From Bacteroidales bacterium (GTDB lineage Bacteria > Bacteroidota > Bacteroidia > Bacteroidales > UBA932), in the NCBI GenBank assembly GCA_017477465.1, contig JAFUVU010000036.1:1-60080 (forward strand): a DNA stretch of 60,080 nucleotides, read 5' to 3'. The translations under genes and the position numbers were made by a program. The notes under the pieces are model-generated. The model was not told the DNA's origin and searched no databases. It saw only the letters and a program-made list of their open reading frames with translations. Positions 1 to 60,080 of the stretch are shown piece after piece (position 1 is the first letter of the stretch; every line of letters begins with the position of its first letter).

Positions 1-285
1 AAATTGACACTTTTTTCAGGCTTTTTAATGCCTGCCTTCCGTCGTCCCTCAGGGACAGCTTACGGCAGATGTGATTATACGTAAAGTATTGAATATTAAA
101 TATTAAACAAAAATATTGTTAATTTCTAACGAAGTATTGTATTAATAATTATTTAGAAAACTCTTCCAGCCAGTCGGCACGTTTTTTTACGCCGGCTGGC
201 TGGCGCTTTTTTATGGGGTATTGGTACTGAAGCGGTTATAAAAGAGCCCGAGCCAGTCGGCTACAAGGCCGGGAAGGTGCCGGGC
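1..285. other. intergenic, AT-rich, no gene seen
   Basis: No open frame that I would call a gene. The first 80 bases hold short inverted repeats (caggc/gcctg; tccctcaggga). Bases 90-160 are strongly AT-rich. A terminator-like hairpin lies at 166-212 and is listed separately. The upstream gene it would serve is outside the window. Confidence 0.5.
166..212 (+). terminator. intrinsic terminator
   Basis: A 13-bp stem (ccagccagtcggc at 166-178, gccggctggctgg at 191-203, one mismatch) with a T-rich loop is followed by a T run at 207-212. It fits the end of a + strand transcript coming from left of the window. The A-rich left flank means it could also act for the minus-strand gene ending at 286. 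Confidence 0.6.
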
Positions 286-801
286 TTAGCTTGCTTTGCC
301 GAAGCGCCAGGCTCGCATGCTTTCATAGCTTTCGGAGAACTCCCGGTCTGTGATTTGGTCGTCCAGGGTGAAGTAGAGGTAGTGGCCTTCGAGGTCGCTG
401 CCTTTGTAGCGGTTACGCAGGTATTTGTTCTTTAATGCGAGTTTAACGCATTGCCGATGCATGGACAGGAAGCGGTACAGCAGCGGCAGGGCCGGGAAAT
501 CGCAGCTTTCGCCTTGGAGCCAGAGCTCGTCCGAACAATAGGTGCAGACCAGGGCGGCGTTCTCGAACTCGTCGTAGGCTTCCCTTGGGTAGCCGACATC
601 CAGAAGGAATCTTGCGAACTTCTCGTGGGCGCGGCTGCAGGCCAAGAGCCAGCCTGTCTCGTCCTCGGTCTTCTCACATTGCACGGCCAAGCGCTCAATC
701 TTTTCCCTGTAGGGCTCCGCAGCGATATTCACAAGTGAGGGCACCATCCGGAGCTTGCCATTTTCGGTCCAGGCGACAAGGGTGTAATTTTTAATTGACA
801 T
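286..801 (-). CDS. hypothetical protein, 171 aa
   Basis: I do not recognise the family. The ATG at 801 (MSIKNYTLVAW) is chosen over an in-frame start at 870 because the upstream stretch encodes arginine- and cysteine-rich residues and overlaps a hairpin cluster. There is no signal peptide or membrane segment, so it is probably cytoplasmic. The C-terminal half is rich in aromatic and acidic residues (LEGHYLYFTLDDQ), and the middle is helical. It lies downstream of tRNA-Arg on the same strand with about 170 nt between them, most of it predicted to fold. It could be a small Bacteroidales-specific protein. Function is unknown. Confidence 0.6.
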   Translation of the reverse strand: MSIKNYTLVAWTENGKLRMVPSLVNIAAEPYREKIERLAVQCEKTEDETGWLLACSRAHEKFARFLLDVGYPREAYDEFENAALVCTYCSDELWLQGESCDFPALPLLYRFLSMHRQCVKLALKNKYLRNRYKGSDLEGHYLYFTLDDQITDREFSESYESMRAWRFGKAS

Positions 802-845
802 GGAAAAACAGTATTTGAAAGAACTTTCCGGGTCCCCGGTCCGCT

Positions 846-950
846 GGTGTACAATACACCTTGAGCGCAATGCTCGCGGGCCATCGCCCGGGTTTCAAGA
901 TACTGTGGAATTCACATATCCAGGCGCGGAAGGCATAGAAACCTGCCTGG
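846..950. ncRNA. possible structured RNA (hairpin cluster with pseudoknot)
   Basis: Five hairpins follow each other in 105 nt: ggtgta/tacacc (846-851, 855-860), gagc/gctc (863-866, 872-875), cgggc/gcccg (877-881, 886-890), gata-c-tgtg/caca-tatc (899-907, 913-920) and ccaggc/gcctgg (920-925, 945-950). In addition ggtttc at 891-896 can pair with gaaacc at 938-943 inside the last loop, which would make a pseudoknot. The region lies between tRNA-Arg and the gene starting at 801, so on the minus strand it would form a 5' leader. I do not recognise a known RNA class, and the strand is undecided. Confidence 0.35.
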
Positions 951-969
951 AACGTGGCTGATTTTTTTG

Positions 970-1043
970 TGATTCCGTTGGGATTCGAACCCAAGACCCA
1001 CAGCTTAGAAGGCTGTTGCTCTATCCAGCTGAGCTACGGAACC
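970..1043 (-). tRNA. tRNA-Arg(TCT)
   Basis: A 74-nt cloverleaf on the minus strand. The acceptor stem ggttccg pairs with cggaatc (one G-T), the D arm is agctcagctggatagagc, the anticodon loop is cttctaa with anticodon TCT (reads AGA), the T arm is gggttcgaatccc, and the discriminator is A. CCA is not encoded. A TAnnTTTG promoter word lies 18 nt upstream of the 5' end. Confidence 0.95.
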
Positions 1044-1060
1044 ATCCTTATTTGGGATTG

Positions 1061-1068
1061 CAAAGTTA
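1061..1068 (-). promoter_or_regulatory. -7 box for tRNA-Arg
   Basis: taactttg on the minus strand matches the Bacteroidota -7 consensus TAnnTTTG, 17 nt before the tRNA 5' end. No clear -33 TTTG is seen. Confidence 0.5.
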
Positions 1069-1096
1069 GTCAAAAAACGTGAAATAGCAAGGCCGA

Positions 1097-2083
1097 TTAT
1101 CTTGGACTCATGGAAAGGAGCAACTGCAGTTCCTGATTTACTGCGGCGGAGAAGTCGCGGGCGCTGTCTTCGCGGGGGCCGAAGCTGTCTTCCAGGACGC
1201 CGCCGTCGTAATCGATAGACAGGCTTGCGATGCCGACGGAAACTATGCGTGCGAGGTCTTCCAGCGTAGGATAAACATATACGAAATTCACGTCGTCGCG
1301 GGTTTGGATGAGGCCTATCACGCTGCCGTCACGCAGGGTGAAGCGCACTGCCGCATCGTAAGGGATATGGAACTGTTCCTTAGTGCCGATCACGAAGGCT
1401 AGGTCCAGGTCTTCCTGATTGTTGTTCTTGTAGTAGAGATGGGACAGGAGGATGTTGTAGTCGTAGTTCTTTCCGCGGGCCACTACGGGGTTGGAGGTAG
1501 AGAGGGTGCTGTTCACATTCTCGGTGTAGCCGGAGAGCGTGGCTTCCAGGTCAACGGTGCTTTCAGAAGCCTTGAGGATTGCTTCGCAGTGACGTTTGAG
1601 CAGGGAGCCGAACTCGTCGGCAGGGAAGGAGGCCTGGATGTAGTCGTCCGGATTCCAGCCTGTCACGATGTCGATGCTCTTGATGCCGCGCACCATTTTT
1701 TCCATATCGGCCGATTCTGCGGCGTATTTGAGGCGGTTGATGAAGTTGCCGTTGTCGAGCCTGCGTTTTGTGGCAGAATCTTCGCCTATTTGCTCCATGC
1801 GCACCAGCTTGCCGTTAGTGAGCGTAACAGCCATTTTGACGCCCTTGGGCACTTGGGTGGCCGATTTCTGTATGAGGTTCAGATAAACCAGGTAGAGGGT
1901 GGAGCCATCCGGGAAACCGGCCAGCTCTACACGCACTTCCGATGGAGTGCCGGCCAGTTGAAACTGCTCGTAATCGGTTGATATATGCGTGATTCCGCCT
2001 GAGCGGTAGTTTGTCCTTATCGACTGGGCCTGTGCACCCATGCAAAGCAGCAGGGCCAGTGCCCCTATCAACATTTTTTTCAT
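1097..2083 (-). CDS. secreted hypothetical protein, 328 aa
   Basis: The ATG at 2083 gives a clean signal peptide (MKKMLIGALALLLCMGAQAQ, cleavage after AQA-Q). The upstream in-frame start at 2110 adds hydrophobic residues (MLLFKIIIR) before it and is less likely. The rest is mixed alpha/beta with no transmembrane segment, so a periplasmic or surface location is expected. I see no catalytic motif and cannot name the domain. A typical promoter word sits 24 nt upstream. It is divergent from the polysaccharide-export operon, with 167 nt between start codons, but this does not fix a function. Confidence 0.75.
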   Translation of the reverse strand: MKKMLIGALALLLCMGAQAQSIRTNYRSGGITHISTDYEQFQLAGTPSEVRVELAGFPDGSTLYLVYLNLIQKSATQVPKGVKMAVTLTNGKLVRMEQIGEDSATKRRLDNGNFINRLKYAAESADMEKMVRGIKSIDIVTGWNPDDYIQASFPADEFGSLLKRHCEAILKASESTVDLEATLSGYTENVNSTLSTSNPVVARGKNYDYNILLSHLYYKNNNQEDLDLAFVIGTKEQFHIPYDAAVRFTLRDGSVIGLIQTRDDVNFVYVYPTLEDLARIVSVGIASLSIDYDGGVLEDSFGPREDSARDFSAAVNQELQLLLSMSPR

Positions 2084-2107
2084 GCGAATGATAATCTTAA
2101 ACAAAAG

Positions 2108-2115
2108 CAAAGATA
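2108..2115 (-). promoter_or_regulatory. -7 box
   Basis: tatctttg on the minus strand (TAnnTTTG), 24 nt before the ATG at 2083. Confidence 0.5.
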
Positions 2116-2201
2116 CACTTTCTGTGCCAATTTAAAAAGAAGTTATGCCCATTAATTGGCCCTTATAGGATTTAAGTGCGGGATTTTCCGGGAAAATGTT
2201 G

Positions 2202-2209
2202 TATATTTG
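2202..2209 (+). promoter_or_regulatory. -7 box of the polysaccharide export operon
   Basis: tatatttg matches TAnnTTTG and lies 41 nt before the ATG of the SLBB gene. A T-rich tract at 2183-2187 could stand in for the -33 element. Confidence 0.55.
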
Positions 2210-2250
2210 TAGGCTTACTGCAAAAATTTGAATAAAACCATCAAACTGAT

Positions 2251-4962
2251 ATGAAGAAATTCTTTTTAGCCGCACTGCTTATACTGCTCTCGTTGGCAGG
2301 CGTAGCGCAGACTATAACCCCCTCTATGATGAACATGGCCCGTACGGAACTTGCCAAGCGTGGACTTGAAGAAGAAGAAGTCAGGGCGCGCCTGATGGAA
2401 GAGGGGATAGATGTGGACAACATTCCTCCCACCCAATATGCTTCCTACCGCAATCAGGTGATAGGAATCCTGAACAAGATGCAGCAGGAAAAGGCCGCCG
2501 CGAATGCCGCCGCCAATGCAGCCCTTTTTGCCACCCCTTCAACCGCAGCCTACGATATGTATGCGGCACCGGTAATATCGGCCGAAGAAGCCCCGCAGAC
2601 AACTACCGGCGAAGCAGAGGCGGAAAAAGCCCTGAAGACAGCCCTTGACGAAAATAAAGTCTCGCCGACAGCAGGCAAAGATATTTACGGACATTCCCTG
2701 TTCACCGGAAAATCAATGGATGTATTCCGTACCACGGACGGTGCCCAAGCTCCGGATACTTACGTACTCGGCGAAGGCGATGAAATCCATATTTCAATCT
2801 TCGGCGGCTCACAGACGGAAATCCATCAGAGAATAGCGGCCGACGGTTCCATCCAGCCTGTCGGCGCAGCAAAAATATTCCTTAAAGGCATGACTCTGGC
2901 CCAGGGAAGACAGGCTATCCGCACAAAGCTGGCACAGCACTACTCCTTCCGCCAGGACCAGATCGCCGTCACCATCACCACTGCCCGCACAGTTACGGTA
3001 AGCATCTATGGTGAGGTCGGTGTACAGGGCGGTTTCACCCTCAGCGCTCTCAATACTGCTTTCAACGCACTTGCCGCAGCAGGCGGTCCCACCGCCATCG
3101 GCTCTGTTCGTAATATCCAGATTCACCGCGGCGGAAAAACAGGGCATCTCGACCTGTATGCCTACATGACAAATCCCGCCCAGGCAGGCTGGTACGACCT
3201 GCAAAACGGCGATGTCATCTATGTCCCTGTCGCTCAGCGCGTAGTAAGCGTGACCGGCGCAGTCAACCGTCCCATGCGTTATGAAATTCTGGACGACGAG
3301 TCCCTGAAAGACGCCATCGGCTATGCCGGCGGCCTTACTGCCGATGCGCTGACGGACTTCGTACAGGTTGAGCGTCTCGAAAACGGCGAAAAGAAATACC
3401 TGGAATACAATCTGGCGGAGGTGCTCAGCGGCTCAAAGAAAGTTTATCTTGCCAATGGCGACACTGTCCGCGTCCGCACCGCCAACCAGCCCATGGAAAA
3501 CTACGTATCCATCAGCGGCGACGTCTATTACGGCGGCGAGTTCGACCTTGAGAAAAACAGCAGCCTCGCCAAACTCATCGAAAACGCAAAGCCCAGCTAC
3601 ACCGCTCGTACAGACTATGTCTTCGTAGAGCGCACAAAGTCCGATGAGACCGTAGAAGTCCTCACAGTCCCGTTCCCCGGCGTCAACGGCAATCCCGACT
3701 TCCGCCTTCAGGCCCGTGACGCTGTGTTCGTGCTGCAGCAGTCCAACTTTAGGGATGTGGATACCATTGCAGTCACCGGCCAGGTACGCAAGCCCTTCAC
3801 CAAGGAATACGGTCTCAAAGACCGCATGACGGTGGCCCAGGCCATTGAATATGCCGACGGCCTCAAGCCCAGCGTATTCCCGGTAGCTTATATCTTCCGC
3901 AGGGATGTATCCAATCCCTCCAAGATGGAATATCTGCGCATAGCCCTGGACAAGGACGGCGACAAGCTTCTCCAGCCCGGCGATGAACTCCGTATCTACG
4001 ACAACACCACCTACACCAATGTGGGCGAGGTGAGTGTCAGCGGTGCAGTGAAAAATCCTTTCGGCACTCCTTATGATCCTGCTCTGACAGTTCGCAATCT
4101 GCTTGAAATGGCCGGCGGATTCGAAGTGGGCGCAGCATACGACCGCGTGGAAGTGTTCCGCGTGAACCTTTCAAAGAAAGACCAGGTCAGCTTTGACAAA
4201 TTTACCTTCAGCGTCGATGAAAACTATAATCTGACAAGTGGCGATTTCCAGATCCAGCCTTACGACCACATCATAGTGCGCATGACGCCCAACTTCACGA
4301 AGGGCCGCACCGTGGAAGTAAATGGCCGTGTAAAATATCCCGGCATGTATGTTCTTGAAGACAACCGCACCCAACTGTCGGAAGTTATCAAGATGGCCGG
4401 CGGCCTTCTGGACGATGCCAGCCCCGACGCCACCCTTTTCCGCACCTTCAAGGAACGCGGCAACATCGGCGTAAATCTGGATGATATGAGCCGCCACAAA
4501 GGTTCCACCGCCTGTGACCCCATCCTCCTTGACGGTGACGTAATCACCATCTACAGGCAGGAAAACACCGTCACCATCCGCGAGGCCGGCACCCACAAGG
4601 CGCAGTATGTGCCGGATGAATTCTCCAAGGAGCAGACTACCTTCACATATCAGGGGCGCCACAGCGCCAAATGGTATATCAACCGTTATGCCGGCGGTTT
4701 CCAGAAAGCGGCCGACCGCAACAGCGTCACCGTCACTTACCCCAACGGTCAGAGCGACGGTACAAAGAAAGCTCTCTGGGTGTTCCGCAAATATCCTACT
4801 GTCCGTCCCGGCGGCACCATCACCCTCACTATGGATTCCGTGAAGATGGAGAAAGATGCCAAACCCAAGGAAAAAGTGGACTGGGAGCGCGTAGCCGCCA
4901 GCTCGCTGAGCTCCCTTACCTCCATAGTCTCCATGATCCTGCTAATCGAAAGACTCCGCTAA
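2251..4962 (+). CDS. SLBB-domain polysaccharide export protein, 903 aa
   Basis: Wza-like outer-membrane or periplasmic protein for exopolysaccharide or capsule export. Seen in the sequence: signal peptide to about residue 20 (ending GVAQ), a low-complexity alanine/glutamate region at about 80-140, a Poly_export domain at about 168-245 (DTYVLGEGDEIHISIFGGS), then several SLBB repeats from about 250 to 800 (for example VSIYGEVGVQGGFTLSAL and VTGAVNRPMRYEI), and a hydrophobic C-terminal segment at about 880-899. It is longer than proteobacterial Wza because of the extra SLBB copies, as is usual in Bacteroidota. A Wzz-like gene follows after 3 nt, as expected for an export/copolymerase pair. No glycosyltransferases are present in the window, so the exported polymer is unknown. 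Confidence 0.9.
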   Translation: MKKFFLAALLILLSLAGVAQTITPSMMNMARTELAKRGLEEEEVRARLMEEGIDVDNIPPTQYASYRNQVIGILNKMQQEKAAANAAANAALFATPSTAAYDMYAAPVISAEEAPQTTTGEAEAEKALKTALDENKVSPTAGKDIYGHSLFTGKSMDVFRTTDGAQAPDTYVLGEGDEIHISIFGGSQTEIHQRIAADGSIQPVGAAKIFLKGMTLAQGRQAIRTKLAQHYSFRQDQIAVTITTARTVTVSIYGEVGVQGGFTLSALNTAFNALAAAGGPTAIGSVRNIQIHRGGKTGHLDLYAYMTNPAQAGWYDLQNGDVIYVPVAQRVVSVTGAVNRPMRYEILDDESLKDAIGYAGGLTADALTDFVQVERLENGEKKYLEYNLAEVLSGSKKVYLANGDTVRVRTANQPMENYVSISGDVYYGGEFDLEKNSSLAKLIENAKPSYTARTDYVFVERTKSDETVEVLTVPFPGVNGNPDFRLQARDAVFVLQQSNFRDVDTIAVTGQVRKPFTKEYGLKDRMTVAQAIEYADGLKPSVFPVAYIFRRDVSNPSKMEYLRIALDKDGDKLLQPGDELRIYDNTTYTNVGEVSVSGAVKNPFGTPYDPALTVRNLLEMAGGFEVGAAYDRVEVFRVNLSKKDQVSFDKFTFSVDENYNLTSGDFQIQPYDHIIVRMTPNFTKGRTVEVNGRVKYPGMYVLEDNRTQLSEVIKMAGGLLDDASPDATLFRTFKERGNIGVNLDDMSRHKGSTACDPILLDGDVITIYRQENTVTIREAGTHKAQYVPDEFSKEQTTFTYQGRHSAKWYINRYAGGFQKAADRNSVTVTYPNGQSDGTKKALWVFRKYPTVRPGGTITLTMDSVKMEKDAKPKEKVDWERVAASSLSSLTSIVSMILLIERLR

Positions 4963-4965
4963 ACT

Positions 4966-6114
4966 ATGCAAGAGAATCCCAACAACGCTCCCGCCTACTC
5001 GGAAGAAGATGGTATCGACTTCGTAGCCTTGCTGAAAGGGCTATGGGCGGGGCGCAAAACAATTATTATTTGCACGGCTGTTTTCGTTGTGCTCGGTCTG
5101 GCGGCTGCGCTTTCCATGAAGCGTACATACACAGTGAGCACGGTCCTGGTTCCACAGGTTAATTCCGGCCGCAATGCGCAGCTCAGCTCGCTTGCATATC
5201 TGGCCGGCTTCGATCTTGGCACCAACCTTTCCAATTCGGAACTCTCACCTGTGGTTTATCCGCAGATTGTAAAGAGCGTTCCGTACCTGAGGGAGCTGGT
5301 AAACACGCCCTATCATTACTCGAAGGCCGACACCGCCCTCACCATGATAGCCTATGCAAAAGACTACAACAAGCCCTCTCCCTTCAGCTATGTGCTCAAA
5401 TACACCGTGGGGCTGCCGCGTACAATCATTGGGGCTTTCAAAAAGAAAGACAACGTAGAGTACACATTACCGGAATCCGCCGGCACCGAGGAAACTCCGG
5501 AAACTCCCAAACCTATTCTTCTGAGCAAGGAGGAAGAAAGTGCGGTTAAAGCTCTTGCCGGTAATATAAACCTGGCCGTGGACCGTAAGGAAGGCTATCT
5601 CACCCTCTCTGTAACGGGCTCGGAACCCATTCAAACGGCCGAGCTGGCAACAAAAGCCCTTGCCCTCCTTCAGGAGGAGATTACCCGCTTCCGTACGGAA
5701 AAGGCCGACAAGGAACTGGAATACATCCTAAGCCGCTATATCGAAGTGAAGGAAGAGGCCGAAAGTCTCCAGGCCGCCCTGGCCACGGTTAAGGACCGTT
5801 CGCAGGAAATGACTTCCAGCCGCGCCCAGATCACAAGAGACCGTCTGCAGTCCAAATACGCCGTTGCCAACGCTATTTACATGGAACTGTCAAAACAGCT
5901 GGAGCAGGCGAGGATGCAGGTGAAGAAGGATACTCCCACCTTTGCCGTGGTGCAGCCTGTTACGGTTCCCACCAAGCCTTCCAACAGCCGTGCGCGCACC
6001 CTTTTCGTATGGGTGTTCATGGGCCTGGTCATCGGTTGCGGCATCGTGATAGCCAAGGGCTACCTGCCCAAGATAAAGGAAATGTTCAAATCAGAAGAAG
6101 ACAAGGATGCTTAG
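4966..6114 (+). CDS. Wzz-like chain-length determinant, 382 aa
   Basis: Polysaccharide copolymerase of the inner membrane, expected to set polymer chain length together with the SLBB exporter. It has the two-transmembrane Wzz layout: TM1 at about 34-52 (TIIICTAVFVVLGLAAAL), a long periplasmic part with a coiled-coil stretch at about 245-310, a proline-rich VVQPVTVPTKPSNSRA segment just before TM2, and TM2 at about 343-362. There is no C-terminal tyrosine kinase domain, so control by phosphorylation is not built in. The start lies 3 nt after the SLBB stop. The end overlaps the GH92 start by 8 nt, implying coupled translation. Confidence 0.88.
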   Translation: MQENPNNAPAYSEEDGIDFVALLKGLWAGRKTIIICTAVFVVLGLAAALSMKRTYTVSTVLVPQVNSGRNAQLSSLAYLAGFDLGTNLSNSELSPVVYPQIVKSVPYLRELVNTPYHYSKADTALTMIAYAKDYNKPSPFSYVLKYTVGLPRTIIGAFKKKDNVEYTLPESAGTEETPETPKPILLSKEEESAVKALAGNINLAVDRKEGYLTLSVTGSEPIQTAELATKALALLQEEITRFRTEKADKELEYILSRYIEVKEEAESLQAALATVKDRSQEMTSSRAQITRDRLQSKYAVANAIYMELSKQLEQARMQVKKDTPTFAVVQPVTVPTKPSNSRARTLFVWVFMGLVIGCGIVIAKGYLPKIKEMFKSEEDKDA

Positions 6115-8332
6115 AAAAATAAGTATTGCCATTACGGCCCTGGTGTTGACTTTGCCCGCACCGGGGCTTTTTGCTCAGAACGAGTGGGTCAATCCCTTCA
6201 TCGGCACGTCTAACTTCGGCGCCTGCAATCCCGGGGCTGTGCTGCCTAACGGCATGATGAGCGTGAGCCCTTTCAATGTGATGGGATCGGCCCTGAATAC
6301 GTGGGACAAGGACAGCAGGTGGTGGAGCACGCCATACGTGGCCGAGAACAGCTATCTCACGGGCTTCACGCATGTGAACCTCTCCGGCGTCGGATGCCCG
6401 GAACTCGGCAGCCTGCTCACCATGCCCACAACCGGCCCGTTGCAGGTGGATTACCATGTATATGGTACTGAGTACAAGGACGAAGTGGCCCGTCCGGGAT
6501 ATTACGGCGTTGAACTTCTGAGCGGCATAAAGGCCGAGGTTACCGCCACTACGCGCAGCTCCCTGGAGCGCTACACCTTCCCCGGCGGCGAGGGCAACAT
6601 CCTTCTCAACCTGGGCGAAGGCCTCACCAACGAAAGCGGGGCGACGGTGCGGCGCGTATCGGCCACGGAAGTTGAGGGTAGCAAGCTTATGGGCACCTTC
6701 TGCTACAATCGGAACGCAGTGTTCCCCATTTACTTTGTGATGCGCGTGAGCAAGGCTCCCGACAGTGCCGGATATTGGAAAAAGCAGCGTCCCATGACCG
6801 CAGAAGCCGCCTGGGATGCCGATGCCGGGAAGTACAAGCTCTACAGCGACTATGCCCGCGACATGAGCGGCGACGACATCGGCTGCTGGTTCCATTATGA
6901 CAACCTTGCCCCCGGCGAGTCGGTGCTCGTGCAGCTTGGCGTATCTTTCGTGAGCGTGGAAAACGCCCGCGAAAACCTTGAAGCGGAGCAGCAGGGCTTC
7001 GACTTTGACACGGTCCGCAAAAAGGCCGATTCCGCCTGGGCCGCCCATCTTGGCCGCGTCAAGGTGGAAGGTGGCACGGATGATCAGAAAACCATCTTCT
7101 ACACAGCCCTTTACCATACCCTCCTTCATCCGAATGTGCTGAGCGACGTCAACGGCGAATACCCCCTGATGCAGTCGCCTTCAGGCGTCGGGCGCGTAGA
7201 ACCCGGCCATACCCGCTATACCGTCTTCTCCCTTTGGGACACTTATCGCAACGTGCATCAGCTGATGACGCTCCTCTGGCCCGAAAAGCAGGTCGATATG
7301 GTGCGCTCGATGATAGACCAGTACCGTGAGTGGGGTTGGATGCCCAAATGGGAACTCTACGGCCGGGAAACCTGGACCATGGAAGGCGATCCGTCCATCT
7401 GCGTAATTGCCGACACCTGGCTCCGAGGCCTTAGGGACTTCGACATCGAAGTGGCTTACGAAGCTTTCCTTAAATCGGCCGATACGCCTGGCGCTCAGAA
7501 CCTTATGCGTCCGGACAACGACCCTTACATCGAGCGTGGCTACGTCCCCCTGAACTATTTTGCGGCCGATTTTTCCGGCGACAATTCAGTATCCCACGCC
7601 CTTGAGTACTATGTGGCCGACTATGCCCTCTCCCGCCTGGCCGCAGACCTCGGCCATAAGGAGGATGCGGCGCGTTTCCTTGAACGTTCGCTCGGGTATC
7701 GGCACTATTATGACCGCGAGTATAAATGCCTGAGGCCCATCAACATGGACGGCTCTTTCCTTAGCCCGTTCAATCCTGCCGACGGGGCCGATTTCACCAA
7801 CGCCCCCGGCTTCCACGAAGGCAGCGCCTGGAACTACAGCTTCGCCGTTCCTCACGACGTGGCCGGATATGCCCGCCTGATGGGTGGAACCAAAGCATAC
7901 GTCAAAGCCTTGCAACGGGTTTTTGACGAAGGCCTTTACGATCCGGCCAACGAACCGGACATCGTCTATCCCTACCTTTTCAGCCGCTTCAAAGGCTACG
8001 AAAAACGCACGTGGGAGCAGGTGGAACGCATACTTGCGACTAATTACAAGAACGCCCCCGACGGCATCCCCGGCAACGACGACACCGGCACGATGAGCGC
8101 CTGGGCCGTATTCTCCATGCTGGGATTCTATCCTGATTGCCCTGCGGAGCCAAGCTTTACGCTCACCAGGCCTGTCTTCCAAAAAGCCAGCGTAGTGATG
8201 CCCGACGGGCATGAACTCGTGATTTCCCGCGCATCGGCCAAAGCCGGCCGTGCACGTCTGGGCGGACGCAATAAAGGCTTCCGCATTTCCCATGGGGAGC
8301 TTGCGAAAGCCTCATCGCTTGTTTGGAAATAA
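6107..8332 (+). CDS. GH92 alpha-mannosidase, 741 aa
   Basis: Exo-acting, calcium-dependent alpha-mannosidase family (commonly alpha-1,2) that trims mannose from N-glycans or mannan. Seen: signal peptide (MLRKISIAITALVLTLPAPG, ending LFAQ), an N-terminal beta domain starting VNPFIGTSNFGACNPGA, and the family's C-terminal (alpha/alpha)6 signature ANEPDIVYPYLF followed by PGNDDTGTMSAWAVFSMLG near residues 620-680. The length is normal. The start overlaps the Wzz stop by 8 nt, so it belongs to the export operon, which is unusual. It ends directly against the stop of the convergent GH130 gene. It may act with the N-glycan-type locus at 12.7-23 kb, or on the cell's own polymer. The family is certain; the linkage is inferred. 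Confidence 0.93.
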   Translation: MLRKISIAITALVLTLPAPGLFAQNEWVNPFIGTSNFGACNPGAVLPNGMMSVSPFNVMGSALNTWDKDSRWWSTPYVAENSYLTGFTHVNLSGVGCPELGSLLTMPTTGPLQVDYHVYGTEYKDEVARPGYYGVELLSGIKAEVTATTRSSLERYTFPGGEGNILLNLGEGLTNESGATVRRVSATEVEGSKLMGTFCYNRNAVFPIYFVMRVSKAPDSAGYWKKQRPMTAEAAWDADAGKYKLYSDYARDMSGDDIGCWFHYDNLAPGESVLVQLGVSFVSVENARENLEAEQQGFDFDTVRKKADSAWAAHLGRVKVEGGTDDQKTIFYTALYHTLLHPNVLSDVNGEYPLMQSPSGVGRVEPGHTRYTVFSLWDTYRNVHQLMTLLWPEKQVDMVRSMIDQYREWGWMPKWELYGRETWTMEGDPSICVIADTWLRGLRDFDIEVAYEAFLKSADTPGAQNLMRPDNDPYIERGYVPLNYFAADFSGDNSVSHALEYYVADYALSRLAADLGHKEDAARFLERSLGYRHYYDREYKCLRPINMDGSFLSPFNPADGADFTNAPGFHEGSAWNYSFAVPHDVAGYARLMGGTKAYVKALQRVFDEGLYDPANEPDIVYPYLFSRFKGYEKRTWEQVERILATNYKNAPDGIPGNDDTGTMSAWAVFSMLGFYPDCPAEPSFTLTRPVFQKASVVMPDGHELVISRASAKAGRARLGGRNKGFRISHGELAKASSLVWK

Positions 8333-9331
8333 TTAAAGGATGTTGGTCCTTTTAGTCCATTCCACAATTTCCGGGACATAGCCGAAGGCCAGGCCGGTTA
8401 CTGTGTCTGCGCAGCCGTAGTACACTGCTACGCGGCCGGTGGCGCTGTCACAGAGGGCGGCGCAGGGGAAGGCAACGTTGGGAACGTCTCCCATGCACTC
8501 GTACGGAGTCTGCGGCGAGATGAGATAAGGACCGCTGCGGGCAAGAACTTTCCAGGGCTGATCCAGATCCAGCAGGGCGCTGCCGAAGCTGTAAACATAG
8601 CCGTTGCAGCTGCGCAGGACGCCGTGATAGAAAAGGAGCCATCCCTCGCTGGTCTCGATAGGAATGGGGCCGGCGCCGATCTTCATGCACTGCCATGCGC
8701 TCACTTCGAAAGGAGCAGGCGCCATAACGTGCCTGTGATGTCCCCAGAATTCCATATCGGGGGATTCGCTGTAGAAAATGTCGCCGAAGGCTGTGTGGCC
8801 GGTGTCGGAGGGACGGGAGAGCATGGCGTATCGGCCACCTATTTTGCGCGGGAAAAGCACGCCGTTGCGGTTGTAGGGGAGGAAGGCATTCTCCACCTGG
8901 TGGAAGGTTTCGAAGTCTTCTGTCCATGCCAGGCCGATGGTGGGGCCATGATAGCCGTTGCACCATGATACCCAGTATTTTCCATCCAGGAGGGTGACTC
9001 GGGGGTCGTAGCCATAGACCCACTCTCCGACTTCGGGATCGGCCCCTTGGAAGCGCAGCACTTCGGGGCGGATGTCCCAATTGATGCCGTCCTTCGAAAA
9101 GCCTACGTGGAGGGCCATGCGGCGAGAAGTGTCGTCACAGCGGAAAACGCCTGCAAAACCGTCTTTGAAAGGCACTACGGCGCTGTTGAATATGCTGTTG
9201 GAATCCGGCAGAAGGTTGCGTGGAATTACGGGATTGGCGGAATACCTCCACATGGGGGATTGGCATCCGGAGGGCCTGTCTTCCCAGGGCATGTTCGGGA
9301 TAGCCGGGCTTATTATTTGCAATTGACTCAT
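8333..9331 (-). CDS. GH130 beta-mannoside phosphorylase-like protein, 332 aa
   Basis: Five-bladed propeller enzyme of family GH130, whose members phosphorolyse beta-mannosides such as Man-GlcNAc, Man-Glc or mannan oligosaccharides; some are beta-1,2-mannosidases. Family-like segments are [11 protein letters not shown] near the start, [19 protein letters not shown] near 110, and [21 protein letters not shown] near 235. There is no signal peptide, so it is cytoplasmic, as expected for a phosphorylase. Its ATG overlaps the LacI stop (ATGA), giving a LacI-GH130 operon. With GH18 and GH92 nearby, a role on the Man-GlcNAc core of N-glycans is plausible but not shown. The exact subfamily cannot be decided by eye. 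Confidence 0.87.
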
Positions 9332-10335
9332 ATTAGAGATGCTTTCAGTATAATATTCTCTTTGATGTTTGAAATGTCTTCTCCGCGGTTTTTCATGTCG
9401 ATAAGCCTGAACAGGTATTCGGCACTTTCCTGCGCTATTTGCGGCAGCGGCTGCTGCACGTAGGTGATTGCAGGGGAGAATAAATCATAAACGTTTGAAA
9501 AGTCGAAGCTTACAAGATGGATGTCCTTCTGGATTTTTACGCCTTTTTTGCGGAGGGCTTTAATCATGGAGACGGATATGACGTTGGACGCGGTGACAAT
9601 GCCGTCGAGTTTGCGTTCCAGAATGTCTTCGGTGGCTTTTTCCGCGTCGCGTTCCATATTGTCCGAATTGACCAGGTATATGGGTGCGTCATTGCCGGCT
9701 ATATCTCGGAAGCCTTCTTCGCGCTCTATCATGGTGGAGATGCGAAGGTCGTAGGAGACCAGGCCAAGGCGCTGTCCTCCTTGCTGTATCAGAGCTTCTA
9801 CGGCTTTTCTCATAATGCCGATGTTGTCGATAAAGACACTGGGGACGTGATAGTCCGGGTGATAGCGGTCTATGGTGACGAAAGGACGGCCGGATTCGAT
9901 GATTTGCGTGATGGTTTTTCCGCTGCCGACGCAAGGGACCAGGATGAAGCCTTCCACGTCTTTTTCAAGGAAAGACTGGACAAGGCGGTCGAAGCGTTCC
10001 GGGTCTTCCTCCGTGCTGCCGAACAGAACGGTGTATCCGTTCTGGTAGCATATTCTTTCGAATTCTTTTGCCAGAATGCCGTAGAAGATGTTTGCCAGGT
10101 CTGAAAGTAGGATGCCGATTACATGCGTACGGCCTTTCCGGAGCATACGTGCTGCGGAACTGGGCCTGTAATTCATGCGCTTGGCTACTTCCAGAATCTT
10201 CTGTTTGGTACTTTCGCTTACGCGGTACCTCTTCTTTCCGTTGGCTTCAATGCGGTTGTTCATCACAAATGAAACCAAGGCAATAGATACGCCAGCCTCG
10301 CGGGCGATGTCTTTTATGGTTACGTTTTTTGTCAT
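9328..10335 (-). CDS. LacI-family transcriptional regulator, 335 aa
   Basis: DNA-binding repressor with an N-terminal LacI helix-turn-helix ([20 protein letters not shown], residues about 6-25), a hinge helix ([15 protein letters not shown]), and a periplasmic-binding-protein-like sensor domain that probably binds a sugar. The ATG at 10335 is chosen; an in-frame TTG at 10344 would overlap the promoter word. It overlaps GH130 by 4 nt, so it likely controls GH130 and itself in response to a mannoside. The -7 box lies only 6 nt upstream of this ATG, which suggests a leaderless or near-leaderless mRNA. Confidence 0.93.
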
Positions 10336-10341
10336 GTCACA

Positions 10342-10349
10342 CAAAGATA
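10342..10349 (-). promoter_or_regulatory. -7 box of LacI/GH130 operon
   Basis: tatctttg on the minus strand (TAnnTTTG), 6 nt before the LacI ATG. The flanking acacaaag/ctttgtgt at 10340-10347 and 10355-10362 form an inverted repeat (8 bp, 7-bp gap) that could be an operator for the LacI protein itself. Confidence 0.5.
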
Positions 10350-10379
10350 ATAAAACTTTGTGTTAATGGCTAAATGAAT

Positions 10380-11297
10380 TTAACTATTTTCGTATTTATC
10401 TAAGGCTTCTGCCATCAGCTCGCGTCCTTTTTCCACTATTTCCGGGGCGTGGCTATATCCATAGACCCCATGATACGAGTCAAAGGGCAGACTGACAAGG
10501 ATATCCGGGGGCGTAAGCTCTATGCCGATTCGGGCGATGGAGCAGTTCATGATGCCGAAGCTGCGCTGCAGGATGGAGAAATAGTTGTCCGATGCGTCCA
10601 CCGGAAGATGCTCCTCGCGGCCGTCTGACACAAGACGGAATTCCTGTAGGTTGGACTGGATGCGCTGGATGAGCGACATTTCGGACCGGTTTTCCACTAG
10701 GGCGGCGCGGCTGTCCAGGAAGCCCTGAATCTCGGCAGCGTCTATCTGATTTACATTAAAGCCGATAAGGATGTCGCCCGGAGTGCGCTGCACCCTGTTA
10801 AGCGGCAGGGTGTTCACCATTCCGCCGTCCACCAGCGTGCGGCCTTTCCACTCGGCCGGTTTGAACATGGAAGGGATGGAAATCGATGCGCGGATGGCAT
10901 CGAAAAGGGGACCTTCGCGGAATACCACCTCTTCGCCGGTGTAAAGGTCCGTGGCCACTGCGGCGAAGGGAATCGGCAAGTCTTCTATATTGATATCCGG
11001 GACACGTTCCTTGATGGCATTGATAACCTTTTCGCCCTTCACAAGATAGTTCTTGCTTATGGAAAAGTCCATCAGTGCCACAACCTTGACAGGGTCCAGG
11101 CCGAAGAGCCATTCCTTGAAAGCCTGCATGCCTCCGGCTGCATAGATGCCTCCTACGAGAGATCCTGCGCTGGTACCGGCAATGGAGGTAATCGTGTACC
11201 CTCTTTTCTGAAGCTCCTCTATGGCTCCGATGTAAGCAAACCCCCTTGGCCCGCCGCTGGCCAGCGCCAGGGCCACGTTTTTCCCGTTCGTTTTCAT
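10380..11297 (-). CDS. patatin-like phospholipase, 305 aa
   Basis: Serine acyl hydrolase of the patatin family. Seen: oxyanion-hole motif GGPRG (residues 15-19), nucleophile elbow GTSAG with Ser43, and the catalytic dyad aspartate in DGG (Asp157). There is no signal peptide or surface barrel, so this is the short cytoplasmic RssA-type form, probably acting on phospholipid acyl esters. It stands alone between the LacI gene and the sulfotransferase-like gene on the same strand, with its own promoter word at 11317-11324. Confidence 0.92.
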   Translation of the reverse strand: MKTNGKNVALALASGGPRGFAYIGAIEELQKRGYTITSIAGTSAGSLVGGIYAAGGMQAFKEWLFGLDPVKVVALMDFSISKNYLVKGEKVINAIKERVPDINIEDLPIPFAAVATDLYTGEEVVFREGPLFDAIRASISIPSMFKPAEWKGRTLVDGGMVNTLPLNRVQRTPGDILIGFNVNQIDAAEIQGFLDSRAALVENRSEMSLIQRIQSNLQEFRLVSDGREEHLPVDASDNYFSILQRSFGIMNCSIARIGIELTPPDILVSLPFDSYHGVYGYSHAPEIVEKGRELMAEALDKYENS

Positions 11298-11316
11298 GTT
11301 TGTTTAGCTTCAATTG

Positions 11317-11324
11317 CAAAGATA
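11317..11324 (-). promoter_or_regulatory. -7 box
   Basis: tatctttg on the minus strand (TAnnTTTG), 19 nt before the patatin ATG. Confidence 0.5.
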
Positions 11325-11340
11325 GCAAAAATAGCTAAAG

Positions 11341-12690
11341 CTACGGCAGGTCAGGGAAGTAGAATGCCCTGTAACTGGTGTCTTCCCGCCGGAACACTTT
11401 AAGGATATTTCCTTCCAAATCCATGAAGACACTTGACTTGGGCCCGGTACTGTCGAAATGGAGGGTCTTCCCGTCGGGTAGTAGTTCTACATTTCCACCT
11501 GTGTAAACGGAATACTCAGGCTTATTGGCAACGTTCAGCAGGCGGGTGGCCGACATAGTCTCAGTGTCCACCTGGTATATTTGTGCATGTGTCTGGGCTC
11601 CGGCTCCGCGTGCGTTGTTGTTTACCAGGAACTTGTCTGCTTCCAGCGGAATAACGGCGTGAAAACCGCCTTCGGCGTAGGGAACGTCCAGTTTAAGGTT
11701 TCCGTGCTCACCAAGGCGGTAGAGAACCTTTCCGTTTTTGCCGTCTATCTTCCAAATCTCAGTGATGTAGTGAAAGGTCATATAGTAGTTTCCGTCCGCA
11801 TCCCACGAAACAGAATTGGCATGGACCAAATCATACTGGTATTCCTCCGGATACAGCCACGAAGCATTCTCTGCCACATCCAGTTCGCCGAATATATTCC
11901 AGTCGGATATCCGTTTGCCTTCAGGACTCAGAATCACATACCCGTCTCCCCAAATTTCCAAGTCCGAATATCCGCTTTCAGGAATGTCAACCAGCTTCCG
12001 GACAGCTTCGACAGTGATAATGTTCCCGTCAGGCATCAGCTTTATTTCGTGGTGCGGGAATTCCGTATTGTCGGCCGTCGTCAGGAAATCTGTCGAACAG
12101 TTGCCGGCAAGGTCCATTACAACAATCCGTCTTCCGTATTTTGGCCGGTGAGCTCCGGTGCTGGCCTGTTCTGTCTTATGCCCAAGAAGAAGGGCGATTT
12201 TCCCCTGCTCCGGGACGTAATGCGAGCAGCGGACGCCGTCCTCCGGAAAAGACTGGTACCAGACCACCCTTCCTTGCATGTCGCAAAATGTGACATAGCC
12301 CGGTGCGGATTCTTTTGTCTGCATCAGATAACCTGTATCCGGAGTGCCATTGTCAACATCGAGTGTGAAGCTGGGAACTTCGTCAGGGAGGGCGCCTGTA
12401 GTGAATTCCTCCGCTTCGCTGTATAGATTGCTCACATGCACGCGATATTCATAAGTGGTTTCTGGGAGAATGAACATAATTACATTCCCGGGCATCACCC
12501 GCCAATTGTCGGAGCCCTTTTCACGAAGCTCAACGCTCCACTTGCATTGTTTTTTCAAACTGACGGACAACTCGTAGCGGAGTACATTGTCAGTGGGCTT
12601 GAACTGTATGCCGGAAACAAGGGAGTCCCATGTCTCATTTTTTTGGCAGGAAAGCAGCGCAAGCAGTATTAAGGGGATAAGTTTTTTCAT
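11341..12690 (-). CDS. arylsulfotransferase (ASST)-like lipoprotein, 449 aa
   Basis: Resembles PAPS-independent aryl-sulfate sulfotransferases, beta-propeller enzymes that move sulfate between phenolic compounds. Seen: lipoprotein signal with Cys15 (LLALLSCQK), an Ig-like N-terminal domain (about 30-100), then propeller repeats including FPHHEIKLMPDGNIITVE, the family-type segment LVHANSVSWDADGNYYMTF, and WKIDGKNGKVLYRLGEHG. The acceptor and donor are unknown; gut members could act on dietary or host aryl sulfates. A strong terminator lies immediately upstream, so it is probably expressed apart from the SusCD operon or by read-through. The family call is good; the activity is inferred. Confidence 0.75.
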   Translation of the reverse strand: MKKLIPLILLALLSCQKNETWDSLVSGIQFKPTDNVLRYELSVSLKKQCKWSVELREKGSDNWRVMPGNVIMFILPETTYEYRVHVSNLYSEAEEFTTGALPDEVPSFTLDVDNGTPDTGYLMQTKESAPGYVTFCDMQGRVVWYQSFPEDGVRCSHYVPEQGKIALLLGHKTEQASTGAHRPKYGRRIVVMDLAGNCSTDFLTTADNTEFPHHEIKLMPDGNIITVEAVRKLVDIPESGYSDLEIWGDGYVILSPEGKRISDWNIFGELDVAENASWLYPEEYQYDLVHANSVSWDADGNYYMTFHYITEIWKIDGKNGKVLYRLGEHGNLKLDVPYAEGGFHAVIPLEADKFLVNNNARGAGAQTHAQIYQVDTETMSATRLLNVANKPEYSVYTGGNVELLPDGKTLHFDSTGPKSSVFMDLEGNILKVFRREDTSYRAFYFPDLP

Positions 12691-12730
12691 AAAAACAAAA
12701 AATGGGGTCCACCCGCGCGGGCGGACCCCA
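12691..12730 (-). terminator. intrinsic terminator of the SusCD operon
   Basis: On the minus strand a GC-rich stem (12704-12714 with 12719-12729, one mismatch; loop gcgc) is followed by a T-rich run (A-rich on the + strand at 12691-12702). It lies 20 nt after the stop of the last utilization-locus gene. Confidence 0.85.
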
Positions 12731-12749
12731 TCAAATAACAGGTTCAGGT

Positions 12750-15494
12750 TTACATGGCGGGGACTTCAATCCACTCCAGGTATTCGGTATTGTCAAGGTC
12801 TTCACCGGTGCCGTATTTGCCGCCGTAACGGTCGCTCCAGCCGTAGTGGAAGTCGATGCTTTCATACTTTCCGGTAGCTTCCTTAAGGATGCCGCCTTCG
12901 CCCTCGTTCATGGGCCAGTAGGCTTTAAGGTGCTCGTCACTGAGGTTTGCGGGAGCCTTCTTCACGAGAGCTGCAACTTCTTCGGCCGAGAGGGCTTTGT
13001 CCCATACGGACATCATTGCAAGGCAGCCGGGATAAGGCTTGGGTGTGTAACCGTCGTCGCCCCAGGAGTCGCCGAACTCGATGGCACCGAAGAGCATCTT
13101 GGAGATGGCGTCTGCGTCGGCGCTGCCGGAGTTCACGAGCACGCCGTCCATGTACAGACGGGGGCCGTTGGTGGCGTCATTCGTCCAGGCAAGGGAGTAC
13201 CATTTGTTGGCTTCCAGAGTGACATCCTTTGCGGGGATGTGAACACTTGTCCCGTTGTTCCAGGATACTGCGATGTGAGCGAAGTCACTTGCGCCTGTGC
13301 GGTCCTGGGAGTTCATGAAGCGGTGGCAGGTAGGGTTGCTCTGGGTAGCTTTTGCCGACATCTTCATCATGATGGGCCACAGACCGTCAACCTTGGTGGG
13401 AAGGAAGTGGATGATGTAGGTATAACCGTTGCTGAGGTCGATGTCGTTCTGGAACACATACCAGTTCTGGGCACCTTCCTTGGCGAAGGACAGAGCTTTG
13501 ATGGTTGTGGGCTGGGGATCCGGATCGACGGGAGTTACGGGCTCGCTGCCGGCTACGCGGGAGCAGATACCGTCAACGGTGGAACCGGCGAGGGTGGTCC
13601 AGGCGGCAGCAGCAGCGTCGCCATTGTCCTTGGCATTATTGTTTCCGTCAAAGCAGGAGGTGAAGTCAAGGTCCATGTCGTCGTTTTTGCCGGCGGTGTT
13701 TTCAATCCATTTGTCGGTGCTGCCGTCGAACTTCCATTCAATCTCCAGGCCTTCGCGGCCGCTTGCGGGCACTTCGCACAGGCCGGCGGCAATTTCTTCC
13801 TTGCTCAGGGCGCGGCTCCATACACGGGTATAGGCGGTGTAGCCGTTGAATGCTTGTTTGAGAGGCCAGTTGGCACCTCCTTCATCCCAGGTCATGGAAA
13901 GGTCGAAGCGGGCAAAGTTCCAGGATGCTGCAGGAGTGTAGGGGAGAGTTGTGACAACTTCGTCGTCATCGTAGATGGTCAGGTTGGTACCGTCTGCCAC
14001 GAGAGTGAAGACAACCCATTCACCGGTGGGCCATACATAAGGTTGACCGTCCTTCTTCAGTTGTTCCTGATTCAGGCCAAGGGCGGAGGCGTTGAGGCAG
14101 AGCTGGCCGTCGGCATCGCCGTCATTGGAGAAGCGCAGGAGAACGGATTTGCTCTCGTCGCTGTTGGCGAATTCGCCAAGGCGGTTGGAGAAAAGCTGGT
14201 TGCCATTGGCATCCCTGTCATTGAACTTATGGTTGTTCCACTTGTTGGAGTAGAATTTCCACTGGAGGGTGACGTTGCTGGGGTTCAGGTCAAGTCCGCT
14301 TCCGAGCATGAAGGTGCTGTTGGTCTTGTAGTCGGACATGTTGAATACTTTCTCCCAACCGGCGGGATTGTAATACTCCATTTCCACGGGCTCTTCTTCC
14401 TTGGCCTTCTGGGCGACCTTGATGGTCTGGAGGACATTCTCGGTACCGGCTGCATAGACTTTAACTTCGCCTGTGCGGATTTCCTCGGTGGGGTTGGCAG
14501 CAACGGCGAGGGTGATGGTGTAGTTGGTGGCTTTGACGTTCTGGACGGTGATCCAGTCGGCCTCGGAGCGTACGTCTACGGAAGCGTTGGAGACGATGTG
14601 AACGTCAACGGTTCCTTCAGCTGCCTCTGCGAGGTAGTCATACTCCTCGGAGACAGGGGTGTCGGTGAGGCGGGAGTAGTCTTCTTCCACTGTGGCGTCC
14701 GGGTCGAAGGTGAGTTTCACGATGGAGGTGAGACCTACCTGGGAATCGGCATAAGCAAGGGCGGAACCTTTGACCACGGCCTTGGGAGTGATGACGAACT
14801 TGTCGGCCTCAACCACGCCTTCGAAATTGCCGTCGGTGAAGATGTCCACCACGGTGCCTTCGATTCCACCGTTAAGGGTGTAAGCTACATCGAAGGGGTC
14901 GGTGCTGGCTATGCTGTATGTGGTCTTGGGGATTACCAGACGGAAAGCGCTGGCCAGGGGAATGGTGATGGTGCTGTCGTCGGAGAGGGTGAGCACTACA
15001 CCTTCGTCAGTGACCTGGATGTTTTTGAAGATGCCGTCCTCGAGGGTGGCGCCGCCGCTGAAGCCGCCGAGTTCCTTGGCTTCACCGCCGATGACTGCAT
15101 AGAGTTTGCCGCCTTCGACATAGATGTTGGAAACGGTGCCCACTACGAGGTCTTTGCCTTCGTAGGTGAGGATGGTCCCGTCAACAGCCCAGCAAAGGTC
15201 ACCGTTGCTGTTTTTGACCACGGAGAGTACACCGGCGCCGCTGCCGCCGGCAGAGATTTTCAGAGTGACAACTGAACCGTCGCCGTATGTTACGGTAACA
15301 CCTTCAGCGGTCTGTTCAACCTTCTGCACATACTGGCCCAAAGCGACAGCCTGGACAGCTGTCATCTGGGCTCTGAGATTGTCCAGATTGGTTTCGAGTG
15401 TGGTAACCCGGTTCTCAAGAGCCGAGTAATCGTACTCTTTAGCGCAGCCCACAAGGAGCAGGGCCATTGCAAAAGCAGATAATACTTTTTTCAT
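12750..15494 (-). CDS. surface lipoprotein with DUF4988, BACON and LamG-like domains, 914 aa
   Basis: Probable surface glycan-binding protein of the utilization locus. Seen: lipoprotein signal with Cys17 (ALLLVGCAKEY), a short coiled coil (ALENRVTTLETNLDNLRAQM) leading into a DUF4988-type region (to about 180), a BACON domain at about 300-370 (SEADWITVQNVKATNYTITL, ending KVAQKA), and two concanavalin/LamG-like domains (about 375-600 and 650-900), each ending with an ALSKEEIAAGL or ALSAEEVAALV segment. It has no recognised catalytic motif. It is the last gene of the SusCD operon, 21 nt after the DUF1735 protein, and is followed by a strong terminator. The domain set matches substrate-capture lipoproteins coded beside SusD. 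Confidence 0.85.
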   Translation of the reverse strand: MKKVLSAFAMALLLVGCAKEYDYSALENRVTTLETNLDNLRAQMTAVQAVALGQYVQKVEQTAEGVTVTYGDGSVVTLKISAGGSGAGVLSVVKNSNGDLCWAVDGTILTYEGKDLVVGTVSNIYVEGGKLYAVIGGEAKELGGFSGGATLEDGIFKNIQVTDEGVVLTLSDDSTITIPLASAFRLVIPKTTYSIASTDPFDVAYTLNGGIEGTVVDIFTDGNFEGVVEADKFVITPKAVVKGSALAYADSQVGLTSIVKLTFDPDATVEEDYSRLTDTPVSEEYDYLAEAAEGTVDVHIVSNASVDVRSEADWITVQNVKATNYTITLAVAANPTEEIRTGEVKVYAAGTENVLQTIKVAQKAKEEEPVEMEYYNPAGWEKVFNMSDYKTNSTFMLGSGLDLNPSNVTLQWKFYSNKWNNHKFNDRDANGNQLFSNRLGEFANSDESKSVLLRFSNDGDADGQLCLNASALGLNQEQLKKDGQPYVWPTGEWVVFTLVADGTNLTIYDDDEVVTTLPYTPAASWNFARFDLSMTWDEGGANWPLKQAFNGYTAYTRVWSRALSKEEIAAGLCEVPASGREGLEIEWKFDGSTDKWIENTAGKNDDMDLDFTSCFDGNNNAKDNGDAAAAAWTTLAGSTVDGICSRVAGSEPVTPVDPDPQPTTIKALSFAKEGAQNWYVFQNDIDLSNGYTYIIHFLPTKVDGLWPIMMKMSAKATQSNPTCHRFMNSQDRTGASDFAHIAVSWNNGTSVHIPAKDVTLEANKWYSLAWTNDATNGPRLYMDGVLVNSGSADADAISKMLFGAIEFGDSWGDDGYTPKPYPGCLAMMSVWDKALSAEEVAALVKKAPANLSDEHLKAYWPMNEGEGGILKEATGKYESIDFHYGWSDRYGGKYGTGEDLDNTEYLEWIEVPAM

Positions 15495-15515
15495 GATTGA
15501 TGTATTGGTTATTTA

Positions 15516-16772
15516 TTATTGTGCACACTTGTTCTTTTCGTCCTTTACCCAGTGGACATAGTTGGCTGCGCCGGGGTTGGGGCTGTACTGATCGGGGTCG
15601 TGACCCTGAGGGTCGCTTTCGCTCTTTGACCAGTCCATGTCGTTTCCTGCTACGGAATCGTGGAAGACATGGCCTTCGCCCTCATTCAGCTTCCAGTAGC
15701 CTACCAGGCCGTCGGCCTTGGGATCGGCCGAGCAGAGGGTGGCGGCAATGTCGCTCTGAGCTCGTGCGATGTTCCATACGCGCATCTCGGCTACGCGGCC
15801 GGTATAGCTCTGGGAGCCGTTGTATCCGCCCCAGGACATGCCAAGCTCAAAGCGGTTGAACTTGAACGCCTGGCTTCCGGAAACTTCGTTGCTGAGAGGC
15901 TCATCCTTCTGGCCGTTGATATAGACCATGAAGTTGTTGCCGTCGTAAACGATGGAAATCATATACCACTTGTTCTCTTCGAAAGTGCCCACTGCACTGC
16001 CGGGATCGCCGCTTGCCGACGTTACATAGTGGCCGCCGTTTACAGGGACGATGTCCAGGGCTTTCCAGGCCCGGCCGTTTTCGTTGAAGCGGAGCAGAAC
16101 CTGTCCTCCCGAGTCGCAGCGCCATGCGCAGAGACGGCAGATGTCGCCGATTTTGCTCTTGAGGTCGTAGGTGTGGCATTTGATTTCGAGGGTATAGTTA
16201 TCAAGCTCGTAGCCTTCACTGAATCCCCAGGTGCTGTAAACGCTGGTGTTGTCCACATTCAGGGAATAGGTCTCCATTGTCTTTGAAACCTTTATGAAAA
16301 GGCTCTTGGAAGCGTCCAGAATCTGCTCGCCGGTGCTGTTTTCGAGATAGGCTACGGAAAGCGGAATCATGTAGATGGGGCCCTCTTCGATGAAAGAGTT
16401 GTCCAGCAGAGTGACGGAAGTGATGGCCGACGTGGCCGTTCCCTTCTTGATGGTAACATACTCGTCGTTAATCAGGAAGGCTTTGCGGGGGACGTTGACG
16501 TAGGCAGTCTTGTTTAGCTCGTTATACTTGACAAGTGCCAGGCTGTCAAACTGGATGTGAACCTTCATATCTTCCTCGGCGACGCCGGTTGACGAGAGTG
16601 AGAAGTTGTATGTCATCGGGACATTGTCGGCCAGAATCTGGTCGGAGCTGATGGGAGTTGCGTCCGTCCCGGTAATCATGACGATTTCCTGGCCGTATTT
16701 GAATTTATCGGCCTTATTGCAAGCGACAAGGCTCAAGACCGCAATGACAGAAATTATAAAGTACTTTTTCAT
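15516..16772 (-). CDS. DUF1735/LamG-domain lipoprotein, 418 aa
   Basis: Probable surface glycan-binding lipoprotein. Seen: lipoprotein signal with Cys18 (LSLVACNKAD), an N-terminal DUF1735 (BT_3987-like N-terminal) domain to about 165 with the typical alternating beta pattern, and a C-terminal concanavalin/LamG-like domain (about 170-400) with YWKLNEGEGHVFHDS and MRVWNIARAQSDIAATL. DUF1735 is known from GH18 proteins and their neighbours in Bacteroides N-glycan loci, which fits the GH18 gene 9 nt upstream. It has no catalytic motif. Confidence 0.85.
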   Translation of the reverse strand: MKKYFIISVIAVLSLVACNKADKFKYGQEIVMITGTDATPISSDQILADNVPMTYNFSLSSTGVAEEDMKVHIQFDSLALVKYNELNKTAYVNVPRKAFLINDEYVTIKKGTATSAITSVTLLDNSFIEEGPIYMIPLSVAYLENSTGEQILDASKSLFIKVSKTMETYSLNVDNTSVYSTWGFSEGYELDNYTLEIKCHTYDLKSKIGDICRLCAWRCDSGGQVLLRFNENGRAWKALDIVPVNGGHYVTSASGDPGSAVGTFEENKWYMISIVYDGNNFMVYINGQKDEPLSNEVSGSQAFKFNRFELGMSWGGYNGSQSYTGRVAEMRVWNIARAQSDIAATLCSADPKADGLVGYWKLNEGEGHVFHDSVAGNDMDWSKSESDPQGHDPDQYSPNPGAANYVHWVKDEKNKCAQ

Positions 16773-16781
16773 AAGCGCAGT

Positions 16782-17924
16782 CTACTCGTGGGGATTGATA
16801 ATCTGGATGGCGCGGCGCAGGAAGCCGTAGTTGGAGAAGTCGGTCATAGCGTAGCCTTTCTTGTCAAGGGCTGCCTTCCCGTTGTCGTAGTCGTTGTCGA
16901 TGTAGTAGGCGCCGAAGCCGCCTCCCTGTCCATTGGTTGCATCGGAGGAGTAGCGGGCGTAATATTCCAGCGTGTACATCTTTTCGCCGGCTGCATTGGT
17001 GCCAGCAGGATATCCGCCGTTCGCGAAGTTGGCGCCTTCGCCGGAAGACTGCTCATACTGCTCGCAGTAGACCATCTTCTCGGCCGGGCACCATGAAGGG
17101 CCGCCCACGGAAGAGCCCTGGGCTGAATAGGCCTGCTTCACCAGATAGTTGATGTAAGGCTCGATATTTCCGTCAGGATAGCTGCCGAAGTAGTCCACAA
17201 TCAGGAGCTTTTCGGGATTGGAGCCTTTTGGACCGAAGTATTTGCCAACCTCGTCCACCACCCAGTAAATCTGCTGGCTGCCCCAGCCTTCGTAGTCGAA
17301 ATCGACGCCGTCAAGGCCGTGAGTGTTCACGATATCGACCACCAGGCGGCCGTAGGCGCGGATGGACTCTTCATTGTTGCCGTCGACTTTATAGTACTGT
17401 CCGTCCAGTTCGAATTCCTGGCCGTAGTGGGAGGCGTCGGCATGCATGACGAACTTTGTGCCTTTCATCTTCTGGCAGTACTCCAGGTCGGCATAGGCGA
17501 TGGGAGAATAGTCGTAGCTGTGCATGGGACCGCGGGTGACTTCTCCCGTCTCGGGATCGGTAATGTTGCCGTAGAAGCATGCATCGGTGTACTCATCCTT
17601 CATGGGAGTGCCCATCCAGAGGTTCACGATGTCCAGTGAGTCGGGCAGGGAAATCAGGCGGGGGCGCATGGAGGAATATTCGATGTAGAGGCTGGTGGAG
17701 CCTTCGGCGGGAGCCCAGCGGGCGAAGTATACGTATGAGATGGTGTGGGGAGTTTCCTTCCACTCACGGATGTTCTCATAGTAAGCGAGCTGTTCTTCGC
17801 TCAGTTCTTCCACAACGCCGGGCGTCTTGAAGGTCTGGAGCGTGATTTTCTCCACTTTGGTGTCACAACCGGCAATCATGCTGGCTGCGAGTGCTAAGGA
17901 AAGGATATATGTGATTCTTTTCAT
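16782..17924 (-). CDS. GH18 endo-beta-N-acetylglucosaminidase-like lipoprotein, 380 aa
   Basis: Family GH18; members in such loci cleave the chitobiose core of N-glycans, others are chitinases or binding proteins. Seen: lipoprotein signal with Cys20 (AASMIAGCDTK), a (beta/alpha)8 core, and an intact DxxDxDxE motif in LDGVDFDYEGWG with Glu212 as the general acid, so hydrolysis is likely rather than binding only. It sits between SusD (12 nt away) and the DUF1735 protein (9 nt away), all on one strand. A surface location would let it release oligosaccharides for SusCD import. N-glycan specificity is an inference from context. Confidence 0.87.
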   Translation of the reverse strand: MKRITYILSLALAASMIAGCDTKVEKITLQTFKTPGVVEELSEEQLAYYENIREWKETPHTISYVYFARWAPAEGSTSLYIEYSSMRPRLISLPDSLDIVNLWMGTPMKDEYTDACFYGNITDPETGEVTRGPMHSYDYSPIAYADLEYCQKMKGTKFVMHADASHYGQEFELDGQYYKVDGNNEESIRAYGRLVVDIVNTHGLDGVDFDYEGWGSQQIYWVVDEVGKYFGPKGSNPEKLLIVDYFGSYPDGNIEPYINYLVKQAYSAQGSSVGGPSWCPAEKMVYCEQYEQSSGEGANFANGGYPAGTNAAGEKMYTLEYYARYSSDATNGQGGGFGAYYIDNDYDNGKAALDKKGYAMTDFSNYGFLRRAIQIINPHE

Positions 17925-17936
17925 TTTAACCGCTGT

Positions 17937-19508
17937 TTAGTTGTTGAACGGTTTCTGGTCCCACCAGAGGCGTACGCCGGCGTTGTCGGCACCGCCAAGG
18001 GCTTCGACACCGGATTCATAACCCACTTTGTTGTCGCTCTGCTCCGATACGGGATAAGGAACGCGGCGGATGCCCTGGCTGGTTTCGACGACGCCGTTGG
18101 AGAAGTTCTTCACGGGTTCAATCAGGACAGGGTAGTGGAGCCGGCGGTATTCGGCCCAGGCTTCGGCGCCATTGGGGAAGAGGGCGAGCCATTTCTGCGT
18201 GCCGATTTTCTCGAGCTTGGCTTCCACGCTGGCGTTTTCCTTCCAGGCGATGGTGACGCTTGAAGGGGCGGCTGCGTTGTTGCGGCTCACATTGTCTTTG
18301 AAGGCCGCAGGGACGGCGCTGCTGTTGGCAAGGTAGGAGGAGACGCCTTCGGCACCCCATTCTTCGAAGGAGAGGCGGATGCCTTCTTCGTAGAAGTCCT
18401 GTGCGCTTCCACCGGCATTCCAGCCAATCAGGGCGGCCTCGGCCTTAAGGAAGGCGACTTCTGCGGCGTTCATCCAGCAAAGCTTGTAGATACCGGCGTT
18501 GGGGGCAGATACCTTGCCGGCCGCATTGCCATAGCTGGTCCAAGTTGAAGGCGCGACTGCGGCACGTACTCCGTGGAGAGCTCCGTCGGCTGCGGGTTTT
18601 GCGTAGAGGAATCTGCGGGGGTCGTTATATCCGTTCAGATATACGTCCATGGAAGCGCCCATCTGGGTTTCACCGTTGCCGAAGTTGAGGTTGATTTCGG
18701 AGATGGGGTGGTGCTCCACGCCGCTCATAATTGCGTTGCCGGAGTTTGTCTCAATCATGCCGAGGGTGTTGGTTAAAGACTTTTCAGCCTCGGTGCGGGC
18801 AAGCTCTTCGTCGGCAAAGCGGACGCGCATTGCAAGGCGCAGGCGGAGGGAGTTTGCGAACTGGACCCACTTGGTGGCGTCGCCGCCGTAAACGAGGTCG
18901 TAGTCTTCAAGCAGTTTTGCGCCGCTTGCGGCAACTTTCTCGAGGATTTCGATGGACTCGTCCAATTCCTGGAAGAACTGGCTGTAAACTACGTCCAGGG
19001 GATCGTACACATTTGTGAGTTCGCCGTAGTGTGAGTATGCGATGGGACCATAGTAGTCGGCCACCTGGTGCATGGAAGCAACTTTCAGGACCTTTGCTAG
19101 GGCAAGTTCATTTTCCATGCCGAGCTCTGTCGCTGACTCTTCGAAGTCCTTGTAACCGCCCATGGCGTACTCGTATTTGACTGTGAACATGCGGCGGTGC
19201 CAGCCGTCGTTGACATCCCAGCCGGCATGGTGACCGTCCCAGTTGGTGGGCGAAAGGTAGCCGCACCATGTGTCGGCGCAGAGATTGTACATGATCTGGT
19301 AATCGGAATCCAGGTATGTACCGTCGCGGAAGATAATGACGGAGCGCTCAAGCTGCTGCAGCATGCCGCCGATGGCAAGACCGTCCTGGGCCATCTGCTT
19401 GTCGCTGACGCCGAACTGGTCTTTGTTGATGTCCTCAAAGCCTTTGGTACATGCAGGAAGCAGGGCTATAACGCCTGCGAGGAGAATCGAATTGAATATA
19501 TTTTTCAT
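17937..19508 (-). CDS. susD-like: SusD/RagB-family nutrient-binding lipoprotein, 523 aa
   Basis: Outer-surface lid of a SusCD glycan importer, of the SusD-like_2 type. Seen: lipoprotein signal (IALLPACTKGFEDINKDQFG), TPR-like helices, YYGPIAYSHYGELTNVYDPLD near 195, and the late region QKWLALFPNGAEAWAEYRRL (binding-site type). The ATG at 19508 is preferred to the one at 19514 because a ggag sequence sits 9 nt before it and only 3 nt before the other. It follows the SusC gene by about 15 nt. The partner SusC has an unusual C-terminal domain. Confidence 0.93.
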   Translation of the reverse strand: MKNIFNSILLAGVIALLPACTKGFEDINKDQFGVSDKQMAQDGLAIGGMLQQLERSVIIFRDGTYLDSDYQIMYNLCADTWCGYLSPTNWDGHHAGWDVNDGWHRRMFTVKYEYAMGGYKDFEESATELGMENELALAKVLKVASMHQVADYYGPIAYSHYGELTNVYDPLDVVYSQFFQELDESIEILEKVAASGAKLLEDYDLVYGGDATKWVQFANSLRLRLAMRVRFADEELARTEAEKSLTNTLGMIETNSGNAIMSGVEHHPISEINLNFGNGETQMGASMDVYLNGYNDPRRFLYAKPAADGALHGVRAAVAPSTWTSYGNAAGKVSAPNAGIYKLCWMNAAEVAFLKAEAALIGWNAGGSAQDFYEEGIRLSFEEWGAEGVSSYLANSSAVPAAFKDNVSRNNAAAPSSVTIAWKENASVEAKLEKIGTQKWLALFPNGAEAWAEYRRLHYPVLIEPVKNFSNGVVETSQGIRRVPYPVSEQSDNKVGYESGVEALGGADNAGVRLWWDQKPFNN

Positions 19509-19523
19509 ATGCATGGTCTCCTA

Positions 19524-22500
19524 TTATTTAACGATGCACACGGCAACGCGGTTGGACTCGGGACTCTGGGCGGCGTCACGGTCGCTGCCATTGGCGCTGT
19601 AGCTGATGCGGTTGGCGGGGATGCCGGCTTTTTCGAGCATCTGAGCCACCTTGGCGGCGCGCTCTTCCGAGAGTTCTTTATTGTACTCGGCCGAACCTGT
19701 GCCGCTGTCGGCATAGCCTGTGATGGTAATCTTGGCATCCGGGTTGTCTTCGAGAATCTGGGCAATCTTGCCCAGCTTGAAGGCTTCCTCGGGGCGGATT
19801 TCGGCTTTGTTGATGATGAAGTAGAGGTCGTCTTCATAAGTGCCTTCGAGGGTCTTGCCGTCGGAGACTTTGACTTCCTTGACAACTTCCTTGATTACTT
19901 CAACGGGAACTTCCTTGATAACTTCCTTCTCAATGATTTTCACATTGTCGTTCTTGGCCACGTAAGGCTCCACGTGTACTGGAGCGGCCGGGGCCTTGGA
20001 AGCGGTGCTGCCGCCGAACTTGACCTTTACGGAGAAGCCCAGGCTGCGGGTAGAAGGCTGCATGAAGTAGTCCACGCCCTGGTTGTAAGTGCCTACGTTT
20101 GCGGTCATTTCAGGGTCGAAAGGAGCCTTTAGGTAGAGCATTGCAAGGTTGTTGCCTACCACGGAGAGGTTCAGGCCCTTGAGCCAGTTCCAACCCCATT
20201 TGGCAACGGGGAAGTCGTAACCCAGGGAAACCTCGGCAAGGCGGACGTTGGTGGCGTCATAGACGTACTGGCTCATTACGCCGTCGCGCACGCCGAGGAC
20301 CTGATAGTAGGCCTGGACATCGCTCTGGCGCATGCCGTTGATTTCGAAATATCCGATTTCGCGGGCATCGGCAGTGTCCTGAGATATGCCGAAGTAGTCC
20401 AGGATGGCCTGAGTCTTGGAAATAGCCACACCACCCAGACGGGCCGTGAAGAGGAAGCTGGCGGTGAGGCCGCCGTATCCCAGGTGGCCGCCCCAGCTCA
20501 GCCTGTGCTTGGCATCCGTGGAGCCGGCGTAGATCATGTCTTTTTCGTCATAGTCGGCCTTGATCATGCCGGCGTTGGTGGCGTCGTAGTAGCCGTGTTC
20601 GTCGGTGGCGATGGTGGTGACATATACATCACCCAGGGTGCCGCCTTCATAAAGGAACTGCTTTACGCCGGAGAAACCGCCGACGGGAAGTCCGTTGCCG
20701 TCATATACCTGTCCGGTTACGGGATCCTTGAAGCTCAGGCTCACTATCCTGTTCTGGTTCCATGTCCAGGTGAAGAAGGTGCCCCAGTTGAGCTTGCCGG
20801 CCGAGTCGTCGTAGCGGAGAGATGTCTCTACGCCCCAGTTGTCCACCTGACCGCCGTTGAGGTAAATGTCGCTGTTGGTGGAAGTGGAGGACAGGCGGGG
20901 GTTGTAGAACTGATTGAAGGTGCTTGCTTTATAATAGGTGGCGTCCAGCTGAACCTTGCTGTCAAAGAAATGGACATTGGTACCTATTTCCCAAGACTTT
21001 GTACGCTCGGGTTGAAGGTCGGTGTTGGCGCGGCGGGTGTTGCGGGTAATGGTGCCGTTATTCTGCGTTGCGCGGGGATCCAGCAGGTACAGGGCCGGGT
21101 CGGGCGAGTTACCTACTTCGGAATAAGAAGCGCGGAGTTTCCAGTAAGGGAAGAAACTGCTCTTGAGGGCAGGGATTATCTCCGTCATTATGCCGGAAAG
21201 GCCGATGGTGGGGTAGGTGATGGCACCGGCTGTCCAGAGGGTTGAGTTCCAGTCGGCCCTGAAGGTCATGTCCAGATATACTTTGCTGCGGTAGCCGACC
21301 TGGGCGTTTGCGAAGACTGACTGGTTCTGGTAGCGGTACCCGTCACTGCCGATACTTGCGTTGGCGCTCGACCGGTTGATGTTGGAAAGGTCGAACTTGT
21401 TGTTGACCTGGGCCAGCGGGCCGCCTACGAAGTCGGTGCGGAATATGACGTCGTCAATATTGGCGCCCACGACGCCGGAAACGTTCACGACATTGTCGCC
21501 GAAGTATTTATTGAATGTGGCCAGCACTTCGCCGAATTTCTGCTCGGTGAACTGGTTGTTGCGGCTGTACAGACCGTGCTTGGAACCCTCGGTGAAAAGG
21601 GTGTTGGTGCCGGCGTCGAATTTCCTTTCCTGCACTTCGTCGGTGCGGTCGAATTTGGCGCGGGCGCTGAGGGTGAGCCATTTCCAGGGCTTATAGGAGA
21701 GCTGGGCGCTTCCCATCAGACGGTTCTTGCCGTTCTGCCATTTCTGATGTTCGGTAATCCAGTAGGGGTTCTGCATGGAATACTCGAAGTTGTAGGGCCA
21801 GAACTGGGTCTTGAAGCCGCGGCCGGTGTCGTAGCGCTCGTACACCTGAAGTTTGGAGAAGTCGTCGCCTGCAGGGAAGAGGTAAACGGGAACGACGGGG
21901 TTGCCGTATTCACCCTGGGCAATCATGTTCTGCTCGTTCACTCGGCCGTAGGTGATGTTGACGTCCATGGTGAGGATGTCCTTCACTATGTCGGTGGTGT
22001 TGCGGAAACTTAGGTTGTATCTGTCCACATTGTTGTTATGCACAATGCCGCGTGCATTTGCAACTGAGGCCGATACATAGGTCTGGCTGCGGTCGTTACC
22101 GGTGCTAAGGGACAGGGAATTCACCTCGTTCACGCCGGTCTGGAAAAAGTCGCGGGGGTTGTAGGTCGAGGGAACTGCCAGTTTCGGGCCCCAGCTGTAG
22201 TAAGACCCGGGAGAAGATGCTCCGTAGGTGTTTTGGAACTCGGGCATCACATAGGCACGGGAGAAGCTGGTATTGTTGGAATAGTTGATTTCCAGTTTAT
22301 CCTTGTCGCCTTTCTTTGTAGTGATGATGATAACACCGTTTGCAGCGTTTGCGCCGTACAGGGCGGCGGCTGATGGGCCGGAGAGGACGGAAATGCTCTC
22401 GATGTCGTCCTGGTTCAGGGAGCCCAGAACGTCACCGGTCTGTCCGGCACCGGCGTAAGTGCCTTCCGGCTGTTCGCCGCGAAGGGACTGCATGGGAATA

Positions 22501-22805
22501 CCGTCGATGACGTACAGAGCGTTGTTGTTGTTCGAGATTGACTTCGAACCGCGCATCACGATACGGGAGCTGCCGCCCACGCCGGTCGAGGACTGGCTGA
22601 TGGAGACACCGGCCACCTTACCGTTGAGGCTGTTCACGAAAGAACCAACCGGAGAGACGCTCTCCAGTTTGGTCTGCTGTACGTTGTAGGAGAGGGATTT
22701 TTCCTCTTTCTTGATACCCATGGCGGTGACAACAGTCGCATTGAGTGCGATGTTGGCACTTGCAAGAGTGACATTGATGACAGAGCGGCCGTTAATTTGC
22801 TCCAC
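19524..22805 (-). CDS. susC-like: SusC/RagA TonB-dependent transporter fused to a C-terminal OmpA domain (main part)
   Basis: Outer-membrane glycan importer. Seen: plug domain with ALYVIDGIPMQS and the box SVLSGPSAAALYGANAANGV (about 95-165), a 22-strand type barrel, and a last strand around RSLGFSVKVKFGG (about 918-930). It then continues with a linker (about 930-990) containing KEVIKEVPVEVIKEV and an OmpA-type domain (about 992-1093) with GYADSGTGSAEYNKELSEER; Asp1033 and Arg1049 are the usual diaminopimelate-binding positions. Ordinary SusC proteins end at the barrel. The first part of the gene (signal peptide and carboxypeptidase-like domain) is at 22889-23074 in another frame; a run of eight G at 22901-22908 separates the two frames, and the true frame runs up to it. 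The GTG at 22805 is not a real start. It heads the SusD-GH18-lipoprotein operon. Confidence 0.92.
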   Translation of the reverse strand: MEQINGRSVINVTLASANIALNATVVTAMGIKKEEKSLSYNVQQTKLESVSPVGSFVNSLNGKVAGVSISQSSTGVGGSSRIVMRGSKSISNNNNALYVIDGIPMQSLRGEQPEGTYAGAGQTGDVLGSLNQDDIESISVLSGPSAAALYGANAANGVIIITTKKGDKDKLEINYSNNTSFSRAYVMPEFQNTYGASSPGSYYSWGPKLAVPSTYNPRDFFQTGVNEVNSLSLSTGNDRSQTYVSASVANARGIVHNNNVDRYNLSFRNTTDIVKDILTMDVNITYGRVNEQNMIAQGEYGNPVVPVYLFPAGDDFSKLQVYERYDTGRGFKTQFWPYNFEYSMQNPYWITEHQKWQNGKNRLMGSAQLSYKPWKWLTLSARAKFDRTDEVQERKFDAGTNTLFTEGSKHGLYSRNNQFTEQKFGEVLATFNKYFGDNVVNVSGVVGANIDDVIFRTDFVGGPLAQVNNKFDLSNINRSSANASIGSDGYRYQNQSVFANAQVGYRSKVYLDMTFRADWNSTLWTAGAITYPTIGLSGIMTEIIPALKSSFFPYWKLRASYSEVGNSPDPALYLLDPRATQNNGTITRNTRRANTDLQPERTKSWEIGTNVHFFDSKVQLDATYYKASTFNQFYNPRLSSTSTNSDIYLNGGQVDNWGVETSLRYDDSAGKLNWGTFFTWTWNQNRIVSLSFKDPVTGQVYDGNGLPVGGFSGVKQFLYEGGTLGDVYVTTIATDEHGYYDATNAGMIKADYDEKDMIYAGSTDAKHRLSWGGHLGYGGLTASFLFTARLGGVAISKTQAILDYFGISQDTADAREIGYFEINGMRQSDVQAYYQVLGVRDGVMSQYVYDATNVRLAEVSLGYDFPVAKWGWNWLKGLNLSVVGNNLAMLYLKAPFDPEMTANVGTYNQGVDYFMQPSTRSLGFSVKVKFGGSTASKAPAAPVHVEPYVAKNDNVKIIEKEVIKEVPVEVIKEVVKEVKVSDGKTLEGTYEDDLYFIINKAEIRPEEAFKLGKIAQILEDNPDAKITITGYADSGTGSAEYNKELSEERAAKVAQMLEKAGIPANRISYSANGSDRDAAQSPESNRVAVCIVK

Positions 22806-22888
22806 TACATCTTCCTGTCCGATGTACGAGAAGCGCAGGGATGTAGCTGAGGCGGGAACAGCGATGGAGTAGTTCCCGTCCAGGTCAG

Positions 22889-23074
22889 TTATTGCACCGA
22901 GGGGGGGGTAACTCCTTCTACAGTCACGCTTGCGCCGATGAGCGGCTCACCGTAGTCATCGGTTACGGTTCCTGTCACGGTCCGTGTCTGGGCCATGGCA
23001 AGTCCGCCTGCGATGAACAGTCCTGCAATAGCGGCGAGCGCTCCTGCTAAGACTTTCTTAAGTTGGTAACTCAT
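22889..23074 (-). pseudogene. N-terminal part of the SusC gene, frame-shifted
   Basis: Encodes the signal peptide (residues 1-29, ending GGLAMAQ) and the start of the carboxypeptidase D-like domain (VTGTVTDDYGEPLIGASVTV). After VEGVTPP the frame runs through eight C on the coding strand and meets a stop (SVQ*). With one more C, or two fewer, the reading continues as LGAITDLDGNYSIAVPA and joins the SusC protein ending at 19524. So this is one gene of about 1,180 codons broken at a homopolymer. It could be a sequencing error, a mutation, or slippage-based switching. Confidence 0.85.
22901..22908. repeat. poly-G tract (8 G) at the SusC frameshift
   Basis: A run of eight G on the + strand (C on the coding strand) lies exactly where the two SusC frames need to be joined. 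It is the simplest site of the length change. Confidence 0.85.
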
Positions 23075-23137
23075 AAGGTGTTAATTGGTTAATACTGTGA
23101 AAGTTGTAAATTGTCTTTGTTAAATAGTTTTAGCACG

Positions 23138-23145
23138 CAAAGTTA
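23138..23145 (-). promoter_or_regulatory. -7 box of the SusCD operon
   Basis: taactttg on the minus strand (TAnnTTTG), 63 nt before the SusC ATG. This leaves an untranslated leader of roughly 55 nt. Confidence 0.55.
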
Positions 23146-23166
23146 CAAAATAAATCCGAAATATGC

Positions 23167-23192
23167 CTAAAAAGATTTAGCATTTTTTGCTA
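23167..23192 (-). terminator. weak terminator after DUF1573 gene
   Basis: On the minus strand tagca/tgcta (5 bp, A-rich loop) overlaps the stop codon and is followed by ctttttagg. The stem is short, so termination may be partial. Confidence 0.4.
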
Positions 23193-23927
23193 TTTCTTTA
23201 CAGCAAGTACGGTCAGTTTTTCTTCCGTAGGCTTTCCGTTAACTTTTGGCTGAATGGTAAACTTCACTGAATCAATGCCTTCCGGCATGGTGAACTTTAC
23301 ATGAATGGTGTCCCGCTCATCGGCCTTCATAAGACCTGGCTGGCGCATCCTCAGGTAGGGTTGCCACTGCTCCGGGATGTCGAAGGTGATGTCGGCCTTT
23401 CGGCTGCCTCCGTTGCCGTGGCGGAAGAACATGTCCTTGGTCTGGCCCGGCGCGGCGCTGCCGAAAGACAGCACCTTGTGGCTCATGTACAGACCCTCGC
23501 CCATCGCATAGGGCCGGTCTTCCTGGATTGGATGCTTATATCCTATGACTTCTCCTTTGATGACCAGGCTGCGGCTCTTGACGGGCGAGTTTTGGTAGTA
23601 GACTACTATCTGTTCCATCATCTGACCTGGCCTGTAGGCGGGATTGTAGGTGACTTCCAGCATTTCGTCATTTCCCGGAGCCACCGGCTTGCGGTCAAAA
23701 TGTACCTCGGTGCAGCTGCAGGGAGTATAAAGGCGCAACGGGAAGAGGGTGTCCGGATAGTCGTTCCTGACCAGAAGGCGCACAGTAACCGGTCCTTCGA
23801 TTTCCTTAATCTTTCCAAGGTCGGCCTCTGTTGATGTTGTAGTGCGTATGGTGCGGATGCCGTCCTTCGGCCCGCATGAGGCCAAAAGCACTAAAGCCCC
23901 CGCCACCGAAAGCACTCCCTTTGACAT
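23190..23927 (-). CDS. DUF1573 lipoprotein, 245 aa
   Basis: Small secreted protein with a DUF1573 immunoglobulin-like domain (about 40-140 from the chosen start; YTPCSCTEVHFDRKPVAPG matches the conserved CSC segment) and a second beta domain. The ATG at 23927 gives MSKGVLSVAGALVLLASC, a compact lipoprotein signal. Earlier in-frame ATGs at 23948, 23969, 23993 and 24014 lie inside an interspersed repeat and would add arginine-rich peptides (MRFFASLRMTKG), so they are not preferred. It follows the GH29 stop by about 80 nt and is probably co-transcribed. Function is unknown; DUF1573 proteins are common in Bacteroidota envelopes. Confidence 0.82.
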   Translation of the reverse strand: MSKGVLSVAGALVLLASCGPKDGIRTIRTTTSTEADLGKIKEIEGPVTVRLLVRNDYPDTLFPLRLYTPCSCTEVHFDRKPVAPGNDEMLEVTYNPAYRPGQMMEQIVVYYQNSPVKSRSLVIKGEVIGYKHPIQEDRPYAMGEGLYMSHKVLSFGSAAPGQTKDMFFRHGNGGSRKADITFDIPEQWQPYLRMRQPGLMKADERDTIHVKFTMPEGIDSVKFTIQPKVNGKPTEEKLTVLAVKK

Positions 23928-24020
23928 TCTGAGCACTCCCTTTGTCATTCTGAGCGCCCCCTTTGTCATTCTGAGCGAAGCGAAGAATCTCATAGTCCTG
24001 ACAAAGAATCTCATAGTCCT
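23913..24020 (+). repeat. interspersed repeat, three tandem units
   Basis: Three units of the type ccctttgtcattctgagcg follow one another (the first has gacatt), and the last continues into gaagcgaagaatctc. Then a 20-bp piece (aagaatctcatagtcctga type) is present twice. It covers the 5' region of the DUF1573 gene and touches the GH29 stop. Same family and same orientation as 29411-29480, 49357-49392 and 59346-59438. Confidence 0.8.
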
Positions 24021-25828
24021 GAAACAGTGTCGTTGTACAGGCCGAAGCCGTTAAGCACCGGGCAGGCAAGGGCGCTCTTTATTTGAATGCGGACAGCATC
24101 CGTAGTGACAGTCGAACCAAGAAGTATGCGCTTATAGCCGATGGTGGTGCCGCTCACCCAGTTGCTCCAGGAGCCGTTTTTCTTTACCTGTACAGTGAAA
24201 CTTTCCACCCTCTGTCCGAGCGGAATGTACTCCTGCAGCATAACGCGGTTGAAGGTCTTGCTGCCGGCGAGCTGCAGCTCGATATCCACGGTCTTTACGG
24301 CGTCGTCGGTGGCGAAGTAGCTGTCGTAATTGCCGTCAAGCATGTTCTGGGCGGCATATCCGCTGTAGTTTCCGCGCACATTCGAGGCCGATGCCGTGGC
24401 ACCGTCGGCAAGGTTGGTGTTGAAAATCTGCTTGCGCATGCGCGTAAACTCCTCAATGACAGTCTTTTCCTTGCTGCCGATGACGCCGCTGCGGTCCGGA
24501 GGTACGTTCATCAGGAACACGCCGTTGCGGCCGACGCTGGTGTAGTAGATGCGCATCAGGTCCTTCGCGCTCTTGACATTGTCGCTGGGGTCGTAGAACC
24601 AGCCGTCGCGGTCGCCGATGTCCTGGATGGAGAAGTCGCATTCGGCCGGTACCCAGGATTCGCCGTTTCGGTCGCCGCTGCCCAGGACGGTTTCATAATT
24701 GTTGCCGGCATGACCGGGAGTGATGCCGCGGCTTTCTACGTTCAGGGTGCTCCAGTTGGTCTCGCCTGCGGCACCGTTCTCGTTGCCTACCCAGCGGCAG
24801 CCGGGGCCGCCGTCGGAGAAGATGACGCAGTCCGGATTCACGCCCAGGATAGCCTCGTGCACCGAGGGCCAGTCAAAGTTGCCGGCATGGTTGCCGTCCA
24901 GCCAGAATTCCACGACGGGAGAATATTTTGTCATGAGGTCTTTGGCCGAGCTCTTGTACATCTTCTCGTATTCCTGCGTGGACTTGCCGCTTATCTCAAT
25001 CATACGGTCCCAGGGGGAGAGGTAGATACCCATCGCTACGCCGTATTTATTGCAGGCGTCGCGCACGGCTTTGACTACGTCCGTATGGTTCTTGGCTTTG
25101 GAATTGGCGACGTCGGTGGTGCTTTCGGGGTTGTCCCAGAGGCAGAAGCCGTCGTGGTGTTTGGCGGTGAGGATCACTTCTTTGAACCCGTTGTCGGCAG
25201 CGGTTTTAACCCACTGATCGGCATCGATTGCCGTAGGGGTGTAGTTGTTCAGAAGCATTTCCTCGCTCCAGTCTATGCCTTCATTTTCCCCGTCGTATCC
25301 GGAGAAAGTAGCCTGGCCGAAGTGGTAGAACATAAGCATTTCCCTCTTCTGCCATGCCAGCTGTCCGGCCGACGGAACGGCACCATAAGCTGCGGGAGCC
25401 CCGGGGTCTGAAGGGTCGGGCTGCGGGTTTGGATTGGGGTCGGGTTCCGGGTCCGGTGACGGAGTCCAGTGGCCCACTACAGTTATTTCGCAACTGGCGG
25501 TAAAGCCTCCCTCGGCAGTTTTTACGCTTACGGTGGCATTTCCTTCGTCCACTGCCCTGCCTTCGCCGCTTTGTGCGTCTATGGTGACGATGCTCTCATC
25601 CGAGCTGCTCCATAGAAGTGTCTGATTTGTAGCATTTGCAGGCACGACTCTGGCTTTGAGCGTAAAGCTGTCGCCGGCTCCCAGAGACAATTCTGTGCGG
25701 GTGAGAATGACGCCCGTGACGGCTACTTCCTTGTTTTCTTGTGAATTTTGGTTGGCCTCTGGCGTGCAGGTGCAGCCGAAAGCCAATGCGATGGCCATAA
25801 GGGCCAGGGATTTGATGACAGATTTCAT
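24011..25828 (-). CDS. GH29 alpha-L-fucosidase with Big_2 and F5/8-type domains, 605 aa
   Basis: Releases alpha-linked L-fucose, probably from host or mucin-type glycans. Seen: lipoprotein-like signal (LALMAIALAFGCTCTPEA), a bacterial Ig-like Big_2 domain (about 36-118), a proline/aspartate linker (about 120-145), the GH29 barrel (about 150-465) with AKHHDGFCLWDNPES and the nucleophile in VVEFWLDGNHAG (Asp311), and a C-terminal galactose-binding/F5-8 type domain (about 470-600). The WDNPEST segment suggests the alpha-1,3/4 subfamily (inference). It has its own promoter word at 25860-25867. The 3' end touches an interspersed repeat. Confidence 0.92.
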   Translation of the reverse strand: MKSVIKSLALMAIALAFGCTCTPEANQNSQENKEVAVTGVILTRTELSLGAGDSFTLKARVVPANATNQTLLWSSSDESIVTIDAQSGEGRAVDEGNATVSVKTAEGGFTASCEITVVGHWTPSPDPEPDPNPNPQPDPSDPGAPAAYGAVPSAGQLAWQKREMLMFYHFGQATFSGYDGENEGIDWSEEMLLNNYTPTAIDADQWVKTAADNGFKEVILTAKHHDGFCLWDNPESTTDVANSKAKNHTDVVKAVRDACNKYGVAMGIYLSPWDRMIEISGKSTQEYEKMYKSSAKDLMTKYSPVVEFWLDGNHAGNFDWPSVHEAILGVNPDCVIFSDGGPGCRWVGNENGAAGETNWSTLNVESRGITPGHAGNNYETVLGSGDRNGESWVPAECDFSIQDIGDRDGWFYDPSDNVKSAKDLMRIYYTSVGRNGVFLMNVPPDRSGVIGSKEKTVIEEFTRMRKQIFNTNLADGATASASNVRGNYSGYAAQNMLDGNYDSYFATDDAVKTVDIELQLAGSKTFNRVMLQEYIPLGQRVESFTVQVKKNGSWSNWVSGTTIGYKRILLGSTVTTDAVRIQIKSALACPVLNGFGLYNDTVSGL

Positions 25829-25859
25829 CTGTTATTTTGAATAAAACGTTTTAGCGCTA

Positions 25860-25867
25860 CAAATATA
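25860..25867 (-). promoter_or_regulatory. -7 box of GH29 gene
   Basis: tatatttg on the minus strand (TAnnTTTG), 31 nt before the ATG. Confidence 0.5.
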
Positions 25868-25879
25868 CAAATACTTTTT

Positions 25880-25962
25880 TAAAATGTAAAAATAACCTGC
25901 TTCATAAGCGACATTTGCCCGGAATAGGACCAGCGGAGCGACTGGCGCGTTGAAGCAGGTTA
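25880..25962 (-). terminator. terminator after GH2 beta-galactosidase
   Basis: A perfect 12-bp inverted repeat (taacctgcttca at 25893-25904, tgaagcaggtta at 25951-25962) begins 10 nt after the GH2 stop. On the minus strand it is followed by an AT-rich stretch with T runs. The 46-nt loop holds a second small hairpin (ccag/ctgg). Confidence 0.65.
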
Positions 25963-25971
25963 TCTTTTAAA

Positions 25972-28900
25972 TTATCTGGGAATCAGCGTGAAGGAGTAGC
26001 TGTAAGCTGTGTCGGCCCAAAGGGTGAGGTCTTTTTCCGGGCGGGCACCCCAGCTGTCGTAGCCGCCCAGGCCTGTCATCTTATAGTCGATGCAAACCTC
26101 CGTAAAGTCGCGCACGGGAACGTCGCTGATGTGAGTCTGGCGGCGGACACGGTTGCGGCCGGCTTCGGCGGAGTGGTCCTCATCGGCCCTGAAATAATTC
26201 CATTGGTAGGGACGGTCGGTCGCTTCTTCGCAGTCCAGGTCTTCCACTGTCTGGCGGAGGACGTTGAATTCGAAGGGAGCGGAGGAGACAATCTTGAGTC
26301 CGTCAACTTCCAGCCAGCTCACCTCCGTGTGGTGACCGGTCTCCTGAGGCCTTACGTAAGGATAGAATTCGGCCGATGCAGTGCTCTTGAAGATGCTCTT
26401 GAAGGTGCAGCTGCTGCGGTCCCAGTAGTTCTCCACAGGGCCGCGGCCGAAGTAGCGGAAAGCTTCGCCGGGAACGTGGAAGCGGATGCCCAGGCGGGGG
26501 ATTTCCACACGCACGTGGTAGCCGTCTCCGGTGGGCAAACCTTCTGCGGGGGCGGTGGCTACGTCAATCTTCAGGGTACCGTCGGCAAAGAAGGTGTACA
26601 CTTCCTTGGCGCGGACGTCCTTGCCTGTGACCGTGATGGCTACGCTGCCGTCGGCAAGGCTTTCTGCACTCACCATGTCGGGATTGGCGGGGTGTTTGAA
26701 ACGCTGGGCGCGCAGAGGCTCGCCGTTGCCGTAGTCGTTATCTACGGGCGCTCTCCAGAAATTGGGCTTCAGGCCGAAGTCGGGGTTCACGACGTCGCGT
26801 CCCTTCACCTTCCAGCTCTTTACGGTGCCGGTGGTCTTGTCGAAGATAAGTTCGGCCTTTGCCGAGCGTACGACAAGCTGCGTGTCGCCGTCGGTGAAGC
26901 TCACTTTCCCCTTGTTGACCAGTTCCTTAGGGGCCGATGTGTCTTTAATCAGAGCCTCGTTGTTGGCGATGACGGTGCCTCCCGGAAGGAGCGGCTGGGC
27001 GTCCTTGACGATGACTTCGAAGAAGATGCGGTACTCGGCGGCCTTACGCATGCGGGGGAGTTTGACGGTAATCTGCTCGGCCGTCTGCGGGGCTGTCGTC
27101 AGGTGCAGTTTGTGGGTGCGCCACCAGAAGGGCTTTTTGCCGTTGCGCTCTACCCACCACTTGATGGTGTAGCCGTCCAAGCTGGTGAAATAGTGGCGGT
27201 TGAAGACCTCGAAGATGCCTTTTTCAATGTCAATCGGCCTGATGTCGATATTTTGGTAAACGTGTTTTACTTCGTAGAAACCGGGGTGAGGGTCGCGGTC
27301 CGGGTTGACGAGACCGTTGCAGAGGAAGTTGCCGTCCGAGGGCATTTCGTTTCCATAGTCGCCGCCGTAGGTCCAGACTCTTTCCTTATCGTAGAGGCCC
27401 TGGTCCACCCAGTCCCAGATAAAGCCGCCCTGCAGGTGAGTGTGGGCGTAGAACTGGTCCCACTGCCAGTCGATGGAGCCGTTGGAGTTGCCCATTGCGT
27501 GGGAATATTCGCAGAGGGCGATAGGTTTGGCGCTGTAGCTTTCGCCCATCCTGCGCAGCCAGTCGGTACCGGGGTACATGGGGTTCAGGAAGTCGGTGTT
27601 CCAGTCGTACTCCGCCCTTTCATACACTACAGGACGGTTCTGACCGTCGGCCTCCAGTTCCTTGAGAAGCTTGTAGGTGGCGTAGAAGTTGACGCCGTTG
27701 CCGGCTTCGTTGCCAAGCGAGAGAAGGGTTACGCAAGGGTAATTGGCAGTGCGGCGGTACATGTTAAGGGTGCGGTCCACATGCTTTGTGAGCCATTCGG
27801 GTTTGTTGCCGAGGGTGTGGTCCGGATGGTAGTACATGCCGTGGCTTTCGATGTTGGCTTCGTCATATACATAGAAGCCGAGGGAGTCGCAGAGCTCGTA
27901 GAATTCTCTGGGCTGAGGGTAGTGGCAAGTACGGATTGCGTTGATGTTGCAGAGTTTCATCAGCTGCAGATCCTCAAGGATGTTTTCCTTGGTGATATAG
28001 TGGCCGGTGTAGGGGTTGTGCTCGTGCAGGTTTACGCCTTTGAATTTAATGGGCTGACCGTTGAGGAAGAAGGCTTTGACGTCCCTGTCGCCGTCTTTTG
28101 CGGCCTTGATTTCGATACGGCGGAAGCCTACGTGGAAGCGGGTGTATTCGCCGTTCACTTTGAGCAGGAGGGTGTAAAGCTCAGGCGTTTCAGCGCTCCA
28201 GAGGCGTACGCCGGGGATGCTGTCGGTGACCGTAGCCATGTGGCCGTTGAATTCGAAGCTGGCATCGGCAACAGCCTGGCCGTCTTTGTCAAGAAGCTCG
28301 TACGACACCTCCGTAGGGGCCTCGGAGTGCATTTTCAGCTTGAAGATGCCGGTTCCAAGGTCTTCGGTCAGGGTGGATACTACGCTGAAGTCGAAGCCTG
28401 TGTCCTTGGCCTCGCTGGAGAGGTAAACGTCGCGCTCTATGCCGGAGATTCTCCAGAAGTCCTGGCACTCAAGGAACGAGCCTGCCGAGTAGCGGTAAAT
28501 CTTCAGAAGCAGCTCATTCTCACCTTCTTTGAGGGCCGATGTGATATTGTACCGGGCAAGGCTCTTGGAGTCTTCGGCATAGCCGATCTCCTTGCCGTTC
28601 ACGTACACGTATGTGCCGCTCTTGGTGCCGCAGAGGTTAAGGAAAACCTCACGTCCTTTCCAGGATTCGGGAACGTTGAAGCTGCGGTGGTAAAGGGCGC
28701 CGGGGAAGGTTTCCGGCAGCACCGGTGGCTGCGGGTTGTCGGGGCAGAAATCGTATTTGTGGTTTGTGTAAATGGCTGTGCCCCAGCCCTGAGTCTCCCA
28801 GTTTGCGGGTACTGCAATTTTATCCCATGTATCCGGGACGGCTATCTTTTTGTGGTCGTCAAAATATTTGAAGTCCCATGTTCCGTTGAGGCCGATGTAG

Positions 28901-29088
28901 TTTTCGCTCTCACGGAAGCCTTTTGTCAGGGCGTCTTCACGCGTGGCATAGTAGATAACCTCGGTGCGCTTTGTGTTGGCATTTACGGATGTTGTCTGAG
29001 TGTCCTGCCAGTAAGGAAGTTCCTGAGCCTGAGCGGCCAGGCATCCCGTTAGCATCGATGCAAGGAGGATAAAAGATTTTTTCATCAT
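25972..29088 (-). CDS. GH2 beta-galactosidase (LacZ-type), 1038 aa
   Basis: Large exo-beta-galactosidase of family GH2. Seen: signal peptide (MMKKSFILLASMLTGCLAAQAQ), sugar-binding and Ig-like domains, TIM barrel with the acid/base glutamate in LSLGNEAGNG (about Glu461) and the nucleophile in ALCEYSHAMGNSNG (about Glu527), then the C-terminal beta-galactosidase small-chain domain. The length matches LacZ. The ATG at 29088 is chosen; the in-frame TTG at 29094 is less likely. It follows GH3 by 10 nt in one operon ending at the 25893-25962 hairpin. Secretion suggests periplasmic trimming of imported oligosaccharides. Confidence 0.95.
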   Translation of the reverse strand: MMKKSFILLASMLTGCLAAQAQELPYWQDTQTTSVNANTKRTEVIYYATREDALTKGFRESENYIGLNGTWDFKYFDDHKKIAVPDTWDKIAVPANWETQGWGTAIYTNHKYDFCPDNPQPPVLPETFPGALYHRSFNVPESWKGREVFLNLCGTKSGTYVYVNGKEIGYAEDSKSLARYNITSALKEGENELLLKIYRYSAGSFLECQDFWRISGIERDVYLSSEAKDTGFDFSVVSTLTEDLGTGIFKLKMHSEAPTEVSYELLDKDGQAVADASFEFNGHMATVTDSIPGVRLWSAETPELYTLLLKVNGEYTRFHVGFRRIEIKAAKDGDRDVKAFFLNGQPIKFKGVNLHEHNPYTGHYITKENILEDLQLMKLCNINAIRTCHYPQPREFYELCDSLGFYVYDEANIESHGMYYHPDHTLGNKPEWLTKHVDRTLNMYRRTANYPCVTLLSLGNEAGNGVNFYATYKLLKELEADGQNRPVVYERAEYDWNTDFLNPMYPGTDWLRRMGESYSAKPIALCEYSHAMGNSNGSIDWQWDQFYAHTHLQGGFIWDWVDQGLYDKERVWTYGGDYGNEMPSDGNFLCNGLVNPDRDPHPGFYEVKHVYQNIDIRPIDIEKGIFEVFNRHYFTSLDGYTIKWWVERNGKKPFWWRTHKLHLTTAPQTAEQITVKLPRMRKAAEYRIFFEVIVKDAQPLLPGGTVIANNEALIKDTSAPKELVNKGKVSFTDGDTQLVVRSAKAELIFDKTTGTVKSWKVKGRDVVNPDFGLKPNFWRAPVDNDYGNGEPLRAQRFKHPANPDMVSAESLADGSVAITVTGKDVRAKEVYTFFADGTLKIDVATAPAEGLPTGDGYHVRVEIPRLGIRFHVPGEAFRYFGRGPVENYWDRSSCTFKSIFKSTASAEFYPYVRPQETGHHTEVSWLEVDGLKIVSSAPFEFNVLRQTVEDLDCEEATDRPYQWNYFRADEDHSAEAGRNRVRRQTHISDVPVRDFTEVCIDYKMTGLGGYDSWGARPEKDLTLWADTAYSYSFTLIPR

Positions 29089-29098
29089 ATTCAAGTGG

Positions 29099-31558
29099 TT
29101 ATTTTATTTCGATTGTTTGCGTGAGGCGGATATCGGCCGATGATGTGCCGATTTGAAGCTCAAATTCGCCGGGTTCGACGACTCTTTCCATCTGAGGGTT
29201 CACCAGCTCGAAAGCGCTGCGCTGCAGCGGCAGCTCGACGGTTACGGTCTCTCCGGCTTTGACGTGCACGCGCTTGAAGGCGCAAAGCTGTTTCCGCGGC
29301 CTTGCGGTAGAGGCGACAAGGTCCCGGATATACACCTGCACAACCTCATCTCCGTCCATCTCCCCGGCATTGGTAATAACCACAGAAACGCCGGCAAACG
29401 CCGTATCGGCCTTGTCATTTTGGGCGCCATTGTCATTCCTCGCTTCCTTCTTGTCATTCCGAGCGAAGCCGAGGAATCTCATATTGCTATACTCAAACTT
29501 CGTATAGCTAAGCCCATAGCCGAACGGGAACAGCGGCTCTGCGCTTTCTTCCACGTAGTCGTGGCTGTTGGGTACTTTCCTGTTATAGTAAACCGGCAGC
29601 TGTCCCACGCTGCGGGGGACACTCACGCTCAGGCGTCCGGCGGGGTTGTATCGGCCCAGGAGGACATCGGCAAGGGCCGTGCCGCCTTCGCCGCCGGGGT
29701 ACCAGAGGGTGAGGAGGGCATCGGCATTTTCTGCCGCCCAGTTCTTGTCCAGCGGACGGCCTTCGATATACACTACCACCAGCGGTTTCCCGGTGGCTTT
29801 CAGCGCTTTGAGGAGGTCGTTCTGCAGGCCGAGGAGCCCCAGGGTGCTGCGGTCGAAGCCTTCGCCTGCCTCCATGTCGGAGACTGCGTCCTTGTCCACG
29901 ACGGCGGCGCCTGTGTCAATATATTTTGTCTTGAAATCTCTGGCCGATGAGCCTCCCACTACGGCGACGGTCACATCCGAGCTGCGGGCTGCCCTGACTG
30001 CATCGGCAATGGTGTTGCTGCGGGTATCGCGAATGGCGCATCCCTTTACGTAAGTGACTGACGCTCCGGCGTTTTGCAGGCCTTCCAGCATGGTGATTAC
30101 GTTCTCATCGGCCTGAGGGGCAGTGTAGTCCCCGAGCTGGTTGTACTGATTGTGCGCATTTGGGCCGATAAGGGCGATGCGGGTGCCTTTTTTCAGTGGC
30201 AGCAAGCCGTTGTTCTTCAGCAGCGTGGCACTTTCCCTGGCGGCCTGGGCGGCTACTTCCAGGTTTGAGCGGCTGCGGACATCGGCCCCCGAACCTTCCG
30301 GGAGGTAGGGGTTGTCGAACAGGCCGGCCTCGAATTTTCTCATTAGCACGCGCTTGACCGCCTGGTCGATGGTTTTCATGCTCAAGCGGCCGCTCTCCAC
30401 GCTTTCCTTGAGGAGGCTGAAGCAGTTGGCGCCAAGGTCCACGTCCACGCCTGCTTCCAGGGCCATTTCGCCCGCTTGCTGCTTGTCTTTGGCGACGTGG
30501 TGGCTGCCGGCGATGCCGTCGATGCTCTCGAGGTCGCTCACTACGAAGCCTTTGAAATTCCATTTGTCACGAAGCACGCCGGTGAGCAGGTCCTTGTTGC
30601 AGGTCGATGGCACGCCGTCGATGGTGTTATAGCTGGTCATCACGCTTAGCGCGCCGGCGTCGATGGCCGCCTTGAAAGTAGGTAAAACATTCTCTTCCAA
30701 GTCTCTGAGGCCGATGTGCGAAGGGCTGCCGTTGTGTCCGCCCTCAGGGATGCCGTATGCGACAAAGTGCTTGAGAGTGGAAATGATGCCTCTGGAGCTG
30801 GTTCCGCGCACCATTGCCGATGCCATCTCGGAGGTGAGGAACATGTCCTCGCCGTAAGTCTCTTCTACGCGCGACCATCTTGGCTCGCGGCTAAGGTCTA
30901 TCACCGGCCCGTAGCCGATGTTGCCGCCCTGCGCTTTAAGCTCATCTCCAATCACTTCGCCAACCTTTTGGACAAGCTCAGTGTCCCAAGTGGCGCTGAG
31001 GCCGATGGAAGTAGGAAACACAGTTGTGCCGATGGCCATGTGTCCGTGCGGCGCTTCCTCCGCCAGAATGATGGGGATTCCGAGACGCGTTGAATCTATC
31101 GCGTAGTGCTGCAGAGCGTTGTATGCCTTAGCGGCCAACTGCGGATCCAGACCGGTTTCCAGGGTCTTTTGGGTCCAGGGATCGGCCCTGAAAGTGGCCC
31201 ACAGCATGCCTCCGTGCTTGTTTTGGATAAAGTCGCGGTATTTGTCCGATATGGTGACCGTTGCCTGGCCGGCCCCGTCACCCCCGACTTGATCGGGGGT
31301 CACCTTTTCGTACATCGGCCAGCCCAGGGGACATAGAAGCTGTCCTAATTTTTCTTCCAGGGTCATGCGTTTCAGCAAATCTTCCGCCCTGATTTCGGCC
31401 GGCAGATTTGCGTCCTTATATAGTAATTCCTTGCTTGAACAGCCAGCTAAGCAGCTTATAATCAATAAACTTGCGGCCGCTTTACCCAGGCTTTCAGTTC
31501 CGGGCATCAAGCGGGACCAGTTAAAGTTGAAAATGCGGTTAAAATGTTTTAGCGCCAT
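29099..31558 (-). CDS. GH3 beta-glycosidase lipoprotein, 819 aa
   Basis: Family GH3 exo-enzyme (beta-glucosidase or beta-xylosidase type). Seen: lipoprotein signal (AASLLIISCLAGCSSKE), N-terminal barrel with SRVEETYGED and KHF, nucleophile in FKGFVVSDLESIDG (about Asp342), (alpha/beta) sandwich, and a C-terminal Fn3-like domain. The ATG at 31558 is used; MPGTESLGK at 31507 would give a more standard signal peptide. Two segments look inserted: KVTPDQVGGDGAGQ near 88, coded by a palindromic repeat, and MRFLGFARNDKKEARNDNGA near 693-716 in the Fn3-like domain, coded by an interspersed repeat. Both keep the frame. First gene of the GH3-GH2 operon. Confidence 0.93.
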   Translation of the reverse strand: MALKHFNRIFNFNWSRLMPGTESLGKAAASLLIISCLAGCSSKELLYKDANLPAEIRAEDLLKRMTLEEKLGQLLCPLGWPMYEKVTPDQVGGDGAGQATVTISDKYRDFIQNKHGGMLWATFRADPWTQKTLETGLDPQLAAKAYNALQHYAIDSTRLGIPIILAEEAPHGHMAIGTTVFPTSIGLSATWDTELVQKVGEVIGDELKAQGGNIGYGPVIDLSREPRWSRVEETYGEDMFLTSEMASAMVRGTSSRGIISTLKHFVAYGIPEGGHNGSPSHIGLRDLEENVLPTFKAAIDAGALSVMTSYNTIDGVPSTCNKDLLTGVLRDKWNFKGFVVSDLESIDGIAGSHHVAKDKQQAGEMALEAGVDVDLGANCFSLLKESVESGRLSMKTIDQAVKRVLMRKFEAGLFDNPYLPEGSGADVRSRSNLEVAAQAARESATLLKNNGLLPLKKGTRIALIGPNAHNQYNQLGDYTAPQADENVITMLEGLQNAGASVTYVKGCAIRDTRSNTIADAVRAARSSDVTVAVVGGSSARDFKTKYIDTGAAVVDKDAVSDMEAGEGFDRSTLGLLGLQNDLLKALKATGKPLVVVYIEGRPLDKNWAAENADALLTLWYPGGEGGTALADVLLGRYNPAGRLSVSVPRSVGQLPVYYNRKVPNSHDYVEESAEPLFPFGYGLSYTKFEYSNMRFLGFARNDKKEARNDNGAQNDKADTAFAGVSVVITNAGEMDGDEVVQVYIRDLVASTARPRKQLCAFKRVHVKAGETVTVELPLQRSAFELVNPQMERVVEPGEFELQIGTSSADIRLTQTIEIK
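29411..29480 (+). repeat. interspersed repeat inside the GH3 gene
   Basis: Three gtcatt units in 70 bp (29413, 29431, 29452), the last running into ccgagcgaagccgaggaatctc. Length and phase keep the GH3 frame open. Same orientation as the other copies. Confidence 0.8.
31277..31303. repeat. palindromic repeat inside the GH3 gene
   Basis: acccccga and tcgggggt flank a 5-nt centre (cttga), an 8-bp perfect palindrome preceded by gtc and followed by cacc. It codes for the TPDQVGG-type peptide. The high stem GC and in-frame position suggest an inserted repetitive element. Confidence 0.6.
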
Positions 31559-31576
31559 AAACACAATTTAAGTTTA

Positions 31577-31584
31577 CAAATATA
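31577..31584 (-). promoter_or_regulatory. -7 box of GH3-GH2 operon
   Basis: tatatttg on the minus strand (TAnnTTTG), 18 nt before the ATG at 31558. Confidence 0.55.
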
Positions 31585-31715
31585 AACATTTTCTTTCACT
31601 AACCCCACATACCCAGTTTCTACAAATATTTATACCCGGAGATTTGCAGGTGTCCCGATTTTATGTCTAGCAAGTGACGCAAGGAAGTTGAAATCTGCGT
31701 AAACAGTTATTCTTT

Positions 31716-32015
31716 TCATTTCCTCAGCAATTCAGCATCTTGAAGTTGGTGGCCAAGTGCATCGTCGGCAGCCAGCAGCGAGATGTCTTTCTCCAGATTC
31801 AAAGCAAAGAGGACACGTGCATAGATACCCATCGCCACTCTGGGGTCACCGTGTTCTACCTTGGAGACAGTCAGCCGTGTCACCGTTGCCCTGTCTGCTA
31901 TATCCTGCATAGAGAGATGCCTGCGCTTACGTGCCAGCATAATCTGCTCACCCATAAGCTGCAACTGCTGCGTCAAAGCCCTAGGCATCATCTTTCCAAA
32001 TGTGTCCTTACTCAT
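31716..32015 (-). CDS. XRE-family HTH regulator, 99 aa
   Basis: Small DNA-binding protein with a Cro/C1-type helix-turn-helix (MLARKRRHLSMQDIADRATVTRLTVSKVEHG, about residues 26-56, given here in two overlapping motifs: MLARKRRHLSMQDIADR and TVTRLTVSKVEHG). It resembles HipB-type antitoxin repressors, but no HipA-like kinase lies beside it. There is no signal peptide. A well-formed promoter (-33 TTTG and -7 box 20 nt apart) lies upstream. It may be an orphan repressor or the remnant of a toxin-antitoxin pair. Confidence 0.85.
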   Translation of the reverse strand: MSKDTFGKMMPRALTQQLQLMGEQIMLARKRRHLSMQDIADRATVTRLTVSKVEHGDPRVAMGIYARVLFALNLEKDISLLAADDALGHQLQDAELLRK

Positions 32016-32034
32016 ATTTGTAATTTATCGTATG

Positions 32035-32066
32035 CAAAAATAGTAATTTTTGTTTAGTATAACAAA
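32035..32066 (-). promoter_or_regulatory. promoter of XRE gene
   Basis: On the minus strand TTTG (32063-32066) and tatttttg (32035-32042, TAnnTTTG) are 20 nt apart, the best full match to the Bacteroidota promoter in the window. Confidence 0.6.
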
Positions 32067-32220
32067 CAATTCAGGATAATTTCCGAAAAAGCATTAATTA
32101 TATAAGATTAAAGCTACTTATACGATTTGCTCCTAGTAATTCTGCCGGGAGTAATATGTATAAGTGGCTGTATCACAACAACTTAAGGGAATTATACCCA
32201 CGTGCGCGAGGGCATTGTGG

Positions 32221-32228
32221 TATCTTTG
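32221..32228 (+). promoter_or_regulatory. -7 box upstream of small basic gene
   Basis: tatctttg (TAnnTTTG), 67 nt before the ATG at 32296. A short frame MTRNSKQCYEA* (32250-32285) lies in between and could be a leader peptide. Confidence 0.45.
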
Positions 32229-32295
32229 TCAAGATATAAACGCAACATTATGACAAGAAACAGCAAGCAGTGCTATGAAGCCTAAACATTGATAC

Positions 32296-32490
32296 ATGGG
32301 AAAGATACCATTCAAAACAAAGAAGAAACTCCGCATCACAGAGGCCGACTCCATGCTGGCCAACCGGAGGGCTGCCCGCTTGGAAGAAATCGAGCAGCAT
32401 GGGAAGCCCGTTTCTTTCCGGAAGGTCCTGCAGAAATCAAAGAAGGCCTATAACCGTAAGAGGTTTAAGAAGGAGATTCCGTCGGATTGA
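32296..32490 (+). CDS. small basic protein, 64 aa
   Basis: Highly charged protein rich in lysine and arginine (FKTKKKLRITEADSM, SKKAYNRKRFKKE). I do not recognise a family; nucleic-acid binding is possible from charge alone. The coding function is supported by a second copy of its 3' 132 bp at 35536-35667, where six of seven differences are silent. It lies 52 nt upstream of the PNPOx-like lipoprotein gene and in the same direction. Confidence 0.6.
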   Translation: MGKIPFKTKKKLRITEADSMLANRRAARLEEIEQHGKPVSFRKVLQKSKKAYNRKRFKKEIPSD

Positions 32491-32536
32491 TTTTCTCATC
32501 CGGCGGATTTTCAGTAAATTCGCAAGATAAAAGCCC
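32359..32536 (+). repeat. 178-bp duplicated segment, copy 1
   Basis: Matches 35536-35713 over 178 bp with 10 mismatches and no gap by my alignment. It covers the last two thirds of the small basic gene and the spacer up to 6 nt before the next ATG. Confidence 0.9.
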
Positions 32537-32542
32537 ATAACC

Positions 32543-33061
32543 ATGAAAAGAATCGTTCTTATTGCTGTCGCCGTACTGATAGTAGCAGCCTGCGGCCAGC
32601 CTTCGAGCAAAAATGAGGTCTCCGTAAACCCTTCTGAATACACATCGAAAAACCAAGATAACATGCAAAGAGTAAGAGATTTCCTGCACGAGGCAGGCGT
32701 ATATTTCCTCGCCACGGTGGACGGCGACGCTCCCCAGGTGCGTCCCTTCGGCACGGCCGAGATCATCGAGGGTAAACTCTATATCCAGACCGGACATGTC
32801 AAGAACGTCGCAAAACAGATTGCGGCCAATCCCAAGGTTGCCATCTGCGCATACAAGGCCGATGAAGGCCGCTGGCTCCGCATCAGCGCAACGCTCGTGG
32901 AAGACCCACGCGTGGAAGTGAAGAAGGCCATGCTGGATGCCAATCCAGGGCTCAGGAGCATATATGACGAGAACGACGGAAACACCGCCGTCTATTTCCT
33001 CAAGGACGCAAAAGCCACCATCAGTTCGTTTACTGCTAAACCCATAGAGATTAATTTCTAA
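32543..33061 (+). CDS. pyridoxamine 5'-phosphate oxidase-like lipoprotein, 172 aa
   Basis: Flavin-binding split-barrel protein of the PNPOx-like superfamily: RVRDFLHEAGVYFLATVDGD, QVRPFGTAEIIEGKLYIQTG, VAKQIAANPKVAICAY are the usual first strands. It carries a clear lipoprotein signal (LIVAACGQPSSK, Cys17), which is uncommon because most members are cytoplasmic. It could reduce or bind a flavin- or F420-type cofactor in the periplasm; the substrate is unknown. The aldo/keto reductase gene starts 1 nt after its stop, so they are co-translated. Confidence 0.85.
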   Translation: MKRIVLIAVAVLIVAACGQPSSKNEVSVNPSEYTSKNQDNMQRVRDFLHEAGVYFLATVDGDAPQVRPFGTAEIIEGKLYIQTGHVKNVAKQIAANPKVAICAYKADEGRWLRISATLVEDPRVEVKKAMLDANPGLRSIYDENDGNTAVYFLKDAKATISSFTAKPIEINF

Positions 33062-33062
33062 T

Positions 33063-33896
33063 ATGGAGACAATCACCCTCAATAACGGCATCAAGATGCC
33101 AATTCTCGGATACGGCGTCTATATGGTGGACCCGTCCGTTACAGAACGTTGTGTTCTTGACGCCATCAGCGTCGGCTACCGCTCGCTGGATACGGCACAG
33201 TACTATGAGAACGAGGCCATGGTTGCATCGGCAGTCCGCAAGTCCGGCATCCCCCGGGACGAGTTCTTCATCACCTCCAAGCTCTGCCAGTCCCGTCCTT
33301 CTTACGAGCAGGCCAAAGAGAACGTTAAAGGCTCACTCCGTCGCATGAAGTTGGACTATCTTGACCTCATGCTTATCCACTGGCCGATGGGGAATGACAG
33401 GGAGATTTGGGCCGCGTTTGAAGACCTGGTTAAAGAAGGGTATCTTCGCAGTATCGGCATCTCCAACTTCTATCCCAAGACCTATGAGGCGCTGGTTAAG
33501 AACGCTGCCGTCAAACCTGCCGTCAATCAGATCGAGACCCATGTCTTCTACCAGCAGAGGCCGATGGTTCAGCTGATGGCGGAGCACGGAACCGCAGTGG
33601 AATCATGGGGTCCCCTGGCCGAAGGCATGAATGGTATCTTTACCAATCCGGTGCTCACAGAAGTTGGTGCCGCGCACGGAAAGACTGCCGCCCAGGTGGC
33701 GCTGCGTTTCCTCATCCAGCAGGACATCATCGTCATTCCGAAGTCCGTCCATAAGGAGAGGATGATTCAGAACATGGATGTCTTCGACTTCTGTCTTTCC
33801 GATGACGAGATGGCGACTGTCCGCACTCTCGACACCGGGCATAACCTGGAGGGGTGGCCGTCAGATGCATTAAAGTACAATCCTAAAGAATTGTAA
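33063..33896 (+). CDS. aldo/keto reductase, 277 aa
   Basis: NADPH-dependent carbonyl reductase of the AKR (2,5-diketo-gluconate reductase-like) group. The catalytic tetrad is visible: Asp43, Tyr48, Lys73 and His106 (SLDTAQYYENE, ITSKLCQ, LMLIHWPMGN). The cofactor region IVIPKSVHKERMIQNMDVF is typical. Length is normal and there is no signal peptide, so it is cytoplasmic. It is tightly coupled to the PNPOx-like lipoprotein before it and a 37-aa membrane peptide after it. Confidence 0.95.
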   Translation: METITLNNGIKMPILGYGVYMVDPSVTERCVLDAISVGYRSLDTAQYYENEAMVASAVRKSGIPRDEFFITSKLCQSRPSYEQAKENVKGSLRRMKLDYLDLMLIHWPMGNDREIWAAFEDLVKEGYLRSIGISNFYPKTYEALVKNAAVKPAVNQIETHVFYQQRPMVQLMAEHGTAVESWGPLAEGMNGIFTNPVLTEVGAAHGKTAAQVALRFLIQQDIIVIPKSVHKERMIQNMDVFDFCLSDDEMATVRTLDTGHNLEGWPSDALKYNPKEL

Positions 33897-33900
33897 ACCA

Positions 33901-34014
33901 ATGAAGGAATCAGCCAAATCGTTCCTGCGGGCATTCATTCCCGGATTCTTGGCAACCGTTCTAGGTATCCTGTTGACGTTCGGAGTCTACAGCTGGAACA
34001 AGATGTATTTATGA
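33901..34014 (+). CDS. small single-pass membrane protein, 37 aa
   Basis: Starts 4 nt after the aldo/keto reductase stop. The sequence is MKESAKSFLRAF, then a hydrophobic segment IPGFLATVLGILLTFGV, then YSWNKMYL. One membrane helix with a basic N-terminal side is predicted. It is probably the last gene of the operon. Function is unknown; very short but well placed. Confidence 0.55.
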   Translation: MKESAKSFLRAFIPGFLATVLGILLTFGVYSWNKMYL

Positions 34015-34095
34015 ATAAACCGCCTATTATTTCCGTCCATGATCTATCTGTATTACTAAAGTTGCAAACTTCGATGAGCCCTTATGAGCCAATTG

Positions 34096-34641
34096 CTACT
34101 CCTTCATGCTCATCAAATCGAAGAACATCAGGACGGTTTCATCGTCGGGTTCCGGAATAACCAGCGGGCTGAAATTACACTTTGAGTAGAAATTCTCTGC
34201 ATCCAGATAAGCATCAACAGTAAGGTAGCGGCAACCCACTTTTGAGGAACCGAAGAAGGTCCCCTTGATGAAGGAAAGTATCATCTGTCCCAAACCGCTG
34301 CCCTGGGCATCCTTAGATACAGCCAGACGGCCAATTTTTATTGCTGGATAGGAAGACCGCCTTTTGGCGTTAGGAATCTTGCGAGAAAGCCTGTTCCAGA
34401 TAGCGGGGTCAGAAACTGCGCGTTCAATCTTGTCGCAGGCAAGGCTGAAATAGGCAAGTGTCTGGTTGGTCTCCTGGTCCTCGACAATATAAGTCTTCGA
34501 GAGATGTTCGCGCTCGTACTTCGTGGCATTGGGCGTGTCATCTCCCGTTTCAAGCAGGAAATTGTTTAGGTCGGGCTTACCGCAGTCGAATGTGTTGAGG
34601 GAATCTTTCCCGGGGATGAAATTTCTTATCAGAGGTTTCAT
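34096..34641 (-). CDS. GNAT acetyltransferase, TacT-like toxin, 181 aa
   Basis: GNAT-fold acetyltransferase with the acetyl-CoA loop in IGRLAVSKDAQGSGLGQMIL and the C-terminal YLDAENFYSKCNFSPL segment seen in TacT/AtaT-type toxins, which acetylate aminoacyl-tRNA. The ATG at 34641 overlaps the upstream 53-aa gene by 4 nt, the classical antitoxin-toxin layout. An upstream in-frame start at 34689 lies in that gene and is rejected. The usual partner is a ribbon-helix-helix DUF1778 protein; here the partner looks different. Housekeeping N-acetyltransferase activity is the alternative. Confidence 0.85.
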   Translation of the reverse strand: MKPLIRNFIPGKDSLNTFDCGKPDLNNFLLETGDDTPNATKYEREHLSKTYIVEDQETNQTLAYFSLACDKIERAVSDPAIWNRLSRKIPNAKRRSSYPAIKIGRLAVSKDAQGSGLGQMILSFIKGTFFGSSKVGCRYLTVDAYLDAENFYSKCNFSPLVIPEPDDETVLMFFDLMSMKE

Positions 34642-34799
34642 AAAACACCCGGCGCACACCAAGACTTCACTTCCTCGTAGGCTTTCCAAATAGCCTCTCG
34701 TTCCTCTTTGGGAAGGGGAACGACATTCTGGGCCGCCATTTCGAAGCGGTAGGCATCCTCGTCATAAAGGACGGGGGTTTCTTTGATAGGCTTTGCCAT
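34638..34799 (-). CDS. putative antitoxin of the GNAT toxin, 53 aa
   Basis: Short acidic protein starting MAKPIKETPVLYDEDAYRFE, with PLPKEEREAIWKAYEEVKSW. The ATG at 34799 follows a ggaga ribosome site; a longer frame to 34895 includes untranslated sequence. It overlaps the toxin gene by 4 nt and has a good promoter upstream. The fold is not recognised; I see no clear ribbon-helix-helix. The role is inferred from position. Confidence 0.7.
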   Translation of the reverse strand: MAKPIKETPVLYDEDAYRFEMAAQNVVPLPKEEREAIWKAYEEVKSWCAPGVL

Positions 34800-34851
34800 A
34801 ATACGGTTCTCCTTTTTAACTGGTTCTGCATAAGGGATGCAGGCTCGTTTG

Positions 34852-34884
34852 CAAATGTAGCAATTTATTTCCAACGAATTGCAA
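34852..34884 (-). promoter_or_regulatory. promoter of the toxin-antitoxin pair
   Basis: On the minus strand TTTG (34881-34884) and tacatttg (34852-34859, TAnnTTTG) are 21 nt apart, followed by a 52-nt leader. Confidence 0.6.
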
Positions 34885-34957
34885 AAAATGTGCAAGTCTA
34901 TGAATGAATCCCATTTTGTCAGTCATCCTGAAATAGTTGCGAGGTGGTCCGGGATGT

Positions 34958-35481
34958 CTAAAAGTATTCCCCGTATTCACATCCGACATTCTCAGCATGG
35001 ATGCGGTCGATGAGATTTCCTTTCAGGTCGAAAAGTTGGACGGTTCCCCGCCCGTTTCCTCCGTTCCAGAGGCGGTTGTGGCGCTTCTGCCCGTCAGGGG
35101 CCTCATAGTTCACCAGAAGCATGTCTTTCTTCTCGCAGGTGATATCGGTAATCATCTTCCCGGAAAGGGCACGCCCCAGTCCACCTTGATTTTCTTCCAG
35201 CCGAAGAAGCGGTGAAGCTGCGCGGCATCCTCGCCCCAGGCACCGGCCTTCACCATCAAATAAGAAGGTTTCTGCGGCTTCCCGGGAATCTGGCCGAAGA
35301 CGGGTTCGTCTCCGCTCAGTGCCGGATTGCACAGGAAGAATTCGATGAAAAAGGGCTTCGCCTCGCCGGTTTCGGCATCATGGGCGGTGAAGGAATGCCA
35401 CCACCAGTCTTAGCCTTTCGATGCCTGGGCACTGAAAAGCTGGCAGGCATCACGGTCGATATCGTGTTTATTGAATGACAT
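34958..35481 (-). pseudogene. broken tocopherol-cyclase-like gene
   Basis: Starting at ATG 35481 the frame reads MSFNKHDIDRDACQLFSAQ, meets a TAA after SKG, and continues with DWWWHSFTAHDAETGEAKPF, KPSYLMVKAGAWGEDAAQLH and RFFGWKKIKVDWGVPF. It then jumps into another frame near 35160 with ITDITCEKKDMLLVNYEAPD, HNRLWNGGNGRGTVQLFD and ENVGCEYGEYF*. From memory of this family the central part (about half the protein) is missing. So there is a nonsense codon, a deletion and a frameshift: a dead gene. Confidence 0.8.
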
Positions 35482-35502
35482 GGTCTGTTTCTGGTTTAAT
35501 TT

Positions 35503-35667
35503 GTGCCGGCTTGGAGTAAACCGGGCAAGATTCTTGCCAACCGGAGGGCTGCCCGCCTGGAGGAGATCGAGCAGCATGGAAAGCCCGTTTCTTTCCGAAA
35601 GGTCCTGCAGAAATCAAAGAAGGCCTATAACCGCAAGAGGTTTAAGAATGAGATTCCGTCGGATTGA
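35503..35667 (+). pseudogene. second, 5'-truncated copy of the small basic gene
   Basis: From 35536 the reading LANRRAARLEEIEQHGKPVS to KNEIPSD* matches the protein at 32296-32490 with one change (K to N near the end). The first 21 codons are replaced by unrelated sequence. A GTG at 35503 could start a 54-aa version (VPAWSKPGK...), so expression cannot be excluded. Confidence 0.65.
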
Positions 35668-35713
35668 TTATCTCATTCGGCGGATTTTCAGTAAATTCGC
35701 AGGATAAAAGCCC
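35536..35713 (+). repeat. 178-bp duplicated segment, copy 2
   Basis: About 94% identical to 32359-32536, same orientation, 3.2 kb apart, no gaps. The right end stops just before a new short frame at 35723. Confidence 0.9.
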
Positions 35714-35722
35714 GTAGATATC

Positions 35723-35827
35723 ATGCAGTTATACTTACGGCCCAATGGGCAAGCCATCCGTCTCGGGGTAGATATCATTGCGACTGACAAACCTGAATTG
35801 CTTGTGACGAAGAAAAGAGATATATAA
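35723..35827 (+). CDS. short frame, 34 aa, doubtful
   Basis: MQLYLRPNGQAIRLGVDIIA... ending KKRDI*. It sits 9 nt after the duplicated segment, in the position the PNPOx gene has after copy 1. No family is recognised; it may be the truncated start of a lost gene. A further short frame (MSPEEWDNGYSLRLSI*) follows before the gene at 35900. Confidence 0.25.
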   Translation: MQLYLRPNGQAIRLGVDIIATDKPELLVTKKRDI

Positions 35828-35899
35828 GACCCGCAGTCACTATGAGTCCCGAAGAATGGGATAACGGCTATTCTCTCCGGCTTTCTATCTGAATAAGTT

Positions 35900-36553
35900 A
35901 TGGATACGCGTCCTTTTGGCACATGTTTTTTCGAGCGGTACGCCCAGATTACACTCTCGACCATACTAGGGAGCGAGTTCGACTGTCTTGTGAACATTGA
36001 CCGCCCCGACCTCCAGAGCGAGGACGGCCACTCCATCGGCATAGAGGTTACCCGTGCCATGGAGGAAAGCAAAAAGGCGGAAGACGCCCTTCTGAAAGAT
36101 ATCGCAGGCATCACCCCGGCTCCGGAAGATGCCGATTTTGACCTTATCATGGAGAACGGCTATGCCTATGGACTGGAGAAAGGCCGCTACATCGGCACGA
36201 AGGAGTTCTCTTATTGGTCGATGGCGCTTCCCCTCAGGAGGATCATAGAGAGCAAGGTGTCCAAGGTGGGAAACGGATTCTACGGAAGGTTTGACAAGAT
36301 GGGGCTGTATGTTTTCAATAGGGAGAACCTGCGGGAGGCTGATGCCATTAAGGCGATGAATTACACCATCTCGTTACAGAAATATCTTGATATCCGTTAT
36401 GACCGGCTGTACCTGGCGGACATCAACGACCTGTTCGTATGCAATCTTGCCGATGGGCTTAAGGAGGATTTCCGCTTATCCACTTACCACATCACGCAAG
36501 ACAACCGCAGGGCATTCTATGCGGAGGCCGTAAAAAGACAAAATCAGTTATGA
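35900..36553 (+). CDS. hypothetical protein, 217 aa
   Basis: No signal peptide or membrane segment. The N-terminal part reads VNIDRPDLQSEDGHSIGIEV, which has a loose resemblance to a PD-(D/E)xK nuclease core (aspartate followed by a beta strand with I-E-V), but the lysine is not where expected, so this is only a suggestion. The C-terminal part is rich in Tyr and Asp (YDRLYLADINDLFVC). The 3' end overlaps the DUF4251 gene by 4 nt. It lies in the degraded accessory stretch. Confidence 0.65.
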   Translation: MDTRPFGTCFFERYAQITLSTILGSEFDCLVNIDRPDLQSEDGHSIGIEVTRAMEESKKAEDALLKDIAGITPAPEDADFDLIMENGYAYGLEKGRYIGTKEFSYWSMALPLRRIIESKVSKVGNGFYGRFDKMGLYVFNRENLREADAIKAMNYTISLQKYLDIRYDRLYLADINDLFVCNLADGLKEDFRLSTYHITQDNRRAFYAEAVKRQNQL

Positions 36554-37041
36554 ATCCAATTACACGCACTTGCTTTGCCATCCTGGCTCTTCTCCTGTCC
36601 GGCTGCGCAGCTCTCCGGCAGTCCCCGGAAGAAAAAGCTGCCGCAAGGCTCAAGCTGGAGCAATGCCTTGAGAAGCAATCATACCGGATAGATATCGACT
36701 ACATGATGCCCCGCCGCGGTTCCGGCAAGTCCGTATCGGGGACCTATTCGCTTTCCGTGGACGGGAGCGCCATCCAGTCCAACCTGCCGTATTTCGGAGT
36801 AGCCTATAATGTTCCTTATGGAGGTGGTAAAGTCCTTACCTTCGAGGACAGTATCGACCAGTACAGCGACAGCGGCTGGAAAAAGGACAGACGCACCATC
36901 ACCCTCTCTACGAACAATGATGAAGATATCATCATCTACACCATCACGGTATTTGAGGATGGATCTGCCGATATCTTTGTACATCCGCGGAACAGGGAGG
37001 ACATCAGTTACCGGGGGAAAATGAATCTCGACAGTAACTAA
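36550..37041 (+). CDS. DUF4251 lipoprotein, 163 aa
   Basis: Lipoprotein signal (LALLLSGCAALRQ, Cys19), then a single beta-rich domain with GTYSLSVDGSAIQSNLPYFG and AYNVPYGGGKVLTFEDS, which match the DUF4251 family common in Bacteroidales. Role unknown, probably envelope. Its ATG overlaps the previous stop (ATGA). It converges with the RNase R gene. Confidence 0.82.
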   Translation: MNPITRTCFAILALLLSGCAALRQSPEEKAAARLKLEQCLEKQSYRIDIDYMMPRRGSGKSVSGTYSLSVDGSAIQSNLPYFGVAYNVPYGGGKVLTFEDSIDQYSDSGWKKDRRTITLSTNNDEDIIIYTITVFEDGSADIFVHPRNREDISYRGKMNLDSN

Positions 37042-37087
37042 GCAGGAAGCTTTGCGAAGTGTTTTATTCCTTCGTCCAAAAGTAAAC

Positions 37088-39154
37088 TCAATCTGTTCCA
37101 GTCGATGAGGCGCCGCCGTCATTGACATCTTCCACCAGCTCGTAGTCCAGAAGCTTTTGCTCCAGGGATGTGGCTTTTACGCGGATGCGCAGCGGGTCTC
37201 CAAGGCGGATGGAGCGGTGGGAGCGTCGGCCTACTGCTCTGTAATGCTCTTCGTCGTAAATGAAGAAGTCGCTCTTTATCGTGCGGTAGGGGATCATGCC
37301 CTCGATCTTTGTGGGCTCGATCTCCACGTAGATGCCCCATTCCGTGACGCCCGAAACGTGTCCGTCGAACTCCTGGCCGATCTTGTCCTGCATGAACTCG
37401 ACCATCTTGTATTTGATGCTTTCACGTTCGGCCTCGGCGGCTACTACTTCGCGCTCTGAGGCATGTTTGCACTGCAGGGCATAGTAATCGGCCGATGCTG
37501 AATCCCCTCCTGCGAGGTACTGCGAAAGCAGCCGGTGCACCATCATGTCCGGGTAGCGGCGGATGGGCGAAGTGAAGTGAGTATAGAAATTGAACGCCAG
37601 CCCATAGTGGCCGATGTTATCAACTGAGTAGCAAGCCTTTGCCATGGAGCGCAGCGCCAGAATCTGGATGGCGGCAAACTCCGGCTTCTCGGAGGCCGAT
37701 GCCATGAGTCCGTTCAGCGCCTTTGCAACGTCCCGGCCGCCTTCGATAGGGGCCATCTTATAGCCGAAGTGCCCTGCGAAATCGCGCAGGCCGGCGAGTT
37801 TTTCCATGTTGGGTTCGTCGTGCACGCGATAGACGAAGGTTTTGGCCTTGGCCTGCGCCTTGCCGTTGAATTTTCCTCCTGTGGCCACCCATTCGGCGAC
37901 GGAGCGGTTTGCCAGCAGCATGAATTCTTCGATGAGCCAGTTGGCCTCTTTGGAGAATTTCTGGTGAACGCCGATGGGTTTGCCCGAAGCATCTACCTCT
38001 ACCTTCATTTCCGGCCTTTCGAAATTCACTGCGCCGGCGGCAAAACGCCTTTTGCGCAGCTGCAGGGCCAGTTTGTTGAGCACCAGCACCGCCTCTTTCA
38101 CATCGGCAGGGACTATGCCGCATTCCGTGCCGGCGCCAAACTCTTGATTCATAGCGTCTTCGCCTGCTTCGATGATGGCCTGGGCGCCTTCGTAGTCGAA
38201 GCGGTAGTCGGATATTATTTCCGTGCGCCCGAACCAGGGATTCAGCACTTTCGCATGGGGGGTGAGCTCGAAAACGGCTGAGAATGTGAGCTTTTCCTCA
38301 TTCGGCCTTAGGGAGCAGAGCTTGTTGGAGAGCTTTTCGGGAAGCATGGGAACCGTGCGGTCCACAAGATAGACGGATGTGCCGCGCTCCTGCGCCTCTT
38401 TGTCAACGGCCGATCCGGGCTTTACGTACCAGGTGACATCGGCAATATGGACGCCGACTTCGTAGTTGCCGTTGGGGAGTTTCCGGAAGCTGAGGGCGTC
38501 GTCGTAGTCTTTGGCGTCGGTGGGGTCGATGGTGAAAGTGAGCACTTTACGGAAGTCCCGGCGACCTGCGCGGTCCTGGTCCGTGATGACCTCGGAGATT
38601 GAATCGGCAGCATTTTCGACCGACTTTTCGAAGCGGTAGGGGAGGCCGAACTCTGAGAGGATGGCGTGCATCTCGGTCTCGTTTTCGCCCGGCATGCCGA
38701 GGACGTCCACGACATGGCCGTAGGGAGCGGTGAAGCCTTTGTCCCAGCCGTCCACCACAGCGGCCACCTTCATCCCCCGCACGCCGCCTTCAGGGATGGG
38801 TACGGAAATGTCGTAAGGCATTGTCTTTGAGCTCATCAGCACCCAAGCCTGCTTGCCGACAATATGCAGTATCCCGACAAAGGGCCGATTGGACCTTTCC
38901 ACTATGGCCACAACTTCGCCGCTGCGGCGCTTGACATTGCCGGTGCGCTCCTGCGTAACTGCTACGCGCACTGTGTCTCCGTGAAGGGCGCCGCGGGTTT
39001 TGGAGGCTTTAACGTAAACGTCTTCATCCTGTCCTTCGATGCGCACGAAGATGAATCCGTCCCGCGACATCAGCACTTTTCCTTCGTATTCCGGGACTAT
39101 GCGGGTCTTTTTCTTGTGGTTTTTCCGGTTGGGGCTGTTCTTGCGTCTTGACAT
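37088..39154 (-). CDS. rnr: ribonuclease R, 688 aa
   Basis: 3'-5' exoribonuclease that degrades structured RNA. Seen: basic N-terminus, cold-shock-type domain (about 20-80), RNB catalytic domain with the acidic cluster TIDPTDAKDYDDALS (about 208-222), and a C-terminal S1 domain (QEFDGHVSGVTEWGIYVEIE). Slightly short compared with the E. coli enzyme, as is usual in this phylum. The start lies 5 nt after the GH2 stop, so it is probably transcribed with that gene. Confidence 0.96.
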   Translation of the reverse strand: MSRRKNSPNRKNHKKKTRIVPEYEGKVLMSRDGFIFVRIEGQDEDVYVKASKTRGALHGDTVRVAVTQERTGNVKRRSGEVVAIVERSNRPFVGILHIVGKQAWVLMSSKTMPYDISVPIPEGGVRGMKVAAVVDGWDKGFTAPYGHVVDVLGMPGENETEMHAILSEFGLPYRFEKSVENAADSISEVITDQDRAGRRDFRKVLTFTIDPTDAKDYDDALSFRKLPNGNYEVGVHIADVTWYVKPGSAVDKEAQERGTSVYLVDRTVPMLPEKLSNKLCSLRPNEEKLTFSAVFELTPHAKVLNPWFGRTEIISDYRFDYEGAQAIIEAGEDAMNQEFGAGTECGIVPADVKEAVLVLNKLALQLRKRRFAAGAVNFERPEMKVEVDASGKPIGVHQKFSKEANWLIEEFMLLANRSVAEWVATGGKFNGKAQAKAKTFVYRVHDEPNMEKLAGLRDFAGHFGYKMAPIEGGRDVAKALNGLMASASEKPEFAAIQILALRSMAKACYSVDNIGHYGLAFNFYTHFTSPIRRYPDMMVHRLLSQYLAGGDSASADYYALQCKHASEREVVAAEAERESIKYKMVEFMQDKIGQEFDGHVSGVTEWGIYVEIEPTKIEGMIPYRTIKSDFFIYDEEHYRAVGRRSHRSIRLGDPLRIRVKATSLEQKLLDYELVEDVNDGGASSTGTD

Positions 39155-39159
39155 GGGCT

Positions 39160-40989
39160 TTACTTCTTAAGGGATTGGATTACACTGCGGTTGACGGCGG
39201 CGAAGCGTTCTTCGTCCACTTTTATAACCTCCCTGTCGTATGTCATAATTCCGTTGACTTCTATCTCTACGTCCGAAATCTGGGTATAGATAGCCGCTGC
39301 GCATCCTGTACCGATGAAGGTCTTGAGCATATCGGCAAAATTTGTATAGAGGCTCAGCAGTTCTTCGCTGCTGGAGAGGACCTTGCCGTATCCCCAGTTC
39401 TTGTCCTCCTGCCAGAGGTGACCGGGTATGGGATATCCTAAACCGCCGTATTCGCCAAGGACGCAGACTTTCTTGCGCTCGAAGACGTTCATGGCCGGGC
39501 AGGCGTAATTGTGGACGTCCAGGATGTCGCCGCAGAGTTCGTAGTTGCCGCCGGAGGCCTCGTTGATAAGGCGCGTGGGGTCTTTCTCCTTTGTGAATTC
39601 CACTACCTTTTTGGTGTCGAACTGCCCCCAGGCCTCGTTGAAGGGGACCCATACGGCGATGCACTGGAAGGTCTTGAACTGGTCGATAATCTCGCCCCAT
39701 TCTTTGTAGAAATTGTCCTTGGCTTCCTGGGGGAGGTCGCAGTCGTTGCCTCCCAGGAGGCTGTCCCCGGACCATTTGTTTTTGGTGCGGATTCTGATTT
39801 CCTCGCTGCGCCCTTCGCGCCGGCCGTGGTCGCCGATGCAGGGCATGTCCTGCCATACGAGTATGCCAAGCTTGTCGCACCAGTAGTACCAGCGCGCAGG
39901 CTCCACCTTGATGTGCTTGCGGATGGTATTCCATCCCCACTGCTTTACTTTTTCGACATCATAGCGCAGTGCTTCGTCGGAAGGGGCGGTGTAGAGTCCT
40001 TCCTGCCACCATCCCTGGTCCAGCGGGCCAAACATGAAAATGCGCTCGTCGTTCAGACTCAGGCGTTTATAAGCATTGTGCCGATTGTCGATTTTATCGT
40101 CGTACTTAGTGCCGACGGTTCTGAGGCAGGTGTATGCTTCCACGCCTTCGATGCGGATGCCGGCCTTGTAGAGCTCGATCCGCATGGGATATAGGAATGG
40201 ATTTTCCGGGCTCCAGAGCTTAGGATGGGCAACTTTGATGACGACGCTGCCGTCCTTTACGCCGGTTCCGGTGCCGACTGTCTCCGTTCCGTCCCTAAGA
40301 GTGACGCTTGCCGTGTCCCAGTCGCCGCTGGCGAGCACATTCACACGAAGGGTGCTGTCGGCCTGGTTCCAGACGGGCTCGTAAGAAAGCACGTGTGCCT
40401 TAGGGCTTACGGGCTCCAGCCATACGGTCTGCCAAATTCCGGTGACGGGAGTGTACCAGATGCCGCTTGGCTTCGAGACCTGCTTTCCGCGGGGCTGGAA
40501 GCTGTCGTCAGTGGCATCTTCCACCCTCACGCGCACTGTCTGCTTGCCGCTCCGCTTAAGGGCGCCGGTGATATCGAAACTGAAGGCGGTATATCCGCCC
40601 GTGTGCTGTCCTACATGCTTGCCGTTTACCCAGACATCGGCCTTCCAGTCAACTGCGCCAAAGTTCAGCAGTATCTTTTTGCCGCGCCAGGCCGACGGCA
40701 GCTTGAAGCTGCGCTCGTACCAGAGTACGTTGTCTTTCCCTACTCTGCGTTTTACGCCGGACAGGCTTGATTCCGCGCAGAAGGGGACCACGATTTCACC
40801 TTCCGGAGTGACGAATTCCGTGCCCTGGGGCAGTATGGCGTATGACCAGTTGCCGTTGAGGTTGAGCCACTGCTCTCTTACAAGCTGGGGGCGCGGATAC
40901 TCCGGTAAAGGGATTTGATTGCCGACAGGTGCGGCGGAGGTGCCCAGGCATACGGACACTGCGAGTAGAATAGACAGGATATATTTCAT
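39160..40989 (-). CDS. GH2 glycoside hydrolase, 609 aa
   Basis: Secreted family GH2 enzyme (beta-galactosidase/beta-glucuronidase group). Seen: signal peptide (ILSILLAVSVCLGTSAA), jelly-roll domain, Ig-like domain, and a barrel with acid/base Glu452 in WVPFNEAWGQ and nucleophile Glu513 in VLGEYGGLGY. It is shorter than LacZ and lacks the extra C-terminal domains. The substrate cannot be told. Its -7 box lies 7 nt before the ATG. RNase R follows after 5 nt. Confidence 0.92.
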   Translation of the reverse strand: MKYILSILLAVSVCLGTSAAPVGNQIPLPEYPRPQLVREQWLNLNGNWSYAILPQGTEFVTPEGEIVVPFCAESSLSGVKRRVGKDNVLWYERSFKLPSAWRGKKILLNFGAVDWKADVWVNGKHVGQHTGGYTAFSFDITGALKRSGKQTVRVRVEDATDDSFQPRGKQVSKPSGIWYTPVTGIWQTVWLEPVSPKAHVLSYEPVWNQADSTLRVNVLASGDWDTASVTLRDGTETVGTGTGVKDGSVVIKVAHPKLWSPENPFLYPMRIELYKAGIRIEGVEAYTCLRTVGTKYDDKIDNRHNAYKRLSLNDERIFMFGPLDQGWWQEGLYTAPSDEALRYDVEKVKQWGWNTIRKHIKVEPARWYYWCDKLGILVWQDMPCIGDHGRREGRSEEIRIRTKNKWSGDSLLGGNDCDLPQEAKDNFYKEWGEIIDQFKTFQCIAVWVPFNEAWGQFDTKKVVEFTKEKDPTRLINEASGGNYELCGDILDVHNYACPAMNVFERKKVCVLGEYGGLGYPIPGHLWQEDKNWGYGKVLSSSEELLSLYTNFADMLKTFIGTGCAAAIYTQISDVEIEVNGIMTYDREVIKVDEERFAAVNRSVIQSLKK

Positions 40990-40996
40990 AGCAGTA

Positions 40997-41004
40997 CAAA
41001 GATA
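40997..41004 (-). promoter_or_regulatory. -7 box of GH2-rnr
   Basis: tatctttg on the minus strand (TAnnTTTG), 7 nt before the ATG at 40989, suggesting a leaderless or near-leaderless mRNA. Confidence 0.5.
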
Positions 41005-41036
41005 ATTAAAAAAGCTTTATGCACGGCTTTTTTTAC

Positions 41037-41044
41037 TACCTTTG
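41037..41044 (+). promoter_or_regulatory. -7 box
   Basis: tacctttg (TAnnTTTG), 24 nt before the ATG at 41069. The two divergent -7 boxes are 32 nt apart. Confidence 0.5.
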
Positions 41045-41068
41045 TCTCAGCTAACCTCATATACATCT

Positions 41069-42214
41069 ATGAAACTAAAAAGCTCGCAGCGTTCTACGGT
41101 GGAAGCACTGGTCTTCCTCACGCTTCTTATTCTGGTATTTGCCCTACTTGGTTCACGGATGGGTGGCGGCAATATGCTAAAAACCATCATGAATACGGCT
41201 CACGACCTGCTTCTGAACACCGTATTCTATCTGATGGGCATCACAGTCCTTACCGGTGCGCTGTCAAAGCTGATGTCGGAATTCGGCGTAGTGACTCTGC
41301 TGGAGAAGTTCCTAAGGCCTCTGATGAAGCCGCTTTACAATCTTCCCGGCGTGGCTGCCCTTGGAGCAGTCATGACTTTCCTGAGCGACAACCCCGCCAT
41401 AATCGCCCTTTCAAAGGACAAGACTTTCAGCGCCTATTTCAAGAAGTACCAGCTTATTTCGCTCACCAACTTCGGCACTGCCTTCGGAATGGGCTTCGTG
41501 GTTATAATCACCATGATAGGCTACGGCCATCTCACAGGTGCCCTGGTGGGCCTTTTCGGCGCTTTCTGCGGCTCAATCATATCGACCCGCCTTATGCAGC
41601 GAAGCTGCCTCAAAGCTTATCCGGAGCTGGACGCCCCGGTGCAGGAGAAACTGGCCGAAGAGATCCGCGCGGAACATCTGGAGAATGAAAAGAAAGACGG
41701 CATCTTTATGCGCTTTCTCAATGCCATCCTTGACGGTGGCAAGAACGGTGTGGAACTTGGCCTTCAGATTATCCCCGGCGTGCTGATTATCACTACTGCG
41801 GTGATTATGATTACCTTCGGCCCCGGAGACGGCGGAGTTTACAACGGCACGTCTTCGCAGGGCGTTCCCATCCTCCCTTGGCTGGCCGAAAAGATTCACT
41901 GGGTGTTCGAATGGCTCTTCGGCTTCGAGCACATGGAACTCATCGCCTTCCCGATGACCGCCCTCGGCGCCGTGGGCGCTTCGCTGGGACTTCTTCCCAC
42001 CTTTGATGCGGCCGGAATCCTTGACGGCAATGCCATCGCCGTGTTCACCGCCATCGGCATGTGCTGGAGCGGCTTTCTTAGCACGCACACCGCCATGCTG
42101 GACAGCCTGGGCTACCGCAAGGTCATATCCAAAGCAATCGGCGCACACGCCATTGCTGGCCTGTGCGCCGGAATTATCGCTCATTTCGTGTTTCTGCTTG
42201 TTTCGCTGATTTAG
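41069..42214 (+). CDS. CD0519/CD1768-type membrane protein with nucleoside-recognition (GATE) fold, 381 aa
   Basis: Polytopic inner-membrane protein of about 8-9 helices, including LVFLTLLILVFALLG, LLLNTVFYLMGITVLTGAL, GMGFVVIITMIGYG, IIPGVLIITTAVIMI and AIAGLCAGIIAHFVFLLV. The overall pattern, with FLSDNPAIIALSKDKTFSAY, fits the CD0519/CD1768 family related to nucleoside-recognition domain proteins. Transport is likely, the substrate unknown. The ATG at 41069 is used; the TTG at 41042 lies inside the promoter. It stands alone. Confidence 0.78.
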   Translation: MKLKSSQRSTVEALVFLTLLILVFALLGSRMGGGNMLKTIMNTAHDLLLNTVFYLMGITVLTGALSKLMSEFGVVTLLEKFLRPLMKPLYNLPGVAALGAVMTFLSDNPAIIALSKDKTFSAYFKKYQLISLTNFGTAFGMGFVVIITMIGYGHLTGALVGLFGAFCGSIISTRLMQRSCLKAYPELDAPVQEKLAEEIRAEHLENEKKDGIFMRFLNAILDGGKNGVELGLQIIPGVLIITTAVIMITFGPGDGGVYNGTSSQGVPILPWLAEKIHWVFEWLFGFEHMELIAFPMTALGAVGASLGLLPTFDAAGILDGNAIAVFTAIGMCWSGFLSTHTAMLDSLGYRKVISKAIGAHAIAGLCAGIIAHFVFLLVSLI

Positions 42215-42235
42215 CGGCTGTACCGAAGTTTCCCG

Positions 42236-42538
42236 TTAAAGGGCGATGATGATGCGTACGTATCTTTCCTTGGTCTTCTCCAGAGGCTGAACAATGATGA
42301 TGTCAGCCTCGTTCAGGTACCAGCAATAGGCTTTGTCCTTGGAATGCTCCTCAATCGTCCAATTGCGAGTGGCGGCCGGCGCACCGCGGAATCCGCCGTC
42401 GATGGCCTTGAAAATTCGGCGCTGGGCATCCCATACCACATAGTCGCCTGCTTTTATATCGGTGCTTTTATAGGTCACTGCCCCGAGGATGAACTGGGCG
42501 CAGAAAAAAGCTAGAATAAGGGAGAATAAACGTCTCAT
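42236..42538 (-). CDS. small secreted hypothetical protein, 100 aa
   Basis: Signal peptide MRRLFSLILAFFCAQFILG, then a compact beta-type domain (DIKAGDYVVWDAQRRIFKAI ... EERYVRIIIAL-type end). The ATG at 42538 lies 4 nt after the upstream stop; an in-frame start at 42565 overlaps that gene. Not recognised. Last gene of the CDCL operon. Confidence 0.6.
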   Translation of the reverse strand: MRRLFSLILAFFCAQFILGAVTYKSTDIKAGDYVVWDAQRRIFKAIDGGFRGAPAATRNWTIEEHSKDKAYCWYLNEADIIIVQPLEKTKERYVRIIIAL

Positions 42539-42542
42539 ATCT

Positions 42543-43580
42543 TTACCATTGACTGATTTCACCATAAACAGGGCAGCTGACTTTTACATTTACCGGCTGT
42601 CCTTTCACAAACTGGGGAGCCCAGAGTCCCTGGAGGCCGTACATGTGGTCGATGATGACCTCGTCAAGGCCTTTGAGTGAAGCAGGGCGCTGAATCTTTA
42701 CGTTCCGTACCGTGCCAAGAGGGGTGATTTCAAATTCCACTATGGCGCGGCCTTTGCCGGGACGGGCTTCCATGCCTTCAAGCGCGGAGATGGACTGGTA
42801 GGCATGGTAGTGGTCCGAGAAGTACTTGAGGTCGTGACCGTTATACAGAGCTTTCGCCTGATTTCCAGCGGGAACGGTTTCGAAAGAATAATCCTCCAAG
42901 GCTGCGTCACGGATCTGGAACCAGAGCTCGGGGCAAAGAGGGGTTTCTATGGTATGGTAAACCACATTGATGTAGGGGACGCTTTCCTGGTTGAGGTAGT
43001 TCTCTAAAGAGTAAAGCACACCCATAGGAGTCTGATAGGCGAGGTTGAGCACGACGCCGTCGAAGTTATTGGTCCACTCGGTGACGGCATTGCCCTTGTC
43101 GTGAGGAGTACGGATGTAATTCAGCATTCTGGAGCTGTTGTAGGCGTAGTCGTCGGCACGGGCGCCTTCAAGGATGAAGTCCCAGACCTCGTCGTTGGTG
43201 TTTTTGAAAGTGGCGATTTTAGCTTTCCTGAGCATTTCCATTTCGAGGAAATTGCTGTGGTACGCCATCTTGGGGCCGTATAGGCGCGGGGAGTCGCCGC
43301 TGCGCTCAGGGTTTACGAAAACCACACCGGCCGTGCAGCTTCCTTCGATAATGGCCTTAAGGTCATTTGCCAGGCCGATGGGAGTGTCATAATTGACATA
43401 GACAAAGATGTCCTGCCAGTCGGTCTGCGATTTTTCAAGGATGGAGCCGGCGTCATGAATGTCAACTTCTTTTCCGTTGAAGTAAACCTTGTCGGCATCA
43501 ACCTGGAAGGCGCATACCTGGGCTAATGCGGTTTGTGATAGAATAATCGCGCCCGCGATTAAAGTGAGAATCTTTTTCAT
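42543..43580 (-). CDS. secreted protein with TonB C-terminal-like domain, 345 aa
   Basis: Signal peptide (ILTLIAGAIILSQTALAQ), a large unassigned N-terminal part (about 25-245), and a C-terminal domain resembling TonB_C: GRAIVEFEITPLGTVRNVKI, LDEVIIDHMYGLQG, KGQPVNVKVSCPV. There is no transmembrane anchor, so it is not a normal TonB energy transducer. It lies in the CDCL operon, 51 nt downstream of the lipoprotein gene. It could assist the pore-former or be an accessory envelope protein (inference). Confidence 0.7.
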   Translation of the reverse strand: MKKILTLIAGAIILSQTALAQVCAFQVDADKVYFNGKEVDIHDAGSILEKSQTDWQDIFVYVNYDTPIGLANDLKAIIEGSCTAGVVFVNPERSGDSPRLYGPKMAYHSNFLEMEMLRKAKIATFKNTNDEVWDFILEGARADDYAYNSSRMLNYIRTPHDKGNAVTEWTNNFDGVVLNLAYQTPMGVLYSLENYLNQESVPYINVVYHTIETPLCPELWFQIRDAALEDYSFETVPAGNQAKALYNGHDLKYFSDHYHAYQSISALEGMEARPGKGRAIVEFEITPLGTVRNVKIQRPASLKGLDEVIIDHMYGLQGLWAPQFVKGQPVNVKVSCPVYGEISQW

Positions 43581-43631
43581 ATTGTTATTAACTGATTATG
43601 CGATATTATTATGTTCGCTGAGATTTGCGGG

Positions 43632-44219
43632 TTATTCGAGTTTTGTGTCCACATGGAAAGTGGACAGAATGTCGGCATAGGAGCGCGCTGTGTCCTCGGA
43701 ATCGCCCCATGCGACGGTAATTACGTTGTAGTGCTCTATTTGCGTTGAGCTTATGCGTACGATGGCCCGGTTGCCATCGTCGTCCCGGACGCAGATGAGC
43801 GCGTTCACCTGATAAGGCAAGGAAAACTGTTCCGGGATTATAAGACCGCTCTGGTCTGTAATTTCAAATGCCGATGTGGCACGGGTGCCCACTTCCATGA
43901 CGTCTATCTGGATTTCTTTTGCCAGATCGGAAGGGACTATTTTTGCCACGAAATCAGGTTCGTAGCGGTAGATGCTGAATTCTATGCGGTTTGACGGGTT
44001 CTCCTTTGAACGGAGGAAAAAGGACGTGAGGGCCCCGTCTTCGCTCTCATTGTCAATCGTATATTCGGCTGCAGGATAAGTGAAGCTGAATTCTCCTGAA
44101 ATGTATCTGCCGTTCCCGGATGGCTTGCACCCGGGAAACAGCAAAAAAGCAAGCAAGATCCCTGTGAAATACAGGAATCGCAGGGATCTTGCCGATAAAT
44201 ATGAAGTGCTACTTGCCAA
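43632..44219 (-). CDS. lipoprotein in the CDCL operon, 195 aa
   Basis: Lipoprotein signal FTGILLAFLLFPGCKPSG with Cys31. The start appears to be the TTG at 44219, overlapping the CDCL stop by 11 nt; no ATG is available before the signal. The mature part is beta-rich (YISGEFSFTYPAAEYTIDNE, IVRISSTQIEHYNVITVAWG). Family not recognised, but the shape is like PsbP/DUF1795-type folds. Because it directly follows the pore-forming protein, it is a candidate immunity or surface-anchoring lipoprotein; this is inference only. Confidence 0.68.
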   Translation of the reverse strand: MASSTSYLSARSLRFLYFTGILLAFLLFPGCKPSGNGRYISGEFSFTYPAAEYTIDNESEDGALTSFFLRSKENPSNRIEFSIYRYEPDFVAKIVPSDLAKEIQIDVMEVGTRATSAFEITDQSGLIIPEQFSLPYQVNALICVRDDDGNRAIVRISSTQIEHYNVITVAWGDSEDTARSYADILSTFHVDTKLE

Positions 44220-45912
44220 TTGGCAGAGGCTTGGTGTCGCTGTGGATGTAAACTCCCTTGCCGCCGGCCAGGGCGCTGCCGTTCATGTAAACTTTGACGG
44301 AACCGGAAGAAATGTCGAAGTCGCCTTCTTCGTCCTGATGCCATTTGACGCCTGCGACATCAGCAGTCTTGGCGCGGATGGTGTAGTGTACGGGGCCGAG
44401 CACAAAGCAATTGTCGATTTTGACTTTCTGCCCGTTGGACAGTTTGTAGTCTTCGATGTCATCGGTGGGCATCGTGCGTGTTTTCTGGGTATTGTTGGAG
44501 TAGGTGTTCTCAATATAATCGGCAAATCTGCCTTCGCCGCTGCCTTTACCCTTCACAATTTCATACTGGTAACCGCTGTCTGCGTTGCCCGTTACGCAGA
44601 TGACATTGTACATGGCCTTGAACTTGACGCAGGGACCTGCGGTGTTGGCGCGGTTCTTAATCTCCCAGCGGACGGTCTTGGGGCATTTGACATACGATGT
44701 CTCGGTGTATGTTCCGCTTGCTTTTGCGGAAATGGCCCTTCCTCCGGACAGGAATCTGGCAGAATACCATATTGCGACGCCCTGGTTCTTGGGACCGATT
44801 TCAAGGGCGCCTTCGCTGGCGAAAGCTTGAGTTACGCTCTTTCCGCTCATTACGTCCTGAGCGGGCTTGTTGCTTCCTCCAAGGATGTACAGCCATTTAT
44901 TGTCGGTCTTGCTGCTGTTGGCGATGTCCTGAGAAGATGTGGTGCTCACGTCAACTCCGCCGATGCTGGCTTTTACGCTCTGTTTTCCGGTGAAGGTGAA
45001 GTCCGAAGTCTTGTATTCTTCAAAATAGTAGATGCGTCGGCCGTAAGTTACGGAATTGATGACGGCAAGGGGTTTGTTGCCCACCCTGCTCTTCAATTGA
45101 TCCGCTGTGGTGTTGGGACCAAAGTATTTGTGCAGATTGTTGATGGAGTAGGGAGTGATGCTTACGGTGTAATACTTCTGGGTGAAGTCCTGTACCTTGA
45201 CGATCTTTGATTCCGAGTTGGATGTCTTTGTATCAACTTTCACCTGGTTCTTCAGGTATTTCACATCTACACCGAGGTCCCAGCTCATTTTGGACATGCT
45301 GGTGACCGTGGATGATTTTTGGTTCAGGGACACGGAAGGAGCGTATCCGGGATTCCCGTCCCTGAGGAGCTTGTAGATGGCGCTGTTAATGCTGGCTTTG
45401 TCGTTGGGAACGTCACGGGCGTAAGTTGTGCCGCCGGTGTCGAACTCTATCTCAAGGTCCACGGTACCGTAGTCGAGGCCGACAAGGGTGGGACGTCCGT
45501 CCGCAAGGTCTTTGTCTGCGAATACAATGGCGCCGGGGAAGATAGTGCTTTGGTCGGAGGCGAAAATTTCTTCGTTGCCGGGGTCATTGATGTTTTTGGT
45601 GGTTGTTTGGAGAATAAATGCTTCGCCCATGTTATTGACAATGACCGGAGGCATTTTTTCGTCACTGACAGGAGTTTTTGTAAGGGCCGTTTTTGACTCG
45701 TAGGAGCCCAGGCCCTGCAGGTAGCTGTTCACTTTCTCTTCGCGGGTGTTGCCTGTGACGGAGATTGTGCCGGAGTTTGTTGTGGAGCCTCTGTTGATGG
45801 CTCCGCTGGCTGCCCTGACAGGCCGGCTGGTGCGTTGGCGCGTCGTCTGTCCGCTGACATTCAGACAAAGGGCTGAAAGGCCGATTACGGCGAGGATTTT
45901 AACGGTTTTCAT
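44209..45912 (-). CDS. cholesterol-dependent-cytolysin-like (CDCL) pore-forming protein, 567 aa
   Basis: Thiol-activated cytolysin family. Seen: signal peptide (about 1-21, ending LNVSGQ), VNSYLQGLGSYES (about 61-73), STIFPGAIVFADKDLADGRP (122-141, equivalent of the CDC YPGA segment), SVTYGRRIYYF (287-297, matching the CDC SVAYGRQ strand), YILGGS (342-347) and GVAIWYSARFL (378-388, matching the CDC PIAYTTxFL segment). The C-terminal part (about 410-567) is cysteine-containing and lacks the tryptophan-rich undecapeptide (ECTGLAWEWWR) needed by true CDCs for cholesterol, so the target membrane is probably different. Bacteroidota CDCL proteins are known; some are antibacterial. Second gene of a five-gene operon, divergent from a LuxR-type regulator. 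Confidence 0.87.
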   Translation of the reverse strand: MKTVKILAVIGLSALCLNVSGQTTRQRTSRPVRAASGAINRGSTTNSGTISVTGNTREEKVNSYLQGLGSYESKTALTKTPVSDEKMPPVIVNNMGEAFILQTTTKNINDPGNEEIFASDQSTIFPGAIVFADKDLADGRPTLVGLDYGTVDLEIEFDTGGTTYARDVPNDKASINSAIYKLLRDGNPGYAPSVSLNQKSSTVTSMSKMSWDLGVDVKYLKNQVKVDTKTSNSESKIVKVQDFTQKYYTVSITPYSINNLHKYFGPNTTADQLKSRVGNKPLAVINSVTYGRRIYYFEEYKTSDFTFTGKQSVKASIGGVDVSTTSSQDIANSSKTDNKWLYILGGSNKPAQDVMSGKSVTQAFASEGALEIGPKNQGVAIWYSARFLSGGRAISAKASGTYTETSYVKCPKTVRWEIKNRANTAGPCVKFKAMYNVICVTGNADSGYQYEIVKGKGSGEGRFADYIENTYSNNTQKTRTMPTDDIEDYKLSNGQKVKIDNCFVLGPVHYTIRAKTADVAGVKWHQDEEGDFDISSGSVKVYMNGSALAGGKGVYIHSDTKPLPIGK

Positions 45913-45962
45913 TCTGGTTTTGTGTTTTTGAGGTTTTATTATGAAATAGGTTAGAAAGGTGC

Positions 45963-47117
45963 TTATTTGCAGGCAATCTTTATTACGGCGTTCGGTCCGG
46001 TTTCAATGCCGTTCAGCGCTGTGGCGCCGACTTTGGTGGGCGTGTTGCCCTTTGCCGGAATGGCCCATACTTCCAGTTCGTTTTCGCCTGGGTTGTGGCA
46101 TACTGCATAGAATACCATGTCTTGGGGATAAGCCACTACGTCGTAGAATTTGTATCCTGGAAGGCCTGAGACAGGCTGGAGGGTTGTCTCGTTTTTTGAA
46201 TCTTCATCGGCGGTGTAGAGTTTACCGTCTATTACGCAAAGGCGTTTGAATAGACTCAGATACTTGTTGGTTTTCAACGCAGCTTCTGCGCTTATGGGTG
46301 CGTCTTTTTTCAGGCTGATGACGTCGTAGTTTCTGTACCAGCCACAGGCCTGGCCCCTGTTGTGGCCGCTGGTAAGGACGTCGCCCTCCAGTACATTGAT
46401 GGAATATGCAGCGCTGGTGCGGTTTTGGTACTGCTCCCAATCAATTTCACCGTTTTTCCATACGCGGGCGCAGCGCCTGACCAGGTAATTGGTGTAGCCG
46501 GTGTTGTGGGTGTACTCGCGTTCTCCCCAGCCGGTGGCGAAGATATTGCCCCATTCATAGTCGCAGGCGAAGATATGGAAGACCTCGGAATCTGTATATT
46601 TGGCGCCTACGTCATACTTTGGAACGGAGGTTTTGGTACCGTCTGCCGATACAAAACCATAGAATCGTTCCCTCTTGAGAGATTTGCGTTCGTATTCGGT
46701 GGTGAATTTGCGGCGGAAGTTCACCTCACCGAACATTTTTGCTTCGAAGCCTTTCTTGTTAAACCGCCTGGCGATGGTTCCTGCGATTATAATATCGTCC
46801 CCTTTGCGACGCATTGCCATGCTGGAAAATTCTCCGCCGTCTTCGGTGGTGTACTTTTTCTTGATTTCCTGATTATGGTAAACGGTGTAGGACCCCCACA
46901 TGTTGTAACTTGAACATGACAGTACCCAGGGGCCGGACGAATCATAGGCAAGATCCTTGAGATATCCGCTTACTGTGTAAGATTTGCCTCTGATGACAGA
47001 GACTTTGATGCTACCGTTTCCGTTGTTGCCGGCCACTACTATGCTTTGAGCTTTGGCTGTTGATGCTGCGGACAGCATGATGGCCATGGCCAATGATAAA
47101 TGAAATAGTGTTTTCAT
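45963..47117 (-). CDS. secreted beta-propeller-like protein, 384 aa
   Basis: Signal peptide (LSLAMAIMLSAASTAKAQ). The mature protein shows a repeated pattern of short strands (DIIIAGTIARRF, NIFATGWGERE, DVLTSGHNRGQ, KLYTADEDSKN, MVFYAVCHNPG), suggestive of a propeller with about six blades. No catalytic motif. First gene of the CDCL operon, 50 nt before the pore-former. Its role is unknown; it may bind a target or partner. Confidence 0.72.
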   Translation of the reverse strand: MKTLFHLSLAMAIMLSAASTAKAQSIVVAGNNGNGSIKVSVIRGKSYTVSGYLKDLAYDSSGPWVLSCSSYNMWGSYTVYHNQEIKKKYTTEDGGEFSSMAMRRKGDDIIIAGTIARRFNKKGFEAKMFGEVNFRRKFTTEYERKSLKRERFYGFVSADGTKTSVPKYDVGAKYTDSEVFHIFACDYEWGNIFATGWGEREYTHNTGYTNYLVRRCARVWKNGEIDWEQYQNRTSAAYSINVLEGDVLTSGHNRGQACGWYRNYDVISLKKDAPISAEAALKTNKYLSLFKRLCVIDGKLYTADEDSKNETTLQPVSGLPGYKFYDVVAYPQDMVFYAVCHNPGENELEVWAIPAKGNTPTKVGATALNGIETGPNAVIKIACK

Positions 47118-47140
47118 GGACGTGGTAGTGTTTGTTGATG

Positions 47141-47148
47141 CTAAAGTA
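47141..47148 (-). promoter_or_regulatory. possible -7 box of the CDCL operon
   Basis: tactttag on the minus strand, one mismatch to TAnnTTTG, 23 nt before the first ATG of the operon. A weak box would fit an operon that needs activation. Confidence 0.35.
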
Positions 47149-47194
47149 GTTTTTAACGCGCGTACTTTATAGATAAGAATTAACTAAAATGGCC

Positions 47195-47227
47195 CGAGTA
47201 GTTAAATTGGTTAAAAATCACTACTCG
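47195..47227. promoter_or_regulatory. inverted repeat, possible operator
   Basis: cgagtagt (47195-47202) and actactcg (47220-47227) form a perfect 8-bp inverted repeat with a 17-nt centre, so the half-sites are about 25 nt apart centre to centre. It lies midway between the divergent CDCL operon and LuxR-type gene. Confidence 0.5.
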
Positions 47228-47256
47228 TTTAAATAGTTATTTTTGAGCGTTTTTTG

Positions 47257-47264
47257 TAGGTTTG
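47257..47264 (+). promoter_or_regulatory. -7 box of the LuxR-type gene
   Basis: taggtttg (TAnnTTTG), 19 nt before the ATG at 47284. Confidence 0.5.
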
Positions 47265-47283
47265 TAGTTAGAAACTAAGACCA

Positions 47284-48705
47284 ATGAAAAAGTTATTTTC
47301 CGTACTTGTTCCTCTTCTTGTTTTGTCTGCCTGTGCACGTCCTGCACCCGATCCGGGCTTTAATGACTCCCTTAAAAAATGTAGGGACAATGTAGCAATC
47401 CAGGAGTGGGAAACTGCAACCACCTATGCGTTGGACGCGCTGAAAATGGCAAATTCGGACGAGCAGAAGTCTCTCGCCCTAAGCTATCTTGCGTCGTTGG
47501 ATCTAATGACCTGGCGCGACGCCCAGGCCTGGGAACATGCCGTAGAGGCGGAAAAACTGGCCAGGAAATGCGGCGTAGATTCATTGATATCGGAGGCGCT
47601 GCTTCAGAAAGGGCGGATGTGCGCTTATTCGGCCATAACGGAAACGGAAAACAGGGACGACGAAGCCTTGACCTATTTCCGCGAGGCCTTGGAAAAGGCC
47701 AGGGCAGCCCACACCACAAGACGCGAGGTCGAAATACTCTACAACATATCTCAGGTGTATGTGAGCAAGAACCGTTTCAACAATCCCATCGATCCCACCC
47801 TGTATAAGCTGGCGGGCGATTTTCTGAATCAAGGTGTCGCTCTTGCGGAAACGGAGGGTTATTCGGACCTCGTGGCCAAGTCGCTTCAGTTCAAGATGCG
47901 CTATTTCAGGCAGGCAGGCCGTACATATGAGGGCATAGCATGCTGCAAAGAAATTCTTGCAACCCTCACAGAAAAGGACTACCTCATGCGTTCTCAGGTG
48001 AATAACCAGCTCGTGATGCTATATGCCCTTGACGGCAATGCCGACGAATCCGCCGCCGCCCATCAGCAGTATGTCTATGACATCGAACACTATATGCAGC
48101 AAAAGGCCGACGGACGCCTTCAGGAAATGGAGGCGCGCTTTGAGCTCTCGTCCCACGAGTCCCGCATCCGCCTTTTCCGCACCCTGATTATACTCCTTCT
48201 CGTACTCGCACTGGTTCTGGCGGGGGCTGTGGGGCAGTCTGTTTGGTACAGCCGGAAGGTAAAGCGTCAGAATAAACAACTTGCCGATGCAAATCACGCC
48301 AAGGAGCAGCTGCTGCACCTTGTGTCAAGGGACTTCACCAGCCCGTCTTTCAACAAGGAGATATCCACCACCCTTCGCGGTCTCACCTCGCTTTCAGGCG
48401 CTCAAATCAGAGAGCGTTGCAAAGCTATGCTGAAAGACGAACCCGAACTTGCCGACGAAGTAGCCGACTATATCTCCACCCTCGTGGGCGAGCGTCAGAA
48501 GGCAGCGTCCGCCTATTCCCTCACTGCCAGGGAGATGGAAATTGTCCGCTTCAGCCGCGACGGCCTGTCGGCCGCAGAAATTGCCGACAAGATGTTCATC
48601 AGCGTACATACGGTAAACAACCACAAGCAGAATATTTACGCCAAGATGGGCGTGCGCTCCAACTCCGAAATGGTGGCCAAGGCCCTGTCGGAAGGGCTGC
48701 TGTAG
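47284..48705 (+). CDS. TPR sensor / LuxR-type transmembrane regulator, 473 aa
   Basis: One-component regulator. Seen: lipoprotein-like signal (LLVLSACARPAP, Cys17), a helical TPR-like domain (about 25-290), one transmembrane helix (LIILLLVLALVLAGAVGQSV, 301-320), a basic coiled stretch (SRKVKRQNKQ), and a LuxR/GerE helix-turn-helix (about 411-470) with LTAREMEIVRFSRDGLSAAE and FISVHTVNNHKQNIYAKMGV. The TPR part faces the periplasm and the DNA-binding part the cytoplasm. It is divergent from the CDCL operon with an inverted repeat between them, so it probably controls that operon and perhaps itself. Confidence 0.88.
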   Translation: MKKLFSVLVPLLVLSACARPAPDPGFNDSLKKCRDNVAIQEWETATTYALDALKMANSDEQKSLALSYLASLDLMTWRDAQAWEHAVEAEKLARKCGVDSLISEALLQKGRMCAYSAITETENRDDEALTYFREALEKARAAHTTRREVEILYNISQVYVSKNRFNNPIDPTLYKLAGDFLNQGVALAETEGYSDLVAKSLQFKMRYFRQAGRTYEGIACCKEILATLTEKDYLMRSQVNNQLVMLYALDGNADESAAAHQQYVYDIEHYMQQKADGRLQEMEARFELSSHESRIRLFRTLIILLLVLALVLAGAVGQSVWYSRKVKRQNKQLADANHAKEQLLHLVSRDFTSPSFNKEISTTLRGLTSLSGAQIRERCKAMLKDEPELADEVADYISTLVGERQKAASAYSLTAREMEIVRFSRDGLSAAEIADKMFISVHTVNNHKQNIYAKMGVRSNSEMVAKALSEGLL

Positions 48706-48710
48706 AGTGC

Positions 48711-49370
48711 TTACCTATATAATTCTTTCAGGACATCCAGGGATTTTACCTGGATGTTTGTGTCTGTGTGGTAGGAGAGATATCGGAGCAAGTCCTCGCA
48801 GAGGGCGCTGCGGGTGGCTCCGCTTAAGGGGAGGAGCATGGAGGCGGTGAAATCGGCCTCTAAGAGCTGTTTCATGGGCTGAAGCTGCTCCTGGGCAAAA
48901 GGGGCGATGCTTTGGAAGCTGGGCCGGAAGCCCAGGGCGCCTGCAAGTTCCATGAGGAAGCGGACGTGGAAGTTGGTCCAGTCGCTTTCAAGGGCGTTGA
49001 ATGTGAGTATGCTGCCGACGCACCACTCGTACAGGCCGTCTTCGTTGGTGCCGTCCTTGAGGGTTCGCATAAGCACTTCCGCCATAAACAGCGTGATGGT
49101 GTTTTTCTGCAGATTGCCCCTGATTCCCTGAAGACTGTCTTTGAGCAGAAGGTTCTTGATTGTCCAGAGTTCGCTCTTTGGGTTTTCCACTACATCGGCC
49201 TCCAGGATATTGAGCGGCAGAAGCAGCGCGCCGGCGGTCTTTTTGGCACTGCGCAGCAGAAAGCCCCTGCGCCCATACTCCTTAGACAGAGTATGCACGA
49301 CAATGGCATTGTCTCCCACCTTAGTAGTAGCAAGCACTATAAACTCAATATTCTGTGCGCCCCCTGTCAT
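48711..49370 (-). CDS. recO: DNA repair protein RecO, 219 aa
   Basis: Recombination mediator that loads RecA in the RecFOR pathway. Seen: N-terminal OB-fold (EFIVLATTKVGDNAIVVHTL, YGRRGFLLRSAKK) and a helical C-terminal part (ELAGALGFRPSFQS). A zinc-binding CxxC pair as in some RecO is not visible. The ATG overlaps the RdgB stop by 4 nt, and both lie on an interspersed repeat. Confidence 0.92.
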   Translation of the reverse strand: MTGGAQNIEFIVLATTKVGDNAIVVHTLSKEYGRRGFLLRSAKKTAGALLLPLNILEADVVENPKSELWTIKNLLLKDSLQGIRGNLQKNTITLFMAEVLMRTLKDGTNEDGLYEWCVGSILTFNALESDWTNFHVRFLMELAGALGFRPSFQSIAPFAQEQLQPMKQLLEADFTASMLLPLSGATRSALCEDLLRYLSYHTDTNIQVKSLDVLKELYR

Positions 49371-49392
49371 TCTGAGCGAAGCGAAGAATCTC
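49357..49392 (+). repeat. interspersed repeat at the rdgB-recO junction
   Basis: gcgccccc then tgtcattctgagcgaagc and gaagaatctc. It codes for the last residues of RdgB (DSSLRSE) and the first of RecO (MTGGAQN). Single unit, same orientation as the other copies. Confidence 0.8.
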
Positions 49393-50005
49393 TCAGGTAT
49401 TCCGCCATAGCCCTCAGGGCTTTGCCTCTGTGTGAGATGGCGTTTTTCTGCTCTTCTGTGAGTTCCGCTGCCGTTACTTCGTAGCCTTCCGGAATAAATA
49501 CAGGGTCGTAGCCGAAGCCGCCTTTGCCATGCTTTTCGGTGGCGATGCGTCCTTCCATTATGCCGTCAAAGAAATGGCGCTTGCCGCCTATAATCAGCGT
49601 TACGGAAGTGCGGAAACGGGCCGCTCTGGTGGCCTTTGGCGTTGCCAGTCCGTTGGTGCGGGCCATCGCCGCCTCTTTTTCCATCCTGGCCATTTCCGAC
49701 AGCAGTTTGTCGATGTTGTCGGCCGGGTTTTTCTGGGGGCCTGCATAGCGGGCTGTCTCTACGCCGGGAGCTCCGCCGAGGATATCTACTTCCAGACCGG
49801 TGTCGTCGGCAAAACAGTCAAGGCCTGTTTTTTCGTAAATATAGTTGGCCTTCTGTAAAGAATTGGCTCTTAATGTGTTTCCTGTTTCGGGGATATCCTG
49901 GTCGATCCCCACTTCTGCGGGGGTAACGAGCTCAAAACCCTCGCCCAGAATTTCAGCTGCTTCCCTCAGTTTCCCGGGGTTGCCCGTTGCGAATACTAAT
50001 TTCAT
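49367..50005 (-). CDS. rdgB: XTP/dITP pyrophosphatase (RdgB/HAM1), 212 aa
   Basis: Removes non-canonical purine nucleotides. Seen: ATGNPGKLRE at the N-terminus, CFADDTGLEVDILGGAPGVE (catalytic aspartates), GGFGYDPVFIPEGY and ISHRGKALRAM. The C-terminal tail DSSLRSE comes from an interspersed repeat and replaces the normal end. Overlaps recO by 4 nt. Confidence 0.95.
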   Translation of the reverse strand: MKLVFATGNPGKLREAAEILGEGFELVTPAEVGIDQDIPETGNTLRANSLQKANYIYEKTGLDCFADDTGLEVDILGGAPGVETARYAGPQKNPADNIDKLLSEMARMEKEAAMARTNGLATPKATRAARFRTSVTLIIGGKRHFFDGIMEGRIATEKHGKGGFGYDPVFIPEGYEVTAAELTEEQKNAISHRGKALRAMAEYLRDSSLRSE

Positions 50006-50027
50006 ACTTCTACTAAATTAACCGCTG

Positions 50028-50035
50028 CAAAGATA
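50028..50035 (-). promoter_or_regulatory. -7 box of rdgB-recO
   Basis: tatctttg on the minus strand (TAnnTTTG), 22 nt before the ATG. Confidence 0.5.
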
Positions 50036-50048
50036 GCACATTTTTTGC

Positions 50049-50056
50049 TACCTTTG
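50049..50056 (+). promoter_or_regulatory. -7 box of the S41 protease gene
   Basis: tacctttg (TAnnTTTG), 7 nt before the ATG at 50064; suggests a near-leaderless mRNA. Confidence 0.5.
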
Positions 50057-50063
50057 CGCTGCT

Positions 50064-51665
50064 ATGAAACGAATCAGCCTTATATTGGCCCTTCTCGTCG
50101 CCGGAACGGTGGCGGCATCGGCCCAGTCAAAAAGCTTCACCCTTGGAAAATGGGTAGAGGTGCATAACGCTATCCTTAAGGAACTTAACCGCTCATACGT
50201 GGACTCGCTGGAAGTGGGCCGAATAGAGCGGGAAGCGGTAAACGCAATGCTGGAATCGCTGGACCCCTATACCGTCTATGTGCCGGAAGAAGAGCAGGAA
50301 GACTTCCAGATGATGCTCTCGAACACCTACGGCGGCATCGGCGCAATCATCTATAAGCCGGACGTTGACGGCAATGTCGTAATCAATGAGCCTTACGCCG
50401 GTTCACCCGCCGCCAAGGCAGGTCTTCGCTGCGGCGACGAAATCCTCACCATCGACGGCAATTCCACCCACGGCCTCACAAGTGCCGAATGCTCCGAGCG
50501 CATGCGAGGAAAGCCCGGAACAACAGTAGTCTTTGAGGTTCAGAAGCTTCGCGGCGAGGTAGTTAAAATCCCCGTCGTGCGCGAGCGTATCGTCCTCCCC
50601 GCAGTAGAATACGTAGGCATGCTTAACGAGGCCGACGGCTACGTCCTCCTTAACAAGTTCACCGACGGCGTAGGGCAGGGGATAAGGGACGCTTATCATA
50701 AGCTTAAAGCCCAGGGAATGAAGCGTTTGGTGCTGGATCTTCGCGGCAACGGCGGCGGCCTCATGAACGAGGCTGTGAACATCGTCTCCCTCTTCGTTCC
50801 CAAGGGCTCCGTCGTAGTGACGGCCAAGGGCCGTGCTTCAGGTACGGAGCAGGTGTACAAAACCACCACCGATCCCGTGGACACACAGATTCCCATCCTG
50901 GTGCTGGTTGACAGCGGCAGTGCATCGGCCTCGGAGATTGTTTCCGGAGCATTGCAAGACTATGACCGCGCCACCATCGCCGGCACCCGCACCTTCGGCA
51001 AGGGCCTTGTCCAGAGCATCCGTCCTCTTCCGTACAGCGGCCAGCTCAAGCTCACCACCGCCAAATATTACACTCCTTCGGGCCGATGCGTCCAGGCCAT
51101 CGACTATTCCCACCGCAACGAAGACGGCAGCGTCGGCCATATTCCCGACTCGCTTACCCATAGCTTCACCACCGCTCACGGGCGCACTGTGCGCGACGGC
51201 GGCGGCATCACGCCCGACCGCGAAGTCAAGGCAAAGCGCTACTCCCGCCTCACATATTCGCTGGTGCTCAGCGGAATAGTGGAGCAGTACGCCCTCGAAT
51301 ATGTCCGCACGCACGAATCCATCCCCCCTGTGGAAGACTTCCATTTTGCCGATTATGAATCATTTATAGCCTTTGCTAAGGACAAGGAGTTCGACTATCG
51401 CTCATCGGCCAGGGCATTCTATGACGAAATGAAGAAGGCCCTCGCGGAGGACGGTCTGACGGAGGCGATGAGTGCAGAGCTCGAGGCCATGCAGTCCAAA
51501 CTGGATATGTCCAAAGAGGAGTTCCTTCGCCTGAAAAAGGATGAGATTATACCTTTTATCGAAGAAGAAATAGTTGTCCGCTATTATTTCCAGGAAGCCG
51601 GCGTGAAGGTGCGTATCCGCTATGACGAGCAGCTTCAGAAGGCTCTTAAAGAAGCGGCTATTTGA
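50064..51665 (+). CDS. S41 family C-terminal processing peptidase, 533 aa
   Basis: Periplasmic serine protease of the CtpA/Prc type. Seen: signal peptide (LALLVAGTVAASAQ), helical N-terminal part, PDZ domain (about 88-165; GGIGAIIYKPD, AGLRCGDEILTIDG), and the S41 core with LVLDLRGNGGGLMNEAVNI, Ser288 in VDSGSASASEIV, and Lys313/Gln317 in TRTFGKGLVQ. So the Ser-Lys dyad is intact. The C-terminal part is helical. It probably removes or trims envelope proteins. Its stop directly abuts the stop of the convergent DUF4491 gene. Confidence 0.95.
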   Translation: MKRISLILALLVAGTVAASAQSKSFTLGKWVEVHNAILKELNRSYVDSLEVGRIEREAVNAMLESLDPYTVYVPEEEQEDFQMMLSNTYGGIGAIIYKPDVDGNVVINEPYAGSPAAKAGLRCGDEILTIDGNSTHGLTSAECSERMRGKPGTTVVFEVQKLRGEVVKIPVVRERIVLPAVEYVGMLNEADGYVLLNKFTDGVGQGIRDAYHKLKAQGMKRLVLDLRGNGGGLMNEAVNIVSLFVPKGSVVVTAKGRASGTEQVYKTTTDPVDTQIPILVLVDSGSASASEIVSGALQDYDRATIAGTRTFGKGLVQSIRPLPYSGQLKLTTAKYYTPSGRCVQAIDYSHRNEDGSVGHIPDSLTHSFTTAHGRTVRDGGGITPDREVKAKRYSRLTYSLVLSGIVEQYALEYVRTHESIPPVEDFHFADYESFIAFAKDKEFDYRSSARAFYDEMKKALAEDGLTEAMSAELEAMQSKLDMSKEEFLRLKKDEIIPFIEEEIVVRYYFQEAGVKVRIRYDEQLQKALKEAAI

Positions 51666-51986
51666 TTATTTTTTCATCTGCTTGCGGCGCTCTTCGTAAT
51701 AGGCGTGACGTTTGGGGTTTTCCGGAAACCATCCCCGGAGAACCCTTTTTTCTTGCAGGTCCATTTCGTGAATGCCCCAGAAGCATGAGAATGCGAAGCC
51801 GCCCAGGATTGTAGAAACTATCTGGTTCTGTACCAGCATCGAGGCAGCAATGAAGATACAGCCCACCACAAGCCAAATCCACCAGCTTTGCTTGCCCCAA
51901 TAGTATTCCATTTTTATAACGGCAGGATGGCAGATGCCGATGCTCAGAAACACGGCCGCCCCCACTATAATTCCACTAAAATTCAT
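51666..51986 (-). CDS. DUF4491 membrane protein, 106 aa
   Basis: Small inner-membrane protein with three hydrophobic segments (MNFSGIIVGAAVFLSIGICH, WIWLVVGCIFIAASMLV, STILGGFAFSCFWGI) and the conserved end EKRVLRGWFPENPKR. The ATG at 51986 fits the family; a longer frame to 52109 enters a repeat. Function unknown. Own promoter word at 52007-52014. Confidence 0.87.
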   Translation of the reverse strand: MNFSGIIVGAAVFLSIGICHPAVIKMEYYWGKQSWWIWLVVGCIFIAASMLVQNQIVSTILGGFAFSCFWGIHEMDLQEKRVLRGWFPENPKRHAYYEERRKQMKK

Positions 51987-52006
51987 CTTTTCAATTTCTT
52001 GGCCTG

Positions 52007-52014
52007 CAAAGATA
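52007..52014 (-). promoter_or_regulatory. -7 box of the DUF4491 gene
   Basis: tatctttg on the minus strand (TAnnTTTG), 20 nt before the ATG at 51986. Confidence 0.5.
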
Positions 52015-52066
52015 CTTCCTTTTACCGAGAGTCTTTTAGGACAATCCGTGCATAATATAGGACGCC

Positions 52067-52147
52067 AAGTGCGGTTTTGACGTTTTTCGCACCTGGCGGC
52101 CATCTTCAATTGCTTCTCAGGTGCGCTTTCAGCTGTTTTCGCACTTG
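52067..52147 (-). repeat. two diverged units of the 52-bp repeat family
   Basis: On the minus strand two hairpin-bearing units start at 52147 (caagtgcgaaaac) and 52095 (caggtgcgaaaaa), exactly 52 nt apart. Both have the form GTGCG-aaaa...-CGCAC. They match the array at 59915-60080, in opposite orientation, and lie between the nuclease gene and the DUF4491 promoter. Confidence 0.75.
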
Positions 52148-52219
52148 ACTACTGCCTTTTGTCGAAAGGCTGACAGTCACCCCCTTTGTTTAAGGTATTT
52201 CAAATGAGACTTTCAGCGC

Positions 52220-53314
52220 TTAGAAGGAAGAGAACGTGCTCCAGGATGTGTTGCTTTCGGCCGACGCTTCAATGCCGTCCGGCAGGGCGTCAAAGAAGTT
52301 GAAGCCGGTCCAGTCCTGGATTTGCTTTACGCTCACCACATTGTCCTGCCAGGCGTCGTTGTCGGAGTAGTTTTTGTGTTCCATCCATACGCCCACTGCG
52401 CTGGCCGATGTAACGCTTCCTCCGCTGCGCTTCACCTTCAGAAGCACTTTCCAGTAGTAATTGGGCACCGGAATCTTAGAAGGTTTGATGCTCGACGAGC
52501 TGGCGTTGAGGTAGGTGATGCTCTCGCTGCCGCCTACTTTGCGGAAAGCCGCGCCGGTAACTACGTAAACGGTATCGGCCTTGTTCGTGAGTCCCCGTAC
52601 AGTATTCTCCAAGGTGCTCCATACCGTGCCGTTGAAGCCGTCCTGAAGCTGTGGCGTCTGGTTGGTGAGGTAGTACACCTGCTTGCGCATTGTGGCGTCG
52701 CACTTGCGGTCGGCCGCCGGAAGCTGATGCCCGCGGGAGTAGTTGCCACCATAGTTGCTGCTGTAGGAGTTGCTCTTGACGTTAATCTGCTCGTCGGCCG
52801 AAAAGTCAGGATTGTAGGCCCAGCTCTTGCTTGTGGCCGAGCCGCTGGTATGGCTGCTCGTGAGAGGGTATGCCGTCCATAGGGCAGTGTATGTGCTCCT
52901 GTCGTAGTGGTAGCTGTAGTTTCGGCTTGTTCCTTTGCCGAAGTGGCCGTCGTAGAAGTTGCCGTCGCTCTGCTGCGAAGGAAGCTCCAGCCACTGGGGC
53001 CAGGTTTGCGAGCTGCCCGAAGCGCTTGTATTGAAGGACTTTACTTCGCCGTAGTGATACTCATAGCTGCCGTCTGTCTCTTCAAGCACATAAGCTTTGT
53101 AGTAGTAAGTGGTGTTTGCGTTCAGGCTCTCCAGCGTAGCGCTGAAACTGCCGGAACTGCCGCTTGCACTGTCCACATAAAGCTCTCTGTTAAGGTCCGA
53201 TGCGCTCGTTCCCCAATAGAACCCCGTCTCGACAATAGTGCCTGTTGCTCCCGAGAAGGAGCCCTGCAGGGTTGCCCCTGCAGAACTTACATTCTCAGTA
53301 CCTTCCGTAACCAC
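52220..53314 (-). CDS. DNA/RNA non-specific endonuclease part of a split surface protein, 364 aa
   Basis: Fn3-like domain (about 1-97; ETGFYWGTSASDLN, TTYYYKAYVLEE) followed by a NucA/NucG-type endonuclease domain (about 105-350) with YSRGHQLPAADRKC; His196 is the catalytic base, with a Mg-binding asparagine expected in the following helix. The first listed codon is a GTG. It is in the same frame as the gene ending at 53342; only the TGA at 53342-53344 and ten sense codons lie between. So this is probably the C-terminal part of one 1,329-residue lipoprotein. On its own it has no signal peptide. Confidence 0.85.
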   Translation of the reverse strand: MVTEGTENVSSAGATLQGSFSGATGTIVETGFYWGTSASDLNRELYVDSASGSSGSFSATLESLNANTTYYYKAYVLEETDGSYEYHYGEVKSFNTSASGSSQTWPQWLELPSQQSDGNFYDGHFGKGTSRNYSYHYDRSTYTALWTAYPLTSSHTSGSATSKSWAYNPDFSADEQINVKSNSYSSNYGGNYSRGHQLPAADRKCDATMRKQVYYLTNQTPQLQDGFNGTVWSTLENTVRGLTNKADTVYVVTGAAFRKVGGSESITYLNASSSSIKPSKIPVPNYYWKVLLKVKRSGGSVTSASAVGVWMEHKNYSDNDAWQDNVVSVKQIQDWTGFNFFDALPDGIEASAESNTSWSTFSSF

Positions 53315-53341
53315 CGTAGTGGCCTGGGAAGGGGTTGAACT

Positions 53342-56209
53342 TCAGTTGTAGGTGATTTCTATCTGGGAGATATAGATTGCACCGTTGTAAGACCGGATGC
53401 CGATATACTGATAGTCATCAGTTACATCTATAGTCCCGCTCGCTGACAGGCTGCCAATCTTTGTGCCCTGTTTTGAAGCGTTGTAAAGGTCGGTGGCTCC
53501 TGTATATGCTGTATTGCTGCCGTAAACGTCGATGGTATTGGTGCCGCTGGCAACAGTAATTTTAACCGACTTGATGGTTCCGCCGCTAGTGGTGGAAACA
53601 ATACCGGAGTTGCTGTTCTTTGACCTCATTTGAATAGCACCTTCACTGGTTTTGGCACTTTGACCGGCATATACGGCCGTTGAGTGGTTAGTGTTGGTAG
53701 CGCTTACTCCGGAAAAATCGGCGTAGGTGGTCGTAGTGGCTGCAAACAAATCCGCTGTCAGGATGTCAACAATTTCGGTTCCGCTTGATTTTGCACTCTG
53801 CTTTACCGTAACATCTGCAAATGCCGTTGCATCGGCACTCTCTTTGATGCGGAGTGTACCTAAAGTCGCTTCTGCGCTACCGCCTTCGGCGTCAGCGGTG
53901 ACGGTAAAATTCTTTCCATCCTGAACTACGCTAAAACCGCTGCCGGAGAGAATCTCATAAGTGACTTCATAGTTGGAAGTGGCGTTCACAACTGCACTGC
54001 TGCCGGATGCTCCGGCCAGGGTAATGGTAGTAGGCTCTACTGTTACACCGTGGGGCATCGGAGTGCTGTCATCCTTCAATACGTAGAGGAAAGGAAGACT
54101 TGCACCGCTCTGGTCCGAACTGTATCTGCCAAATGTAGTATAAGTTCCCTCACCGAACTGAATATATGTGCCTGCACTGGTAATCTTGAATGAATTGTCG
54201 GATTGCTTGACAATGGTCCAGACACCTTCTGTTGTGCCGGCATTCAGAGTATTAAAAGAACCGTCTGCATAAACAAATCTGCCGTCAGGTTGTTTGATTG
54301 TATATCCCTCGCCCGATGCTGTGATTTCGAAGAGATAGTCTTCGGCACCGCCAATTTTAATAGTATTCTCGTCCTCTACGCTGTCGGTTACTTCATATCC
54401 GGCGGGGTAAGCCCAATTTTTACCGCTGGGGATAGGAGTGGCCAAATAGGTCTTGCCGGCCTTCACGCCAACCATCAGGTATTGTTTTCCGCTTGTGATT
54501 GACGTGGCTTTTACATACGTCTTTGCAGGAGTGGTGACGTTAATGTCGATGGTAGCAGTAATGCTGCTGTCTTCTTTCAGGGTGACGGTTACGGTGTAGA
54601 TGCCTGCGGTGGTCATGTCAACTGCACTGGCGTCTACAGTGTATTCGGAATCTGTCAATTCCTTGGTTGTGCCGTCGTTGTAAGTGAGGGTGACTTTTCC
54701 GTCAAATGCGTAGGTTCCGCCGACTTCAAAATTGGTGCTTGCATCGCTGATTTCAATTGATACGGGGGCTTTGACAGGCTCATTGCCTACACCGTTCAGC
54801 ATGAAGATTCTTACTAAAGTTCCGGTGGTGGAAGTAGGAGCATAGCAAGAGAAGATATTGCTGCCGCTGTTGTAACGAAGGGTGTTGCGAGTATTGGTAC
54901 CCTGGGCGGTGACGCTTGCAATACCGCCGACAATCTCTATCTCCCAGGAACTGTTGTCCGTCAGAGTAGTTTCCGTCCTGAGGTAGTTTGAACCGCTTGA
55001 GGCGGCATAGAGGTAACCGGAGGACGCACCTCCATTGATGGTCTCAAGTGCGAAGGTTCCGGTTTTGTTGCCTTCTGCAATGTTGAGGCGAAGAACAGTA
55101 GCGCTGGGGTTGACAATTACGCTCTTCCCGTCAGTATTCGTGTCGATGGTAACATCAGAGGCTGAACGGTTGTTGCCGTTCTGCGTTGTGCCAATTGCAA
55201 AACCGGCATCCTTGGCGACGATAATGATTTCCTCGCCTTCCTGGATTTCGCTGACATCTTTGATAAGTACGTAAGTCTTTGCGCCTTCGGGGGTTACACC
55301 GGCCATGTTGACGCCGAAGCTTGCAATGTGACCGGCCTGGAACTTATAACCGGCAGGAATGGTGATGGTCTTTGTGAAGACACGGTCCTTGCTGGTGTTG
55401 ACACTTAGCTTTATGGTCTTTCCACCCATGTCTACAGGGCGGCAGGCAAACCAGATGTCGCTGGTTTTGTTGGTCTTGAGGCTTATGATGTTAGTCCCGG
55501 CAGTGCCGTTTTCGGCCCAGGTCCCGGCTTTGATGTCGGTGTCCACTTCGCTGTCTTCCACATAGTAGAACCAGCGGCCTGCCCACTCCTCTTCTGCCTC
55601 CAGAGATACACCTGCAACTGCTTCATCGCTGTCCAGGGCAAGATTTACGAGGGAGAACTTACCATAGGCGGTAATGTGGGAGAAGTTGAAGGTTACGCTC
55701 TCCGGCATGATGCCGGCTTTATCTTCTGTGTATTTGGCAACCAGAATCTGGGCAAGTTCGTCGGCCGAATTCTCAAGAGGAGTCTGGTCGGCAGGAATCT
55801 GAACGCTCCAACGGTTGTAATAATTATCATCCTTCTTGGCGGAGATGTCGGAGATAACGGCATTGCTGGGGCTGATAGCATAGAAAGTGTAAGTTGATGA
55901 GCCGTCAGCTGCGAATTCTTTTACAGGGGTGAATTCGGCAGTGGCGCCGGTTTCGTCGGGTGCAACGTCAGCTTTCACTGCGGAGGCTTTGTTCATTGAG
56001 ATGGACACCTGCTGATTGGAAGTCCAAAGCACAGGGTATGCGCCGACTGGATCGGGTGTGCCGAATGCGGTTTTGGTGACTAACTCGCTTGCATAGAATT
56101 TAATGTTCCTGGAAGCGGGCGTGAAATCGGTTTCCTGATTCTTCTGGCAGGAAACAAAAGCAAGAGCGAGTGCTACGCTTGCGGAGAGAAAGGAGAAAAA
56201 CTTTTTCAT
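53342..56209 (-). CDS. large multi-domain lipoprotein (N-terminal part of the nuclease protein), 955 aa
   Basis: Lipoprotein signal (ALALAFVSCQKNQE, Cys21). An N-terminal fimbrillin-like domain (about 35-305; NIKFYASELVTKTAFGTPDP, TYTFYAISPSNAVI) is followed by two ricin/unknown beta domains (about 310-475, 600-740), an Ig-like domain (about 480-570; YTVTVTLKEDSSITATIDIN), a BACON-like domain (about 745-830) and a C-terminal beta sandwich (about 840-955). It ends ...EITYN then TGA, and the frame continues into the endonuclease at 52220-53314. Surface display of a nuclease is the likely purpose of the full protein. Confidence 0.82.
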   Translation of the reverse strand: MKKFFSFLSASVALALAFVSCQKNQETDFTPASRNIKFYASELVTKTAFGTPDPVGAYPVLWTSNQQVSISMNKASAVKADVAPDETGATAEFTPVKEFAADGSSTYTFYAISPSNAVISDISAKKDDNYYNRWSVQIPADQTPLENSADELAQILVAKYTEDKAGIMPESVTFNFSHITAYGKFSLVNLALDSDEAVAGVSLEAEEEWAGRWFYYVEDSEVDTDIKAGTWAENGTAGTNIISLKTNKTSDIWFACRPVDMGGKTIKLSVNTSKDRVFTKTITIPAGYKFQAGHIASFGVNMAGVTPEGAKTYVLIKDVSEIQEGEEIIIVAKDAGFAIGTTQNGNNRSASDVTIDTNTDGKSVIVNPSATVLRLNIAEGNKTGTFALETINGGASSGYLYAASSGSNYLRTETTLTDNSSWEIEIVGGIASVTAQGTNTRNTLRYNSGSNIFSCYAPTSTTGTLVRIFMLNGVGNEPVKAPVSIEISDASTNFEVGGTYAFDGKVTLTYNDGTTKELTDSEYTVDASAVDMTTAGIYTVTVTLKEDSSITATIDINVTTPAKTYVKATSITSGKQYLMVGVKAGKTYLATPIPSGKNWAYPAGYEVTDSVEDENTIKIGGAEDYLFEITASGEGYTIKQPDGRFVYADGSFNTLNAGTTEGVWTIVKQSDNSFKITSAGTYIQFGEGTYTTFGRYSSDQSGASLPFLYVLKDDSTPMPHGVTVEPTTITLAGASGSSAVVNATSNYEVTYEILSGSGFSVVQDGKNFTVTADAEGGSAEATLGTLRIKESADATAFADVTVKQSAKSSGTEIVDILTADLFAATTTTYADFSGVSATNTNHSTAVYAGQSAKTSEGAIQMRSKNSNSGIVSTTSGGTIKSVKITVASGTNTIDVYGSNTAYTGATDLYNASKQGTKIGSLSASGTIDVTDDYQYIGIRSYNGAIYISQIEITYN

Positions 56210-56221
56210 AGGGCAGGCGTA

Positions 56222-56383
56222 TTAAAAAACCAACGGAGCACCGCCGAGGGTGCCTAAATCGTCAAGGACGCCGCTTTCAATTCCAGAACCGGAGAAAGCG
56301 TTACCGCTTGTACACACCACTCCCTCGGCTTGTACTACGAGGGGCTCTGCCACAGGGGCATTGTAAAAGAGTTTTTTTGACAT
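56222..56383 (-). CDS. small protein upstream of nuclease lipoprotein, 53 aa
   Basis: MSKKLFYNAPVAEPLVVQAE followed by a Gly/Ser-rich tail ending GTLGGAPLVF*. No signal peptide or membrane segment. Its stop lies 12 nt before the lipoprotein ATG on the same strand, and a promoter word precedes it, so it heads the transcript. Similar short proteins occur before large surface lipoproteins in Bacteroidales (from memory). Function unknown. Confidence 0.6.
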   Translation of the reverse strand: MSKKLFYNAPVAEPLVVQAEGVVCTSGNAFSGSGIESGVLDDLGTLGGAPLVF

Positions 56384-56422
56384 AGTTATGAAAATAATGA
56401 TAACACTCTACCAAACATCTTG

Positions 56423-56430
56423 CAAATTTA
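56423..56430 (-). promoter_or_regulatory. -7 box of the nuclease-lipoprotein operon
   Basis: taaatttg on the minus strand (TAnnTTTG), 39 nt before the ATG at 56383. Confidence 0.5.
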
Positions 56431-56468
56431 CTAAAATCTTCGCGTTTTATCAAGTTTTAATCTGCCGT

Positions 56469-57140
56469 TTAGTCGAAGACTACTGTGATATAGTGATTGG
56501 TCCTCACCGGGGCACCGTCGGCCTTGGCGGGCTTCCATTTGGGAGAACTTTTTACAACGCGAAGCGCCTCTTCGTTAAGGGCCTCATTCTCCGCACGTTT
56601 GGTGATCTGTACTTCCTGCACGCCTCCGTTCCGGCCTACTACGAAGCGTAGGCTCACTTTGCCACTGGCGCCTGGTTTGCGGAGGTTTTGCTGCACCCAT
56701 GCGCGGAAGGCTTCATCGGCCTCCTTGCCCGTTTTCCCTTTGAAGGAAGGCTTGCGCTCCAGGCGGTCGTAGAAGGAGAGGTTATGCTCCGGCCCGTCGC
56801 TTTTGGCGATGAGGCGTCCGTCCTTCATCTCCTTGGTGGTGCCGGCGTAGAGGGTGAATCGGCCCAGGACTGTGAGGGTGTCGCCTTTTGAGATGTCCAT
56901 CTGCTTGAAACTGCTGCCTTTGCCATCCTGGATGCCGTAAACGAGGAGGGTGCCGCTGTCGTCCTGCAGATAGAAGCTTCCGCTGGAGGTGCTGCGTATT
57001 TTCGACACCACGCCCTTGACGGCATAGCTTGTGGTGTCGGAACTTGAGAGCTTAAGGAATTCCTTGACGCTGAGCTGTTTAGGCTGTGCCAAAGAACTGG
57101 CCGATAAAAGGAGGAACACTAATGCAGGGAACGGTTTCAT
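56469..57140 (-). CDS. secreted OB-fold/TonB C-terminal domain protein, 223 aa
   Basis: Signal peptide (ALVFLLLSASSLAQ), an OB-fold-like domain (about 22-110; YAVKGVVSKIRSTSSGSFYL, GTLLVYGIQDGKG, KGDTLTVLGRFTLY), then a TonB C-terminal-like domain (about 125-223; AFRAWVQQNLRKPGASGKVS, LRFVVGRNGGVQEVQITKRA). No membrane anchor follows the signal, so it does not look like an energy transducer. The combination is unusual. It starts 2 nt downstream of the metallophosphoesterase stop. Confidence 0.8.
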   Translation of the reverse strand: MKPFPALVFLLLSASSLAQPKQLSVKEFLKLSSSDTTSYAVKGVVSKIRSTSSGSFYLQDDSGTLLVYGIQDGKGSSFKQMDISKGDTLTVLGRFTLYAGTTKEMKDGRLIAKSDGPEHNLSFYDRLERKPSFKGKTGKEADEAFRAWVQQNLRKPGASGKVSLRFVVGRNGGVQEVQITKRAENEALNEEALRVVKSSPKWKPAKADGAPVRTNHYITVVFD

Positions 57141-57141
57141 A

Positions 57142-58221
57142 TTAATTGTGCAGTTTAAGGACCACGTACTCCGAGCGCGTGCCGATCCGGAATTTCCCGC
57201 CCCAGATTCCCAGGCCGGAGGTGATGTAATATCGGGTTGCTCCGCGCTGATGATGGCCGTATGCTTTTTCGAACATCATGTCGGTGAGCCAGTTGCCGGG
57301 CCATATCTGACCGTGATGGGTGTGTCCGCTGAATTGGAAATCAACGCCCGCCGACTCCGCCTCCTGCAGGTTGGAGGGCTGGTGGTCCAGCAGCAGGGTG
57401 AAAAGGGGAGAGGAGGGGAGCAAATCGGCCACTGGGATGCGCCGGGGGTTGCTTTTGTCGTCGCGTCCCGCTATGCGAATGCCCGACACAACGGCCGATG
57501 AGTCGCGAAGGAGCGTGATTCCGGCGAGCTTGTAAAAGGCTTCCGAGCCTTCTTCGCCGCCGATGTATTCATGATTGCCGAGGCACGCGAAAGCGGGGGC
57601 TTTCAGCTTGCGGAATTCATCGGCATAATTGCCTTCCATCACCGGCCTCAGCGAGCCGTCCACTATGTCGCCGGCAAAAAGGACCAGGTCGGGGGCCTCG
57701 GAATTGATGAGGTCCACCCATCTTTTCAGCTCCGCCTTGCGGTTGTGGTATCCTACGTGCAGGTCGCTTGCAAGAACTATCGTAAGGGGCTTCTCGATCG
57801 GCTTATCTGTCGTAATATCAATTTCTTGCCGATATTTATGATGATAGTGGAAATACCCGCCGACAAGAAGTGCGCCGATGGTTGCAAGCACGGTAATGCT
57901 TCCCGGAAGCGAGTCTCGGAGGAAGGATGCGGGGATGAGTTTCAGCACCCGCCCCGCCACCAGCACGGCGAAAATGATGATGGCGTAGAGGAAAAATATC
58001 ATCCACGAAGTGCCGATTTCATAAGTCGCAGTGGCAAGGAAGAGCGGCATCCTGTCTCCGAAGGCGAAGTGCGGGATAATGACAAGGAAAGACAGAAGAT
58101 ATAAAGCGGTGAAAAGCCATTTTCCCCAGGCCGGAGCGGGAAGGATAAGCCAGAAATGCCACGCAGTCCAAGCTATTAACAGCGTTAATAAGATAAGAAT
58201 CAATATCATACTACTTCGCAT
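57142..58221 (-). CDS. membrane metallophosphoesterase, 359 aa
   Basis: Calcineurin-like phosphoesterase with an N-terminal membrane part of about four helices (MILILILLTLLIAWTAWHF, WLFTALYLLSFLVIIPHFA, MIFFLYAIIIFAVLVAG, SITVLATIGALLVGG) and a C-terminal catalytic domain with LASDLHVGY, LFAGDIVDG, CLGNHEY and FSGHTHHGQIWPG metal-binding motifs. It resembles YkuE/YaeI-type enzymes, possibly acting on lipid phosphates such as UDP-diacylglucosamine. Start at 58221 or 58209; the -7 box only 6 nt before 58221 favours a leaderless start or the second ATG. Confidence 0.9.
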   Translation of the reverse strand: MRSSMILILILLTLLIAWTAWHFWLILPAPAWGKWLFTALYLLSFLVIIPHFAFGDRMPLFLATATYEIGTSWMIFFLYAIIIFAVLVAGRVLKLIPASFLRDSLPGSITVLATIGALLVGGYFHYHHKYRQEIDITTDKPIEKPLTIVLASDLHVGYHNRKAELKRWVDLINSEAPDLVLFAGDIVDGSLRPVMEGNYADEFRKLKAPAFACLGNHEYIGGEEGSEAFYKLAGITLLRDSSAVVSGIRIAGRDDKSNPRRIPVADLLPSSPLFTLLLDHQPSNLQEAESAGVDFQFSGHTHHGQIWPGNWLTDMMFEKAYGHHQRGATRYYITSGLGIWGGKFRIGTRSEYVVLKLHN

Positions 58222-58227
58222 GGGATG

Positions 58228-58235
58228 CAAAGATA
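58228..58235 (-). promoter_or_regulatory. -7 box of the metallophosphoesterase operon
   Basis: tatctttg on the minus strand (TAnnTTTG), 6 nt before the ATG at 58221. Confidence 0.5.
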
Positions 58236-58256
58236 ATTATTATCCATGAAAAAACG

Positions 58257-58264
58257 TATATTTG
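58257..58264 (+). promoter_or_regulatory. -7 box of the rhodanese gene
   Basis: tatatttg (TAnnTTTG), 27 nt before the ATG at 58292; the divergent -7 boxes are 21 nt apart. Confidence 0.55.
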
Positions 58265-58291
58265 CAATGGTATATTAAGCGGTTTGTTATT

Positions 58292-59335
58292 ATGAATAAA
58301 ATCGTTGCCCTCATGGCTTTTTCTCTTTTTTCGTTATTATCCTGTAAAGCGTCGTATCAGGACCTTGATGTAGAAGGCTTCGACTCCATGCTCCGTTCCG
58401 AGCCCCGCGCCCAGCTTGTGGACGTAAGAACGGCCGAAGAGTTTGCTGCCGGCCACATTGCTCCGGCTGTGAACATCGACTGGAATTCTTCAGGATTCTT
58501 GGATGAGGCGGTTTCGCGCCTGGATAAGGCGCTGCCCGTGCTTCTTTACTGCAGAAGCGGCCGCCGCAGTGCCGCGGCAGCTGCCAAGCTTTCCAAGGCC
58601 GGTTACCAAGTTTTCAATCTGGCAGGTGGCTTTCTGGCATGGACGGAGGCAGGAAAAGCCGTGAGCATGTACGAGGTGGAAAGGTTTTTCACCAAGGCGG
58701 GTAATCCGCTGGATGTCAGTTTGATAAAGCACGGTTCTCTGGAGATTCGCTACAAAGGCATCTCCATTCAGCTGGACCCTGTTGCCGGCTACGGCAAGTC
58801 CACCGACTACGCCGCAGATTTCCCCAAGGCCGATGTCATCCTGGTCACTCACGAGCATCCGGACCATCTGGACGCCGCTGCCATCGAAACCCTATCGGCC
58901 CCCGGGACATTGCTTATTCTCAACAAGACCAGCCGTGACATGATCGGCAAAGGCGACGCCGTTTCCAACTTTGAAAAGAGGATACTTCCCGGCGAAATTC
59001 TGCTTGAGGCGGTGCCGGCATACAACACCACTCCCGGCCGCGAGAAGTTCCACCCCAAAGGCAACGGCAACGGATACGTTCTCACCATCGACGGCTTCCG
59101 CATCTACGTGGCAGGCGACACTGAAGACATCCCCGAAATGGCCTCGTTAAAAGACATCGACCTTGCCTTCCTCCCTGTGAATCAGCCATATACAATGACC
59201 CCGGAGCAATGCGTCTCCGCCGCTAAGGCCATCGCTCCCAAAGTCCTCATTCCCTATCACTTCAGCAGCACCGACCTAAGCTCCCTCCCCTCCCAACTCC
59301 CCTCAATCGACGTCCGCCTAAGACAAATGCAATAG
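58292..59335 (+). CDS. rhodanese / metallo-beta-lactamase-fold lipoprotein, 347 aa
   Basis: Lipoprotein signal (FSLFSLLSCKAS, Cys18). Rhodanese domain at about 22-122 with the persulfide cysteine Cys87 in LLYCRSGRRS, then a UlaG-like metallo-hydrolase domain (about 140-345) with THEHPDHLD (186-194), AGDTED and PYHFSS metal ligands. Sulfur transfer and hydrolysis in the periplasm are possible; the substrate is unknown. The order differs from the known persulfide dioxygenase-rhodanese fusions, where the metallo-domain comes first. The start at 58292 removes ten upstream residues that overlap the promoter. Confidence 0.88.
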   Translation: MNKIVALMAFSLFSLLSCKASYQDLDVEGFDSMLRSEPRAQLVDVRTAEEFAAGHIAPAVNIDWNSSGFLDEAVSRLDKALPVLLYCRSGRRSAAAAAKLSKAGYQVFNLAGGFLAWTEAGKAVSMYEVERFFTKAGNPLDVSLIKHGSLEIRYKGISIQLDPVAGYGKSTDYAADFPKADVILVTHEHPDHLDAAAIETLSAPGTLLILNKTSRDMIGKGDAVSNFEKRILPGEILLEAVPAYNTTPGREKFHPKGNGNGYVLTIDGFRIYVAGDTEDIPEMASLKDIDLAFLPVNQPYTMTPEQCVSAAKAIAPKVLIPYHFSSTDLSSLPSQLPSIDVRLRQMQ

Positions 59336-59345
59336 CCTCCGCTTT

Positions 59346-59438
59346 CTGTCATTTGGCCAGGCGCCACCTCTTTGTCATTTCGACCGCCTCGCGTTTTTTG
59401 TCATTTCGACCGGAGTGAAGCGGAGTGGAGAAATCTCT
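59346..59438 (+). repeat. interspersed repeat, three diverged units
   Basis: gtcatt units at 59348, 59373 and 59400, the last as gtcatttcgaccggagtgaa and then gcggagtggagaaatctc. A diverged version of the 23913, 29411 and 49357 copies, same orientation. Confidence 0.75.
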
Positions 59439-59445
59439 ATTCTAA

Positions 59446-59659
59446 GTTGGTGGAGAGGGTATGCCCTTCCGCTCAGCTGTCAGAAAGGGGGCGGCACCGG
59501 TCGTTTGACGTCGTAACTCCTCCTTTTACGGTCCCTTCGGGTCCGTAACGTCGTCGAACAGACTCCGTCATGCCGCTAGCGCGTCACCACTCCCTCCTCA
59601 AGGCCATCGCACGTCCCCCTTTCTGCCAATTCGCTCCAGGCCACACCCTCTCCACCAAC
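59446..59659. repeat. 214-nt nested inverted-repeat element
   Basis: Outer arms gttggtggagagggt (59446-59460) and accctctccaccaac (59645-59659) are perfectly complementary. A second perfect pair, cagaaaggggg (59481-59491) with ccccctttctg (59615-59625), lies inside, with gaps of 20 and 19 nt. Further in, gcggca/tgccgc (59491-59496, 59571-59576) and a 15-bp imperfect pair (59503-59517, 59545-59559) continue the fold. It could be a structured RNA or a MITE-like element; no coding frame. Confidence 0.7.
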
Positions 59660-59706
59660 CCACCCTCTGCAGGTAGTTCGAAGTAACGCTCCGGTTCATG
59701 GCATTA

Positions 59707-59914
59707 CGCAAATATGGCCAAAAACGCGTAACGCGAAAAACCAAGGTGAGCGGCATTCGCAAATATGCCACATAATGCGTAACGCGATGAACTATGATGC
59801 CAGGAACTACGCAATAATAGCCCAAAATGCGTAACGAGTGGCACTATTGTGCCTGGAGCTACACAAAAATGGCACAAAACGCGTAACAAGTGGCACTATG
59901 GTGCCTGGGACTGT
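59707..59914 (+). repeat. degenerate 52-bp tandem repeat, class 1
   Basis: Four units start at 59707, 59758, 59810 and 59862 (51-52 nt apart), each with a core like aaaaygcgtaacrmg and ending with ggcac/ggtgcctgg-type sequence in the last two. The phase continues without break into the class 2 array. Confidence 0.7.
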
Positions 59915-60080
59915 CTCAGGTGCGAAAACCGCTAAATCTGCACCTCGCAGGTGGTTGAAAGTGGCTCTCAGGTGCGAAAACCGCTAAATCCGCACTTCGC
60001 AGGTGGTTGAAAGTGGCTCTCAGGTGCGAAAACCGTCAAAACCGCACCTCGCAGGTGGTTGAAAGTGGCTCTCAGGTGCG
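59915..60080 (+). repeat. 52-bp tandem repeat array, class 2
   Basis: Units start at 59915, 59967, 60019 and 60071 (the last cut by the window end), exactly 52 nt apart and nearly identical. Each begins ctcaggtgcgaaaacc and carries the inverted repeat aggtgcg/cgcacct (7 bp, 14-nt loop), then cgcaggtggttgaaagtggct. There are no unique spacers. Confidence 0.9.

Follow-up and report, generated by a model that had tools for sequence, protein, structure and literature searches.

The window analyzed here is a 60,080-nucleotide stretch of DNA from a Bacteroidales bacterium (contig JAFUVU010000036.1). The features of interest within it were located with profile and domain scans and are listed by increasing coordinate.

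12750-15494, minus strand: DUF4988/BACON/laminin-G-like protein (domain scan)
15516-16772, minus strand: protein with BT_3987-like N-terminal and laminin-G-like domains (domain scan)
16782-17924, minus strand: GH18 protein, BT1044-like, the gene after the SusD-like one (Pfam/profile scan)
17937-19514, minus strand: SusD-like lipoprotein partner (PF12741, 539.1 bits), starting 9 bases past the fusion stop
19524-22946, minus strand: SusC-OmpA fusion open frame, with TIGR04056, PF07715 and PF00691 in one frame
19554-19823, minus strand: OmpA-type domain PF00691 with the Asp/Arg pair inside (profile search)
19824-20009, minus strand: KEV-repeat linker (62 residues), predicted to be largely unstructured (pLDDT <50)
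20010-22331, minus strand: SusC beta-barrel region (TIGR04056), including the last strand RSLGFSVKVKFGG, the endpoint of tail-less relatives
22332-22682, minus strand: TonB-dependent receptor plug PF07715 (residues 42-158, 54.4 bits)
22889-23074, minus strand: signal peptide, then the beginning of the N-terminal carboxypeptidase-like domain; 61 codons plus stop in a different frame
22901-22908, minus strand: eight consecutive C (G on the plus strand), where the two frames part (run count in the window)
23190-24014, minus strand: DUF1573 protein, upstream of the fusion (domain scan)
24011-25828, minus strand: alpha-L-fucosidase with Big_2 and F5/8 type C domains (domain scan)
25972-29094, minus strand: GH2 beta-galactosidase (domain scan)

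The fusion frame ends in a stop at 19524-19526, and its first usable in-frame start is a GTG at 22805, giving a protein of 1093 aa. TIGR04056 (SusC/RagA) matched this frame with 570.7 bits against a curated cut-off of 368.25, spanning 20016-22901, and PF00691 matched with 66.7 bits in one scan, covering positions 1-91 of the 98-position profile, and with 71.9 bits in another, against a cut-off of 27.2. The initial annotation had proposed that a single frame runs from the last barrel strand (ending at about 20010) through a linker into a full OmpA domain carrying the Asp and Arg that hold diaminopimelate. This was borne out by the three models, which fall in one frame; the linker contains KEVIKEVPVEVIKEV, and Asp1033 (19707-19709) and Arg1049 (19659-19661) were located at the diaminopimelate positions of the domain, a role known from OmpA/Pal work. 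A Pfam scan of the window protein returned only OmpA, Plug and a weak DUF748 match, with no SLH domain. The protein shares with SusC/RagA the plug, the barrel, a susD gene directly downstream and a polysaccharide locus around it.

The same annotation had treated 19524-23074 as one reading frame, which did not hold, as this frame is closed upstream of 22946. The out-of-frame N-terminal segment starts at 23074 and stops at 22889-22891, adjoining the C run, and TIGR04056 matched 22913-22984 separately (profile positions 1-24), apart from its main match. The signal peptide and carboxypeptidase-like domain expected of a SusC are thus out of frame in the window copy, while in a near relative (L104), whose N-terminus is intact, they are in frame. 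With its signal peptide out of frame at the C run, the window copy could reflect a mutation, a switched-off state or an error in the sequence, and may be inactive owing to the frame break. That it represents a decaying pseudogene, or an otherwise functional member of the family caught in a phase-off state, is conceivable but doubtful. The run of eight C is the sole G/C run of at least 7, or A/T run of at least 8, within the 60-kb window, and an early in-frame stop was also present in three others (L108, L109 and L117) of the 42 first-collected fusions, both in keeping with such a state. However, the remaining 1140 codons are uninterrupted and keep the conserved residues, and none of the 13 comparable core0 relatives has a C run >5 at the break site. 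Regulated slippage is therefore not a family trait, and a slippage switch at the C run is unsupported as a general mechanism.

The fusion itself was recurrent. Within the window's genome, four of the 23 SusC matches above the TIGR04056 cut-off carried the tail. Among 80 named loci, the tail started >500 residues into the SusC frame in 76, and in the remaining four the frame was cut at an end. All 76 fusions matched both TIGR04056 and PF00691 at E<=0.001, with the plug in 75 and PF00593 in 35. The domain search suggested in the initial annotation thus recovered PF00691 in the window protein and in every named fusion, while PF00593 gave no match to the window protein at the same threshold and was found in only part of the fusions; as it matches just 35 of the 76, its absence from the window protein is uninformative. 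In a survey of 400 genomes of the genus, the matches listed included strong tail matches in 43 genomes; these comprised 115 matches at E<=2.3e-42, of which 111 lay in frames of at least 930 aa, and all weaker tail matches listed lay in frames of 411 aa or less. Outside the Bacteroidales family, no fused SusC-OmpA frame was present among the matches listed, in surveys that a SusC joined to a very different OmpA domain would escape. The arrangement, described initially as uncommon, is so outside one family but recurs within the genus, in both cases among the matches listed. Carriers were uncultured Bacteroidales, and the host was a ruminant in every record naming one.

These data also bear on whether assembly or sequencing had joined susC to an ompA gene, which we regard as vanishingly improbable. 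The source data are mostly metagenome-assembled genomes and the window copy has one frame break, as an artefact might. Against this, the 76 named loci, which come from many separately assembled records, each match both the SusC and the OmpA model within a single frame, and a lipoprotein-like gene was found within 29 bases after the fusion in 87 of 87 checkable cases. The initial annotation had held that the lack of a fused homologue in any other genome, together with evidence of mis-assembly, would refute it; the named loci, the four tails within one genome and the 43 genomes of the genus survey (among the matches listed) rule out mis-assembly for the family, and the SusC-OmpA fusion is real. 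A literature search, which covered neither preprints nor most subscription papers, returned no published description of it; terms were matched at word starts, such that 'susc' picks up 'susceptible' as well.

The distribution of tails among SusC proteins was then considered. All 76 untailed SusCs compared end at the last barrel strand, whereas the window protein continues into the linker and OmpA domain, and the insertion point of the tail is the barrel end. Seven tail-less relatives that were inspected stop at the last strand and are followed by a susD-looking lipoprotein gene, with no tail remnants found in these seven. Tailed and tail-less SusCs interleaved on one tree, with 22 changes when L282, which carries a divergent tail, was counted as tailed and 21 when it was counted as untailed, 19 being forced by starred branches either way. 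Because of this interleaving, a single fusion event in one SusC clade is insufficient and was rejected as the whole story. One susC/susD pair was near-identical apart from its tail. DNA identity between L106 and L132 was 97.5% before the tail, 73.7% within it and 94.4% after it, and between L106 and L133 the corresponding values were 96.7%, 73.3% and 93.4%, this clear swap coming from a single assembly (L106) compared against others. Within one Bacteroidales family, SusC importers seem to have acquired and shed the tail, and to have exchanged it on at least one occasion.

Wide recent shuffling of tails was not demonstrated. Tails mostly track core groups (25 changes; shuffled mean 54.2, minimum possible 10), and an exchange is not required by any starred branch of the tail tree. 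Concerted evolution of tails inside a genome was unsupported, mean tail identity among unrelated cores being 0.65 in the same genome (n=72), hardly above the 0.61 seen across genomes (n=3429). It is about an even call whether one Bacteroidales family maintains a stock of linker-OmpA tails, with recombination adding them to and removing them from many kinds of SusC and so making wall attachment of importers an evolvable, swappable trait. Natural sets of related SusCs (tailed, untailed and tail-exchanged) make the effect of importer anchoring directly testable.

Conservation of the tail domain was assessed in 42 tails, in all of which the Asp and Arg were invariant, as was the NxxL motif around them across diverse tails; the initial annotation had held that loss of the pair in relatives would count against its proposal, and no such loss was seen. 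The motif with both residues was present in 76 of 76 named fusions, where the Asp is present by construction, the scan pattern having included it. Judged from a median dN/dS of 0.245, the OmpA domain of the tails is under purifying selection. Structure prediction gave block means of 77-95 pLDDT for the domain, with the element order E-H-E-H-E-H-E, and <50 for the linker. This predicted order fits an OmpA-like beta-alpha fold. The nearest solved chain was 9uu2 (Major outer membrane protein). In common with the OmpA/Pal domain (PF00691; 9uu2), the tail has the Asp, the Arg and the GYAD..TG...N..LS..RA pattern.

Among the main constituents of the outer membrane in Bacteroidota are TonB-dependent SusCD importers, and the fusion bears on what keeps them in place under the pull of TonB and the flow of the membrane. 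The flexible KEV-rich linker and OmpA domain would extend the SusC barrel C-terminus into the periplasm, where the OmpA domain is most likely to bind peptidoglycan of the diaminopimelate type via Asp1033 and Arg1049; a tail bound in this way would tie the SusCD importer to the cell wall. Such a tail could, as the initial annotation proposed, withstand the pull of TonB or hold the SusCD complex in position. The periplasmic location, the peptidoglycan binding and an effect on transport are what we infer from sequence, and the architecture, the expected periplasmic side and the conserved residue pair are compatible with such binding. Our preferred reading, to which we assign a probability of roughly 0.7, is that the tail is probably a peptidoglycan-anchoring, exchangeable cassette, with anchoring an option chosen per importer. 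It draws directly on the fusion and its recurrence, insertion at the barrel end, one tail exchange, residue conservation, a predicted fold resembling OmpA and the SusD partner found for most. Points against it are the N-terminal frame break of the window gene, the further OmpA-domain proteins of the genome, the reliance on metagenome-assembled genomes for most of the data, the single assembly behind the clear swap, and tails that mostly track core groups and differ little in similarity within and between genomes.

Two other functions were weighed. The tail might mainly be a structural outer-membrane tether, with abundant SusCs serving as extra OmpA-like anchors and transport unaffected. This appears unlikely, given that only part of the genome's SusCs carry the tail, that the genome has other OmpA-domain proteins, in shorter frames, and that SusCs are usually expressed on demand. 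The retention of those proteins also means that the tail is not the sole wall tether, and its use as a substitute for them is unsupported. A structural role nevertheless has precedent in OmpM of diderm Firmicutes and SlpA of Deinococcus, in which channel and wall tether are one protein (PMC10628300), and TonB-dependent transporters are major outer-membrane components of Bacteroides fragilis (PMC4319957). OmpM and SlpA are porins with an N-terminal SLH domain and with neither plug nor OmpA domain, whereas the window fusion lacks SLH; the fusion parallels OmpM, the channel being the tether, in an unrelated, energised transporter.

Less probable still is a tail domain that has lost wall binding and works instead as a spacer, in oligomerisation or in quality control, for instance by excluding SusCD from vesicles or helping assembly. 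Wall binding of the tail is itself a prediction, and RmpM of Neisseria and Bordetella, whose OmpA_C-like domain links outer-membrane porins to peptidoglycan, firmly associates with porins, presumably via another domain (PMC8610307). The invariance of the Asp, Arg and surrounding NxxL across diverse tails and the purifying selection on the domain argue against such a loss. RmpM is a separate protein acting in trans, whereas the SusC fusion carries its domain in cis. The tail domain sits on a TonB-dependent importer, while the standalone OmpA-domain proteins examined were small (about 360-500 aa), with a KEV/EKIV-type linker in one of 12 (L217).

The initial annotation had described 19524-23074 as a SusC transporter with a C-terminal OmpA-type peptidoglycan-binding domain. 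The fusion itself was confirmed by database searches, which placed a SusC plug, TIGR04056 and PF00691 in one open frame at 19524-22946. The fusion gene and its neighbours, the latter assigned by Pfam search, are arranged as follows.

Stop at 19524, open to 22946, minus strand: SusC-OmpA open frame, 1093-aa ORF
Beginning 9 bases past the fusion stop: SusD-like lipoprotein (PF12741, 539.1 bits)
After the SusD-like gene: GH18 protein, BT1044-like
After the GH18 gene: two proteins with BACON, BT_3987-like or laminin-G-like domains
Upstream of the fusion gene: DUF1573, alpha-L-fucosidase and GH2 beta-galactosidase

The TIGR04056 (SusC/RagA) match covered 20016-22901 on the minus strand with 570.7 bits (cut-off 368.25), while Pfam search located the plug (PF07715) at residues 42-158 of the ORF and the OmpA domain (PF00691) at its C-terminal end, residues 995-1084, with 66.7 bits (cut-off 27.2). 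No match to PF00593 at E<=0.001 was obtained for the window ORF. A linker of 62 residues, rich in KEV/KEVPVEV, leads from the last barrel strand (about 20010) to the OmpA domain. The locus looks like a polysaccharide utilisation locus, the substrate of which would be a glycan containing N-acetylglucosamine, galactose and fucose. Beside it, an arylsulfotransferase-like protein (PF05935) is encoded at 11341-12690.

The annotated span did not hold as a single frame. Translation from the start at 23074 gives the signal peptide and the first 61 codons in a separate frame, closed by a stop at 22889-22891. The two frames diverge at eight consecutive C residues (22901-22908); no other run of at least seven G/C, or of at least eight A/T, occurs in the window. 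No comparable run was present at this site in the 13 comparable relatives, and the N-terminus is in frame in a near relative from another genome of the same genus (L104). Three others among the first 42 fusions collected (L108, L109 and L117) each have one early stop codon in frame within the N-terminal part, indicating that frame breaks near the gene start recur. The eight-C run is possibly a slippage site or a sequence error, and the window copy may be a mutant, an off-state or an error of sequence.

Within the window's genome, 23 SusC matches (two of them partial) scored above the TIGR04056 cut-off, and four of these bear the OmpA tail, defined here as linker plus OmpA domain; they lie on contigs C67, C16 and, in two cases, C15. 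Further fusions were obtained from 31 related genomes and from 398 genomes of the family. The first collection comprised 42 fused frames, including that of the window; named genome contigs were then scanned with the tail alignment and the best 80 of 256 loci were kept. In 76 of these 80 a single open frame already spans over 500 residues before the tail begins, the frame being cut off at an end of the stretch in the other four (L159, L168, L183 and L190); among the 76, L177 and L202 also reach a stretch end and the frame of L143 is just 683 aa. The domain search of homologous SusC proteins found the same fusion, TIGR04056 with PF00691, in all 76 (E<=0.001), with the plug matched in 75 and PF00593 in 35 at the same threshold. 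A mis-join of susC with an ompA gene was ruled out by the tailed SusC proteins in the same genome and the many fused relatives. A host was named in 38 of the 80 locus titles, none appearing in the shown part of the others, and was a ruminant every time (goat, sheep, dairy cattle, water buffalo, roe, red and water deer, reindeer).

With respect to distribution, a search of 400 genomes of the genus gave at least 115 matches at E<=2.3e-42 in at least 43 genomes, a lower bound because the divergent tail of L282 (G330) scores lower. Frames of 930 aa or more held 111 of these matches and four were shorter (319, 338, 435 and 683 aa); the weaker matches among those listed, down to about E 4e-36, all lay in frames of at most 411 aa. 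Among the matches listed for the family (398 genomes), long fused frames occurred in two genera, g1 and g28. Among those listed for the order (393 genomes), matches outside the family had frames of 824 aa at most, and in the phylum (395 genomes) E<=1e-22 was reached only by the window's genome and one other, whose matching frame is 400 aa long. The fusion thus recurs in one family and was seen nowhere outside it in these surveys, which would miss a SusC fused to a very different OmpA domain.

The Asp/Arg pair noted initially proved to be conserved: across the 42 aligned tails there is no variation at Asp80 and Arg96 of the tail (ORF residues 1033 and 1049), nor at Asn89 and Leu92. Asp and Arg at these positions would hold diaminopimelate. 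The motif with both residues is present in all 76 named fusions, where only the Arg is free evidence since the scan pattern contained the Asp. The nearest solved chains are OmpA-type, namely 9uu2, 'Major outer membrane protein' (E 9.3e-14), followed by Pal. For the last 176 residues, structure prediction gave a disordered linker (residues 12-66 below pLDDT 50) followed by strands and helices in an OmpA-like order, with block means of 77-95 pLDDT. The likeness noted initially between the linker and Bacteroidales OmpA proteins was only weakly borne out, a KEV-type linker occurring in one (L217) of 12 standalone OmpA proteins read. A second linker type, Ala-rich and coiled-coil-like, replaces the KEV repeats in the tails of L099, L100, L101 and L135.

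SusC barrels, like those of TonB-dependent transporters in general, end on the periplasmic side, so that the tail is expected to reach down towards the wall. If stretched, its 62-residue linker could span well over 10 nm. Were the tail to bind wall peptides, SusCD would be fixed laterally and held against the pull of TonB on the plug, and the importer might also be kept from entering vesicles. Wall binding, as initially proposed, is plausible and better supported than sequence alone could show. Two related cases come from published work: OmpM, in which one protein can serve as both channel and tether (PMC10628300), and RmpM, whose OmpA-type domain acts in trans to tie porins to the wall (PMC8610307).

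What is new is the cassette behaviour of the tail. With 29 duplicates removed, 89 distinct fused proteins remained, carrying 41 genome labels; since the collections overlap, a genome may be counted under two of these labels. The SusC cores fell into 21 groups (single linkage, 50% identity). A tree of 165 cores, 89 of them from tailed and 76 from untailed SusCs (L101 omitted as incomplete, L282 counted as tailed), required at least 22 tail gains or losses, 19 of them forced by starred branches, compared with 54.5 for shuffled labels; the figure is rough, since the branches of this FastTree tree are long, the tailed rows were picked by tail and the untailed rows came from five genomes. In all 76 untailed SusCs the barrel-like last strand ends the protein. 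In the seven with downstream DNA inspected, a lipoprotein gene resembling susD followed directly and no tail remnants were found in that DNA.

The best single case of tail exchange is L106 versus L132 and L133. DNA identity is 97.5 and 96.7%, respectively, before the tail, falls to 73.7 and 73.3% within it (linker plus OmpA domain) and returns to 94.4 and 93.4% in the 900 bases past the tail; the OmpA domains are 49% identical versus 98-99% for the core stretches. Two results speak against wide shuffling: tails mostly track core groups, with zero exchanges forced by starred branches, and tails within a genome were hardly more alike than those between genomes. By the Nei-Gojobori method, dN/dS had a median of 0.245 for the OmpA domain across 135 usable pairs out of 140, and of 0.157 for the core across 134 of 140; these values, although blurred by exchange, indicate selection to retain the domain. 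Another SusC type is short and does not cover the N-terminal part of TIGR04056, its matches starting at positions 66-112. It was seen both tailed (L102 at 8830-12114, L122, L125, L151, L185, L188 and L204) and untailed (L269, L312 and L314), close behind a full-length SusC in several genomes.

Downstream sequence of at least 1.8 kb was available for 87 of the 89 fusions. Each of the 87 is followed, 1-29 bases past the fusion stop, by an ORF that encodes 455-693 aa and has a Cys close to the start. Pfam families among the 87, which overlap, were SusD-like_3 (55), SusD_RagB (53), SusD-like_2 (53), SusD-like (29) and BACON (6). The protein after L121, of core group core5, is unlike SusD; it is a BACON-type lipoprotein of about 455 aa at 10275-11639 of that locus, directly downstream of SusC, and other core5 members probably share this arrangement.
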